The notes beneath the pieces were generated by a model. It was not told where the DNA came from. It made no database searches and saw nothing but the letters and a program-made list of their open reading frames with translations. 64,000 nt of DNA from Albula goreensis (Eukaryota; Chordata; Actinopteri; Albuliformes; Albulidae): the NCBI GenBank assembly GCA_022829145.1, contig CM040753.1, forward strand, positions 7,150,884 through 7,214,883. Reading direction: 5' to 3'. Shown here piece after piece: positions 1 through 64,000 of this stretch. Positions within the stretch are counted from its first letter, which is position 1; every line of letters starts with the position of its first letter. Both the position numbers and the translations under genes were made by a program.

Positions 1-143
1 CAAGCCTCTTTATGTATATGTATGTGCAAGTCTGCATATGTGTGTGTGTGTGTGAGTGTATAAGTGTCTATATGTATGTATAGCAAGAGCAACTTTCCCA
101 GGGCCTTTTTCTGATATGACTACAGATTGGGCTGCATCTCCTA

Positions 144-144
<1 letters not shown>

Positions 145-216
<72 letters not shown>

Positions 217-239
217 GAGTACACACACACACACACACT
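145..239. repeat. (CA)n microsatellite
   Basis: A nearly pure (CA)n runs from about 145 to 213. A short interruption follows, then a second (CA)n at 222-238. The Thr-His and Cys-Val open frames over it are artefacts of the dinucleotide. Confidence 0.97.
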
Positions 240-1668
240 CCTCTGACGTGCCAGATGGCAGAGCAGTAAAACATCAATTAGATTGCATCTTAATGCCAGG
301 GGAATTCATCAAGATCGCTCCTGTCCTCTGCGAACGGCTTCCCTCATGTTTCTAATAATCGGCCCGTGATTCCTCCGAGCCAGCAGCACTGCTGCTACAA
401 AGGGGGACTTCATTAGCTCTGGGTGAGCAGAAATGGGCCATGTCACTCATCTGGCTCTGCATGAATCATGTGGTATTAATATGGATGAATTACACATAAA
501 TGAAAAGGGGGGGGGGGAAGGGGGGTGGAGGGAGGGAACAATGAGTGGGTGTGGGCTCGACATCAAAACAGCCTGACAGGGCTGGAGAACGGTGCCAGAT
601 CTAGCTAAAGCGGAGGAGGGAATGCGTTTGAGGAAGTTAATCTGATTAGAAATTCAGTACAGCCTGCAGCAGGTAAGTGAGCACAGCAGTCCATTCCAGT
701 TAGATGGATGGGGGGGAAAAAGGCATTCTGCTCTACCCCCTGGTGGCTATTCTCTGACATTACAGGGAGATAAATTCCCCCTCCACCCCAGAAATACACA
801 TGTGCACTCACACATGCCTGAACACACTCCAAACACATGCATATACATGTACACACATATACATAGTCATATACACACTCATAGAGTATTGCACCAAAAG
901 TGATCCACACAAAAATGACTTCCAATTAATTTATTCAAAATAAAACACTTAATCAACGCTACCACTCTGATCCATAGCTGAGGCAGCTGGAGAATTTTTA
1001 TTTTCCACCGTTTGGGCATGTAAGCGCAGTCTCGGCCTTAGGCAGGCCTGCACACACTCCACAGACACATTGGTGAATAGCGTTGTCTAGGCATTGCAAA
1101 GTACTGCTGGTTTCCCCCATCTGGCCCTCTTAACTTCGCTGCCTCGGCGACAGAAACAGGAGAGACAGCGTTTTAACCATACGATCGCTCTCACTGCCAC
1201 GGTGATTACTGTAATTAAGCCGGGTGGCATGGGAGGGCAGATCCGTTCTCTTTAGAAAGTGCAGTTCTGCGGACGGGAAGGAGAGGAGGGCGAAAGAGGC
1301 AGAAAGGGGAGGTGATGGGAACTCTTTAACAGGCCAGAAAAGCTTTCGCTGTCACCTCCTGTCAAAGGCAGCCATTTACCCACGAAAGAAATACACACAC
1401 ACACACACACACATCGGTGGCTCAGACGCGCAACTCTGAATGTTCTCAGCACAAAAGTCATCTCCCCGCGCGGCTGACAGGTGCCCCGGGGGCTGGCTGG
1501 TGACTCAGAGGAGAGCCGCGGGCTCCAGTTTCTCCATTACGCTCTTTTGTTTATTTGTCACAGCTTAACCGTCAATACAAGAGGCGTAAAGAGGAATGCT
1601 CTAATCCCTGGGGACACACAGGAACTGACAGGAAGGCGGAGAGTGATAACGCTGCAAGTGCGCGTGAG

Positions 1669-1828
1669 CATCCGTGTGTGTGTGTATGTGTGCACATGTG
1701 TGTGTGCATGTGTGTGTGTTTTTGTGAGTGTGTGTGTGCGTGCATGCCTGTGCATGTGTTGTGTGTGTGTGTGTGTGCATGTGCATTCATGTGTGGGTAG
1801 TGTGTGTGTGTGTGTGTGTGTGTGAGTG
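1669..1828. repeat. Degenerate (TG)n tract
   Basis: About 160 bp of interrupted TG repeats broken by TGCATG and similar hexamers. It ends in a pure (TG)n run at about 1800-1825. Confidence 0.9.
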
Positions 1829-2310
1829 TTCAGGATGCATTCAAATGCACCTTCAGCTTACTCTGCACAAAGGCAGTTTAACATAATGTACGACCCCCCC
1901 GCCCCCACTCTGGGGGTCATTTCCTGACAGCGGTGTAACAGTGATCTATGGGCGTAAGTCTGTGGGCTAATTAAGTAAGATGCTGGCACAGGGGCAGCTC
2001 CAATAAGCTTATGAGTGAGCTGGCAGGCGCAGAGCCCTCGGAGCTCGCCCGTGCTGAACGCAGCAGAGCGGGCACGGGCGAGAGAACACCTCTGGATCGG
2101 CCCAAAATATCGATATCGCGTAGATCTGGGCCCGGAGCTACTGAGGGGATGCAGCGCATACCGAACGCAGGGTATCGGAGGAGCCAACATCTCCCCGTTC
2201 AGGCTGCTTGAGATGACCACATATCAGGCCCGATTAGAGCAAGAGTGCTGACCCAGGACCACTTTGGCTTGAGCTCATAATGAATGTGGTTATCATGTAC
2301 ACAGGGGAAG

Positions 2311-2720
2311 GCTGATCCCAGATCAGTACTCCCACTCAGAGATGCTTTATGAATGTAACCCCTGATCTACAATCAGTCATGCCTTTTAACTCAACAATGG
2401 ATGAGGTTGGTATATCGACAGGTGAACCTGATGCTAGATCAGCGCCATGGCTCTGAGATACTCTCTGAATACCAGCCTTGATCTTGGATCAGTTATTTTT
2501 TTAGCTCATGAAGGATATGGTTGAATAAAGACAGATGAAACCTGATCCCAGATCAGTACTCCTACTCCGAGATGCTTTATGAATACGGAGCCTGATCTAC
2601 AATCAGTTTGCCTTTTAACTCAGTAATGGATGAGGTTGGCGTATGAACCGGGGAAACCTGATCCCAGATCAGTAGTCTTACTCTCAGAGGCTTTGTGAAA
2701 ACAGGCCCAGGTCTCTATTT
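2311..2720. repeat. Diverged tandem array, ~115-bp unit, four copies
   Basis: The motif CCTGATCCCAGATCAG (or a close variant) starts at 2311, 2427, 2541 and 2657, giving steps of 114-116 bp. After it each unit reads roughly 'tactc.cactc.gagatgctttatgaat'. Units 1 and 3 are more alike than 1 and 2 and share a second block ('gatctacaatcag', 'gccttttaactca', 'atggatgaggttgg'). The pattern may be an old higher-order repeat or a satellite-like insertion. No coding potential is seen. Confidence 0.8.
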
Positions 2721-3326
2721 AGCCTCTGTGCTCAGATCCGTTCTTTTCCACACAGATGAAGCTCCCCCTAGCCCCCCACTTTTCAAATCTTATCCAAAGA
2801 CAGCACCCAGGGGGATTAAAGAGCTGTTTGCTGGCAGTTTTTGTAACGTTAATTACACGATGTAAAACACCTCGCCCTCCCCTGGAATTAATCAGAACAC
2901 AGTGTTCTCCTCCGCTCCCCGTCTAGTGGCATGCATGCTGGTTCTGCACACCCCCCACCCCCACCGCCAACCCCCCTCTGTCACCACCCCCCCCCCCTTC
3001 GGTTTTTCCTGCATAATTAGGGGTGCCGAGTGACTGCTCACCGCGCGCTGAGAGAGAATAATAAACTCTCCCACACTGTCACCACTGACAGAAACTGACC
3101 GCCTTGCATTAGCGCTGCGGCAACACACCGGGACACGTCTCTCTCTCCGTCTCTCCATTTCTCTATCTCTCCGTCTCCCTCACTCACTCATTCACTCACA
3201 CTCTCTCTCTCTCCTGGGAAATATCCTTGTGAGAGATATTGCTTGATGGAGAGATCATGTCTGATGAACTAAATTAGTTGAGGTGAACACAAGATGGGCC
3301 ATGAAGAAGCGGGTTAGTCTGATATG

Positions 3327-3365
<39 letters not shown>

Positions 3366-6300
3366 CAGGAAAGGATGTAGGTGTGGACTTGATTTCTTGA
3401 TCTAGACATTAGGCCGCACATTGGACTAGCAATGTGTCTGAACTGAATGTTTAACCAGACACTACAATTTGTCATTATAACCGCTGAGTATTTAGCACAA
3501 AAACACGCACAAAAAGCAGGTTCGCACACACCAACAGCGGCCAATCTCATATGCAGAGGGCCAGTGTAGCTGTGTATTCTTATTGCAAACGAACAGGAAT
3601 ACACCTTTGGACTAATCAATCGCCTGAAAACCAAGATCATTTTATCAAAATGGAGAAGCCAGATGTCCTTCTTCTCAATTGTAATGAAAATCTGCAGCCG
3701 TGCCTCCCAGCCAACCCTAGGATACACACACACACACAAACACACACAAATGCATAAACACAAATGTATGTGCTTACACATATAAACATACCCACAAACA
3801 GAGTACCATTAGCTGTGCTCCAAAGCTGGCAACCTCCAAACACGATCAAATTCATAGTCCTATTAGCACCAACCAGTGATCCTATTTCCTTTAGGGAAGA
3901 TTGGGACATTCAATGACTGAAAACTAATTCTAAAGGTAATCATTTGAACTGGGAGAATCATGGGTCATGGGTCTTTGGGGTCTTGGGGGAGATCAGCATC
4001 TAGCAGAGAGCCTAAGAAAAAAAATCACAGAGGCAAACAGCTTCCTCATGAAAGTCTTCCAAATATCGAACCCCAAAGACACAAGGCATGGATTTTCTCT
4101 ACGGTTACTAATACCGTACATCAATACAGGGCAATTAGAAGGGAACCATAGCCAGCAGCTGCGATACCACAGAAACAGAGCTGTGGTGAATCTCAAATCA
4201 GTGGGAAATGAGCTATTGTCCAATTTCAAATGTATTAACATGTTCAAAAAATCAGGAAACATCTCCTGACTGGTAGCCCTTGACCATATCCAGACCGTTA
4301 CAGTGCCACCTGTGGCCTGGAGGTCTGTGGCTTCAGTCAACAGGGCTACCCCCATATAACTGTACAAGAGTGCCTCCTCTGGTCAACCAGTGGACATACA
4401 TGCCCTCCCGAGGATGCTACTCCAATTGGCCCTACCAAGATAAAGTTGGGCTGTCTGATTTGGGACAAATACAAATGAAAACTAAAGGATGAATATAGAT
4501 TTTTTTTTTGCAATTAAGTCATAAAGGGGACTGGTTTGACAGTTCATTTTCTGTGAACAACCAAACTTTGTATACATTTTGGTTCAGCAGAAGTGACAGG
4601 CCTTATTAGCTTGTTCTCTTGTATTCTTTGTAGCCTGTGTTCTTTTTTCATTTAAGGTGAAAATCCTCTGCAGGAGCAAGTGTTGTACGGTGGAAATGTG
4701 AGCAAATCTCTGACGACTTAATGGGGGGGGGGGTAAACACTTCTCATTTTTTTTCTGCTGGAGAAACACCAGCGATTACACAGGGCATAATTAAATGGCA
4801 CACAGTGTTATTTTTAAGTGTGCTCCTCACTTAACGGTGCTAATGTGGCTGCTTTGTGTTGAAAAACATGTTATTAGTCTCCTGTGGGCAGGAAGCTTTG
4901 CCTGTTCGTTTTATCAGTGATAACTTCCATAATGAGCCCATGACTCGGCTGTGCTGGAGATGAAGCTGTGCAGAATAGGGACTGAGGAATAGGGCCTGAA
5001 GCTCAGAGGCTGCGGGGCCTGCCTTAAGTGAGACCCTCCATTTTACCTGTGAGGATGCTATTTAAAATGGCAGTGAAATAATAAGGCTGGAAGCTGTGTT
5101 ACAATGGGTGCAAGATGCAATTTGCAGGGTGGGGTGGGGGGGGGGGGGGGGGGGTACACCCCACCCGTGATCAAAAATTGTGATCCAATAGTGTTCAGCG
5201 TTGATGAAGAAACTGAGCATCTCTCCTCTTATTCATATGAATGTCACGTCCTCACTCGCAACAATTTAACCTCTAAAACCCATCCCTGTCAATGGCTCTC
5301 TGGGTAGAGGGGAACCTATCCTAGTATTGTGTACTAATGTGTGCATGCAAACCAAAAGCAAGCAAAAATTCTCCCTTCATGTATAAAGGGGTCAGCATTT
5401 CACTTAATCTGCTGGTCCCCGCTGCAAGTCTCCTTTCACAGAAAAGCTATTTTTGTCTAGGTGTCAGTTAATTCAGACTGCAAAAATTCCCCTGGGTGTC
5501 CATCAACCAAGGAAAACATCTGCACAACATATAGTAATAGGGCCAGATAAACACCATTCTGACACTTTTCTCTGAAAGGACTGTGCAAATTAACAGCGAT
5601 ATTGTCATACATCAACAAATGAACACCTGTATAGACATTTACTCCTCTGTGACCAAAACTGACTGGTGTCCCAATATGCATCGTTTCCAAAATAGCAAAA
5701 CAGAGCTTGAGTAAATAGTTGCCAGTCTCCACGGAAACAACCATCATCTCACACTTTCCATCCACACTGTGCATCTCTAAAAGACACGAGGAAGAGCAAA
5801 AGCTCCTGTGATGTCATTGACACATGCACAAAGCCTTAATATATAATACATCAAAACAAAGACAGTAGGCTCCTACTACCTGTTCTTAACATCAGAAATG
5901 TATATAAAACAATAAGTTGTTTCACTCTTGATGAAAGTGTCTGAAATGAAGAAGAACACAAGAGATAGCCTGCAAAAGGATATTTACATACCCGGATTAT
6001 ATATGCAGAATAAACAAGTTATATGAAGCAATTCATTAATCTACAATGTGTTTGGCTCACAAGTAGTTTAGTCTGTAAATGTGCTTGCGGCCTGCTCTAG
6101 CTGAGTTCCACAGGTGGGCCATTGCTAGTTTAATTCTGGGATGATGTAATTCTCACTCAATAACACAGCTCTATTATCGCACCCTGGGTATGGTACACTT
6201 TAGGTTACCCATGATATGTGCCCCTTTCCCTCGGTCAGCTTATTTTCAGATAAACTGCTCATGGGGAGCAATGCTAGATAGCACTTTAATTGGGAATTCA

Positions 6301-6387
6301 ACATTTAACCTGAACCTCCGAGCTAGAGGTTCCCTTTCAAGGCATTATTCTGCACTTCTATCCACTTGCCTGCTTTCTGATTGGGAG
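2721..6387. other. Gene-free flank
   Basis: No exon was recognised. It contains a (CA)17 at 3331-3364, a poly-C run near 2989, a 24-28 base G tract at 5127-5154 and otherwise unique AT-rich sequence. The longest frames (3314-3781 and 5457-5774, both minus) have no family signature and no plausible splice context. Confidence 0.55.
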
Positions 6388-6389
6388 TA

Positions 6390-6710
6390 CAGGGGATCCT
6401 CGACTTACGAACGAGTTCCGTTCCTACGACTTGTCGTAAATCGATTTTCGACGTAAATCTGAAATTATACCTAAATTAACACCTTCAGTCACTCACTCTG
6501 TACACACAACACATGAAGGACATATAAAATACAGTAATTAAATGAAACAGTAAGAAAAAAGAGAGAACAATTTCTTATCTTTATTTCTGTGTTCGTATTT
6601 ACGAATCAAACCGCGTAGGTCGAAACTAGGTTCTTTAAATAATTTATGGAAGTGCGTCGTAACCACGAAACGTCGTAACTCGAGACCGTCGTAACCCGAG
6701 GACTCCCTGG
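6390..6710. mobile_element. Tigger/pogo-like MITE, 321 bp, TA target site
   Basis: The left end CAGGGGATCCTCGACTTACG matches, inverted, the right end (reverse complement CAGGGAGTCCTCGGGTTACG). Both ends are flanked by the dinucleotide TA (6388-6389 and 6711-6712), the target-site duplication of Tc1/mariner-pogo elements. Sub-terminal CGTAA/TTACG motifs recur in both arms (6411-6455 and 6655-6700). The interior is AT-rich with no transposase frame, so this is a non-autonomous copy. The family assignment rests on TIR style and TSD only. Confidence 0.85.
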
Positions 6711-6712
6711 TA

Positions 6713-7640
6713 CATGTCCCAAAGGAGATCAAAAACAAATAGAGAAATCCTATAATTAATCCAAAAATGTTTTTAAAAAGGGCAGTTTGGTTTAAACTGA
6801 TTTTAAAAGTGTTTACCATTTGTATGAGATTACTGTTTCATTTCGGTAAACGGTGCCTTACTTGTGACACAGGATGTACTGCACCATAGCCAGGGGCAAA
6901 GCTTCAGCTCCTCTCCCGAAATGTGTCAATGTTCAATTAACAAAGCCGACACTGAAAAACAATACAGATTTTTGAAATGAAAATGATTTTAAAAATCATT
7001 TTTTTAAATTATGGTAATTTGCTTTGCTCTTGTTACCCATGTCTATGTATCATATTTTTCATCCAATTTTCATCACTTAAAAAAAAAAAAAAAAACACTG
7101 ATAAATTCCGGATGCACCCTGGATTTAATGCTCTTATATTTTATCAATAGGTCCTTAGACAAAAGGACTCATATTTTCACACTTTTTAGAGTAGAAAGAA
7201 ACAAACAAGGATAATTTGGAGAGGCTTCAGATCTGTCCGTTAATGCAGTTGGTGCTGCTTCATGCTGACCTGTTTCTGTCATCTTATATTTCATGGGACT
7301 CAAAGCACTGGGTCCGTCCGCCCGCGCAAAATACATCTGTAAACACTCCCAGATGAAAAAGAAAAGGAAACGTAATGCCCTGATTCTTCTCTCATCCAAA
7401 ATATGCCACAAAGAAAGAGACTTTTTGAATGATTCCCCTGGCACAAGTTTCCTGAAAGAGAAGCGTCTTAAGTTGGAATAAGTTGAGAGTCAATGTGCCG
7501 GAGAGAATGCAAACTTCCCCATGAGCCCAAGGCTGACTGCGCAACCGGGAAAGAGACACCAGCTCTATGGATTTGTCACTCAGTTCAACAAGGTCGAGAG
7601 GGTTTCAGTAGAAATAACACTGTAGACTGATCAAAATAAG
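6713..7640. other. Gene-free flank
   Basis: AT-rich unique sequence with an A17 run at about 7079-7096. I see no exon, RNA gene or clear repeat in it. Confidence 0.5.
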
Positions 7641-7659
7641 CATGATCTGGATTTGATTC

Positions 7660-8282
7660 ACACACCTGTGCTGAGTTTTGTTGGCAGCTTGCCAGCTGCT
7701 GTGCCGCATGTATTCTGCTTCTGCCAACCGGCTGGAGCTAAGCTGGTAAGGGCTTGCTTAGCACTTGGGCCGGAGACCTCCAGAAAAAAACTCATGTGTC
7801 GCTGGTTGTGATCATGGGCTAGCAGGGGGTGGTGATCAACCATGACCAAGTGATGTCCAAGGTCCCTCTGCAGGTGAGTGTGGGAACACTGTGCTGTAGG
7901 AGACATTGCCTTCTGGATGAGATTTTAAACTGAGGTCTTCACACACTGTGGTCAGTAAAGATTCCATGGTAACCTGTAAGGAGTTTCCAGTTAAGCAGAA
8001 AATAACATTAATTGAAGTAATCATTTTTGGTAAGAAAAAAAAACAAAATAAAAACAATTAACTCAATAGGATGTTTAACCATCACCCAACTTTATGGGGT
8101 AAGTAATTCCCTCTCATTTGATGTGTGGTGAGTTTTTTGGTACAAGATGGCTGCTGCACATCACTCAGGTGGGTGCTAGACTTTGCTGGAGGTTGAGGTC
8201 AGTTTCTCTATCCAATATAAAGTACTTTGAGATCATACGCTGAAAAGCACTATATAAATGCTATCCATTATAATTATTACCT
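7660..8282 (+). mobile_element. Old fish retroposon (SINE/LINE 3'-tail type)
   Basis: The sequence follows the order of a common fish interspersed repeat. There is a 'gtaggagacattgccttctggatgagat' block near 7896-7923, a 'gtggtcagtaaagattccatgg' block near 7950-7971, and an 'aagatggctgctgcacatcactcaggtgggtgctag' block near 8143-8178. The 3' tail is 'tttgagatcatacgctgaaaagcactatataaatgc' followed by ATTATAATTATTA. The terminal stem-like tail is typical of CR1/L2-mobilised SINEs. The copy is diverged; boundaries are approximate and the family is inferred from memory. Confidence 0.55.
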
Positions 8283-8426
8283 GCTGGACCTGTCTACTCC
8301 CATTCAATTTTTTCCCCTGTCTCTTCTTACTCTTCCCTCTCTCTCTCACCCCCTTTAGACTTAGTGCTCTTTAATGGGAGATACTGTCTCACCCATGTTA
8401 TTCTTTCATTTTTTTCCCTTTGTTGC

Positions 8427-8440
8427 CTCAACCCCCCTCT

Positions 8441-8472
<32 letters not shown>

Positions 8473-8740
8473 TGCACACACGCTCAATCAACACACACAG
8501 AAAGACAGGAACTCTGCCCCACCCCAAGACCCCACCTGACACACACACACACACACACACATACATGCACACACGCTCAATCAACACACACAGAAAGACA
8601 GGAACTCTGCCCCACCCCAAGACCCCACCTGACACACACACACACACACACACACTCACACACACACACACACATGCACACACACTCAATCAACACACAC
8701 AGAAAGACAGGAACTCTGCCCCACCCCAAGACCCCACCTG

Positions 8741-8783
<43 letters not shown>

Positions 8784-8950
8784 CACACATGCACACACAC
8801 TCAATCAACACACACAGAAAGACAGGATCTCTGCCCCACCCCAAGACCCCACCTGCACACACACACACACACATCAATCAACACACACAGAAAGACAGGA
8901 TCTCTGCCCCACCCCAAGACCCCACCTGACACACAAACACACACACACGC
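8427..8950. repeat. 55-bp minisatellite embedded in (CA)n, five copies
   Basis: Five near-identical 55-bp blocks (about 8484-8538, 8577-8631, 8686-8740, 8801-8855 and 8874-8928) run from TCAATCAACACACACAGAAA to CCAAGACCCCACCTG. Each is separated by (CA)n of differing length. Copies 1-3 carry GGAACTC and copies 4-5 carry GGATCTC, so the array grew in at least two steps. The spacers are plain CA repeats rather than unique sequence, so this is not a CRISPR. Confidence 0.93.
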
Positions 8951-11900
8951 TCAGATGGTAACTCAGGAGTCTGCCTTCCCTCCCATTGACTCATTGGAGG
9001 AGCTTGATTTCCCCTGACTCTCCACAGCTCAGCGCTCACCGCTGTGCAACAAGGGAACGCACCGGCTCCCTGCTTATTTGAAATCGTTTGAATCGCGCTC
9101 TTCTGCTTAATGTATCGGAGGCTACACAGACAAATGGCTAGAGAGCCATTATCAGCCATGGACTTTGATTCAGTCAGTCTTGTATTTATTGCCTCATGAA
9201 ATTTCTTGATTGTATTTCAGAAACAGCTCGAGCCGCTGTACGTGTGCATTGTTGGGGGATGGAGGATGGGGGGTGTATTTTCCGTGCAGTGAAATTACCG
9301 TATGGAAATCCCGTGCAGGAATGTTCGCCATTCAGAGAGGATTGCTGTTTAAAATGCATTGAATTTCCATGGAAAATGATCAACCCCTAACCGTTTGAAG
9401 CTCATTAATAACCATAATGAAAAAGCAATGGCATCTGAAATACTTACATGGTTACTTAGGACTGTGACATGTGCATAAGGAGCACTTTAATCTCTTAACC
9501 CCTGTAAGACCTGACAAAAAATGTGTGCAGATAAAATTCAGTTGCCTATATGCAACTTCTCAAAATGCACCATGCAGATTTAACTGTGATCATATCGTAT
9601 CCATGTAAGGAAATTACTTGATGTGAGAAATTGTTTATCTTACTTATGACTTTTTACCCTGCAATATCCTGTACTGTAAATGCTGTTCACACAATATTGT
9701 TTTCACTATTTAGGCTCAAAAATTAAATAACTTTTGATATTTGTCCAAAATGTGTCCAGTTGGCAGATCCCGATTTCTTTTCGGAAGAGCTTGTTAATTT
9801 AATGCACAAATAAAAATTCATTGTTTATAGACTTTGTAAAACAGGGGCTATTACATAAATATTCATGTACAAAACAGTCATGATAGTTTAGTAAGACCAG
9901 GGTTCAGTGTGAATTTCTGTGTTCATTCTGCCTGTTGGAAATGATCTGAGTCAAGACAAGGTGGAATGAGAACAGAGGTAAACGATCATATACATGCTGT
10001 TAGTTATGTCTCTTTATAAAGGACAACAACATAATTTAAGGCCGCAAGCCGCGGTAGTTCAGAGATCTGTGGTGGACCCCGAATCTATTTATTTGATCTA
10101 TTTATATAGGAATAAAACATTGCTTACTGGTGACAATGATCAGCCCAGTGCCCAGCTCAAACAAACAGACTGTCAGACGGCTTCTGTCCAGCAGAGAGAT
10201 GAAATTCCATCAGGGTGGATAAAAAGTCGGAAAGATTAAAGGTGCATTCCAGAAACGGCGCCTGCAGGATGGGATTTAGTCAGTCCCTGAAAATTGTGCA
10301 TCGAGCGATCTGGAGGAAAAATAGATACATAAAACACTGATTTATAGACAGTGATATGAAAATATTGCGGCATACAAGATCTCAGCCCAAATGGAGAACC
10401 AGACCAGCTGTGAAAACAGATAGCATGCAGGGGGAAGCCATGGGGGATCAATGCCTGAATTCAGACACACAAGAAAGAAACTGGATGGGGATCTCGAATG
10501 GAAGCAAGCTTGCCATGAATTTCAAGATCTAATATTGGTTTTTTAAAGCCATTCTATAAGTGTATAATCTGTACACATCCAGATATATGCATTTTCCAGA
10601 GACTTAAATCAGCAATTAGCAAATGCTAAATGCTTTAAAGGTGAAGCTTTAAAGGTGAGGACATGCCAATAAAAATGTGTTTCCAAGAAAAGATATCTTA
10701 GAATATAATGAATGATTGCATAGCGGCTTTGGGAGGACATTAGGGTATTTCAGTATGCGCTGGCTTACAGTTCCAGCCGCTGCGGCTGCTGCTTGCATTT
10801 CAAACCTCATAAACATCTCCCTGCATTGATTACAGGTTTGCTTGTCTTCGTTTCCAGCGGCTAAGCGGCGGAATGTAAATTGGCCAGGGACCGTTTTCCT
10901 TCCGTAAGAAAATGAGTGTCTCCGCAGAAGGTCAAACCTATCATTCTCAATCGCTCTCTGACATCAGCGCCACTGATGCAGGGTAGATGGATGTGTGCAC
11001 GTCTGAGTCACGGCTGTGCTTGTAACTGTCAAACAAGTCCGTTTGGCAGAAGAAATATGACCTTCGTCTTTTGTTTGAATTTGTATATTGCCCAGTGAAA
11101 GCGGTTAGCTTGTCAAATATTTTTTTTTCCGTTTGACGCTGTGTGAGTATGATCGCGAATCTGAAATGAAACACTGAGGGAAAACAGACATACGTTTTGG
11201 TCCTCTTATCAAATGACAGACATTGAGAGCTTGGTTTTATATTGCACATGACAATTTCTCATCCGCACGTTTTTTTTTTTTTTTTTTTTTTTTTTTTTGA
11301 GTCAAACGTGACTGTAAAGGCAAAGAAAAGACGTTAAATGCACCCCAAAGGACAGCGATGCACAGGGGTCGACAGGGTAACATTTCCAAAGATGTGAGCT
11401 ACGGAGAAGAGAGATAGGAGACTTCAATGGACAGGTCCAATGGGTGGTCTGTTGGTTGAGGTCAAATTGCAGAAGACTTCGGAGAGGGCCCATGCGTGAT
11501 GGACACATCCAATCAGCATGTGTCCCTTATTTAGGTGCTGCCATTCAACAAACAATCAACCACACCTGACAAAATGCTGACTTTAAATGCACCATACAAA
11601 ACATTGTAACTGAATCATGTTAATGCTATTTGTGACCAGTGTACCCATTTTTCTCTTTTGATTTTGAAAACTGTTTGTTTTTGTTTTATATATGTATTGT
11701 ACTGTTTTATATTGGCATTGTGTTGACTGCTACCTCTGCCAGATCTCTCTTACAAAAGAGATTCAGAATTTCAATGAGACTTCCTGATTAAACAAAGGCA
11801 AATAAATAGATTAAAAAAATAAGAAACACAGATAGATTGTATATTTGTCCACAGCCCACACTGACTGACTGACTGAAGGAACGAACAAACAAACGAGCAG

Positions 11901-13985
11901 GCGGAACCAGCTGACACATAGCAAAAGCCAAATCCTCAAAAGGTGGAGCTTACTCCCTCTTGCAGTTAGTATAACAGTGTAAAGGGTGTTAACTCTGCTT
12001 ACATGCTCAGGGGTTAATGGTGTTGTAGGTCAAAGGGAAAGCAGTGATATAGACCCAGTGATATTGAGTGGCTGAATGCTGTACAGTTTTACAGTGGAGA
12101 GCAGTATGTGAGTGCTGTAGGGGTGGAGCTGTCAGCTGACATTCGCCCACCAGTAAGTAAATAGCAGACAAGCTCAGCTGGTTTCAGTGACAAGGCCTAA
12201 TTAACACTCCCAGTCTGTGATCAGCAGGTTTTGCCGCCAGCTACGGGGGCCATGTTAAAGAAAGAATGTGAGGGAGTAGGGACAGAGTCTGTATGAAGCA
12301 AAGACACCTCTCCAAGATGGAAACATCAGGGGTCGGTTAACGGCCTTCCTGGGGCCCGGGCCCGATCCACGGGTGGCCGATCGAGAATGCAGTGATTAAA
12401 AATATTGATGTATCTTTTCTCCCTGTTATTTCACAATAAGGAAAAAAAAAATCTACCTGGGTTGTTTGTTCATAATAATTTATGGGACTTTTAGGACTGT
12501 ACAGAACTATGAATGATTGCATAGTACACAACCGTTAACTGATATACAATACATCACAGTTCATCGATGATTCATTAAAGGTTCTGTTTAGTACCACAAA
12601 GTTCCTTTATGATTATTAAAGAGTCCTCTTTTTGTATCTCTCAACTCATATCATTATGACATGGATGCACAAATCCACCATGTCATTCCAGGAGAGTAAT
12701 AACCTCCGCCACCTTTGTCGTCTATACAGACTTTCTCTTCTACAAGCCTGAAATATTCTTAAACATAGAGACAGGCTTGGGGTTTGTATCATCCAGACAA
12801 GCGCTAAGCTAGCAAAATGTCCGCCCCTTTCCTGTCCAGGTGCATAACATGCTGCTCAGCCCACGTGTCTGTTTTTATCCACTTTCCCTGAAATCTGCAC
12901 CACCAACGGCTCTTACACACCGGACTTTAAGATTCATAAAAATGCAATAAAATATACACTAGTGATTTTCAATGAGAGCAAAGAGCCTCAAAGTACAGTT
13001 ACAGTGTGGTCTGTGAAAAAATGTGCCACTGTCCATCAAGAAAATTCAGCTTCAACTTTTGGTGACACATACAATGCAACACAGCAGTATCGTATCCTAT
13101 TAACATTATCTTCAATACATTCCTCTCTAAAATAAAGTGTATCAGTATTGGCTATGTTGACAGACTCTCTTGTTTTATTTTTCAGTAAATAAAAATGGTT
13201 GCACCGTCACCTTTCATTTCTCTATATCTCTGTTGAAAACTGAGCGCTAACCCCTTTGCTATGTTTTCAAACACCAAGGAAAATAAACCATGGCATAGTC
13301 AACCATGTGCACATGTGAGTATATGTCTGCTACAGTTCTGTGTGTACATATATCTCTGTGCCACTAGAATAAGGGATCATATGAGGTGTATGAGAAGAGA
13401 AGAGAGAGAGAGAGAGAGAAGCAGGTTCTGCTCATTTCTCTGAGGGTAAACTCAGCAGTGAAGAGGACGCAACCTCTTTTTCCACATTCGTGGCCCTGGA
13501 AAAGGCTGGGAAAAAAAAAAGGAAAAAGAAAAAAACACTGAAGAGACATTAATGTTTTATGGCTCATAATGGCTCGTTCAAATTACCTGCTCACACTTCA
13601 GTCTCCAAAGACATGTGAAACTGAAGGCCTGGCTGGCTCAGCCACCGTAAAAAAAATGGCGCACGGCAGACTCAGTCCTCGGGGGTGCGTGGGGAGGGGG
13701 GGCTTGTAGTCTCCTACCCCTCTTATGTATTATTCAGCCAAGCTAATTGTGTTCTCATTTGGAAATTCAACTTGTCCTTCTTTTTTTTTTCTTTATACAG
13801 CTCGCAGTTTGATACATTTTTTATGACACATTTTCCCATTTGAGGCTTCATCAAACTGAGCTAAGATAAACACAGGAAACAAAAATAATCGATCTCATTT
13901 ATACAGCCCCTTTTGCGTTACGGTGTTGGGCAGAGAGGCGATCGCTGAAGCCGCTGAGGTGGAGAATGAGTAGTCAGTGAGGTTC
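8951..13985. other. Gene-free flank with CNE-like blocks
   Basis: No coding exon is seen. Blocks at about 9180-9440 and 10720-10930 are non-repetitive and rich in TAAT/ATTA, TTTCC and short palindromes, resembling vertebrate conserved non-coding elements. A T29 run lies at 11270-11298 and a (GA)n at about 13397-13419. Otherwise it is AT-rich unique sequence. Confidence 0.5.
11270..11298 (-). repeat. 29-base T tract (A tract on minus strand)
   Basis: An uninterrupted T29 lies on the plus strand. Read on the minus strand it is an A29 tail following 'gtcacgtttgactc', which could be the 3' end of a retroposed copy. I could not identify the sequence upstream of it (11300-11510). Confidence 0.8.
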
Positions 13986-13989
13986 AGAA

Positions 13990-14235
13990 ATCCGGTTTTG
14001 GGAATTTGGCGAGGTTGCTGGGGGACCCTCCTACTCGTTGCAGTAAGTGCCAGGGAGTTTTCAGAGACTGGCATGAGTCAGGACCTTGGTTTAGCATTTT
14101 GTCCAATAACACATCCTGTGGTACAGTGTCCCCATTACTGCAATTGTGTTCTCAGTTCTGAGGAAAGTACTCAAACCAGCTCCACCTCCATCCCAGGGCT
14201 AACCACACCCAGCCCTGCTTAGTTTCAGCCGTCAG
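13990..14235 (-). mobile_element. 5S rRNA-derived SINE (SINE3-like) remnant
   Basis: Read on the minus strand, the segment begins with 'gctgaaactaagcagggctg', 'gtgtggttag' and 'ccctgggatgg'. This is a decayed 5S rRNA internal promoter (GCTAAGCAGGGTC...TGGTTAGTA...TTGGATGGGAG). On the plus strand it is preceded by 'acagtgtccccattactgca' and 'agtcaggaccttggttt', which match the body of fish SINE3 elements as I remember them. It is diverged and lacks a clear tail. Confidence 0.55.
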
Positions 14236-17200
14236 CCTGGAGAAAAGTGGTAAGGCAGAGTAACAACAAAAATAAGAACTAAAAGAAACCAAAAAAAATC
14301 TTACTTTGCATAGGTAAACTAAAACCTGTTATTCAGATGGTGTGGTGTCCTCTTTTTACTAAAAGAAAAACATTTTTGAAATATGCAGGTGAATTTCTGG
14401 CTCTCAAAGTGTTTAAGTTCTGTTTGTAGTTTTTATTGTGTATCTCACTGAGTTGAGAAGGCCCCTCACTTCTGGTTACAGGAGCATAGGAAACACTTTA
14501 AAGGTGGGGGAGGCAACCTTGATGGGGTTTTCCCATTTTCAAAAAAAAAAAAAAAAAGATAAACAATCTAAATAAAAGTCAGTGCTGGTGAAAGGTCACA
14601 AATAAACATTTTAAAATTGGGAGGGACATGTCTCCTCACCCATAATGGTTTCTATGCCTTTGTGTGTTTATGATAATCAGTGTGAGTGAAACAAACAATG
14701 TATTAAAAAAAATGAGTGTGAAAGAGCAGAGGGACCTCTGACTTTTGGGACCAATAATCAATCTTGTGTGGTCTGGTAGGGAACCAGCGGAAACTCTGGC
14801 GACAAAGCAAAGGGTGACATCATAATAGAACAGAACCTTGTTGCCATAGCAGATATCTGTTCCCAAGGAGAAGCCTGTTGCAACCCAGGGCGCTACAACA
14901 GAAGGGAAGCACTCAAAAGTTAAAGAGCCTGCAAACTTGTACAGTGTCAGGTCACTTGAGTAAAAAGCCAAGCTACGGGCCCACCCTCCCTCCCTCCCGA
15001 GTGGCAGAGGTGCTTTAAAGTTCTCGGCTTTGGGATGGCCACAATACATCAGCCAGCCCAGAGCGGCTGCCTCTGCCAGTTGAGGGTGACAATAAATCCA
15101 CTCAGTGTACTTCCCCATTCGGCCACCCAGAGACCCAACACTGGGGGGGGGGATTCAGGAGACAGCTTTATGATGTCAACGCACCAACCCCCCACCCAAA
15201 GCTCGGGACATCAATACGAAGGGCACGTCCCACTGCCAGATCACCCTGTCTCTGGCTCTAAGAGACACACAAGGGGTCTTTCACACGGCTTGGCTCTCGG
15301 CCCCTGCCTAGCTCAGCTCTCTCTCTACGCCTCGCGCATTTTAATTTGGCCTGGCAACTGTGCAATTATCCTATTGCGTGTCAATTACGCCTCCAGCTTT
15401 CAGGAACCAAAAAGCTTGTTACCTAATGAGTGATAACACTCCAGTAATGATTTTAAAAAATAAAATAAATAAACCAAGTTTTTTTTAAAAAAAAAACAAC
15501 TGTCATCAAGAGTGTTGGCCAATATCACAAATCGAATCCGTCATTACGAAGTTGCATCGAGGAACAGGGAATATTAAGCCCTCTTCCATAAACACAATGG
15601 CTATTTACACAGCTCCGATTTAATCAATCAATAAACTCATTTCATGAGTTACGGCTCTGCCGGTTTTATTGGCGTGTAAACCTACGGGGCCATGGGGAAT
15701 TAGCTGATGTCACACACACCGAGGGAAGGGAAGACAATGGCAGCTGTCAGTCCCCTCTCTGCAGACTCAGGACCAGAGAATGGGGATTTTCACAACAAAG
15801 GGCCGGCCTGGTGGCCATGATGCCACACCAGCGTGTGTGCTGGTGGCAGATACAGCACTGTCTGATACTGTATTCGGAGTGAGAGGTGTCCTGGGTTTGG
15901 AGCTGTTTTATTCTTTCCTGGTCGCAGAGGGCTGCAGTGTATGACGAATTACATTGTTACTCCAAATTTGCTGATCATACAAAACATTTGAAAAAGAAAA
16001 TGAGACCACCTGTTTAAATAAAGGGATGACAGTTGATTACTCAGTTAACTCACCTGTTGTGTTTCTTGAACTGGGTGTGGGATCTCAGGTGGCCGGCAGG
16101 ACCACAGGAATGAGGGCCACAGGTCTGGCGCCAGGACAGAAGATGAGAGGTGCGTCTCCCATAACACAGGAGCAGGAGAGAGGGGGACGGTTGCCAAGCA
16201 ATCACACTGTCACTATCAGTCACTGTCAGTGATTGGCTGGGAATCCACAGACTGCACATGGTGGGGGAGGGGGTATCTGAGGGTCAAGGTAGAAGCATCA
16301 GCCATGATTCTCATCCCCGTTCCTTCACCAGGTCATGTGTCAATTGCGGATGTAAAGTGTGAGAGTTGTAATATTGTACAGAGAAATGAATACTGAATAG
16401 TATTAATATTTATACATGGGAAATAATAGGATCAGGCTGTGTACACATTATAATGTACACTAGTAGTATGTAATTCCTGGTCCGGTGAAGCTGTAGTGTG
16501 CACTGGCTTTTGTTTTTTCTACTGAAATTTCATGGTCAGTTGAGATCCAGGATCCTAGGGTGAGGTGAGTTTGTAAAATGTAAAACTGACATGTCAGTGA
16601 AAGATTGAGTGGTAATAAATTATTATACTGAATTAAGAATAATAATCTTTCTGGTAAAAAGGGAAAAAAGGAAATTAATCTCAAGTCAAGTTGTTGTCTG
16701 AATTTAATTTTATAACACCCATTAAATTTTAATTTTTTTTGCACTGTGGATTGGAGCATCAGCAGTTTCCTGTGGTGAGAGATGTCTCCTAATGAGGATC
16801 AGGTGTGTTGTCTGTATTTTCTGCAGCTGCCGTCCACCTCCGCGTCACGCCACCACAACAGAGAGGAGGATCCTCCAGCTCCCAGAAAGCCTTGGTGAGG
16901 AGCCCAGCCAATCGGCCTACGCCATCACAGAGCCTGATTTTACTCTGAGCGTCTGTCCACTTCCTGTCTCAACCCCAAATGATGTGTGAAGTGAATGAGA
17001 GAACTGGAAACCAGGTCTGTCACAGTCTTGGGTAGTTACCACTGAATAACCACTTCAGAAAGTGTGACTGAAAGTTTTTTTTTTTTTGTTATTGGGTTTT
17101 TTTGATGCAATGAAATGACTGTGTAGCTGTGATTGTAATTCAGTGGCTGGGGGTAGGACTTCCAGGTAGGGCACTGCTGGTGCTTTGGCTGAATCACTCC

Positions 17201-18525
17201 ACCATACTGGCTGGAGTACGCTTGTGGAAGGGGGTGGCAGGGGGAGCAGCAGGGGTGGGTGGGGAGTATATTTTTGTGCATGTTTATGTCTGCTTGTGCG
17301 TGAGTAAGAGAGCGAGCCTGTCTGGTTGTGGAGTGGCACGCAGGACTAATGTGCCCGCAGCTGGCACTCCGCTAGTGTCTGGGAACTCCAGTCTCTTTCT
17401 CAACCCACATCCCCCTCATACTGCACTGTGGGAACCAGAGTCCTCCAATGCTTCTCACAGATCTCCGTGGCGTTGATGGAGAATCTGGCACGGGCTAAAC
17501 CCTGCATGCTTCCATCTTCTTTCTTCCAAAAGGAAGTAACAAACTCCACACAAAAATTTTCATACAGTACCATGTAAGTATTTCTTCATACTGCATGAAA
17601 TATTTGGCGCCTTTAATTCAGAAGTAGTCTTGTCAATGTCAGAGAGGGCTAAAAATTACATCATTATATATTCTACGCTTAGCAAAAACCAGTATGGCTG
17701 AGGCTTCCCACTATCACCAGGGGTCAGGGGGTCAAAGGTCAGAGGTCAGACGGCTGAGATCCTCCTGGCAGGAGTGTGACAGCTTTACTGCACGCTGCCG
17801 CAGTGCGCTTCCCTCTCATCCCACAGCAGGGGTCTGCAGACGAGGGGAGGAAAAGTGCTCCATGCACGCCCATACCGTTCCTATAGAAACAGGCATGCGG
17901 GATGGCTCAAGTGCATACGCCCTTCAGTAAGACCAGCAGACTAAACATCATCAAAGTTCACTCACAGAACGGGCCTTTTTTTTATCCCACGGTTCCTTAC
18001 AACACCCATCAATAAAGCAACAGAACCAGCACAGGTGAGAGTCTATAAGTGCTGCTCACAGTCCTGTGTGTCAGGTCTGTTCTGCCACCGCTGTTGACAT
18101 TTTAAAGTGCATCTGTGCTGGATTAAGGGCAGGCCTCTCACACAGCCATGTAGCATGGATGAAGAGTGATAAAGAACATCTGTACATCCAGAGTACTTTA
18201 AGTTGAAACTTTCTCAGAGTAATTAACTCCAGCAGGGAATCAATACCTGAATTAATGCCTTGTTTTTCTTTCTTTCGTTCTTTATTTTTTATTTTATTTC
18301 AATGATTTCACAACTCCCATTGTGATTAATTAGGAAACTTGTTTGAGGCTAGATTTCCCTTTAAGACACTTTCCTATCAGCAATGTTCTTCACGTTGATA
18401 TGCTTCCCCAAAGTTGCGTGTTTTCAGTGACAGCAGTGTCAGCTATAATTACCTCGCGCCAATCATCATCTACAGAATTCTGACACGATGGAAACAAGAG
18501 CACTTAGTGGGTCTCGTCCATTTTC
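14236..18525. other. Gene-free flank beyond the arhgap12 3' end
   Basis: No exon was recognised. The 160-codon minus frame at 14636-15118 has no family signature. The block at 15520-15720 is unique, has several ATTA cores, and resembles a conserved non-coding element. A GT-rich palindrome lies near 16440-16461. Short poly-A/T runs occur at 14540, 15490 and 17075. Confidence 0.5.
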
Positions 18526-18531
18526 TTTATT
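18526..18531 (-). terminator. arhgap12: Candidate poly(A) signal AATAAA
   Basis: A perfect AATAAA on the minus strand, followed by AAGTGCTCTTGTTTCC as a possible downstream G/U element. It is the most distal well-placed signal I see below the arhgap12 stop codon. Use is unproven. Confidence 0.4.
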
Positions 18532-19489
18532 CAGATTAGACATAGCAATGTCACAAACAGCAGTTAGTCTAGAAAATTACATTCAAAATGTGCAGCTGAC
18601 CATGCTCCCAAAAACATATACACTTCCACACCCCACTTTCTCATAATAAGTCTATATTATCCATTATTGTAATCATATAAAAAAAAAAATCAAAGTGATT
18701 TTTTTTTCAGTTTCTACTGCTCACCATCAAAGCATACATACTTCACTTACAATGAAAATTTATTATACAGGTTTTCACTACGCCATCCGCTTTTCAGTCT
18801 TAAACTGTACATATTTTCTGTAGATTTTTTTTTAAAATGCTGTTTATAACTGTACCATCTATCACCTCAAACCTATGCAATACTATTTCCAGTACCATTT
18901 TTCAAAAACAGTTCACATTTGCCCAAGAAATGCAGGAGAGTAAAAAAAATAGGAGAAATGTTTGGGGGAGTCAGAGAAGAGCACATACTTGATCTACACA
19001 GTTAATTTTACAGAGCCTCCCTGAATCCAGTACTGTACCAGTATTCTGGCAAATTCAGAAGAGAAAAAAGAGAGAGAGATGGAAAGGGGGGAGGTTGGTA
19101 GAGGGAGAGTCAGAAGGAGGGAGTGAGAGTGAGAGATATGCTTAAAAAGAGATGGTGATGAGTGAAATCCAAACTGTGGGTGACAAATGTCGGAGTAATG
19201 TAGGAGAGAGAGAGGAAAAGGAATCTGCCTTTTAAGTGGTTTGTGCTCAGGTATATCTGCTCTCTCGCCATAAAAGAAGAGGTGTTTACAAAGTTCATGA
19301 AACTATACAAGACCATTCTGTACAAATACTAGAGGGAGATAAAGACTTCTTGCTTTTTTTATTCTTTCTTTTTTTTTTTTTTTTTACATAAAACACATAG
19401 CAGTTCCTTTACTCCCATACACAGGTTTTCAACACTAAGTTTCACGCCGTCGACTGCCACAGTTGGCACAGAGGCCACAGGACTGCAGT

Positions 19490-19655
19490 GGTTGCCATGA
19501 CCCCAAACACCACAACTATAGTTACCACAGCAACCACAGTAGTCACGGTGACCACAGAGACCCCAGCAGCTGAGTTTACCACAGAGACCAAAGCGACCGT
19601 AAAGACCACTGTGGCTATGGTGACCACAGTGACTGGGAAGAAAAACATGACCACA
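19490..19655. repeat. Degenerate ACCACAG/GTGACCA short repeat
   Basis: Irregular repetition of accacag/aacaccaca/gtgacca on the plus strand. It gives a spurious Thr/Val-rich frame (19488-19736 plus, and 19442-19663 minus). It lies within the putative 3' UTR and I treat it as a decayed minisatellite. Confidence 0.55.
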
Positions 19656-20763
19656 GTGTTCACGGGTTACTGCACTAACTGCTGGGGTGCAGGTTTGATT
19701 CCCTCAGCTCTCGCTGTGGGACCGAGTCCAGGGTGAAGCTGACCGTCCAGCTCACCAACCAGGGCCGTCCTCCTGCCCTGCAGCCCTTCAGGTCCCCAGA
19801 CCTCAGAGAAAGAGGAGGAAACACCAGGGTTTCTCACCTCCTGCTCCGGGTTCTGCTCCGTGAGTCTCTCCCTGAAACCGTGCCTCATACTTAATACTGA
19901 TATAAGCTTTCATCCATTCCAGCATGACCAGGGACCATCGCTAGTCTGGAGTCCAGTCCACAAGTCCACTGCCTCCTGGCCTCGGCCCCCACTCCATTAG
20001 GTCAGTAGTCATCTTTTTACAATGATGTGAAGATATCCAGTTGAGCTTATTCCAAACGAAGACGCCGTTGCACAAATCATATGGTTACCCTACACAGTAT
20101 AGGATACTTTCCTCCTCATGGTGTGAAGTGAAGCATCTTTTGGCCCCTCTCCCTAGCTCTAAAGATTTCTCTTCCCTTCAGACTCATGGTCCCGAGCCCA
20201 GGCTCAAACTCACACTCCCATGATCCTCTCTGTGCCTCACAGCCAAAACAAAAGCGAGTTGTGCAGCAAAGTCCCCTATTACCTCCTCATCCTCAGTACT
20301 GGCCATAGGAATCCAGTGTACAGGAAGTTACCCTGAATATTTAAATTCATGATGATCATTGACGAAGAGGGGGGGGGGGGGAGGGGTCAGGGTCAGAGGT
20401 CAACCACTCCAAATCCGCCAGGCTACCAACACCCTGCGGGCCACTCACACGTCACCGGCTATGGAAGGTGGAACACCACATCGACTGGCAGCATTGGCAG
20501 TTTAAAGAAACTGCGCCCGCAGCTCCAAAATGGTAAGTGCAAATTTCAAACACGTCCTTTTTGTTCATCTTCTTTATTATTCTTATTTCTTATTATTAAT
20601 TAATATAGTTATTATGATTATGATTATTATTTTTATTAATACAGATGGGTTTTTAATAGCTTGGTCCGCAGCGTCAGTCACAGATGGTAGGCTGGGATTG
20701 GTGTTCCGGTAAGTTTGGATAGGGCTGTCCTCATCCCATGGAGGGGGGGAGGGGGGGGAGGCT

Positions 20764-20938
20764 CTACCTGCCAAAAATGTTCTCATACTCCAGCAGGATG
20801 AGCTCCACGATCTGGTTCTGGTAGACCATGTGCACGGCGATGTTCCCGGTCTCCGTCTCGGGCCTGAGCAGGGTCGGCCCGAACACGATGGCCACGCTTT
20901 GAGTCGTCATCCTGTTCATCTCGCCATGGTCGATCACT
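20764..20938 (-). CDS. arhgap12: arhgap12 last coding exon: RhoGAP C-terminal helices and stop
   Basis: Residues 561-618. The acceptor is TTTCCAG at 20939-20945 and the entry completes a split Lys codon. It encodes [20 protein letters not shown], then [16 protein letters not shown], and ends in ENIFGR followed by TAG at 20764-20766. The [12 protein letters not shown] motif is the subfamily form of the conserved RhoGAP helix that most other RhoGAPs write with N at this place. The end matches the native C terminus of vertebrate ARHGAP12 (…SIFGR). Confidence 0.96.
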
Positions 20939-23900
20939 CTGGAAACAGAGACAGCGTATAGATTTGTTTGTGTACACACTGTATACTTAATATGAACTAA
21001 TTAAATAACCACTTTAAAAAAACCTTACTCTTTCAAAAGTAAATATGCATACGTATCTCATACTGTTGACATCGGGAGAGAGAGGAAAGAGGGGGGCCGT
21101 GCTAACATGGGTTTTGCTTTGTGGCAGGCGAGGTTTCACTGCTGCACACTAATCAGTTGGCAAAATGGAGTTTCTGTGAGCATGCATGCTGATACAGTAA
21201 GGTGCCTGGTCCGCCAGAACTGCATAGCAGTGTGTGTAAGTGGGCAATCTTAAAAACCCCAGCGCAGCTCTGGTTACGCAACATCACTTGTTATCTTAAC
21301 AGGGCAAAAAAAAAAAAAATATCCCTCTCCAGGAGACAAAATGTCAACTGTAATCTCTTTTCCAACGGAGAAGCAGAGAGCCAACATCTCAGCATCATTT
21401 AAATGCAAATGGCAGATAAAGAAATGCCATTCTGTGTGTTTAAAATTAAGCAGTGGTCCTCTGGGCCTCTGAGCCGTCTTCAAACGGCTGACTCCCTCGA
21501 GCTCAGGGCTATGTCAATCCAAATACTGCACAGAGAGAGAGAGCGCTCCAATGCAATCACTCGTACACATATTCAGTGGATATGGCAGTGTCCACTTCTA
21601 AGCACACTCGGTGGATATGGTAGTGTTCATGTCTAAACACACTAAGTGGGGGAGGTAGTGTTCACTTCTACTCACACTTAGTGGATATAGCTGTGTTCAC
21701 TTGAACACATTCTCATTGGAATGTCTTTGGTAGTGTTCACTTCCAAAGAGTCTCTAGAGCACAGTAGATGATGACTAACAATTTAGATCAAACAGAATAA
21801 ACATCTCCAGCAAACTCTCTGCAGTTTTCCCAGCAGTCCTGCTGAATCTCATATCAATCGCCGCATGATGCCATTAATGTCTGCCAGGAGGTCCAAACCG
21901 CACTCTCCTCGATCCCACACTTCTGTTCAGCACAGCATCTCACAGGGAGGAGATTAGCGGGAGCAGATTTACGCGGTTCTCTGTGCTAAAGCGGGGCTAA
22001 CTCTCACCATGCTCCTGCGACTGTCGCCTGCCCCCCCACACTCGCGCACTCTCCGCTCACACCTCTGCTGCCAACCTGTCGGTGTTCCTCCAACAGGAAG
22101 GCCTAATCGTGCAGGACAATAACAAAAACACTTCAGTTCTGTCCAGAGTGGGCACTCTCCTCCACCCCCTCCCCTCCCTCCCCCCATCCCCAACGCCCAC
22201 GTCCTTCAGTGCCAGACAGAGAACAAGCAGGGCAAAATGGGCTAAGAGCTTCATCGCCATGGCCACGTACTCTGCACGCACGAGTGAGAGGAGGAAAATC
22301 TGCAGGCGGCCATTTCTCCAGCCACTGAGAGTTTGGCCAATAAACACATCCATTTCGACTGCCACTGAGAGTTTGGCCAATAAAGTGTAGCTACTGAATT
22401 ATTTATCAGACCTGAAAGCTTAGTTTTTAAAACTTATTATCCATTTATACAGCCTACAGCACTTCAACTTCAAATATAGTGAGATATAACATCTGTTACC
22501 TACGCGGGATTAAAACAGACATCCTTATGGTTCTGTTCAGTCCCATTGTGGGGATAGGCTTATTTAAGCAGCAATCTTCATTCCTGTCACTGCACTGACC
22601 TAAGTCAGCAAACATTTAGGGGTTTCATCAGAAAGCCTAAAACACAGCAGAAAAATACACTCGCGTGTCTCCTCCTCTACTGCCCCCACCCCACCCCCCC
22701 AACCCATGAAATGGCCGCCTCTCTGGCTGATGAACCCAGACACTTCTAGACACCCTCAGAGCTGCGAGCTGCCTCGAGCCGCACCACTCCAGCGTGTCGA
22801 GAGCCGCTCGATCATCGCGTTACCCATCATGCCGCGGTGCGATTGGCAGCGTATCGAGTGGCTTTCCCTCTGGAACGACTCCACTCTAATGACGGAGCTG
22901 GCCGGCCTCCAAGTCTGCCTTACTAATGGATGGAACAAGATAACCTAATACAGCTTTGCACACTGGCCGTGGGGGGGGGGGTGGGCGAGGGCGTCTTTGG
23001 CTGCAGGACTGTCTGTTGTGACATTTTTGTGGTACGGTACAAGTCTAGGCTATTAGGAAATATCACAGACCACGTCCTTTTTAATTAAGCGTATCTAACG
23101 AGGAACAGAGTTTTTAAGTCCCAACTTGTTACAAAACCAAAGATAACATCTCTGTCCCCGCACTCAGTGTTTTTTAATATGTTTTCAAAATCCTTTAATT
23201 GGACCATCATCCCCTGTTTTAGATGAAAGAAACACGGGGACATACTGGAAACCAAAACAAAAACTACTGTCTGGTTTTTAGTAATATTCTACTTACTTTC
23301 TGAGGTGCTTGAAAAGAACTTGCATTGTGTCGTGGTTTGGTTTTGGCAACTGCTTGATTAAGTCTTTTATACAATGTACACGCTGCTTGTAGTCCGGACA
23401 TTCTGGAAAAAGAAAGAACAAATTAAAAAGGTTTAATTTCATGACTAGTATCAAATAACTGATTCCCTAGCCTCGCAAAAGATTCCAAAGAATGTCTCCA
23501 TTTTTGGTGTGATGTGGCACCACCATGTGGTCAAATGAAGAAATGCAGGCTTCTACCATTTTCATAATGGAAAACAAAATCAAACAAAAGCAGTAGATAT
23601 GACTATCAATCATAAAACCTTGTCATTGTCTACATTTAAATATAACAATTATGCATTTAGCAGACATAAAGCAGCTCACACAGTTTACATTTGTTATACA
23701 GTTGTTTAAAGTCGTTATGCATTGTTTCAGCTCAGTAGTTGCTATAGGAAATTTAAGTGTGTTACCTGACTCAGAGGTCCACTACCTTCCCTCTGAGTGG
23801 GAATTTAACCTGCAACCTCTGAGTAACAAGACCAGCTTCCAAACCATTACACCACACCACCACCACCCATGTATTTCCATAATTGCTGGGTTCTGTGCGT

Positions 23901-25855
23901 GTTTCGTCACTGGTACTCACTGATGGCGTTGACGAAGTCGTTGAAGGAGCCATAGGTGAAGAGAGGCTCGGGCAGCTCTCTGAAGAACATTTTCAGGGCT
24001 CCTGTGGTCACGTGGATGTCCTCCCACTTGCTGTCCTGCAGGTTCACCTTCTCATCTGAGATCCAGAGACAAGGAGAGTCAGAGCTCAACCGCACACAGA
24101 GCGCAGCTCAGCCATCGGTTACCCACCCTGCATAGCGACCGTACGCTGCCATGACCAACCACACGCTAATGACCATGCCACTCAGAGTCCAAACCGAGAT
24201 AATGACCGTGCCACACCGACACTGACCACAGTAACCAGTTGCTGTTCTGTCTCACTGCCTGATTCAGCAAACACACCCTACAGAAACTGCCGCTGCAGAG
24301 AATGACCGCCTACACCACTGTGTGATTGACCACTGAGGAAAATTACATCCTGTGTCACTCTGATAGTCCACCCAAGTAAATTAGATGCTATTGCAACTAT
24401 GACTGACCTCCAGGGAAAGCTTCAGATTCCATGCCCCTGTGCTTCACCACAACAGCAAATTGCCATGTACTGCAATGTTGTGACAGACCGCAAGAGTCAG
24501 TTACCAAAAGCCCTGGGGGTTTCCCAAAAGCACAACGAAACTGACCGCTTAAACACTGACCACAGGCCTGAGAATATGCCCCGCCGTGACAGGCCGTAGC
24601 CATGGGAGACACAGTACATTTAGAGAGCGGCTTAGCGGCGTGATGCAGGGGAACGAAATCACACGCTGGGAAGAGAGGGCTTTCAAAGCCAACACAAAGT
24701 TAGGGAAGAGGAATCCTGAGACAGGGCAAGCAGAGTTTAATTACAGACACTCAAACAGAGCTATCTGTCTGTTTGACTTCGTTGCTGGGACAGCTCAGCG
24801 GAGATGAAGCAGCTGGAGCTGAGACAGGAGGGGGAAGGTGGCACAAGGCTTAAAGTATAACTCAAACATAATTTGAAGGTAGTCTGCCACGGGAATCACA
24901 GGAGTCACATGTGTGGGCCCATTCCTAGCAAAGCAGTGGAAGACGATCCGTCTGACGGCCAGATAGAACACGAGTTCAATCCAGGTTGGAAAAAATAAAT
25001 ACATTAAATTGTAATTATAATAATGAGAATATTCAATTCGCTATGCTTGCTGGGTGGATCATTCTGTTGCAGTCCTGTTCAAGTCTGTGGATGGGTCCCA
25101 TGGTCTGGGAGTGCCTGATTGGCATTTGTTTTGCACAGAGAGGGAAGGATTACATCAGAGGGGATGTCCCTGGCTTATTGCTCTCTGGTGACCCCTGCTG
25201 GCCTGCTGGGTTGTTGCAGAAAGTTACACGCGAAGCACCAGGTTCTGAGTTCTGGTGTGTGGCCAAGATACAGTGTACTCGTCAACTGTGACCTGATCTG
25301 ACTGAGCTCTCCTGGATTGAAGTTACAAATGGGAGAACAGAGAGGACAAAAACAGCAATAAATAATACTGACTTGCTATAAGCAGAGCGATAAACCGTCC
25401 ATCCTGATCTCTTCGGCTTGAAATTAATTAGTTTGTGTCTGATGTCGTTAGGATGTACTGTATGTTTATATATTGATAATCTATGTCTTTTACATATGAA
25501 CTCAAACCGCCTGTCATGAGAGACAAATTCCTAAAATATGGGAATTGAGTGGCTGTTGATGTGAATCTCTGGAGCCCTCCAGGATAAGAATTTAATGACC
25601 ACAGTCAGCTGATAAACAAATACAGAGTGAGGCTTTGTGACTTTCAAAGGCCATTCCCTGTGCCCAGTGAAATTTGTTGGGAAAAAAAAAAAAGACATTT
25701 AAAAAAAAAAAGGTGAAAAGAAAACAACAATGCGCACTCAAATGAAGATCAGTAGAGAATGGGGGTGTGTTCTGTGTGTACCCGGCCACTGATAAATGCT
25801 TTGTGTGGAAGATTGTTGCCTGAGTGTTTATTGACTGGGTCAAGCTTTAACACAC

Positions 25856-25913
<58 letters not shown>

Positions 25914-26888
25914 ACCGTGATTCACAGCAAAGCGCAGTTTCTGTATCACGGCCAAGTTCCCACTCACTCTGTATAATCCATCAACATTCAGACCTGCAGG
26001 GGAGCGAGAGAGAGAGAGAGAGAAAGAGACAGTTGTCAACTTCACTATAACAGCTGAGTCTTTTCTCAGGCACTATTGAGCATCAAAAACCTGAACGCAA
26101 ACAACTAACTAAAGGCTGCCCTTATCGTTAGCATTTGATCAGCACACTGTTATATGTATATAATTCAGGTGTAAAACGACGTTACAGCAGACAAATACCT
26201 GAGGGACAGGAATGCTACGTGAGCAAAGGGAGTGACAGGGCTAGCAAGGTAATTACAGTTAGCAGACACACTGTCCCTAAAGGAAATGAGCTCAGCACCC
26301 ACAGAGCGACAGCATGTAAGCTAGCCTTCTGACACAGACATCTCAGATCCTGTAATGGTAAGAAACGTTTGCAATATCTTGAGAATTATGAACCTGAGCA
26401 GGAAATAAACGATAGGAAAAAGCAGGGGTCGCTCGTTATTTCACCCGTGGAGGTTAAAAAAAGGATGAGGAGGTCGGGGCGTACCTGTGTTTTCGACATG
26501 GTCGATGCACATCCTGACGAACTCGGGGACTGAGGAGCTCTCCCTATGGCACAGGCTGGTGAGGCTGCAGCCAAAGACCTGATCTGAAGAACGAAATCAA
26601 GATGAAAAGAAGAGTTAAACACCATGTGATTTAGCATGACTCGCACTATGAGCTAGCACTGGGCATCAGCTTTACACTTCACCTTCATTACGGCCGGAGT
26701 TTAAACTCAGCCAAGTAACCAAACACAACGCACTCACACACTCACACACACTCACACATTCTCACACACTCACACACACACTCACACACTCACTCACACA
26801 CTCTCACTCACTCACTCACACACTCACACACACTCACTCACTCACTCACTCACTCACTCACTCACTCACTCACTCACTCACTCACTCA

Positions 26889-26958
<70 letters not shown>

Positions 26959-28315
26959 ACACACACTCAGTCACTCACACACATACACACACACACACAG
27001 CAGTCAGAGTTAATCTATATAAAAATAGAGTGAGAGAGAGAGAGAGAGAGAGAAACAGAGTTCACTGCAGGGTAAGAGAGGCAGAGACCCAGCGATTCAC
27101 TCCTTTCCACATTGTGAAAAGAACCCGGAAGTAAGAGAGACATAATTCAAATAATTCTTAAAATTCCAAAAGAAAGCTCCCTCCCTGTCTAATGAACAAA
27201 AGCTGAGAGACTTTTTAGGGGAAGGACACAACAGCCCCACTCGCAGCTCAGTATATCTCAACCTCTCACAACCTGAGGGACAATATACATGTAAACACCT
27301 GACAGCAATACATTATGCTTGTATGTTTACACATACATGTTTATGTTTAAATTAGTTGGACTTAAACTTACATTTAGGTACCTTTTTAAATGGCTAGGGT
27401 TATTATAATTTCAGAGAATGTACTGATAATTGGATAAATGTGTACATATTTCATATGTCACTGTGAGTCATTCTGCTTAAGATCGTCTGATAAATGCCTG
27501 CAAGATAATACAATTTACAGTAAGTATTTAATTCCAAAAGAAGCATATTGAACAAATTGAGCAAGAGAGAGAGAGAGAGAGAGAGATTGAGGGAGCAAGA
27601 GAAATGAGAGACATAAGTACAGTGTGATAAAATCCAAACTGGAGTTATGCAGCAGGAATGAGACAGTGCTCGAGTTTTTCATTGGTCAGCCATGACACTA
27701 AGGTGAACCTTCCCTCCATATTTCTCTTCATGACTACCTGGCAAAGCTCAAATTCAAGGAAGGTCATTCAGACTTGGCTGTTATTTGCCAGACCTGTGGC
27801 TGGGGAAGCCATCATAAAAAAAGCCCATGAGATCTTCAGAAATGTCTTAATGAGGTCTCTGACACGGTGTGTTTTCATATACACTACGGTCTTCCAGCTA
27901 CAGCCTCATGCAGGGAGAAGGTCGCAGACCCTCCTGTCCTTTACCTTTGATGTAGCCCTTGTCTCTGACGGCTTGCAGGGTAGGCCGTCGTGTGAGGAAC
28001 TTCTTCAGCTTCACTCGGGTCTTCTTCTGGTCCGAGCAGTCCATGCTGGCAGAGTTCTTCATGGCTGGAAAAGTCAAAGGAGCCCAGGTTTTATCAGGGG
28101 GATAATGAGCTGAACAAACACCTGTGGTCACATGACCCACTGTCTTCCAGATAGAAGCATCTCAGAGAGAAACATACTGTAACAGTTACGCTCATGTATG
28201 CATACACACGCACACGCACATATATACACACATATGAGTGTACATCCATGCAGACACACATGCACACAGATGCAGACAAACACAAATGGACAGTCACGCA
28301 TACACAAGCACATGC

Positions 28316-28351
<36 letters not shown>

Positions 28352-28364
28352 GTGTGTGTGTGCG

Positions 28365-28442
<78 letters not shown>

Positions 28443-31400
28443 TAGAGTGAAATTCTCCCTCCTGCTCACCTCTGCTCTTCTTAGAGTCACGGTGCTCCTT
28501 CTCCTTGTCATGCTTCTCGGCCCCCGGAGACTCCGGCATGTCCTCCTCGATGGCCTCGTCTGACTCCCAAGCCTGCATGCACACAACGCGTCACCATTAC
28601 CAAACATTTAAAATCCTCCAATCATAGGCCTGTCCTCTCACTGCAACATCGCCTTTCAGTTAAAGACCACAGACAAGCGCACAAAGTGTGTGTCTGCAAC
28701 CCTTCTTGTCGCCCTGAAGTCCACTTCCTGACGTTATGCCACTTGAGAAAGAGACAGCCCTGCCAGGATGGGCATTCAGTATTTGATTGTATGCTCTGCC
28801 TCATCTTAGGCAGCAATGTAGTGCCAGGGTTAAGGAGTGGTCCTTGTAACTCACAGGCAGTTTGATTTCCGGCTAGGGTTCTGTTGTTGTACCTTTAAGC
28901 AAGGTGCTTCACTTGAATTCCTTTAGTAAATATCCAGCTGCATAGAAGGATAGTGTGTAATATGCAAACTGTAAATCTACCTGGATAAGAGTGACTGCGA
29001 AATGCCTGAATGTCTCCTTTTACTGGAGATTTACTGGGCATTAGCAGGACAAGCTACTCAGTTAAGGGGACAGTTGGAGCTTCTGTCAAGTAGGGTTGGC
29101 TGAGTAAGGTAATTCTGACTCGTTCCTGGCCAGCGCGTCCCTTTGAGTCAATGCTGCCATCAAGTGGATATAAGAGGTATTGCAAACACACCTTCTGTGT
29201 AAACTCTCAAGTAAACGAAAACAAAAACCAACAAAGAAAAGAAAAACCAAGCGCTTCATCGCACTGGTGAAAATTGGCTTTTGTGAGGTTAGCTTTTGCA
29301 ATTTGAATTTCCTGTACCTCTCACTGTAATGTGTATATGTTTGCCTGGGTGCCAATTTAATGAGATGAGCACGCAAAGGATGCTGTAGTGGAGAAAATGA
29401 ATTTGGGTAGGGACAGGTGGTGTGTTTGAGAGAGTGGGTGCATGGGATCCTTAGGGTGGGGGGATGCTCACTCACATGAATGCTTATTGTCTCAACCAAG
29501 GCTCTGAACCAGTCATTGATGACGCTGTCAATCTCGGACTGAATCAGCAGTTCTGTACCCTGCCGAGTCTTCAGCTGAAGAGAAAACACACACAAGATTT
29601 TTCTCATTTACAGACAGTAAATCAATCCAGCCAATGATCTGAATTATTTTTACAGAAACCTCTGAGTCCCAGAACATCAATTCATTTCCTACAGTGTGTA
29701 ACCACACATATGATTTACTAAAAACAATAAATAGTAAATGTATAACATTTCTTTTGCAATGCAGTCATGCAACCTGTTTAACCTGTAATGATGTCACTAA
29801 AGCACTAGAGGGAGACAAAGTGCTTTATGGTGGAAGTACAGTGAATTTGCACTTCAGAGCTCATAAACACCTTAAACTAGTTCCCTATGATGATGTGTGG
29901 TTTGAGAGAAGACTGGCATGTACCTCTATGACATGCTTCTTGCTGGACTTGTCCTTGGAGGCCCACTCCACTGAACCTCCTCTGAGATCCACTGTGAACT
30001 CTGGTTTGGATTGATTGCTTCCAAATTTCTACAAGGAGTGAGGAAAAGCAAAAAAAAAAAAAACATGTAAATTTTATTCTACAAAGCATGCTGGAGAGTT
30101 AGTAGACACAGCGATTAAATCACAGCACACAGCAAAGAAACCGACTCCCATGATTTATGCTGGTAGGTGTGATGATGGCTGCACTAGCCACCTTTCACTG
30201 CAGCGCCTCTCAAAAATACAGGCGTTAAGATTCAGGACGGGTTCCCGTCCGTGTTCTTCCTGGCCCATTACCCCGACCCCCCTGAGCCTGCCAAGCTCCC
30301 ATCTTCCCAAATCGAAGCGCGTCACACTCCGATGCTCGCTCCGTCATGGTGCTGATCAAGACGGCATCCGGTCGCTAGGGACTCCACAGCTTTACTGACA
30401 GTGGATTTCTTTGAGGGGTTACTGGATTAAGGGTGAACATACGAGTAGTGGGGATGTGCTGGGATCAGTTAGTAGAACAGAATATTTTTTTGGGTGCACA
30501 CCATCATCGGCCATCCCTGCAAGGAGAGGGTTCATTCAAACTTCTTCTGCACATAATCACAGGGGAAGGTTTTTTGGTACTATACAATAGTACTAATTAA
30601 CCAGTCGGCAATCAATGGTTGCAGAGTGCCAAACGGTTCTTTAACAGTTCTACACAGGACCAAAGAGGCTCCCCTGTGATTAACTCTTTTGGTGCCGTTT
30701 ATGACCTTTTTTTGGGGTTTTGGTTTAACCATTAGCACCTCTGTACCAGCTACAGATCTGGCTCTGGTGATAAGGATCGTGGGTATGCGCGTCTCAGCGG
30801 TGCGAGCCGAGACACTGCAGAGAGACAGGGCCCTCCTTCGCCCTTCGACGGCTCAGGGACACAGCTCGAGAGGCCGCTAATCTGCATGCCACATGATGAA
30901 AGCCCTTCTCAGAAGCACACCCATGTACAAAAAAAACTTATCAGTGTCAACGTCACTATCTAGCTATCAGCAGCAGCTTACATATAAATAGCCCCAAATG
31001 GCAAACAGACAAACAACGTTGAAATGGTGCATTTTTTTCACATTACAAATGTCGATTACCACACATTGTGCCGTAAGTTCCTTGGTGTTTATGAAATTCA
31101 CTACATGACAGTGGAACCTTAATAGGGTCATGTATTTTCATTTCATTTACTTTTGTGAAATTGTGTGAACCATTATTGCTCACAGAGACTATTATACTAA
31201 CTGAGCATTTTTTTATTTTATTTTCAGTTAAAGTAATTCAGGCTAAGTACAGCAAAGGGTCTGAATAACTGTGCAGTAATCAGTACAGGCCTTTTAAATT
31301 ATTTACTGTCAGTATATATTTCTGCTTTGTTCATATACAGCATTGAGTATGATGTGCAGATTATCTATATGAATTACTCCTTTACTACTTCCTACATAGG

Positions 31401-34400
31401 GAAATACAGAAAGGGTCCTTCACATTCTAATGTTGAACTAAAAACATTTGAACATAAAATGAATACAGTCAGTTAACACTTCCTCTCTCTATGTTCATAA
31501 TAAATGGCATATTATCACTTAGCTTGAACTGAGCACGCTCAATGCAGCCATATCTCTACATCACTGACAGGAAAACCAAAAAAAAAAACAAAAAACATTG
31601 TGCTGTGAGACACTATTGACATTTATTCTTCAAACATGCCTTATCTTCAAATGTGCTGACTAACTGTGAATTCTCATGTTTAAGATGAACCTGCAAAAAC
31701 GTCCCGTGACAGAGGGGGGTGAGGTGCTATCACCTCAACAATTTAGTGACAGCGTTCTGACACTTTATTCAATTGCTTGTTCGTGTGGAGGGAATCCAAT
31801 CAAATGAAAGTCCGGTTCGATGTTTACACAGCACGTCCCTTCAAAAGGCACAGAGATGTCCTTTCAAGGAAATCTGTGGGTCCTTTCAAGCACATAAAGG
31901 CGCAGTTCATAATCACATTTTCCCAATCAAATTAAGGATCCGCTGTGTTAATCAAAGAACGGAAGCTAAGCAAGGCTGACAGAGACACCCGCTGAGCTCC
32001 TCCAAACCTAATCAGAGAGCACTGGATACCCTTCAGTGAATGTGCACCCATATCGATTGACCTTTATAACTCGATTAAAAGAGGCCAGGGAGCACAATGC
32101 GGAAACAATGCGGAGCCTCCACAAGCACTACATAAACCTTCATGAGCACCATATGAACATTCATAAGCGCTTATGCTAACCTATACAGTGCAATGTTACA
32201 GGGCACCACTGGGTGTGTGACATGTACTTCCATGCATGTCAGATGTATCACTATTGGCTGTTGCTAACCCCACCCCCATTCCCTGCGACAGCTGTGATTG
32301 GTGCATTCAGAGTTCAGGACAGGCTGCATGCAGTAGACGGCAATACACACAGGTAACCCTTATAATGCAGCAGAGTTAGACTGAAGCACAGATTAAGCAT
32401 TCCAAGCACCACCAAGAACTGTTTGAGTTTAGGCAGTTCCATGTAAGAGGTGATTAATGAAATCCCCACAGCAGTAGAAATGTTTTCACCCTGTGCTTTC
32501 ACTTTGAGATGCAAGTCCACAAAATTTAAATGAGCTTGAGAAAAGCTGGACAGACTCCAAGGTAAAGTTCAAATGAACTTTTAGTTAAGGTTCAGCTCTT
32601 CACCTTAGCTGTTCCAGCAAACCTTTAATTAATGTTAAACAGGTTCCAAGAGTGGAGATGAACATATAATTAGTGAGACTGTGAGCCTTGCTCAGTTAAC
32701 CAGAGCCTGGTCTCACCTGCTCATTCCCACTGGCTGCACATTTATGCATGTTTTATACAGGACTTTGAAAGGACTTGGAGTGTATTCTGTTCACTGTTGA
32801 CTGTGATCAGTCTGCGAAACACAGCTTTTTTTTAGGTACTGACACCTTTACTAGACAGACTCGGTGATGTTTTTACACTACATATTTTATACACACACGT
32901 TATATCCAGCTAAGGGAATTCATAATGTACCTCCCTTTTCACTCTATCAGCACACAGCAAGGAAAACAAGGTGAGGAGAAATTCAACAGGTGGGAATGTG
33001 GCCTGAAGCGAGTGAGTGGGGGAGGCAGCCGGACAGACAGACAGACAGACGGATGGGCAGCATGCAGAGAGGACATACAGCTGTGGCTGGGCCTGGCCCA
33101 GGGCACACATAGGACACGGCGGGCGGGCTTGACCGAGCGCCTCCAGTTGCTTAGCAGCGAGAGAAGCAGCTCGGGGATGGAGCCGCTGCGGCAGTATGAC
33201 TTGATGGAAAAGAGGAGGGGGGAAAGTGGTGATGTCACAAAAGTTCACAAAACCACAGAGGAGAGAAAAAGAAACCAAAAGAACAATGAAACGCACAGAG
33301 GAAGCAGACGGCCAGACAGACAGACTTAAAAGGCTTTTTCAGACAGATCTGAAAGACCACCCCCCCCGAGCGCTGTCTGTGAATGAGGTTTCAAAACTTA
33401 AACAAAGACCTTGACTTTACACTACAGATCCATACAAGAATACAAAAATGTAACTATATTGACCTTGCCACTGCAGTTGAAATATATTTTAACATTAATG
33501 ATGCGGCATAATTCAGACATTTACAGGTATTTTTTTAAACAGCATTAATCATTAAAACATGCTTACTATAAACTTGTTTTGAGTAGTTTATTAGTTCTTA
33601 TATTGGTATGTTGAAAGAAGTTTGAAAAATAATATTGTATAACTCAAAAAGCAAACTTATGTATGCATTTATTTAATTCTTTGTTTGTTTATTGTGCAAA
33701 TTTCTATACATGGCACTTTGAACAGTCTGGAGTCAATATGCATCCTACTACATTAAAGTGAAACACATAAGCTGGTCATTATGCACTACAGATTTTACAA
33801 TCCTGCTTTATTTTCTGAATATATTCCAGATGTGGTGGAGTTAAACCCACAGGCTGAGTGAAGGGATAGTGTGCTGACAGGCTAAAGACCATCCTGCCAT
33901 TTGCACGGTGTGGAAACCGTCCCGCCTGGTCTCACGGTATGCCGTGTGCTTCCCCAGAACCTTAGGCTGATGACATGTACACAACTGGCCCGTGCAATTA
34001 ACCAATTACAACTGTGGTGAACAGGAAAACTGACCCTAGCCCAGCAGAAGCCTCCAGAACGTTAAAAAATGACAGAGGTTTGCGTTGGTGTTTCCTCTGT
34101 GGTCATTTCATGACAGCTGCATTGTGGGGAAATCGCTGGACACTTACCCAGCTGGTTCCACTCCCCTGGCCCTTGGCGAAGAGCAGAGAGGAGCCCTGGA
34201 GCACTGTCCAGGAGGAGGTCCAGTTCTTCCTGCAACCACAAGAGAGCACTCATTAGACCACACCTTGGCCCAATCAATCAATCAATCAATAATAAACAAA
34301 TTTCAACTAGGGGTGAAATTAATGGAAATTGGACATAGATAAACCACCTCATAAGTGACTTTATGTTGGTCTTTACATTTTCTTTTACTCACCATCTGTA

Positions 34401-37400
34401 ACAGCCCAGAGAGAAAACTGTGTGGGATTTTCTCTCAAGCCACCATGGCCTCCCCCATAACAGGAAGTTCACTGACATTTATTGATGTTTTGATAATGTG
34501 ATTTTAATGATCAATAACAGTCATTCATGATTTATGAAGCATTTATAACAACACTACTGTGGGCACTGAGTTTTTATGGTTGTGTTCTGAGGCCTGACAG
34601 TATGTGCTCAGCACCAAGAGCCGTTGGGGTGAGGGCATTCTATCCATCAGCCGAATCTCTGCTTTAACTCCAGCTCTACGTACCGTACTTTCTTTCCGTT
34701 CTCTGTGATCTTGGTGACATTCAGAACTCCACACTTTTCAGAAGGCTGCAGATGCAAGAAGGTAAGTAAAAAAAAAATCATTGTTAGCAGCGCAAGGAAA
34801 GAATGGCATGAAAATAACAACAAATCTGCCAGCGCCAACAAACCTGTAGAGGCAAAGCATACACAACATCAACACTAAAGTGTGAGCACATCCGTGAAAA
34901 GCTAATCACCCAGAATAGTTGCACAGAAATGTTGTCTATGCTGTGCTGCGGACAGACACACACAAGTGCGCACACACACTGCAGAACCACGCATAGCGTA
35001 CATTGCTCATGGCCTGCTGGGAAAGTGAACACATCAAGGTGAGCTGACAAGCCCTTGTGTTTTTTGCGGTAGCCACCACTGAAACTGCAACGCTGCCGCA
35101 GGATGACAGACAACAGCTGAAGCCTCATTACAGATCCCCTCAGACCCAGTCACAACGAAAGCCTGCTCCCCCACACTCTGGGCCTACACCGTCACCTCTG
35201 TGACAGTTATGAGTGAAATGGAACACCTCGTGAGAGGAAGCAGAAGAGGAGATGACTGCTGGAACTGTGTTCTGCTCCAGAAGGGGAAGTCAGCGTGAAG
35301 GCCCTTATTTACCTGCCATCTGCCTGGTGTGCCTTGTTGCACCAGTCTTAATGTATTCCTTGTCTTATGAAAACCAAGAGCTAAACTGAGATAAGTATGC
35401 ACAGATACAGTGGAACGTGTGCAGCTATCTGCTTTTCCTTTTATGTAAAGAAACACAGCTATTTGACAGTTATTGGGCGGGTGTAACTTCCGCTGGTTTT
35501 GATTGGTCAGGTCTCCGCGCATATATTATCTCAGTTTAGAGTGCACATTGTACACAAGCACTGACACAAGGCTGGTAGCTGAGGGCTGGTATAGGGACGG
35601 AGAGGGGGCAGGGAGGGCAGGGTTAGAGGAGCACAGACAGGACGGGAGGGGATACTAACGGTCGTAGGGGGCTTGGGAGATGAGGGACAGGAGTCGGAGT
35701 CAGGAGAGCTCAGTTTGGGGCTTGTCGCAGACTCCTGGGAATGAGAATGGCATCATAAACAAATGGACTTTACATCTACTGAGAGCACCCATATAGAGCA
35801 TTCAACTCCCCATTACAGAGGAGAATCAACTCAACTGAGGTGGCGTGTTCCCCTCTCCAACACAGAACATTATTAGACAGCATGGAGGTGGATCATGAGC
35901 CGTCACCAAACAAATAGAACACTGAGAACGATGGTTAAACACCCACCTCACAAACAGGAAGAACATGAGTAGAGAACGCAGAGATGGAACATTCCCATCA
36001 CAAAAAATGTGGGGGGGAAACACACAAAAAAAGAAAATAAGCAGGTATAGTTATTACATGGTAAGTGAATATAGATCAGGCCACCAAACATGAGTGGATT
36101 TTGCAGCATGAGCAGATAAATGCGGGTCAATGAAGATGCTCTTTTGTACTGGCTTACACTTCTGAACCCTACATATTGATTTAGGGAGACTCAATGCAGA
36201 TTAATGACTGCGAGGCGGTGGGCAGAGACTCAAACTGGCTAGCCGGGATCGGGTGTCGTATCTTTAACACAATCGACTGCATTTGAATTTCTGCTGGATT
36301 CAGCCATGTACCGAGAATAAACACGGGGCAAATCAATGTAGCAGCGCACTGCCCTATTTCGTTTGTAAAGCAATAAATATGATTAGCTTAATATGATTTC
36401 CCTCATTACCCCCTCAGCCGGGTCCAGATCAGCATGTATCCAGCATAATTCACACAAGAAACACATTTCAAGCTTGCACACACAGAAAAAATGGTAAAAA
36501 ATGGATTTGATTCTATCCAAACCTTGCTTGCTTGCTGACTAAATACTTCTGACCATCACTCTCCAACAGCAGAGTATTCTTTTCCCCTTTATTCCCATGG
36601 ACCTCACTTAAGTTACAGAATCACCCAATCAGGTCCAAGGACTGGTGAATCCAGCCAATCAGCAGCTCCTCTATGTGCCCATTGGTTGACCAGAAAAAGT
36701 CACTATGTTGTGGCGAGCCAGAGATCATTACCACTGAAAGATTAGCGAATTACGGAAATTCCAGGAACTGCCATCCAGGAACATCAACTGTCACGTAGTT
36801 TGATTTTTGAAAACAGTATTCAGAACAACAAAGAAAAAAGCCAAATATAGAATACTCCCTTTAGGTCTGCACAATACCAGCCTTCTGTTCTGCTTTGTAA
36901 ATGTGTTGAAAAAAGGGGTTGAAAGCTTTTGGTTCCTGTTGAGGGTTCCTGAAGCACTTCCACTGGCTCACTGTTCGAGTGTGTTATTTTCTTCCATTAA
37001 ACTATTGATGGACACTGTTTCTCCCTGCAATGGGGATGGGCCCATCTCCAAACACACTGCTTTTACTGACAATATCCGCTAGGATATAAAAAAAAAAAGC
37101 CTTATACTTGCAAGACTAGTCTAAAGTAAACAGAACCATAATCTTTCAGACAGTCAGGAGGACCTTAGGCATTGTAAAACCATGCATATTTGCTTTGCTT
37201 TCTCTGACTGTTCTATGGCATTGCAGCTTTGGATACAGGGTATATAATCAACTTTAAAAAATACAGAGCCTATTCTGAACCTAGATGATCAGTTCAACAC
37301 TTTTTATTCAGTACTTTTTTCCTCCTGTCTGAGAAAAAGGAACACACACACACATCCATCTTAGTGTCAGTCATGAATAAACAAGAAAAAAAAACAGGAT

Positions 37401-40400
37401 AAATACATTTCAGAGTCTTTTCAAACTCATTACAATATTTTCAGACACAATGAAAGCTGGGACAATGACTCACAATCTAAGCTCCGCCTCTGCCGGGGTA
37501 CCCCCCTTCCCCCCCGAAAAGCACAATGAGATCCAGAGATAAAAGGCAGCTCCTCAAATGCAAAGAATTATTATTGATATCATTCCTTTCACTGGAAAAA
37601 GACGCTCAAACCAATAGGGAGTTGAGAATAACCTCAGACAAGAGTAACGGATTACCTATTGTATAAATCAAACACAATGGCCTCATGAAGAAGCAGTTCA
37701 AATAAAGGTCATCAGAGATAGAGATTATGGTTGGTCATAGACAGACACAACACAACACCACAACCCCCAAAATGGGATAAAACTCAACAGCTGGCTTCCC
37801 AGACAGTGCAGACTGCCACACTATAACCCCGCCAACTGCTACCATTTAGGTTATGGAGAGCCAAAAGACACTTTCAAATTCTCCCTGCGGTCTTATCATT
37901 TATACTGGAAGGACGGTTGGACGATTTCAATGGTGAGCGACATCAGAAAGGGGATTGAATTTCAGACAGGCCCTGGCTTTGGGCTGGTCGGGGAAAACAG
38001 TCACCATTCCATTCTATACTTAGCAACTGGGCTCTGCTTTGTGCAAAGACCAAAACAGACACACTCACTTTTGAAAATAATGATGAGCTTTAGCAAAAGT
38101 GGGTCCACCAGCACAGTTTAATCAACAGTCATTGAGGCAGCGAGCCTTCAAGAACTGGTACAGTGATGACAGTCCATACACATTTTCTTAACCAACATTG
38201 TACTGTCCTGTCTGCATCTTGAAGTCCTCTCTGTCCCTCTTGTCTACTGTACCTCCATTTTCTCCCCTGAGGGGTTGAAACCTGGTGAAAAGCCTGCTAA
38301 CATTAGCTAGGCTCATCTTTACCTTTCGCTGTATGGCGACTGTCAGTTCTGCCACTCTGAAAACACAAAAGGCGCCCTGACTCCAGGCTTACATCAGACC
38401 CAAGTCCCTGATCCACACTTGTGACTCAGCTGAACAGGGTAACCCCTTGCCTGAAGCACAGGAGCACATCTCCTGAGAGACGGCGCGGACGGTGGCCCTT
38501 ACCTTGTCACTGACGTCCAGCACGTAGGCACTGTGTCTCCACTTGGTCAGCACGATGGGTTCCGGCACCTTCCTGTCGAGACTTCGGCTTTTGGGCGGGT
38601 CCCCAGGCTGCGGAGGGGAAAGGTTATACTGCAGAGAAATCGAGAGAGAGAGAGAAAGGGAGACAGAGAAAAAACATCAGATTGGAGAACTCCATGTGCA
38701 AATATACAGTGGACCAAATACAGGGCCCTGCTGTACCTCTCTCCTCACAGCCCAGAACACCATCTGTGAGTCACGGTCCTGGTGGAGAGAGTGTCGCCCT
38801 GTCACCAGGCTCCACGGTAACAGGCGCTGACCCTGCGCATTTTGGTTTATCTAACGCCTGCCGACATGAAAGTTGCTCCTAAGCCACACTGCTGCCCTGA
38901 TCTCCATTAACTTAACCAGATTACTGCCTTTCTGAATTTAGCACTGTCACAAAAGACTACAGGATCAGCTCAAGAACGCCAATGAACCTCCTTCACACAA
39001 CGGGAACTAATGCCATGTGACAGAAGCGAATATATATCTAGCATTAGCCTCAGGTTTAGATTTAAGATTGTGAGGTCTTCTATTTTAGCTATAAAGCGGT
39101 GAACCTAGATCTGTGAACCGTGCCACACACTGTCAAAAGGCAACTTCAAGCAAAGATAATTCTGTGCGTGTGTGTGTGTACGTTAGCACCGTATTTACAC
39201 ATTTGTGTATGCCTATATCTGTGTGCGCGTGTGTGTATTTGTTAGTATTGTATTTACATGCTTATGCGTGCCTATATTTGTGTGTGCATGTAACACAGGA
39301 AAAGGCTGTCTGGAGGCCTGCGCATCCTGTAGTGTGATGGAAATGCCCCCCCTGCAGAGCTAGCAGACACGAGCAGAACTGAAAGAGCCCAAACACAACA
39401 GAATTTCCTACTTCCTCTAATTAAATCCAGCCATCTCACCACCCACCAGCTCTGAGTTAATGGACTGACACTTTCTGTGGCCTATGTCAAAGCCAGTGAG
39501 GTCTGGGTACCGATGTACATCCCATAATAAGCCATTGTTTCTGGATAGTAACCCTGCTTTCCTGTAGAATCTGCCCATTCCTTGGTGATACCCAGCTGCA
39601 GACAGTCCAGAATGCTATTGCTGGGATTCTAGCTGGGATGAAGCAAAGCGTATCATCCTATGTCACCTGTCCTGGGTTCTTGTCACAGGCTTCTCTGCAA
39701 ATTCAAGCAAGATTCTGCTCCTTCCCTGGGAAAAGTGAGTGGGCTAGCGCTATCAGGCATGAGTGGCCTAGCTCTGTCATACCTCAGCAGGCTTGTTATC
39801 CATTGCTGTCCCCCGTGGATGCGATGGTCTATGACTGCAGGCTGGCTACCTGAGCTTTCCCAATACTCAGAACAGGGGCCCGGAAATTCTACACACATAA
39901 CCCTTAAATTACAGACTGAGGTGTCACACCATGCCAGGAATCCAGACAGCCTTGAAGCATCGATGCTGAAGAGCCACAAAAAGCTAACATCTCCCTGCCT
40001 GCTAGTTTTTACTGCTGATGCAAATAGGGCAGCTTTAAACCTAAACTAGCAGCAGCTTCCAATGGTAATAAAACTTCAAAAGCAAACTCCTGCTCCATGA
40101 TTTGCATGTGTAGGGGTTTACTCAACAGCAGTCGGTTTGGAAAGGAGTGTCATCAGGCAACAGACAACTGTACTTAAACCTGTGAGTAAAACATGCATTT
40201 TTTTTTGGATTCTGAAACATTATTATGTGGATTTAATTTGTTAAGAGAGCTGGAACCAGTCCTCTCGCGATCCTTCAGACGCTATCGTCATTGTCATATC
40301 TTCTGGTAAGGGTTTTGTGTTTGTCACAACACACTCTGGGGCACTGAGAAAGACTAAATGAAAAGCAGTATTCTATATGGGATATATTATTGTTGTTGTT

Positions 40401-40411
40401 TTTGTGTTGTT

Positions 40412-40448
<37 letters not shown>

Positions 40449-43229
40449 CCATTTTCAGTACCACTGATAGACTCACTTTTGGAAGCTCCCACTCAGACCT
40501 GGATCCGTCCACGCTGTAGTAGTAAGGCCGTCCTTGTTCATCCACATGCTTTATCCACTGAAAACACACCAGATAGATGAGAAAAGCTGACACATATACC
40601 CCCTGCACACACCCACACACACACACATATACACACGCGCACACACATGCACTCAGCAGCTCTCTCACTCTAGCATTTAAATTAAACTCAGCACCAGCAG
40701 GGAGTGCAATGACAGAAGGAGAACAATGCATTCAGAACATGCCTCGCCTGGGTACCACTGGGTTTATTTTTTCTTTAAAAAAGAAACACTGTGTTTTTTT
40801 TTTTCTTGTATAGATGCTACCCCAGTTCTCTATCAATATTGAATGCCTAATTTGTGTGTGTCCATGCTCCTTCTGCAACTGCCTCAATTCAGAAGAGCAG
40901 ACAAAAGCATGTACTCTCCTCCGAAACATGTGATGTCAAGCCACGGTCTGTCCTCTCTCCGCAGTGCACTGGTTGTGCTTGCACATTGAGCCACGGGAGC
41001 CAAAGTGTGCTAGTGAAACTTGTGCGAGACAAACAGTAGGAGCCCGACTGACCAGAAGGGGTCACTGGCGAGCGATGAAACAGACTTCCTGCCAAAGTGA
41101 ACTCCCGGTGCCCCTTATTTTAGCAATTTAATTGTTGCCTTGTTAAACCGGATGCACTGTATGTTTCTTCTTGTCCAGGACACTCTTGCAAAACAGATAT
41201 TCATCTCGGCGGGACTTTATTGGTAAAACAAAGGATAAATTAAATGAAACATTCTTAATCCCCTTAAACCCTGGGTGAACCTACACCCAGTTATACATAG
41301 CTTTATGGAGCAGCTGGACACAGCCAACACTGGCAACCACTTTTCGTAATAGAATAAAACATAGCCCTGGTTAGGGAACAGCCTAACTTATTACCTAACT
41401 GCCTGATTATTTTCTTACACTAAATCTAGCCAGGCTGTGTCCTTCGATTCCCTTTTCTGGGGTAAGCTGTTTATAGAACTTACTTCTTTCCCTATTCTAC
41501 CCAACCAACCAAGCGCTAATGAGCTATAAATGGTAAAATATCTGTATTGCTTCAGATGGATAACTTTGTGAACGATAAGCCGTTAGCCGCATCAGACTAA
41601 GTTTACTTCCTGTCTGATGAATACATGAACCCACTTCCCTTCCCCTCCCCTCCTGATTGGTCATCCTGTGGGTCTGAGCTAAGCAACTGGGTGGAAAATG
41701 GGTGTGTGTTCAGCAACAGAAATAACCAGAACCTCACACTTAACATTTGACATTAAGCAGATATTCTTATCCAGAGCTACTCAGGGAGTTTCATCTTTAC
41801 TCCTTTTCATACAGCTGGATATTTACTGCAGCAAATTTAACTGAAGTACCTTCATCAAGAGTACAAAAACAGTACATTTCTAGGGAATTGAACCTGCAAC
41901 CCCTGAGTAATAATTATACTACTATAGCTGTCCACCTCTACCCCATTGACCTTGTGTCACCATTGTTCTGTATGTTGACCTTGTAACCTTTGACCCTTGA
42001 CCCCCAGGAGGACCAGAGCAGAAGGGAGGACTGATAGATAAATGGATAGACAGACAAAGGCCCCAGTACCTTCTCATTAGTATATTCACAGACATAAAGG
42101 GTGTGTCCATGCTCATCCAGCTCCTCTGACCAGCCCCTCAGAGGGGAACCGTACTGGCTGTCTGATTGGCTGGAGTACGTGCTGTGGCAGTTCTCTTCCG
42201 ATGACAGAGGCTGGAATCAACAGGTGGAAAAAGGAAGGGAAAGAGGGAGAGAGGGAGAAAGAGAAATCTGTGTGATTCATGGGGATGGGGGGGGGTGATT
42301 TTCATCTGTTGAACATTGAGAGGTTCATCAATTTAGGAGACAGGAGATAGTTTCACCCCAGAGGAAATAATCACGGTTAATCAGGAGGCAGAGAGATCCC
42401 CGGAGATTCACATACCCGTACACAGAACAGAGTCAGATATCCCATGATGCTTTTCAGTGGTACCACAGCAGGTAAATTATGCAAAATTTGGGTCTGGGCA
42501 TCTGTTATCAGTCTGATTATAGTTCTTTTGTGTGGGGCTGTTAGCGGAGTACAACCTCAGATGTACAAACCAATGGGTCAACCTAATGGATTATGAACTC
42601 GGAAACAGCACATGCATTTACTGTGATTATCAATTACTGTAAATGCATGTAAATTATCAATACCAGGCTTGCTTTATATTTCAGCATGGCAAGCATGAAG
42701 CCATAACCACTCATTCTTTCTACTGACAAAAAAAAAAACATTAGTCTAAAGACCTGGTCTTAGCAACATAGCTAAAGAACATGGTGTGTTAAAAAAAAAC
42801 AGTGTACATTAAGAGGGACAAGAACAAAACCAAACAATAAACAAATCGAGCCAAAGACACTGTGTCACTGAAAAGGAGAAGTATCATTTAGAAAGCTAAC
42901 ATAAAAAAGTAATGTCCAAATGAGCCCTTGTCTCATTATTAATTTGGACTGTGACTCTTATATAAGGGACTAAAGGTCAAAATCTTTAAACTGGTGATTC
43001 TTTAGTTACTTTTGAAGTTACAAAAATGTTCTACTTCTCAGGCACCCACCATTCTTTAAATTGGTTTGGCTCTGTGACTTTTTACAGTGACTCAGTTTAT
43101 ACGAACAGCTGATGACACCCACCAAAGATGATGAAGACTGCGTGCGCGCACGCACACACGCACGCACACACACGCACGCGCACACACACGCACACATGCA
43201 CACACACACGCACGCACACACGCACACAC

Positions 43230-43305
<76 letters not shown>

Positions 43306-45222
43306 CAAAGCCATAAACTGGCAGATGTTGTTATATCTGTCATCTCTATCCATCATTATCATGCAGGGTAATTACAGCTATCAATGTTAGCAAATAATAT
43401 AAATTATTATTTTGAGGTAAAATTTTCAATGTAGATTTGCAAATGCTCCTCCATCCAGCCTCCAGAAGACCAAAATATTTTTGAAAAATCATGCACTGAT
43501 TGTCATACTCATCCAAAGCTGTTCATATGGAGACTGGTTATATGGTTAACTGATAGTTTGACAACTGTTGTAAAAGCCATGCTAAATACATGTTTGCTTC
43601 CAAATCTAAGTTGGTGTAAGCAGGACTTACAAACAAAGATGTTAACATAATAGCATGTTAAGCATAACACCAGCATATTAACTAAAACGTAAAGCTGTGG
43701 ACACTGCTGGAGAACTGCTGGTCCTCAATACAATTTTTCTTACTGCAGTGTAATGAAATACTTTAGCCACAGGATGGCAGTATGGAGCCATTTTGTCATC
43801 ATCTTCATGCTTATCAAAAACTTTTAACAGTATACATTTTTTTCAATACTATTTTTCAGATAATTAGAGAATATACCAAGCCTAATTTAACTAAGCCACT
43901 GCATTCGCAGTTGCGTTTCCTGCCCGTTTTTTTGGCACGTTACCATACTGGCATTTCCCCTTTCTCGATAGCATGTAAGGGCATGAGGCCATCAGAACAT
44001 CAGTGTGTGTGATGACAAGAACAGGCCAGTTTTGCAGATCCAGGCTTGTCAAATAAATGCACTGTCCTCATAGTTCTTCTAGCAGCTGGGTTCCACAGAT
44101 CTGATCAATCATAAATATATCATTTAAATATAGCTCCAGCCAGGACCCAGCTTCAGCTTCAGCTCTGGCCTGGTTTCATTTTCAGACACGAGCTGCAGTG
44201 ATAAGAGCCAGTTTGGGGACCGGATTCAAGGCGAGGCCACGGTCTGAGGCAGTACTGAGCGCACCGCTAGGCCCCACGGCTACGCAAACCCACACCACCT
44301 CAGATCAATTAGGTCAAAGGTAACAACTATGCGAAGACTATGGCTGTGTTCCGGTCTGCATACTTGCATACCATCAGCTTCCATACTTGGTAATGAAATT
44401 CTTCCAAGGGTGCTAGCTGGAGTGTAATTCTTAGTATGCAAGTATGCAGTTGGCTTCAACTTTGGAAATGCTACTTTGGAAATTTGGAATGTTTTCACAG
44501 CATCATCACTGGTTTTAGAATCCTTTTATTTTATTTAACTTTCATGTCATATATCAGTAATAATTTGATAAAACAGCATAACTTGCACACTGCTACAATA
44601 GGTAATGTGAATTTGTAAACAAATTCCTCTGTTGTTTCATTGGTGGTTGCTGTATTTGACCTGACAATTTGACCCAGTCAAGTAGACATGAACATGCCTG
44701 TACTTGAGTTTTGCATACTTACAATCTGGAAGGCAGTTGATGACAGACAAACCGGTGACCATTCTTGCAATGCATACCTACAGCTCTGCAAGTATGCAGA
44801 ATGGAGCATAGCCCAGTCTACAGCTCTACGAACCCCGCTGAGGGCAGCACAGTGGTTTCCTCTTCCTGTTCACCTGTTCAGTGAGTGAGATGTCACCCCT
44901 GAGGAGAAGGGCTGGGGCCAGTTTTAGGAGGGCGACGGGGACGGGCGTTTACCTCCAAGTCCCCTGTCCCATGAGGCTCGCTCCGGCTGCTCCCACTGCT
45001 GCTGGCATCGCGGGCGCGGGGCGGTTTCCAGGTGCGCTCCAGCGAGGCGCGGTTGAAGTAGAAGTGGCGCCCCGTGCCGTCCTTGTGCGTCTCCCAGTCC
45101 CCCAGCGTGTGCAGCGGGGAGCTGGAGGGCTGCGGCGGCAGGCTGGACTGCGAGATCTTCAGCTCCTGGAGGTTGGTGTAGACCGGGGACTCGGGCCTGC
45201 CCTGACCCATGGGAGATGCAGT
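20764..45222 (-). CDS. arhgap12: Rho GTPase-activating protein 12 (Arhgap12), 5'-partial multi-exon gene
   Basis: Sixteen exons on the minus strand join in frame: 45222-44953, 42210-42070, 40557-40477, 38628-38503, 35734-35660, 34745-34684, 34229-34148, 30028-29924, 29574-29476, 28572-28470, 28064-27945, 26583-26485, 25993-25916, 24055-23921, 23402-23297 and 20938-20764. They total 1857 nt, 618 residues plus a TAG stop. In window numbering the order is linker with NLQELKISQ (17-25), WW1 (W43/W65), a WW-like motif (W117), WW2 (W138/W160), PH (about 235-347) and RhoGAP (about 424-618). The arginine finger is R463 in GLYRVSG. The family converts Rho-family GTPases to the GDP-bound state; ARHGAP12 is reported to act mainly on Rac1 at membranes and cell junctions. 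The linker and WW-to-PH text match vertebrate ARHGAP12 more closely than ARHGAP27, 15 or 9. The SH3-bearing N terminus (about 230 residues in the human protein) is absent from the window. Whether this is the a or b fish paralogue cannot be told. Confidence 0.95.
21564..21744. repeat. ~35-bp tandem repeat, about five copies
   Basis: The phrase 'acac..agtggatatgg.agtgttcacttct' recurs from about 21564, 21602, 21637, 21672 and 21705 with mutations. The last copy carries a short insertion. Intronic. Confidence 0.75.
22320..22384. repeat. 24-bp direct duplication, 41-bp spacing
   Basis: GCCACTGAGAGTTTGGCCAA plus TAAA occurs at 22320-22343 and again at 22361-22384, identical in both copies. Each copy contains a CCAAT-like box on the minus strand (ATTGG on that strand). 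Confidence 0.85.
23297..23402 (-). CDS. arhgap12: arhgap12 exon: RhoGAP helices (…[21 protein letters not shown])
   Basis: Residues 526-561. The acceptor is TTTTTCCAG and the donor AA|GTAAGT. It enters with a split Lys codon and leaves with two bases of the next Lys. It encodes [18 protein letters not shown] followed by [16 protein letters not shown], the RhoGAP segment 'LIRQLPKPNQDTMQ' of the family. The 517-bp intron to the next coding exon upstream carries a SINE. Confidence 0.96.
23650..23872 (-). mobile_element. tRNA-derived SINE copy in arhgap12 intron
   Basis: Read on the minus strand it starts with 'gtggtgtaatggtttggaag' (tRNA-like 5' head) and continues with a B-box-like 'ggttgcaggttaaattcccac'. 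It ends with 'gtctgctaaatgca', the conserved tail of a widespread fish SINE. It lies 49 bp below the exon at 23921. It is diverged and the family is unnamed. Confidence 0.6.
23921..24055 (-). CDS. arhgap12: arhgap12 exon: RhoGAP core ([14 protein letters not shown])
   Basis: Residues 481-526. The acceptor is ATCTCAG and the donor ATCA|GTGAGT, phase 1 on both sides. It encodes [20 protein letters not shown], then [18 protein letters not shown]. The [11 protein letters not shown] motif (K502, R506) is the second invariant block of RhoGAP domains and helps position the catalytic loop. Confidence 0.97.
24056..25915 (-). other. arhgap12: arhgap12 intron with (TC)n at its 5' end
   Basis: A 1.86-kb intron. 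Read on the minus strand, a pure (TC)n of about 24 units (25907-25859) starts nine bases after the donor. The rest is unique sequence with an A12 run and an A11 run near 25681-25710. No exon is seen. Confidence 0.75.
25859..25907. repeat. (GA)24 microsatellite abutting a splice donor
   Basis: A pure GA tract on the plus strand is (TC)n in the transcript, beginning nine bases after the donor of the arginine-finger exon. Confidence 0.96.
25916..25993 (-). CDS. arhgap12: arhgap12 exon: RhoGAP arginine finger (GLYRVSG)
   Basis: Residues 455-481. The acceptor is CCCTGCAG and the donor CACG|GTACGC, phase 1 on both sides. It encodes [20 protein letters not shown] followed by FAVNH. R463 in GLYRVSG is the catalytic arginine finger of RhoGAP domains. 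The exon is 78 bp and symmetric, so skipping would keep frame but remove catalysis. Its introns begin and end in (CT)n. Confidence 0.97.
26006..26029. repeat. Short (GA)n in the polypyrimidine tract
   Basis: On the minus strand this is a TC-repeat pyrimidine tract ending about 12 bases before the acceptor AG of the arginine-finger exon. Confidence 0.85.
26485..26583 (-). CDS. arhgap12: arhgap12 exon: start of the RhoGAP domain
   Basis: Residues 422-455. The acceptor is TCTTCAG and the donor ACAG|GTACGC, phase 1 on both sides. It encodes [20 protein letters not shown] followed by [12 protein letters not shown]. 'VFGC.L..LC.RE...VP.FV..CI.HVE' is the opening of the RhoGAP domain in the ARHGAP12/15/27/9 group. 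Confidence 0.96.
26584..27944 (-). other. arhgap12: arhgap12 intron with long compound microsatellite
   Basis: A 1.36-kb intron. A CACT/CA compound tract occupies 26722-26999, (GA)n tracts lie at about 27028-27053 and 27563-27587, and a SINE-tail-like fragment (CGTCTGATAAATGCC) lies at 27484-27498. No exon is seen. Confidence 0.75.
26722..26999. repeat. Compound (CACT)n/(CA)n tract, ~280 bp
   Basis: Mixed ACTCACAC units lead into (CACT)n at about 26835-26888, then pure (CA)n at about 26889-26951, then mixed CACACT. It is the longest simple repeat within the coding part of the gene. Confidence 0.95.
27945..28064 (-). CDS. arhgap12: arhgap12 exon: PH-GAP linker, [20 protein letters not shown]
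   Basis: Residues 382-422. The acceptor is TTTTCCAG and the donor AAAG|GTAAAG. It encodes [18 protein letters not shown] followed by [20 protein letters not shown]. The basic RRPTL segment immediately precedes the GAP domain and is a hallmark of the ARHGAP12/15/27/9 group. Confidence 0.96.
28195..28440. repeat. (CA)n complex, (TG)n in the arhgap12 transcript
   Basis: Interrupted CA repeats become pure (CA)n at 28316-28341 and 28388-28439, with a short GTGTGTGTGTGCGC inversion between. In the transcript this is (UG)n starting about 29 bases after the donor at 28469. Confidence 0.96.
28470..28572 (-). CDS. arhgap12: arhgap12 exon: acidic/charged PH-GAP linker
   Basis: Residues 348-382. The acceptor is GCATGCAG and the donor AGAG|GTGAGC. 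It encodes [20 protein letters not shown] followed by [14 protein letters not shown], a highly charged segment. It matches the 'EGIEEEIPDSPGIEKHDKEK' stretch of vertebrate ARHGAP12 and is a main reason for preferring that name. Confidence 0.95.
28573..29475 (-). other. arhgap12: arhgap12 intron with a SINE
   Basis: A 903-bp intron. It carries a plus-strand tRNA-derived SINE copy at about 28815-29012 and otherwise unique sequence. Confidence 0.7.
28815..29012 (+). mobile_element. tRNA-derived SINE copy, antisense to arhgap12
   Basis: The 5' head is 'gtgccagggttaaggagtgg', followed by 'cctttaagcaaggtgcttcactt'. The tail is 'cctggataagagtgactgcgaaatgcctg', the standard tail of a fish tRNA SINE. 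It lies opposite in orientation to arhgap12. Confidence 0.65.
29476..29574 (-). CDS. arhgap12: arhgap12 exon: PH domain C-terminal helix
   Basis: Residues 315-347. The acceptor is TCTTCAG and the donor CAT|GTGAGT, phase 0 both sides. It encodes [20 protein letters not shown] followed by [14 protein letters not shown]336 is the single invariant tryptophan of the C-terminal PH helix. Confidence 0.96.
29924..30028 (-). CDS. arhgap12: arhgap12 exon: PH domain middle strands
   Basis: Residues 280-314. The acceptor is CTTGTAG and the donor GAG|GTACAT (weak, A at +5), phase 0 both sides. It encodes [20 protein letters not shown] followed by [15 protein letters not shown]. Compared with the human protein as I remember it (…[13 protein letters not shown]), the acceptor adds one Lys before FGSNQ. 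Confidence 0.95.
30029..34147 (-). other. arhgap12: Largest arhgap12 coding-region intron (4.1 kb)
   Basis: No exon was recognised. It contains A/T runs, CNE-like blocks near 30660-30900 and 31770-32060, and a (GACA)n at about 33030-33051. A GC-rich stretch (32980-33200) has open minus frames without a family signature. No clear transposon is seen. Confidence 0.6.
34148..34229 (-). CDS. arhgap12: arhgap12 exon: PH domain strand ([17 protein letters not shown])
   Basis: Residues 252-279. The acceptor is GGTTGCAG and the donor TGG|GTAAGT. It completes the split Arg codon and encodes [20 protein letters not shown] followed by QGSGTSW. The 'KNW..SW.VL.GSSLLF.K' pattern is the PH signature of this subfamily. 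The longest open frame over this locus is in a different, wrong frame. Confidence 0.96.
34270..34293. repeat. (AATC)n microsatellite
   Basis: A short CAATCAATCAATCAATCAAT run just upstream of the exon at 34148-34229. Confidence 0.85.
34684..34745 (-). CDS. arhgap12: arhgap12 exon: PH domain N-terminal strand
   Basis: Residues 232-252. The acceptor is GCATCTGCAG and the donor ACG|GTACGT, phase 2 exit. It encodes [20 protein letters not shown] and part of an Arg, matching 'EKYGLLNVTKIAENGKKVRKNW' of vertebrate ARHGAP12. Confidence 0.96.
35660..35734 (-). CDS. arhgap12: arhgap12 symmetric exon: Ser/Pro-rich WW-PH linker
   Basis: Residues 207-231. The acceptor is ATTCCCAG and the donor ACC|GTTAGT (T at +3, weak). 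It encodes [20 protein letters not shown] followed by KPPTT. It is 75 bp, phase 0 on both sides, so it can be skipped without a frameshift. SP motifs make it a candidate phosphorylated segment. Confidence 0.92.
35735..38502 (-). other. arhgap12: arhgap12 intron, 2.8 kb
   Basis: AT-rich unique sequence with no exon, clear transposon or long microsatellite seen. A C-rich run lies near 37502-37516. Confidence 0.6.
38503..38628 (-). CDS. arhgap12: arhgap12 symmetric exon: KSRSLDRK…[10 protein letters not shown] linker
   Basis: Residues 165-206. The acceptor is TCTCTGCAG and the donor AAG|GTAAGG. It encodes [20 protein letters not shown], then [20 protein letters not shown] and DK. It is 126 bp and phase 0 on both sides. 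The match to '[21 protein letters not shown]' of vertebrate ARHGAP12 is strong. Confidence 0.96.
38629..40476 (-). other. arhgap12: arhgap12 intron with (ATC)n
   Basis: A 1.85-kb intron. An (ATC)n at 40411-40448 lies close to the upstream donor and is (GAT)n in the transcript. The plus frame at 39660-40049 has no family signature. Confidence 0.65.
40411..40448. repeat. (ATC)12 trinucleotide repeat
   Basis: A pure ATC tract on the plus strand, about 28 bases past the donor of the WW2 exon, read as (GAT)n in the transcript. Confidence 0.95.
40477..40557 (-). CDS. arhgap12: arhgap12 symmetric exon: WW2 domain
   Basis: Residues 138-164. The acceptor is TGTTTTCAG and the donor AAA|GTGAGT. It encodes [20 protein letters not shown] followed by SEWELPK, essentially the whole WW fold: W138, YYY (149-151), W160 and P163. 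It is 81 bp and phase 0 on both sides, so a WW domain can be spliced in or out as a unit. Confidence 0.97.
40558..42069 (-). other. arhgap12: arhgap12 intron with a SINE
   Basis: A 1.5-kb intron containing a (CA)n block (40611-40647), a short T run at 40795 and a minus-strand SINE at about 41745-41935. Confidence 0.65.
41745..41935 (-). mobile_element. tRNA-derived SINE copy, sense to arhgap12
   Basis: On the plus strand the order is 'attaagcagatattcttatccagagctact' (inverted tail), then 'aagagtacaaaaacagtacatttc', then 'gaattgaacctgcaaccc' (inverted B box), then an inverted head. This is the same family layout as at 23650-23872. Confidence 0.6.
42070..42210 (-). CDS. arhgap12: arhgap12 symmetric exon: SSEEN…[15 protein letters not shown]
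   Basis: Residues 91-137. The acceptor is GATTCCAG and the donor AAG|GTACTG (weak). It encodes [20 protein letters not shown], then [20 protein letters not shown] and CEYTNEK. It is 141 bp (47 codons) and phase 0 on both sides. '[21 protein letters not shown]' is diagnostic of ARHGAP12 and forms a WW-like half motif finishing on W138 of the next exon. Confidence 0.96.
43140..43302. repeat. (CACG)n/(CA)n microsatellite
   Basis: CACG/CACA-type units at 43140-43235 pass into a pure (CA)n at about 43236-43300. The first half has alternating purine-pyrimidine CG steps, compatible with Z-DNA. Confidence 0.95.
44339..44818. mobile_element. ~480-bp inverted-repeat DNA element (hAT-like MITE)
   Basis: The left end TGGCTGTGTTCCGGTCTGCA pairs with the reverse complement of the right end (GGGCTATGCTCCATTCTGCA). 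Both continue with TACTTGCA. Internal copies of GCATACTTGCA/TGCAAGTATGC recur near 44430-44447 and 44700. The flanks (aagactat / cagtctac) resemble a decayed 8-bp duplication. There is no transposase. The class is inferred from TIR length and flank. Confidence 0.65.
44953..45222 (-). CDS. arhgap12: arhgap12 first firm exon in window: linker and WW1
   Basis: Residues 1-90 in window numbering. The acceptor is CCCTCACAG and the donor GAG|GTAAAC; it is 270 bp and phase 0 on both sides. It encodes [30 protein letters not shown] and a WW domain with W43, HFYF (53-56), W65 and PP (67-68), then a Ser-rich tail. Vertebrate ARHGAP12 has '…TTPPNQGRPDSPVYANLQEL' here. It is clearly GC-richer than its surroundings. 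The acceptor shows it is not the first exon of the full-length transcript. Confidence 0.96.
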
Positions 45223-45732
45223 CTGTGAGGGAGGGAAGGGAACACACCATGTCAGAGATGATCGCTCCGCTCGCACGCCGTCAGTCTTAAAAGGCCTATT
45301 CCCGCTGAACTGACTTCCTTATTTTACAGATATGGAGACACAGAGCTTCACAAAACTAGTAATGAAAGTCACACCCCTTCATTTGCTCAGTAACTGTACA
45401 AATGCAACAATGTCACTTTCATAATATATGCAGGAATGTACACATGGGAAATAGCTTTAGGAAGATTCCAGACTATTTACTTTTACGGTGCAATTACTTA
45501 CACTTTATATTGATACCTCAGTTTTGAGAACTGGATAATTGCACAATATTTACAAACAGTGGGATTTAATATATAGCTAAAAACATCAGAATGAGTAAAA
45601 AGGGTCTTTAAGGCTCTCTTGTGTGGGCTTTAGCATTTGTTTTAGTGCTGCTTTCTTGGCCAGGCCCCCTCTTAGGAGAAAATGTCAACTTCGATAGGGT
45701 TTCTCTTTGCTAGCTATTCTCCTGTGTGATTT

Positions 45733-45831
<99 letters not shown>

Positions 45832-48800
45832 AATGTCTTTCTTTAAAATTTTGTCATGATTTTTAAAATTTCTCTTATAAAACAAGGATCCATATCAGGG
45901 ATATATAAAGATATGCAGCATATATGCAGTATTTTGGTATATAAAAAAGCATAAATCACCGTGAAGTGAAAATGAAAAGGCTCTGAAAGAGGTCGACCAG
46001 TCTACAGAGATAAGAGCCAAAGCACCCACATTGTCACATTGCTTCCTCTCTTTTCTGTGATATCAGATCCACAGTGATATCAGTTCTGTGAAACCGGATA
46101 CAGCCCAAAATAATAAAAAAATATATATATAATAATGTCAGCTGCTCTTGAGATATAGCAAATGAAGCCCTGAGCAAACCACAGAAAAACGGTGGTGTTC
46201 TTGACTTGGACCTTGTCCATTTCTGAGGGCAATGTATTCCAAAATCTGTCTCACAAAATGCAGTTAAGACAATAACAAGTGAGAGCTCACGTCATGTCAT
46301 TCAGCAATAAAGACTGATGGCAAGTGGTCTTACACAACAGCAGTAGATCGGTCATGTAATAAAGTGTACTGCTGCGTTGGAGGTGGGTGTCATGTACTTT
46401 TTCTGAAAAGAGGAGAGGGTGTGAATGAGGGAATCAAACGTACGTAGCGAAGAAGCAAGTGGCCCTGACGGACTCGCTAGAAAGGCTAAAATATATTAGA
46501 GACTCTGGTGCGAGCTACGACGGCAACAGGAAGTTGCCAATACAGAAAAGAGGAGAAAAAACCGCAGCTTCGCACAATGTACTCAGTGAGAAATTTCAAC
46601 ACTGGTAAGACGGTCAACACTGACACCTCTCAGCAAACCTCCCCCTCCCATCATCCCCTCTCCCCACAAAGATATCAGTTGGAGAGAACCTGTCAGGACA
46701 GGATGGCTGGCCCAGAGACGGGCCATTGTGCCATGCGAGGGGAAACCCAGCTACTCCTTTTTACTGAGTAAAAACCCGGCGCCGGCTTCCAACAGGAGAA
46801 TAGTGGCGGAAACGCTGCGGGCCGAACAGCATGGACGGCACTGCGGTCTGCAGGAAACACATTCCGCTTCCCGCTGGGTTGCTATAATAGAAATAGCTCA
46901 AAAAGAATATTTAATATCCTGCATGGGAGGTAACAAGCCTACAGTTAGTGGCAAGAATACTTTTTGTAATATTTTATTTAAGTCGGTCCTCGGTTTCCAG
47001 CTGAAAACCTAAGCTTTCGCTGCTGTGTACCTATTAGGTGAAATTAAATGCTAAACCTGACAATGCTAAATTGGTTGGCAAAAATTGTTAATTGCTGATC
47101 ACAGCTAACGTTGAGTAAAATATGATACATGCTTTGTATATGATAATATGCTTTAGGTGGTTAAGTCTAGCCTCGCTTGTCCTTGGCATCACGAATATGG
47201 CTCCAAATCTCCGTGTCCGTGCTTTGTGTTCACGTTATTTATGCCACGTCCGTGGGGAGAGAAGCTCAGATACTCAGACTCCGGTAGAGCTGAAATTCAC
47301 GGCACACAAGACAGCCCCCCGCGAGACCTCATTTACATTCTAATGAAATCACGCTGCCGGAAAATCTGCTCTGCGGTTGAAGGGAAGCGCACTTTTTTCA
47401 CAGTGCGTTCGTACATCCATACATCACAACAAACTCAAAAATAGACTTAAACTGTGCCACGTGTGTCGTGAGCAGGTGTCTCATTGTATTCATTACGTTT
47501 GACCCAGAATGATCTTACCAAAATCGTGAAAATGCTTCCAATGACTGACAACTTAAGTGCGGCTTGTCAAGAAGTGTGAAGTATAACACTAAAATCAATT
47601 TGTTTTAATGTTTCAAATCGCCAGTAACCTTCATATGCACAATCTAAACCAAAATTCCATCTACCATAGCAACGTGCAGTGTTTACTTCCCCTTGTTACA
47701 GCTGCCCTTAAAAACAAAAATTCTGAATTGCAATGCCAGTGTAAGAATCTGCCCGCTTCAGCTAAATCCCCAAACAGCCCTCTAGACTTCATCCCATTTA
47801 ACAGTCACTAGTGATTGCTGTAGCGAAAATTTCCTTCAACATGCACTTCAAAATTATGATTTGAAATAGCCCAGCACATTGATTTTCCTCCTCTTACCCT
47901 GACTTAACCCCACTGTGCCTACACCTGAGCGGCATCGCACCTCTGGACTGCAAAGCACTTTAGCAGTAAAACTCAATTCATCACCATAAAACACCAAACG
48001 AACTGCAAATCCCAAACACATGCTAATTCAGTGTAGGAGAGGAAGGAGTTTTGGCTTCAGGGTTCATGCACAGTAAATAATGTTCTGAAATACCACTGTA
48101 TTGCACTGTATATTCAGAGGTTCACCTTCCCAGTTGCAAACCTGAGGGTGTTAAAATACTAATCTTAAATACCAATCTGCAAAAACACCAATTTTTACTG
48201 AGTCTGAAAAGTCAGGATTAAAGTTCACCAAAATTGCAAACCAAGACTACGGTTGGCAGGTAAGATTACCTTTATGACAGAACAGGCATATAATTAGATC
48301 TTTGATTTAACTGTGTTCTCCTGACAGATAGTAAGTCGTCTATGAGTATTTGAAAATGGTCCCCTGGGAAAGCGATTAGCAGATTCACCAGGCATTCACT
48401 GCTTTAAGTCAAAGACAGATCAACATTATGGAAAAAATGGTGCAGACAGCCAGAGGAAACTCCCTGGGTTTTCTTTTTTACACTACCTTCCTATGTGCTT
48501 TCAAAATTTATCATTAATGCTCATTAACGTGAGCCTGGAAGGATGTCTTCTGGCCAAATGATGTGTACTCGGGTACAAAATGATGTGTTTTCTTACACAC
48601 CTTTGGAACAACCTTCATATCCCTGTTGTAAGAATTGCAGAGAGTGGCATCATTCTCTTAAGAAGTTTAACACTCAGCAAGTGAACCAGACTCTGAGTAA
48701 AAGTGTAAAAATTAAATGGAGCAATCCACTGGGGCACAGCCAAAACCAACAGCTAGTCAATCTGGTGAAACTTAAAGTAAAAGGAGGATTGGTAAACATT

Positions 48801-49176
48801 GCACCACAGTTTCAGTATCAATACATACCTTCAAACACTCCTAACATGACACATTTATAATGGAGCAAATATTTGCCTTGAGGGGTGCTGTAAAAATTAA
48901 ATGCAAAATGAGAAAAGGCAAAAACTTGTTTTGTTCCTGTTGAAAGGGGCATGAATGCCTGTCAAATTCAGATTAAATAAACATCCTGAAATCTGCAAGT
49001 CAGTGAGGCTGCAGTGCGAACAGCTTAAGTCTGAAATAAGTCTGCTGCTGAAGCACAAGGCGACCAGCTCTATTCTGCAATTAAAAGCTGCTTTTATGTA
49101 GAATGAAAAGTAAAAGGTAAGGCAGACCGTCTGACAGAGCAGGCCGACTGAGGGACGGGGTAGAAGAGGTTGTCAC
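45223..49176 (-). other. arhgap12: arhgap12 intron upstream of the WW1 exon
   Basis: A 4-kb intron relative to the candidate exon at 49177. It carries a (TG)46 at 45737-45829 and a unique CNE-like segment near 46770-47400. No other exon is supported; the plus frame at 48543-48860 looks like chance. Confidence 0.6.
45737..45829. repeat. (TG)46 microsatellite
   Basis: About 93 bp of uninterrupted TG on the plus strand, the purest long dinucleotide run in the window. Confidence 0.97.
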
Positions 49177-49260
49177 CTGGGGTCCAGGGCTGCAGACAAA
49201 CACGTCATCGTCTTCCTCCTCAGATCTGCGGTAGCCTTTAAAAGTGCTGAATCTGATCAT
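49177..49260 (-). CDS. Candidate alternative first coding exon of arhgap12
   Basis: GCACC-ATG is a strong Kozak context. It opens 28 codons, MIRFSTFKGYRRSEEEDDDV followed by FVCSPGPQ, ending at CAG|GTGACA. Its phase-0 donor fits the phase-0 acceptor at 45222, so a transcript from here would encode 28 + 618 = 646 residues with WW, PH and RhoGAP but no SH3. The frame stays open upstream (DRQGHGQIARGQEVLEQTKG…), and TTTCAG (49400) or CTCCTAG (near 49345) could be acceptors, so it may instead be an internal exon. I recognise no homologue. The supporting points are codon-like composition, the donor, the phase and the Kozak context. Confidence 0.5.
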
Positions 49261-50389
49261 GGTGCGGGAGAGATGGTCTAGTTTTCCCTTTGTCTGCTCC
49301 AGCACCTCCTGACCTCTAGCTATCTGCCCGTGTCCCTGTCTGTCTAGGAGCAGGAAACCCCAGATGCTGCTTGTGAAACCATATGTGTGTAGACTGACTG
49401 AAATGACACCAGATACACACACACACACACACTCACACACAGGAAGTGGCTGCGGGAGAGCCCTCCCTCGACTCTTTCCTCTGCTGGTGGTGTGTGCATG
49501 TGTCTGTCCTCGTGACGCCTCCAGCCCAGTGCAAAAACCAGGCAAAAACAAGGCAGGGCACAGGTAGTCCACGTGCTATACAAGTACGACACACACCCAG
49601 AATCAGGAGTGTCCCATTGGAGGAGGGACGAGTGATCCTGCCTCTGTGCTGATTCACCACAACCCACTGCTGCTTCTCAAAAGCAGAGCCTTCAGCCTGG
49701 ACCACGCAGGCTCTCTGTGGAGGCCCAGCCCAGACCAGCACAGAACACAGGCATAAGGTGGGGAACAGCATGCAGGTGACAGGGGACACCCAGAACACTG
49801 GGTAAAGAGATACATATGGTCCCACGGGAGGGCCCACTCTTCCTGGCTGCAGGATATGTGACCTGAAGGCTTTTGTGCCATATGATTCTCTGGTGTGAAA
49901 TTTCCAAATTGGAAAATGAAGAGCTTGGTGCATGAAATAAGCATGATGGGAGCTCGGGTTATGAGACATGGTGCAGCAGCTCTTGGGAGGAACAGCGGAG
50001 CTGCTCTACAGCTAAACCCCTGGAGTGCAGCCTAAGGGCGCCCCCTTGTGACAGCACCCAAGCAGTTCAGTTCACCTCATCAAAGAAGGGGAACACATTC
50101 TTGAAGGGGATAATTACATAAACATCCAAGGCTCTATGATGAGATTCCAAACCCATGGTGCAGACAAGAGTTATTACACAAAACTTTGATAAGGCACACA
50201 CTGCACAGCAGGGGTTTGAACAGCTCCTACATCTGTAGTGAGATTGAAAAAAAAAAAAAAAAACTTAATTCTGAACTTGAATTAAAGAGCAGAAGATTCC
50301 TCTTGAGCTTCCACCTGCCACCTTCGGCATAAGGTGAATCACGCAGCAGTATCGGGTTGCCTCAAACCAGCACTGATAAATATAAATGA

Positions 50390-50800
50390 AATCTGCCAGC
50401 TACAGGCGAGCCCGGGATTGAGTCTGTTGCAGGCAATTACAGATAGCGGACCCGTATGTCATCGCGCGAGCGCTGTCGGTGAGTAAATCACCAAGTACCG
50501 AGGCTGTTGAATACAGAGGCAATCCGCCCGATTTCCGCCGGCACCTGATAAATTAGCCATTAGCCGGGAGAACGTGCTGGGTCATCGCGGCACGGAGTGG
50601 AATTCATTAATCCCCTCCAGTTCCGTTACCTGGAAAGAGTTATTTTGAAGTTTTTGCGCCATGTTTTATTCATCTTCGCATTAATTGTGAATCGTAAAAT
50701 TCGCGCCTCGGCAGGCGGGCTGAGAGTGGCGGGGGCCTTTTGGGTTGCGGCGTGGAGTCGTTCCTCGGAGACGCCACGGGTAGCAAGATTCTAATGAAGC
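50390..50800. other. CNE-like block
   Basis: About 400 bp of unique, balanced-composition sequence with several CG steps, homeodomain-like cores (ATTAATC, AATTAG, TTCATTA) and no coding frame. It differs clearly from the repeat-rich surroundings. Conservation is inferred from appearance only. Confidence 0.35.
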
Positions 50801-52482
50801 CCCCTGTGGGTGCGGGCACTCTGCCCTCTCTCTGAGAGCAGACCGAGTGAGAGGAATAAAACAGACACGCTTCTACTCTCATGGTATGACCACAGGCTAA
50901 ATATAAGAACATAAAATTATGTATCTGCTTCGCGAATGGCCCCTGTACAGACACACTTGTTATCTAGCAATTCTGCTGGATTTTCTTAGGCAATTTCGGT
51001 GAGACAGCTTGCTCCGGGGTATAGATGACAGCACGCTAGCCTGGAGATCAGACTGGTATATATCAGGTCTAAAGCCTTTCGGCTTTAACCCCTAATGCTG
51101 TGGTGCGCTAGTATGCATTGTTCCACACTAATGTATGTGGGCTTTTTGAAACGATTGCTGAGTTCATGAAAAGATGGCCAAGTGTTTTCCATTGTGACAA
51201 TGACACATTAGGTGGCGTGGTTGTTATAGCTCTGCAAGATAAGAGTAGAGTAGTTAAAAGGGGTGCATTCGCCATTTGCCTAAATTTTGTATGTAATTCC
51301 ATAGTACTGTTAGAGGGTCCATCCATGTACCTAGAACACCATGCTCTTGGAGTCCTAAGACATTTTTGGTCAGGTCACCATTTGGCCATTCCAAAAAAAA
51401 TTAATATACAATCAGACACTCTATGACACTTGATTCAGGATGCTGTCCATTTTGGAAGGAACTGTCACACCTGATCAGGAAGTGAAGCGATTTAAAACAA
51501 TGTATCAGGGTCAAGTCCCATAGGTCAGACAATGGATGGATATTCTGCCTGTGCAGTTCCACTACATGACCAATAGGTGTCTCTCTCAGGCCACAGAGAC
51601 CAGAGGAGGGTCAGTCAGTCACGGCCGGGTCGGTGGGGAGGGGTGTGAGCATGAGGCTGTGAGCTCCTCACTAAGCGACCTGCTCGGCCACATTCCTCCG
51701 TCCCCTGCACCTCTGCAGACTGCTTGCAGGCCAGGCACACAGGAACATGAACTTGGTTTAATCACCCAGGTGCTTCTTCTCTTCCCCTACACCCGCCCTG
51801 CAGCACTCATCCCTGCTGGAGCTCCCTGGGCGGAGGTGTTTCTCCCGCCAGTGCTCCCGGCAGGACTCAACACACTCCCTACACCATTAGTAGATTCCAG
51901 TACGTTGCCGGAGGAAGACTAACTCCCAAACTCCAAGCACAAGAGTCAGAGCAGTGCAGGTCACCAAGGATAGAAACTGACCTGGTGCTTAGTCTCTGTG
52001 GTTCTCCATTTCGGTTATGTAACATGCCTCTGTGTGTGTGTGTGTGTGTGTGTGTATGCATGTATGTGCAGCATATTTTCTTAATCCCCCTAAGTGTTCT
52101 ATTTTTGACACACCACACATCAAGTTACCTTGGTGGAAATGCCCCCAACCCCTCCCACCTTTGACCTGCCTGGTCATATATACCACATGTGTCTACAGCA
52201 GGAGCAGTATGGCGTATGTAGGTCAGCAGAGCAGTTTCTGAGGGCGTCCATAAATTACCCGCAGGAGAGCAGCATTGCTCTGTGATGTACGGCTGTTGAA
52301 AAGGAGGAGAGTACATCACAGGCAGGCTGCGGAGACTGGAGGAAATTCTTACCACACTGAATAACAAAACACAGAGTTCAGAGAACTCTTCTTCCCGAAC
52401 GACTTCCCATATTGGCCAATAACCTCTGCATATAAATTAAGCCAGACTTCAAAGAGCTGCTCAGTAAGATGTTGAGATGTTA

Positions 52483-52565
52483 CGTTACGTTACATTATGG
52501 ATTACAGGCATTTAACAGACACTCATATCCAGACCGACTTACAATGTGAAGGCAAATGTATAGAT
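52483..52565 (-). mobile_element. SINE tail fragment
   Basis: 'gttacattatggattacaggcatttaacagacactcatatccagaccgacttacaa' is the inverted 3' tail of the fish tRNA SINE seen elsewhere in this window. The 5' head is not evident. Confidence 0.55.
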
Positions 52566-55500
52566 CAGGGTTAAAGGGCAAAAACAAAGGAGGGCAGAAA
52601 TGTGCAAAGATATATGAGCATCTGACCTGGAGGTGAAGAGACAAAAATGTGGAGGATGTGGCAGTGCTGATCATATGAAACAGATCGTAGCTCTGATTCT
52701 CCTTAACCCCCATTTCCATCTACCCATACCGACAGAGGAAATGGATTAAGAGAAACAAGAAACTGATGTTCTATCAGACATCCAAAATCGCTCTTATGTG
52801 GTCACCCAACCAGTGCAAAAGTTGCCCTTCCAGAGGTTTCCATGGCTCCCATATAGCTTCACGAACTGTGTGCCACTCATTACGGGTTCCCACAGCAATG
52901 GGGCGAGAGGACACCTGGAGAGGAAACCAATTAGAGGACCCTCCAGCCAAGTGGGGCAGCCGTCCTACCGCTCACACTGTTCACTCACAGTCATGCCAAC
53001 CACATCCAGGATATTTTTCACACACTAACAAGTGGAAACATTCGCCCACATACATGTCATGTCCCCAGAGCTTCTCTGAGACAGCGGTGCGAAACCATTC
53101 ACACAGCAAGGGCTGTGCCATGACCAGGGAGAAGAATACATGAGTGGCCACAGGCATAATCAAAGACTGTTTGCTTATGTATGAATCGATATATATTAGA
53201 AACACTATACAGTAATCAATATATCAGCAATTGCATCAATAGATACAGTGTCAAATAAGATACAAGATCATTCCGTTTGCTCTGATATATTAACACAGTA
53301 AATACTAAAGTTTACACACACTCACACACAGAAAGACAGACTAATTATGAATAGCAATATTAATATCGGTGCTTAATGAAGACAGCTTGACTGAGCACGC
53401 TGTGGAGAAAGGCAACATGTGGCCAGCATCAGTGCGAGCTTCCGCAGCGTTCCTAGGGACCGAGGACGCTGAGTCCCTTTAGTGAGGAGCGATCGGGAGG
53501 AGCCGAACCTTCCTGACAGACATATTACATTTACTGGTCAGGAAATTCCACAGGCCTCAACCCCCCACACCCCACCCCCACCTCCTTCCTCACAGATCAT
53601 CTCTCTAACACTTTCTCTTTTCTTTCCATGTCTCTTCCACACACTCACACACGCAGACACACAAACACGTACACACTCTCTCTCTTTTCCACACTCAGAG
53701 TATCTCTAACAGTTTCTCTCTCAAGTACGCACACACACCACACGTCTCCCTCACTTCCATAATTACACTGTCCGTACCACTTTCTCACTAACAAACACAC
53801 ATACACATACATACACACACACACACACACACTCCTACCTCTCTTCCTCTTGTTGTCACTGTTCTATCGCATAAACATTCCCCAGCACTCTCCCTCGCAC
53901 ACAGCCTCCCTCTCACACTCATCCTCTCTCACTTCACTGCTCTCCCAGTGTAAATGAGCCAAACTGTAAAATAACTGCTGATCACTCTCAGCTCAGTTTG
54001 TGCGCCCAGGTGAGTGGCATCACGGTCAGCTGAGGGGTACGGCCAAACAGGCTTCGCCCCCAGTCACTGGGCAGAGTCAGACAGCCGTGCCTGTCCGAAT
54101 TAAAGCAGCCTGGGCACACAGTGGCTCGCAACCCACAGGGCAGAACTGTGCTACAGATAAGGAGGCCCAGCACAGACACAGGGTAGGTTTAACCCACAAC
54201 CGCTAAGGGGAGAGAGTGACAGCTCCACCACAGAGCACCGCCACACAGTAAGGACCATGTACCCAGCTCCCAGACGGCATGAGTCACACGAACGCACACA
54301 GATTAACCTATATTTTTCGCTTCAGTGATTTTAAGTCGGGCATCTGCAGATTTAACACATTGCAGTCCCCCATTTCACTTTCATGTTGTTTTTGTCTCTG
54401 TTTGTTTGCGCTCTTGTGTATTTTTGTCTTCCTGCCAACAGGTGGCGAGAGCGAGAGGAACATGAACCTCACTGGAATGCAACAGGCATACCAATGATCT
54501 AAACAAAATATGTCAATTAAATTGGCATGACAAAAAGGCAGCTCAGTTGCTTTTGAATAGTTGATCATAACTGATTGTATAAAAACAGCATCTACTTAGC
54601 TGCACAGTGAAACAGTTAACTGTTAACAAAATGCACAATGTCTTTTCAGACAAAAATATAGTGAAAAAGGGTGATACCTTTTGATTTCCATTTCAAGACA
54701 CCTGTATGGGCACTTTTCATTTGCTGAATAACAAGTATCCAAAAACACAGCTTTATAAACCAGGTAGTACATCCACAAGAATATAAAAAGCCCTGGCTCA
54801 CGAGGCTACATTTTACAGGTTGAACAACTGTATCTTCACAGTAAATCAGCACCAACACTTTTGGGACAAACCACAGGGAACAAAGGAAACTGCCATTTCA
54901 CCCACAAACTTAAATCATTGTGACACTGCTCCAGAAAATATTTCCCCCCTGTCTTTTCACAAAGCTGGACGGACCGCTCCCGTTTGGCAGGGCGATTGTG
55001 ACGTGGGTCCTGTTTCTCTCCGGAGAGGAGGTGCTTTTGGGGCGGCTCCAGAGCGGACAGGCTCTGGGAAACAGCACGCTCGGCTGGCTGAGAGAGACCG
55101 GCAGACAGGCAGGGGAAATTGAGGATATTGGACCCTACACTGACACATTCACTTTTCCACACTTAAATAAAAAAGACAGTTTAAATACAAAAAAGTTTTC
55201 TGTGGGGGAGGGGACACAGGGGACAACAGTGATGAAAGTGTCTTTTTTTTATCAAAAAGTTGAAATGACTTACATTTCCTTTCCCATTTCACGCTTCGGA
55301 AATCTGCACATCCCTACAGATGAACAGCTAATTAACCTTTTAGTCCACCGTCGACAGGCTCAGCGGAAATGTCACTGCCGTTTGGATCTATCCCGTGCAG
55401 AAAAGTACGGATCCAAAAAAAGCCCTCAATTCTGCCACACTCAGCATGGAACAGCAGGCTGAAAAGCCAAGGCCGCGCCGCATGCATCCATAACATCTTG

Positions 55501-56937
55501 CCATGGAACTGAGTTGGGCTGTGTGTGGATATTACTTGGACTGGAGATCCATGGAAGAACCAGGATGCTGCTGGCTGGGGTGCCTGTGGGCTTTCCAGAA
55601 ACTCTTCCCCTTGGACCAAGTGTAAAAACCCAGAGTGGCGCTCAGCATGATGGGAAAATGTAATTCAAATAGCACATCCACCTGCGTGAAAAACACACCC
55701 TGTTCCTTGGAGGAGCCTATCCTCCGTCTTTTGTCCCAAGTGAAACCTCAGCACCTGCATGTGGCCAAAACCCAGCATTTCACTCATAGTTTACCCATAG
55801 TTTCCACAGTCTGAGTGCTGGCTCTGTGAAAGAGCGCCCACCCCCCACAAATTTCTACCATTCTGCCTGCATGAATGCAGGCTGGACTGTGTAAAAGGAG
55901 GACACACTCCACTGCGCTACTGGCCAACCCGAGGGAGGGGGGTAGGGGGTACGGGCGGAGGCCCCTGTGTGGGTGGTCCAACCTGCCTCCCCATTTCCTT
56001 CATCCCCACAGATGGCCAAAACCATGCAAAAATGAATCGGGTTCGAGCAGCTCTGCATTTACCCCCTCCCAACACCACGCCCCACCCTACCCCTGCGTCC
56101 GTGCACCCCAAATCCCAGAACTACCATTTGACAAGCTGCTCTTTATTCCCTGCCCCAAGGCAGAATTTCTGTTCCCCCAGCAGTCTGCCTTCTCATTTGC
56201 ATACAGAGTGGGGCTCCCTTCCTCCGCCTGCCTGCTTCCAGCAGTTACACACAGTCTGCGTGTGCCAATGCGTGGGATTCTGCCTTAAAACCCCCCAAAG
56301 CTATTGCACATCAGCATAAGACACAAATGCATGAGGGACGCTGCACTGTGAGCGTGAAAGACAGGCGCCAAGATCCCCTCACGTGTTCATCAAGAGCTGA
56401 CAAGCATCCCGAGACACAGACACGACAGGTGGAGGCCAAGGGAAAAGGCCATCCTGTCTGTCTGCCCACTGCCGTTCTCTCAGAGCAAGCAATGGCCAAT
56501 GGCTGTGCCGATCTAAGATTTCTGACCATGTCCTACAAATACTGGAGCTGGATTCACTCCATTTTTGGTCATCCCTATCAGAATTTCACGGAGTGATATT
56601 TCGTATTCATATTTCATCATGTGGTGGGGCTGATTTTGGCCTCGATTCTGCTGCTTCCAAATACCGTCAAATCCAAATGCGATGCTGCTCTCAGACTTCC
56701 GACTGCGCCACCAGAGGGAGAAGGTTTAGGAGGATGAAGAGGAGAGGGAGTTACCTGGAGCACCCGATCAGGAAACCCCCAGCTCATATCAAAGCAGAGC
56801 CGTGCAAGCGGCCAACCACAGCTGGGACCGACACTCCCACCTTGCAAATCAAAACTTGAGTCACCCTGCGCTGCCACCTGGGTCTAATCCTGCAGACAGC
56901 CTCATGGCTCACCAACTACATGAGACATTTGCAAAAC

Positions 56938-57003
56938 TGCATTACATTACATTGATTTATTAGATGACCTCTCTCGTCCATGGCGACTTACAGCGTGGGA
57001 GAA
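56938..57003 (-). mobile_element. SINE tail fragment
   Basis: 'cattacattacattgatttattagatgac' followed by 'tcgtccatggcgacttacagcgtgggag' is a diverged inverted SINE tail with its CATTA repeat. Confidence 0.5.
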
Positions 57004-58319
57004 CATAAGAGCATTCACCCGTTTAATATGAGGCATAGCACCACATCAGGCTAACAACACTACCAGAACAGTGAGTACATACTCAACATCGCTAAAGCAT
57101 TAATGCAGGTAATCTATGCTAACCAGCAACAATTAATACAAAGCTCAAGTGCAAACAGTGCATTCATAATAAGCCCTTAATGTTAACAATCTAACATTAA
57201 TGATGGAACTCATACACATATTACATACACCCACACAATCTCAGTAAGTCTCACTGTTGATTCTGCAAAAGGACAGAAAAATGCATCTCTGGAGCAGTAG
57301 AGGGCATTGGTGAAGTAGTTATTACTGCTTAACAAGGCTCAGTGGTTCACAGGAGAAGGTGTAATCACACTGCTAGACAGCTAAATGGCAGATAAAGAGA
57401 TGCTAACGTTTGCATCAGCTCCCTTAATTGCATTAGCGTTGTGTTTTTTTAAGGCTAACACTGACCTGTTTCTGAGCAATGGGCCAAGGAGCCTCTTTTA
57501 AACCTTGATAAAATGTTCTTTAACGGTAACCCTTTTTTTTTTCTTTCTTTCTTTCTTGCTTCAAGACCTTGGACCAAAAAAATTCAATGCTATTTCCTTT
57601 ATGGGGGTGGGTTTAGACAGTTTTGGCGGGGGGTGGGGGGGGTTGACCTGCCGGACCATGCAATATCAGTCTTGAGCCAGGAGCTTCCCCGATCTGAGTG
57701 CCCCAAACCCACATACTGCAGCAGATTAATGGGGCTTACACAGAGCCCTGCACTTAAACCACACAGGAAGACCCGAATCCCCACCACAGCTCCTCTTACC
57801 TGTGCATTAGGGCAGTCACTACAGCACCTTCTGAGCAATACCAAGAGCCCGCACCCTTCATCTAAAATGCACAGTCAACGCTGATATAAGTGCATTCTCT
57901 TTTTCTTTTTAATGAAAACCGCCAGCATTCCTTACCCACAGACAGCTGACAGCTAAACCCCGGGCTGCTGGGTAATCCACTCCTAATGCCAGAAGCGTGA
58001 TTGGTTCCAGGTAATTACACTAATTCAGCAGTGCCTCCTTTGGCCGCATTGGCGCTTGGGCCACAGAGCACATTTGTGCGACCTTAACTTGCTGGGCCGA
58101 AGGTGGGCAGCCAAACGCCGGAGTACAGGCTCTAAAATCAACTCCTCCTGCTCCTCCACACAGCACTACGGTCCCTGGCCAACACCCACCCTGTGTTACC
58201 TGCCTCCAAGCCATGCTGGTTGTATGCCCTGGTCCATATGGAATGCACACACTCGCAGTCTGAGGACACACATGCACACACAAGAACAGTCAGAAATGCA
58301 TGACCATGACCAAGTGCTT

Positions 58320-58342
58320 ACACACGCACACACGCACGCACG

Positions 58343-58380
<38 letters not shown>
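58320..58380. repeat. (CA)n with CACG units
   Basis: Short CACG/CACA units followed by a pure (CA)n at about 58349-58380. Confidence 0.93.
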
Positions 58381-58381
<1 letters not shown>

Positions 58382-58997
58382 CTACAGATACAGGAAAGAC
58401 CACAATCTTCACACAAAAAACGACAAATTGCAGCACTCGGAGGTGCAACCGCACTGCAGTATGACTTCATGATGAAACAGAAGTTCCATTGGATATGAGT
58501 ATGCAGAGCAAATTCCAGATTTGACTCAACGCGAGTGCGTTTGAGCCCATTTACCAAAATTCAGTCTGAACTTGTTTTAATAACCTGTGCTCTCGATGTA
58601 GCTCTTCCAGCAGCCATTAAATCATTTACTCATGAAAAAGGTGAGCAGCCCAGAGGCCCGTCTGCGAAATGCATTTGGGAGGGGTTCGGCAATCCACCCT
58701 GCGGCTCTGACCAAATCTGGACTGTTTGGACAGGCCTGCGAGTTTCAGCTCAGCTGCACAAAATGGGGTGAAAACAGGTTTTCAAAAAAAAAAATCGGAT
58801 CAGTGTCGTTTTCCTCCTCCGTACCCGCTCTTCGACGTCATCTGGGAAGGCGCCGAGAGTAGCGCCCGAGTCGGGCATTCGATGCAATCCTTTATGGGGC
58901 TCATCACAAACGAAACCCCTTTCAGGGGGCTCAGGAGAAATGACATTTGGCCTTTCTGTTTTTGTTAAATAGAAGAGGAAACACAAGTTACTCACAA

Positions 58998-59041
58998 ATA
59001 AAACATACTAAGGGTGTCATTACACCCATAGTATGTTTTAT
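58998..59041. repeat. 20-bp inverted repeat with 4-base loop
   Basis: Left arm ATAAAACATACTAAGGGTGT (58998-59017), loop CATT, and right arm 59022-59041, complementary at 19 of 20 positions. It would form a near-perfect 20-bp hairpin or cruciform. No flanking repeat explains it. Confidence 0.9.
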
Positions 59042-60006
59042 CATGATTACACACGAACACCGCAATGTGAGACTCCAGTCAAAGGGACGGCCTTACAGCT
59101 TAACTGTTAAGCACCCCCACTTCCTGGAAAAAATGTTCAATTTGCATAAAACCACCCTGTTTCTGCGAAAATGACAGCTGATTGGAGTGTCTTTGTGGTC
59201 TGGGCAGTAAGTGCTGTTCTGACTGTAAAGCATTGATCTATATTGGGGAGCACAGCTGCAGTTTTATATATATATATATCCAAAGGGCCAGTCTCACAGT
59301 AAACAGCACTTCTCCAGGTGGCTGAACTTTAATAACACATTAATAAACAGGGGCCCAGCCCAGACCACCATAACTTACTTTGCAGTTGTCCGTTTTAATA
59401 AGAGAGCCAAGACGCAGCTGGGCTGTTCACAATGCACCCGGCCGGCCATATTTACACAAAGTAATTAATAAGAGGAGCTCAGTGTTTCGGGAAGGATGCA
59501 GCTTGTCAGTAATCCCAGAGAAGCCAAGGGAACCACGCTTGCGCTGAACTAATAAACACTCATCTGTCCTTAATACCAGATATAATAAGATATTCGTTTT
59601 GGGACTTACACTGGTAACCTTTGTGATTTTAAAAATAGGGGGCTCTGAGGGCTCGTAACCTGTGGCTACGCTTATACTCTGTGGACTGCCACCTGCAGCT
59701 GGAACAGTCTACAACACTGCTGGGTCAACAAAGGCTGTGTAAACCTGGGAGGAACGCATTTTCAGAGCCAGGAGGTGGAAGAAAATCCAGGGTGTGGAGC
59801 ACGGAACAGTATGACTGCGGTAAACTTCCCAGCATGCCTCTGGGCTGGAAGCTGGAGGCAGGATTTATGGCTTGTCTGTGCGTCTTCCCGCCACTCCCCA
59901 TCGCCGGGGAAACGTGGAGAGCGGCAACGAGAGCCACGCAGGCAGTTGCACACACACGTCTGCAGCTACAGGCAGGCCCCGATGTGCTTAGCCAGGCAGC
60001 AGCAGC

Positions 60007-60205
60007 AGTGAAATGTAATGGTTAGGGAGCTGGGCTTGCGACTCCCAAGTCACAGCTTCAGCTCTCAGCTCGGGTTCTGCCATCGTAGCCTTGAGCAAAG
60101 TATGTTATCTGAATGGCTTCAGTAAACATCCTGCTGTACGAACAGATTGTGTGCAAAACTATAAGCCTATAACTCTGGAGAAGGGTGTCTTCTGAATGCA
60201 ATATA
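60007..60205 (+). mobile_element. tRNA-derived SINE copy
   Basis: The head is 'agtgaaatgtaatggttagggagctgggcttgcgactc', followed by a decayed B box ('cagctcgggttctgcc'), 'gagcaaagtatgttatctgaatggcttcagtaaacatcc' and the tail 'ggagaagggtgtcttctgaatgca'. It is the most complete plus-strand copy in the window. Confidence 0.65.
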
Positions 60206-60939
60206 CTTTTGTGCCAGTGAAGTCTTCTGTCTAACTACTGACTCCCATGGCCCCAAAGGAAAATAACACTTTCATGGAGGAAGAGGACGATGCAGTGCAC
60301 ACCCGCCATTAAAAACCTATACTCATACCCTGGGCAAGGGCATTCCTCTCATCTTTCCCTCCATGTTCTACGTTCAGCATAAAATGTGTATGTATGCCTA
60401 TCAGCAGTTCAGGCATTCAGAAGAGATGGGCTGCTAGCCTGGACATATTTAATATTGGAAACCTGTGGCTGCAAAGCTGGTTATGAAATGGATACAGCCG
60501 CGGGCAACATTAAAAAATTCCCATCAAATAAGAGTCAACTTCAGGCTGATACAATCTATCTTACAACACAGTGAAGCAAGCATTCCTTGTGTGTGTGTGC
60601 ACCATGTTCAATGTCAGGAAAGATGATAAAAATACCAAACAAGTCTCAACAAAGTTGGAGCAACAAAAATGTAATCACAGCAGTATCTTGCTTGCCTGAG
60701 GTTACAGAATTCAAGGCTCATAAAATGAACCTAATAAATGGGATTATAATAACTATTTCATAATTGGACCCTTTTTGTCAATTTCACAAAATGGAAAAAT
60801 CTGTCTCTGTAACTCTACCCTTTGGCAATAGGCAGTAACCTGCAAGCTGCAAAAATAATCGCAGATAAATTAGTAGCTCCATTAGATGTATTAGTTATGT
60901 TTTATAACTTGCAAAATGGGTGCTGTTGTGGGTTATATG

Positions 60940-61130
60940 GCCATACTAGTTTCTGTAACTATGTAGGCCATGGTTCCAATAACTAACCCCATTGTAACTA
61001 TATGAGTTCTTGTTACTATACTGGTTGCAAAAACTGTAATGCTGGCTGTAAAAGTTGCTGTAATCAGTGCTGTACTATTAATGGTGACTGAACTAATAAT
61101 GATGCTGTTTGTGTGACTGTAATGGTTACT
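60940..61130. repeat. Degenerate GTAACTAT/TGTAATG short repeat
   Basis: Irregular reiteration of actgtaatg/gttactata/ctgtaactatg over about 190 bp, giving an Ile/Thr/Ser-rich minus frame. It lies immediately before a (CA)n block (61150-61232). It resembles the decayed repeat at 19490-19655 in character but not in motif. Confidence 0.5.
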
Positions 61131-62518
61131 GAATAAGGGATGTGAGAGACACACAGACAAACACACACACACACAGACACAGACACACAGACACACACAC
61201 AACACACACACACACACACATGCACACACACACAGTCCCTGAGCCCCATGCCCACAGGGAGCAGGGTTGAGGACAGGGCCCAGCTGTGCAAGCGCTCCTG
61301 TCGGGAACACCCTGCTCCCTGCAAGGACACCTGGGAATCTCCTCCAGGACAAGAGGCCCCCTCAGTCTGTTACTGACCGTCTGTACCGACTGATATCTCC
61401 CATCTACAAAAGAGCTGGACTCCAGCTATCTGGCCCAGTAGGAGTTGCTGGTAGATGTCCATTCTGTTCTGTGTCATGCTAGCCCGTGCTCTACTTACAA
61501 GTCAGCTTTGGGCTGCCAGGAGCCTCCAGCAGCTCTGACCTCAACAAAGAGAATGCTGACTAAATATAGCCTTGCGCTTAAATTTCATTATATAGTCTAG
61601 TTTTTTTATGTTTCTCAGGAAAACCTCAGGCCTGCGGACTGTGAATCCAGACAGTAGTCTCAGATTTGGACAACAAAGTTCACAGAGTTTCCTCACTCTT
61701 AGCGGATGGACGTAGCCACAGTGACATCATTTGGTCCAAAACTACCTGACCCCAGTTACCTGGGGGGGTTGGTTCATTCAAACTCTGCATAGACCAACCC
61801 TACCCTGGATTGGACCAGTTTCCCACCTGTCATTAATTGTGGATGGAGCCAGCCAATCAGACCAGTTTATTCTTGTATGAATGAAGCTCTACAAAGGCAT
61901 AAAATCACTGGCTGTTGAGGGGAAGGCCAGAGCAATATGCATTTTCACACACTCCAAACTTTGCTCTGATAATTGTTTCTGACATAAAAAAACATTCTCC
62001 TGTGAAATACAAAAAATGAGCTAAATGGGTCCTTAATGTCTATACACCATGATCCCATGTAGCGGAAAACAGGGAGACTAAACAGGAGGTAGCGTTATCA
62101 CGTCCCTGCAATAACATCAACTTTGTTGAACCTAACGTCCAAATCGCAATGACAGGCTGATGTGCAAAAGCTGATCATCAGCTAGCCCTTCATGATAACC
62201 GAAAGCTATTAAACCAACATGGCTGACAGCGCCGCTGTTTCCCCTGACACTAATTACAACCTGAGGTGTGGACTGGCACATCTCCCTGATAACGCCCGAT
62301 CTGCGCTCCGCCTCGCCCCGCGCGGACGGCGAGATCTGCTGATGGGCCTTGGACAGACAGAGAGGGGATGGAGGCAATAGGGTGGAGGCGTTATTGATTG
62401 TGTTGCACATCAACTTGGAGACAAGTGCTCTTGGTACAGACACAACAATTAACAATGGCCATTCACTGGGCCCGCTCCCATTACAACAACAGACAATGAC
62501 TAAGCGAGAATGAAAACA

Positions 62519-62558
62519 CCCGGGGGTGGGTGGGGGTGGGTGGTGGGTGGAGGGGGGG
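62519..62558 (+). other. G-quadruplex-forming tract
   Basis: Six or more runs of three or more G separated by one or two bases (GGGGGTGGGTGGGGGTGGGT then GGTGGGTGGAGGGGGGG). This fits the classical G3+N1-7 G-quadruplex rule on the plus strand, the C-rich side being on the arhgap12 sense strand. Confidence 0.8.
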
Positions 62559-63712
62559 CTGGCTGTTGCATCAGTATTGGCCCTTCAGACACAAAATGAA
62601 CAGTTTCAGCCTTAACTGCCTTTAAACGAATTATTCTTCTGCCAAAGAAAACCAGAGGAAAGAAAAAAAACACACACACTGGGATAATGAGAGGGTAATG
62701 TGTGAGGTGCAATCCATTATGTTGCAGAATGTCCTCTCATTTAGTAGGGTCAGAAATAACTGCTGGATGGAAAAGCTAGATGTCGCTTTTTCTATGTTAA
62801 ACAATCTGTAAATGCCAGCTTTGAAATGTGTACGTGTATATGTATTTTTCTACTTTGCTGGGAAGGCAACAGCAGAAGAACGTTCTAGATGCACGTTTAT
62901 GAATGCAGGTGTCAAACAGCTCATAAAAGCAGCATATGGGAGCAGCTCACAAAAGTACCACCCTCCAATGAAGGTACAGATACAGCCTGGAAACATCTAC
63001 ACTGGTCACCCGGTCCCACCTGAGCTTACACAATCCGCACGCACGCTAACACACTCACAGAGAAGCGCCCACCTCGCAGTCAGCTGTCACGCTAACACAA
63101 AGCGAAAGCTGCCCCGAACCTCACCCCGCTCCTCAGTCCCACTGAGTGAGCTATGTTTCTCCACTAATCAATTTCCAGAGTTTTTTTCTCTCCCCTCATT
63201 CTCTTTCCCTCTTCATCGAAATGGCTAATATCGATTCTGCTGAGGGCTTTTTAGAAAAAGGAAAAAAAAAAAAGTTGCACAACAAAGACAAGTGGCAGAC
63301 GCAATCCTATCTCTGTCTCTCACACTCTCCCTCTCTCTCTCTCCATCTTTCTCTGTCTGTCCTTCTGTCTCTCTCAGTAGGTCTCACTCTCGTTCCAGAC
63401 TGCCAAAAACCCAGGAGCACTAACAAGCATTTTGTCTGCAGCCAAACTCGTTACAGTGGACAATCAACAATTAACACCACAGCATGACAGCAGGTCCAGC
63501 ACTGTTATTTCAATAAAAAAGAATCAAAAACATGGCCATTAAAACAAAACAAAAAGAAAGGCATAATAAAATAATAAAGGCAAGATGTAGCAATGAGCCC
63601 TCCTTGCTAGTCTGTGGTCAAGCACCTTCACTACTGTCCTCCCTGCGGTATCAAAAACATGCACAGTAGGGTCTGGGAGGGGTTCACATATGGTGAACGC
63701 GTAGGTACTTAC

Positions 63713-63745
63713 GAGGTAGTGTGGGGTTCTCAGGTACGAGTACAT
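63713..63745 (-). CDS. Candidate upstream first coding exon (MYSYLRTPHYL)
   Basis: ATG in good context (A at -3) opens 11 codons, MYSYLRTPHYL, then a strong donor CTC|GTAAGT. The exit phase is 0, compatible with the arhgap12 acceptor at 45222. An in-frame ATG at 63829, directly preceded by TAA, would extend it to 39 codons. A TATA-like and two MEF2-like boxes lie just upstream. I do not recognise the peptide. It may belong to arhgap12 or to another minus-strand transcript, or be chance. Confidence 0.35.
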
Positions 63746-64000
63746 CCTTCCAAACGAAACCAGCATGCACAGAGAGGCAGCCCCCGAACCACTCCAGCTA
63801 CTGCAGCAAAGACTGACGGGTCTCTGCATTTACAGGATCTCAGATTATATTTAGACCTACGGTATTCTCTTTAAAAATAGGGATGCTTATTAACAGCGCG
63901 ACCTCAGCCGCCGAGAGGGCTGGCACAAGAGAGAGAGGAAGGGAGGGAGCGGCGTGAGGATTGATGGCGCGGCCAGTCAGCGGGTTGACGGTTAAGAGGT
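63746..64000. other. Window edge, GC-rich promoter-like sequence
   Basis: The last 110 bases (63890-64000) are GC-richer with several CG dinucleotides and a purine-rich run (CT-rich on the minus strand), unlike the AT-rich sequence before. They lie upstream of the candidate first exon on the minus strand. Confidence 0.4.
63809..63880 (-). promoter_or_regulatory. Candidate promoter: two MEF2/TATA-like boxes plus Inr
   Basis: On the minus strand, CTATTTTTAA (63871-63880) and CTAAATATAA (63845-63854) both fit the MEF2 consensus YTAWWWWTAR, with 16 bp between them. The second contains TATAA. About 31-35 bases downstream lies TCAGTCTT (63809-63816), an initiator-like site, followed about 70 bases later by the ATG at 63745. 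Functional status is inferred. Confidence 0.35.

Follow-up and report, generated by a model that had tools for sequence, protein, structure and literature searches.

A probable alternative first coding exon of arhgap12 in Albula goreensis that would encode an SH3-less protein

A 28-codon segment in the 44-kb SH3–WW1 intron of arhgap12 in Albula goreensis is, with a probability of about 0.8 as judged from comparison of two gene copies, a true alternative exon of this gene, either the first or the first coding one. The segment, referred to here as the leader, opens with its own ATG and closes with a donor whose phase fits the WW1 acceptor, and its ATG, donor, and reading frame are conserved in a duplicate arhgap12, where an in-frame stop codon lies upstream. 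Transcription, splicing, and translation of the leader, and the loss of the SH3 domain that would follow, are predicted from these features. In our best reading, arhgap12 would have alternative first exons that omit SH3.

The arhgap12 gene in the window and the anatomy of the leader

The window, i.e., the whole stretch of 64,000 nucleotides that was analysed, is C13:7150884-7214883, and the genome searched comprised 932 Mb in 208 contigs (5,000 of the 134,000 bases of the C13 stretch read N). Exons were mapped by tblastn with the human ARHGAP12 protein, and those of arhgap12 in the window run from WW1 at 45222 through the end of RhoGAP at 20767. The features concerned are as follows.

Window 49260-49177, minus strand: candidate alternative first coding exon MIRFSTFKGYRRSEEEDDDVFVCSPGPQ, 28 codons, donor CAG/GTGACA
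Window 45222-44953, minus strand: WW1 exon with phase-0 acceptor CTCACAG/ACT, the proposed splice partner (Pfam)
Window 20767..42207, minus strand: the other arhgap12 exons, WW2, PH, and RhoGAP (tblastn; PF00620 in the last exon)

The WW1 exon comprises the end of the SH3–WW linker (PF16618 positions 162–199) and a WW domain (PF00397). The SH3 exon of the same gene is situated outside the window, about 40 kb upstream of the leader (C13:7241164-7240505), and contains PF00018 and PF16618; jointly with the WW1 exon it spans the Pfam ARHGAP12 SH3–WW linker family. An SH3 domain with an ARHGAP12-type linker and a WW domain after that linker assign the gene to ARHGAP12. The PF00620 match to RhoGAP in the last exon was barely above the cutoff (24.9 vs. 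24.5 bits), and the other exons were recognized by tblastn. The PH exons align to human ARHGAP12, and a single 35-aa exon scanned alone gave no Pfam hit. No RNA families (Rfam) matched the window at gathering thresholds.

The leader has its ATG at 49260, is 84 bases long, and has its donor directly past 49177. Re-reading bore out the coordinates, frame, 28 codons, ATG, and donor given by the initial annotation, as well as its proposal that the phase-0 leader donor fits the phase-0 WW1 acceptor at 45222; the exon therefore has its own start codon and a donor phase matching the shared acceptor. The same annotation had called the Kozak context strong. It reads CGCACC-ATG-A, and the A at −3 and the CC at −2/−1 agree with that description, whereas position +4 is other than G, so the context is good and short of perfect. 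On a matrix of 26 donors from both arhgap12 copies, which were picked by script near the tblastn exon ends and score 2.5–11.7, the leader donor in the window scores 4.8, on the weak side, and that of the duplicate leader 7.0. The frame had also been described as open upstream, which agrees with our translation of 128 codons, all of them open and 28 of them being the exon itself. The SH3-exon donor shares phase 0 with both leader donors and the WW1 acceptor. Since the SH3-exon donor has the same phase as the leader donor, splicing of 49177 to 45222 would exchange about 220 residues for 28, and the residues lost correspond to SH3 and linker-model positions 1–160 of 199.

Similar frames are frequent in the intron. 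We counted ATG-to-donor frames that were 20–60 codons long, had a purine at −3, and ended at a phase-0 donor scoring at least as high as the leader donor, two ATGs that share one donor being counted as two frames. The SH3–WW1 intron on C13 holds 16 such frames in sense (leader included) and 17 in antisense, and the corresponding intron of the duplicate on contig C3 holds 16 (leader copy included) and 13, respectively. Judging the leader by its own sequence was rejected, given that these frames of the same intron look equally good; the leader is unremarkable among them, and the case thus had to rest on conservation.

Conservation of the leader between two arhgap12 copies

The second arhgap12, on C3, has the same exon series (SH3 from 6371250, WW1 at 6407488, RhoGAP end at about 6423868), and the upstream SH3 exons are present in both copies. 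The 28 leader residues matched two loci of the genome at E ≤ 10, i.e., the leader itself and C3:6403806-6403886 (E 1.4e-5).

C3:6403806-6403889: leader copy MIRLRLFKGYFRSGEDDNDVFVCSPGSE followed by donor GTGACG, between the SH3 and WW1 exons

The orientation is the same in both genes, and the distance from leader to WW1 is 3,954 bases in the window copy vs. 3,598 in C3. The two leaders are identical at 59/84 bases and 19/28 residues, free of indels, and both keep the ATG, the donor GTGAC, and the 84-base length. Conservation is found in FKGY.RS, the acidic run, and DVFVCSPG; a conserved serine with an acidic residue at +3, which we take to be a CK2-like site, is noted as a lead only. The blastn match starts two bases before the ATG and stops five bases beyond the exon end. 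The initial annotation had proposed to look for the frame in related fish. The comparison was instead made with the in-genome duplicate, where the frame did prove to be conserved; the ATG, donor, and reading frame are conserved in this duplicate only, so the evidence comes from one sequence pair in one genome.

The 25 substitutions between the leaders are distributed 8/3/14 over the codon positions and change 9 residues, against 14.6 expected if placed randomly (P 0.001), a measure in which P can drop from clustered identity alone. The other two sense and the three antisense frames gave P of 0.27–0.99. In a separate clustered block all six frames were low (P 0.0006–0.048), and in the leader one frame of six. 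The Nei–Gojobori method, applied to this short stretch, gave pS of 0.79 and pN of 0.17, and eight other exon pieces of the gene pair taken together (909 bases) gave dS of 0.62 and dN of 0.057.

The frames counted above served as controls. Two of the 16 C13 sense frames had a match in the C3 intron at E ≤ 0.01, namely the leader (2.7e-10) and a frame with MYSYLRTPHYL (4.4e-5), and one of the 17 antisense frames gave a marginal match (E 0.009) to a target interrupted by a stop. From C3 to C13, 1/16 sense (the leader) and 0/13 antisense frames were matched. The control was rerun on the fetched C13 stretch vs. C3 with exons masked and frames of 15–60 codons. Counterparts were then found for 2/14 sense and 0/14 antisense frames in the SH3–WW1 intron and for 1/7 sense (E 0.005, 60% over 15 residues) and 0/11 antisense frames in the other introns. 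Upstream of the SH3 exon the numbers were 0/24 and 0/16, and downstream of the last coding exon 0/13 and 0/11, these outer controls being weaker since the C3 stretch extends only about 11 kb upstream of SH3 and 16 kb past the last exon.

An in-frame TGA stands upstream of the leader ATG in the C3 copy, with two codons between, so translation of the C3 leader frame must start at the ATG. Entry into the frame from upstream coding sequence is blocked in the C3 copy only, the window frame being open upstream. Apart from repeats and short patches, the sequence upstream of the leader is unconserved between the copies. Acceptor-like sites are present there, scoring 11.7 at −137 in C13 and 9.4 at −90 in C3, and acceptors that good are common, occurring in 15/79 (C13) and 31/70 (C3) of the 500-base intron bins.

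Other explanations of the leader can be weighed against these observations. A conserved noncoding element, such as an enhancer or splicing regulator, with a frame open by chance would be in keeping with the other blocks of this intron that are conserved as DNA with no evident coding frame. However, this is quite unlikely, considering that the substitutions are codon-shaped in one frame of six and that conservation spans just before the ATG to the donor. A regulated poison exon, i.e., a stop-bearing exon spliced after the SH3 exon and lowering Arhgap12 output, would make sense of the C3 stop just before the leader ATG and of the acceptor-like sites. Poison exons are usually conserved at the nucleotide level, whereas here just 59/84 bases are kept, and such an exon gives no reason for amino-acid sparing in a single frame downstream of a conserved ATG; we regard it as very unlikely. 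That the leader belongs to an unrelated transcript nested in the gene on the same strand is more improbable still, as in each copy the leader donor and the WW1 acceptor share one phase, the distance to WW1 is similar, and the other conserved ATG-to-donor frame of this intron is located upstream of the leader, with none between the leader and WW1. The least probable is the internal-exon reading that the initial annotation had left possible, an in-frame cassette between SH3 and WW1 with the upstream frame coding: the 128 open codons in C13 and the acceptor-like sites speak for it, but it was rejected on the C3 stop, no acceptor with an open frame occurs in both copies, the best acceptors lie at non-matching places where the C13 one breaks the frame (137 + 84 bases), equally good acceptors are common, and the upstream sequence is mostly unconserved. 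That the frame is open before the leader in C13 is probably incidental. The phase fit and the frame conservation support the initial prediction of an alternative-start protein in which WW, PH, and RhoGAP would be kept and the SH3 half swapped for the leader.

The WW matches in the genome include the two arhgap12 copies, two arhgap27-like genes (C8, C22), and one arhgap9-like gene (C5), the latter names being inferred from domain order and similarity. This gene set fits the teleost genome duplication, as far as can be inferred, and the dS of the exon pieces and the largely unalignable introns agree with an old duplication, without dating it. Upstream of the WW exons of these paralogues, 20 kb (C5) and 10 and 10 kb (arhgap27-like) were searched together with match loci of about 3 kb, and the C5 stretch is the only one of these that was observed to extend to an SH3 exon. 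The leader gave chance-level matches there (lowest E 0.11, in a ~3-kb target), so the deeper paralogues give no support. For MYSYLRTPHYL the lowest E in the same stretches was 0.020, for MYADLRTRHY on C5, located upstream of the SH3 exon of that gene. The leader pattern had 116 matches in viral contigs and 146 in prokaryotic genome contigs, none of them confirmed; fish DNA is not to be expected in such collections, and the result therefore has no bearing on other fish.

A separate observation concerns the SH3 exon of the C3 gene (C3:6371250-6371905), which in the assembly is one net base out of frame after the SH3 domain and is still protein-like beyond this point, in another frame. The shift could stem from an error in the assembly or from a recent lesion, which SH3-less transcripts would bypass.

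Further candidate starts and other conserved blocks

The two SH3–WW1 introns were compared by blastn with E up to 1, which gave 35 rows, eight collinear rows being described. The 27 rows dropped were mostly TG/CA or similar repeats, or non-collinear, and one of them was also collinear (44 bases, C13 7228926, E 0.003). The blocks and candidate starts discussed here are as follows.

Window 50453-50376, minus strand: conserved noncoding block, located 1.1–1.2 kb before the leader in each copy (blastn, collinear)
Window 49786-49764, minus strand: short collinear block with 21/23 identities, lying ~0.5 kb before the leader in each copy (weak, blastn E 0.11)
Window 58044-57971, minus strand: conserved collinear noncoding block in the SH3–WW1 intron (blastn)
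Window 63745-63713, minus strand: second candidate first exon MYSYLRTPHYL, donor CTC/GTAAGT, phase 0 (C3 comparison)
Window 63875-63836, minus strand: conserved 40-base block upstream of the second candidate, a possible core promoter (blastn)
C13:7231294-7231311, outside the window, minus strand: third candidate start ATGTACCCAGAGGACAAG followed by GTAAGC, encoding MYPEDK (C3 comparison)

The block at 50453-50376 is a possible promoter or enhancer of the leader exon. More generally, the collinear intron blocks may be regulatory, and none of them proves a promoter. Around the leader the CpG content is low, unlike that of a CpG island (CpG o/e 0.34 and 0.53 in the two copies), and no core-promoter element was found to be common to both. 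A TG repeat is found near a CTTCCTG motif, presumably ETS-like, at window positions ~49410-49445 on the minus strand, and in each gene copy this arrangement precedes the leader ATG by a comparable distance; TG repeats are frequent in these introns, so it may be due to chance.

The second candidate reads MYSYLRTPHLL in C3, with donor CTG/GTGAGT. Between the copies, 7 bases and 1 residue differ, where random placement would change 4.9 residues (P 1e-5). This candidate reached the C13 list via a longer 40-codon frame from the same ATG that runs past the donor, and its 15-residue match ends just beyond the donor (V-S-T = GTRAGTAC). The donors of MYSYLRTPHYL and MYSYLRTPHLL score 2.1 and 4.3, respectively, which is poor on the gene's own matrix, so neither copy passes the threshold of the frame list; their intron side is consensus and their exon side is not. 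The 40-base block upstream is 37/40 (92.5%) identical to C3 and ends 90–100 bases before the ATG. Within it, both copies contain CTAAATATAA, at −109 and −119, which fits the MEF2 consensus; on the gene strand, this MEF2-like pattern has 20 occurrences over the 134 kb of C13 analysed and 7 over the 80 kb of C3. The third candidate has MYPEEK as its C3 copy (C3:6380099-6380116), and its near-consensus donor AAG/GTAAGC is identical in both genes and scores 11.8. It is a weaker candidate and is too short for testing.

Two more conserved blocks were observed elsewhere in the gene. The intronic block at window 33207-33034 (minus strand, 174 bases) is 84% identical to the duplicate gene (E 2e-45) and lies between two PH-coding exons, with its first ~80 bases nearly identical and a pyrimidine-rich stretch preceding it. 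It had no Rfam match and no single reading frame stands out, and it could be either a conserved element or an unrecognised cassette exon. A block of about 77 bases running downward from window 18602 (minus strand), ~2 kb past the last coding exon, is 89% identical to the duplicate and ends in AATAAA; it is probably the end of the 3′ UTR.

Predicted product and comparison with known systems

We hypothesize that RNA polymerase starts at an internal promoter in the SH3–WW1 intron, or else at a noncoding exon close by from which splicing leads into the leader; the acceptor-like sites upstream would permit the leader to follow such an exon. Translation would then begin at the ATG at 49260, and the leader would be spliced in phase 0 to WW1 at 45222. 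In the predicted product, a 28-residue basic-then-acidic leader would replace SH3 and most of the SH3–WW linker, and part of the linker, WW1, WW2, PH, and RhoGAP would be retained. The SH3-less form may therefore keep its Rac-type GAP function and lose SH3-directed targeting, being aimed by WW, PH, and perhaps the leader. Canonical ARHGAP12 (SH3-WW-WW-PH-RhoGAP) would come from the same gene, with everything from WW1 onward common to both forms, whereas the leader form would lack SH3 and about 160 of the 199 linker-model positions and have the 28-residue leader.

More than one SH3-less start seems to be conserved, which raises the interest of the locus. A broader reading, to which we give somewhat less than an even chance, is that arhgap12 in fish uses multiple promoters, and that both copies have retained at least two and perhaps three separate SH3-less first exons since they arose by an old duplication. 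These would be the MIRF... leader, MYSYLRTPHYL, and MYPEDK (outside the window), each perhaps with its own regulatory DNA and tissue. If this were true, leaving out SH3 would be a regular part of the regulation of this Rac GAP, and the C3 gene, with its SH3 exon out of frame as assembled, may depend on the SH3-less mode. A natural SH3-less form would uncouple the GAP from SH3 partners, so work on the full-length protein or with SH3-targeted reagents alone would miss part of the gene output. Furthermore, the comparison of duplicate genes indicates that one genome can sort a likely hidden first exon from its look-alikes.

In the matched passages of the ARHGAP12 literature, neither an SH3-less isoform nor the leader appears among the matches listed, and the leader form may already stand as a predicted variant in RefSeq or Ensembl annotation. 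As far as the matched text goes, three GAPs, ARHGAP12 among them, are reported to inactivate Rac and Cdc42 while large particles are phagocytosed; recruitment of the mammalian ARHGAP12 to large phagocytic cups depends on PI3K, and the protein is described as acting on Rac and/or Cdc42 (PMC4634337). The isolated human SH3 domain, according to the portion of the source consulted, binds one proline-rich peptide with high affinity, and binding of ARHGAP12 to SOS1, the partner concerned, was not confirmed in cells (PMC10814857). A human ARHGAP12 delta-SH3 is described in the same portion as a construct, i.e., as a laboratory deletion and not a natural isoform (PMC10814857).

The leader exon is probably real, and alternative promoters are already known for another RhoGAP gene, Dlc1. 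The Dlc1 isoforms differ in their N-termini, and the Dlc1 domain set is unrelated. Tks5 (Sh3pxd2a), an actin-regulating scaffold, reportedly has a further isoform that arises from an internal promoter and is without the N-terminal PX domain. In the excerpts available, Dlc1 is described with several transcriptional isoforms and alternative promoters (PMC2839985, PMC3390377, PMC5118400), and a novel Tks5 isoform is said to have been revealed by gene disruption (PMC4178035). Going by these excerpts, Dlc1 resembles our reading of arhgap12 as a RhoGAP gene with alternative promoters, although its isoforms are described at the RNA level and the arhgap12 leader form is predicted from sequence; Tks5 belongs to a different protein family, and a different domain is dropped. 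ArhGAP9 of mouse and rat, in the text matched, occurs without WW, ascribed there to a possible genomic deletion (PMC1805438). On that account, rodent ArhGAP9 is a member of the same SH3-WW-PH-RhoGAP group with one module gone, as in the leader form, but it represents a species difference in which WW is gone, whereas the leader form would arise from an alternative start that leaves out SH3.
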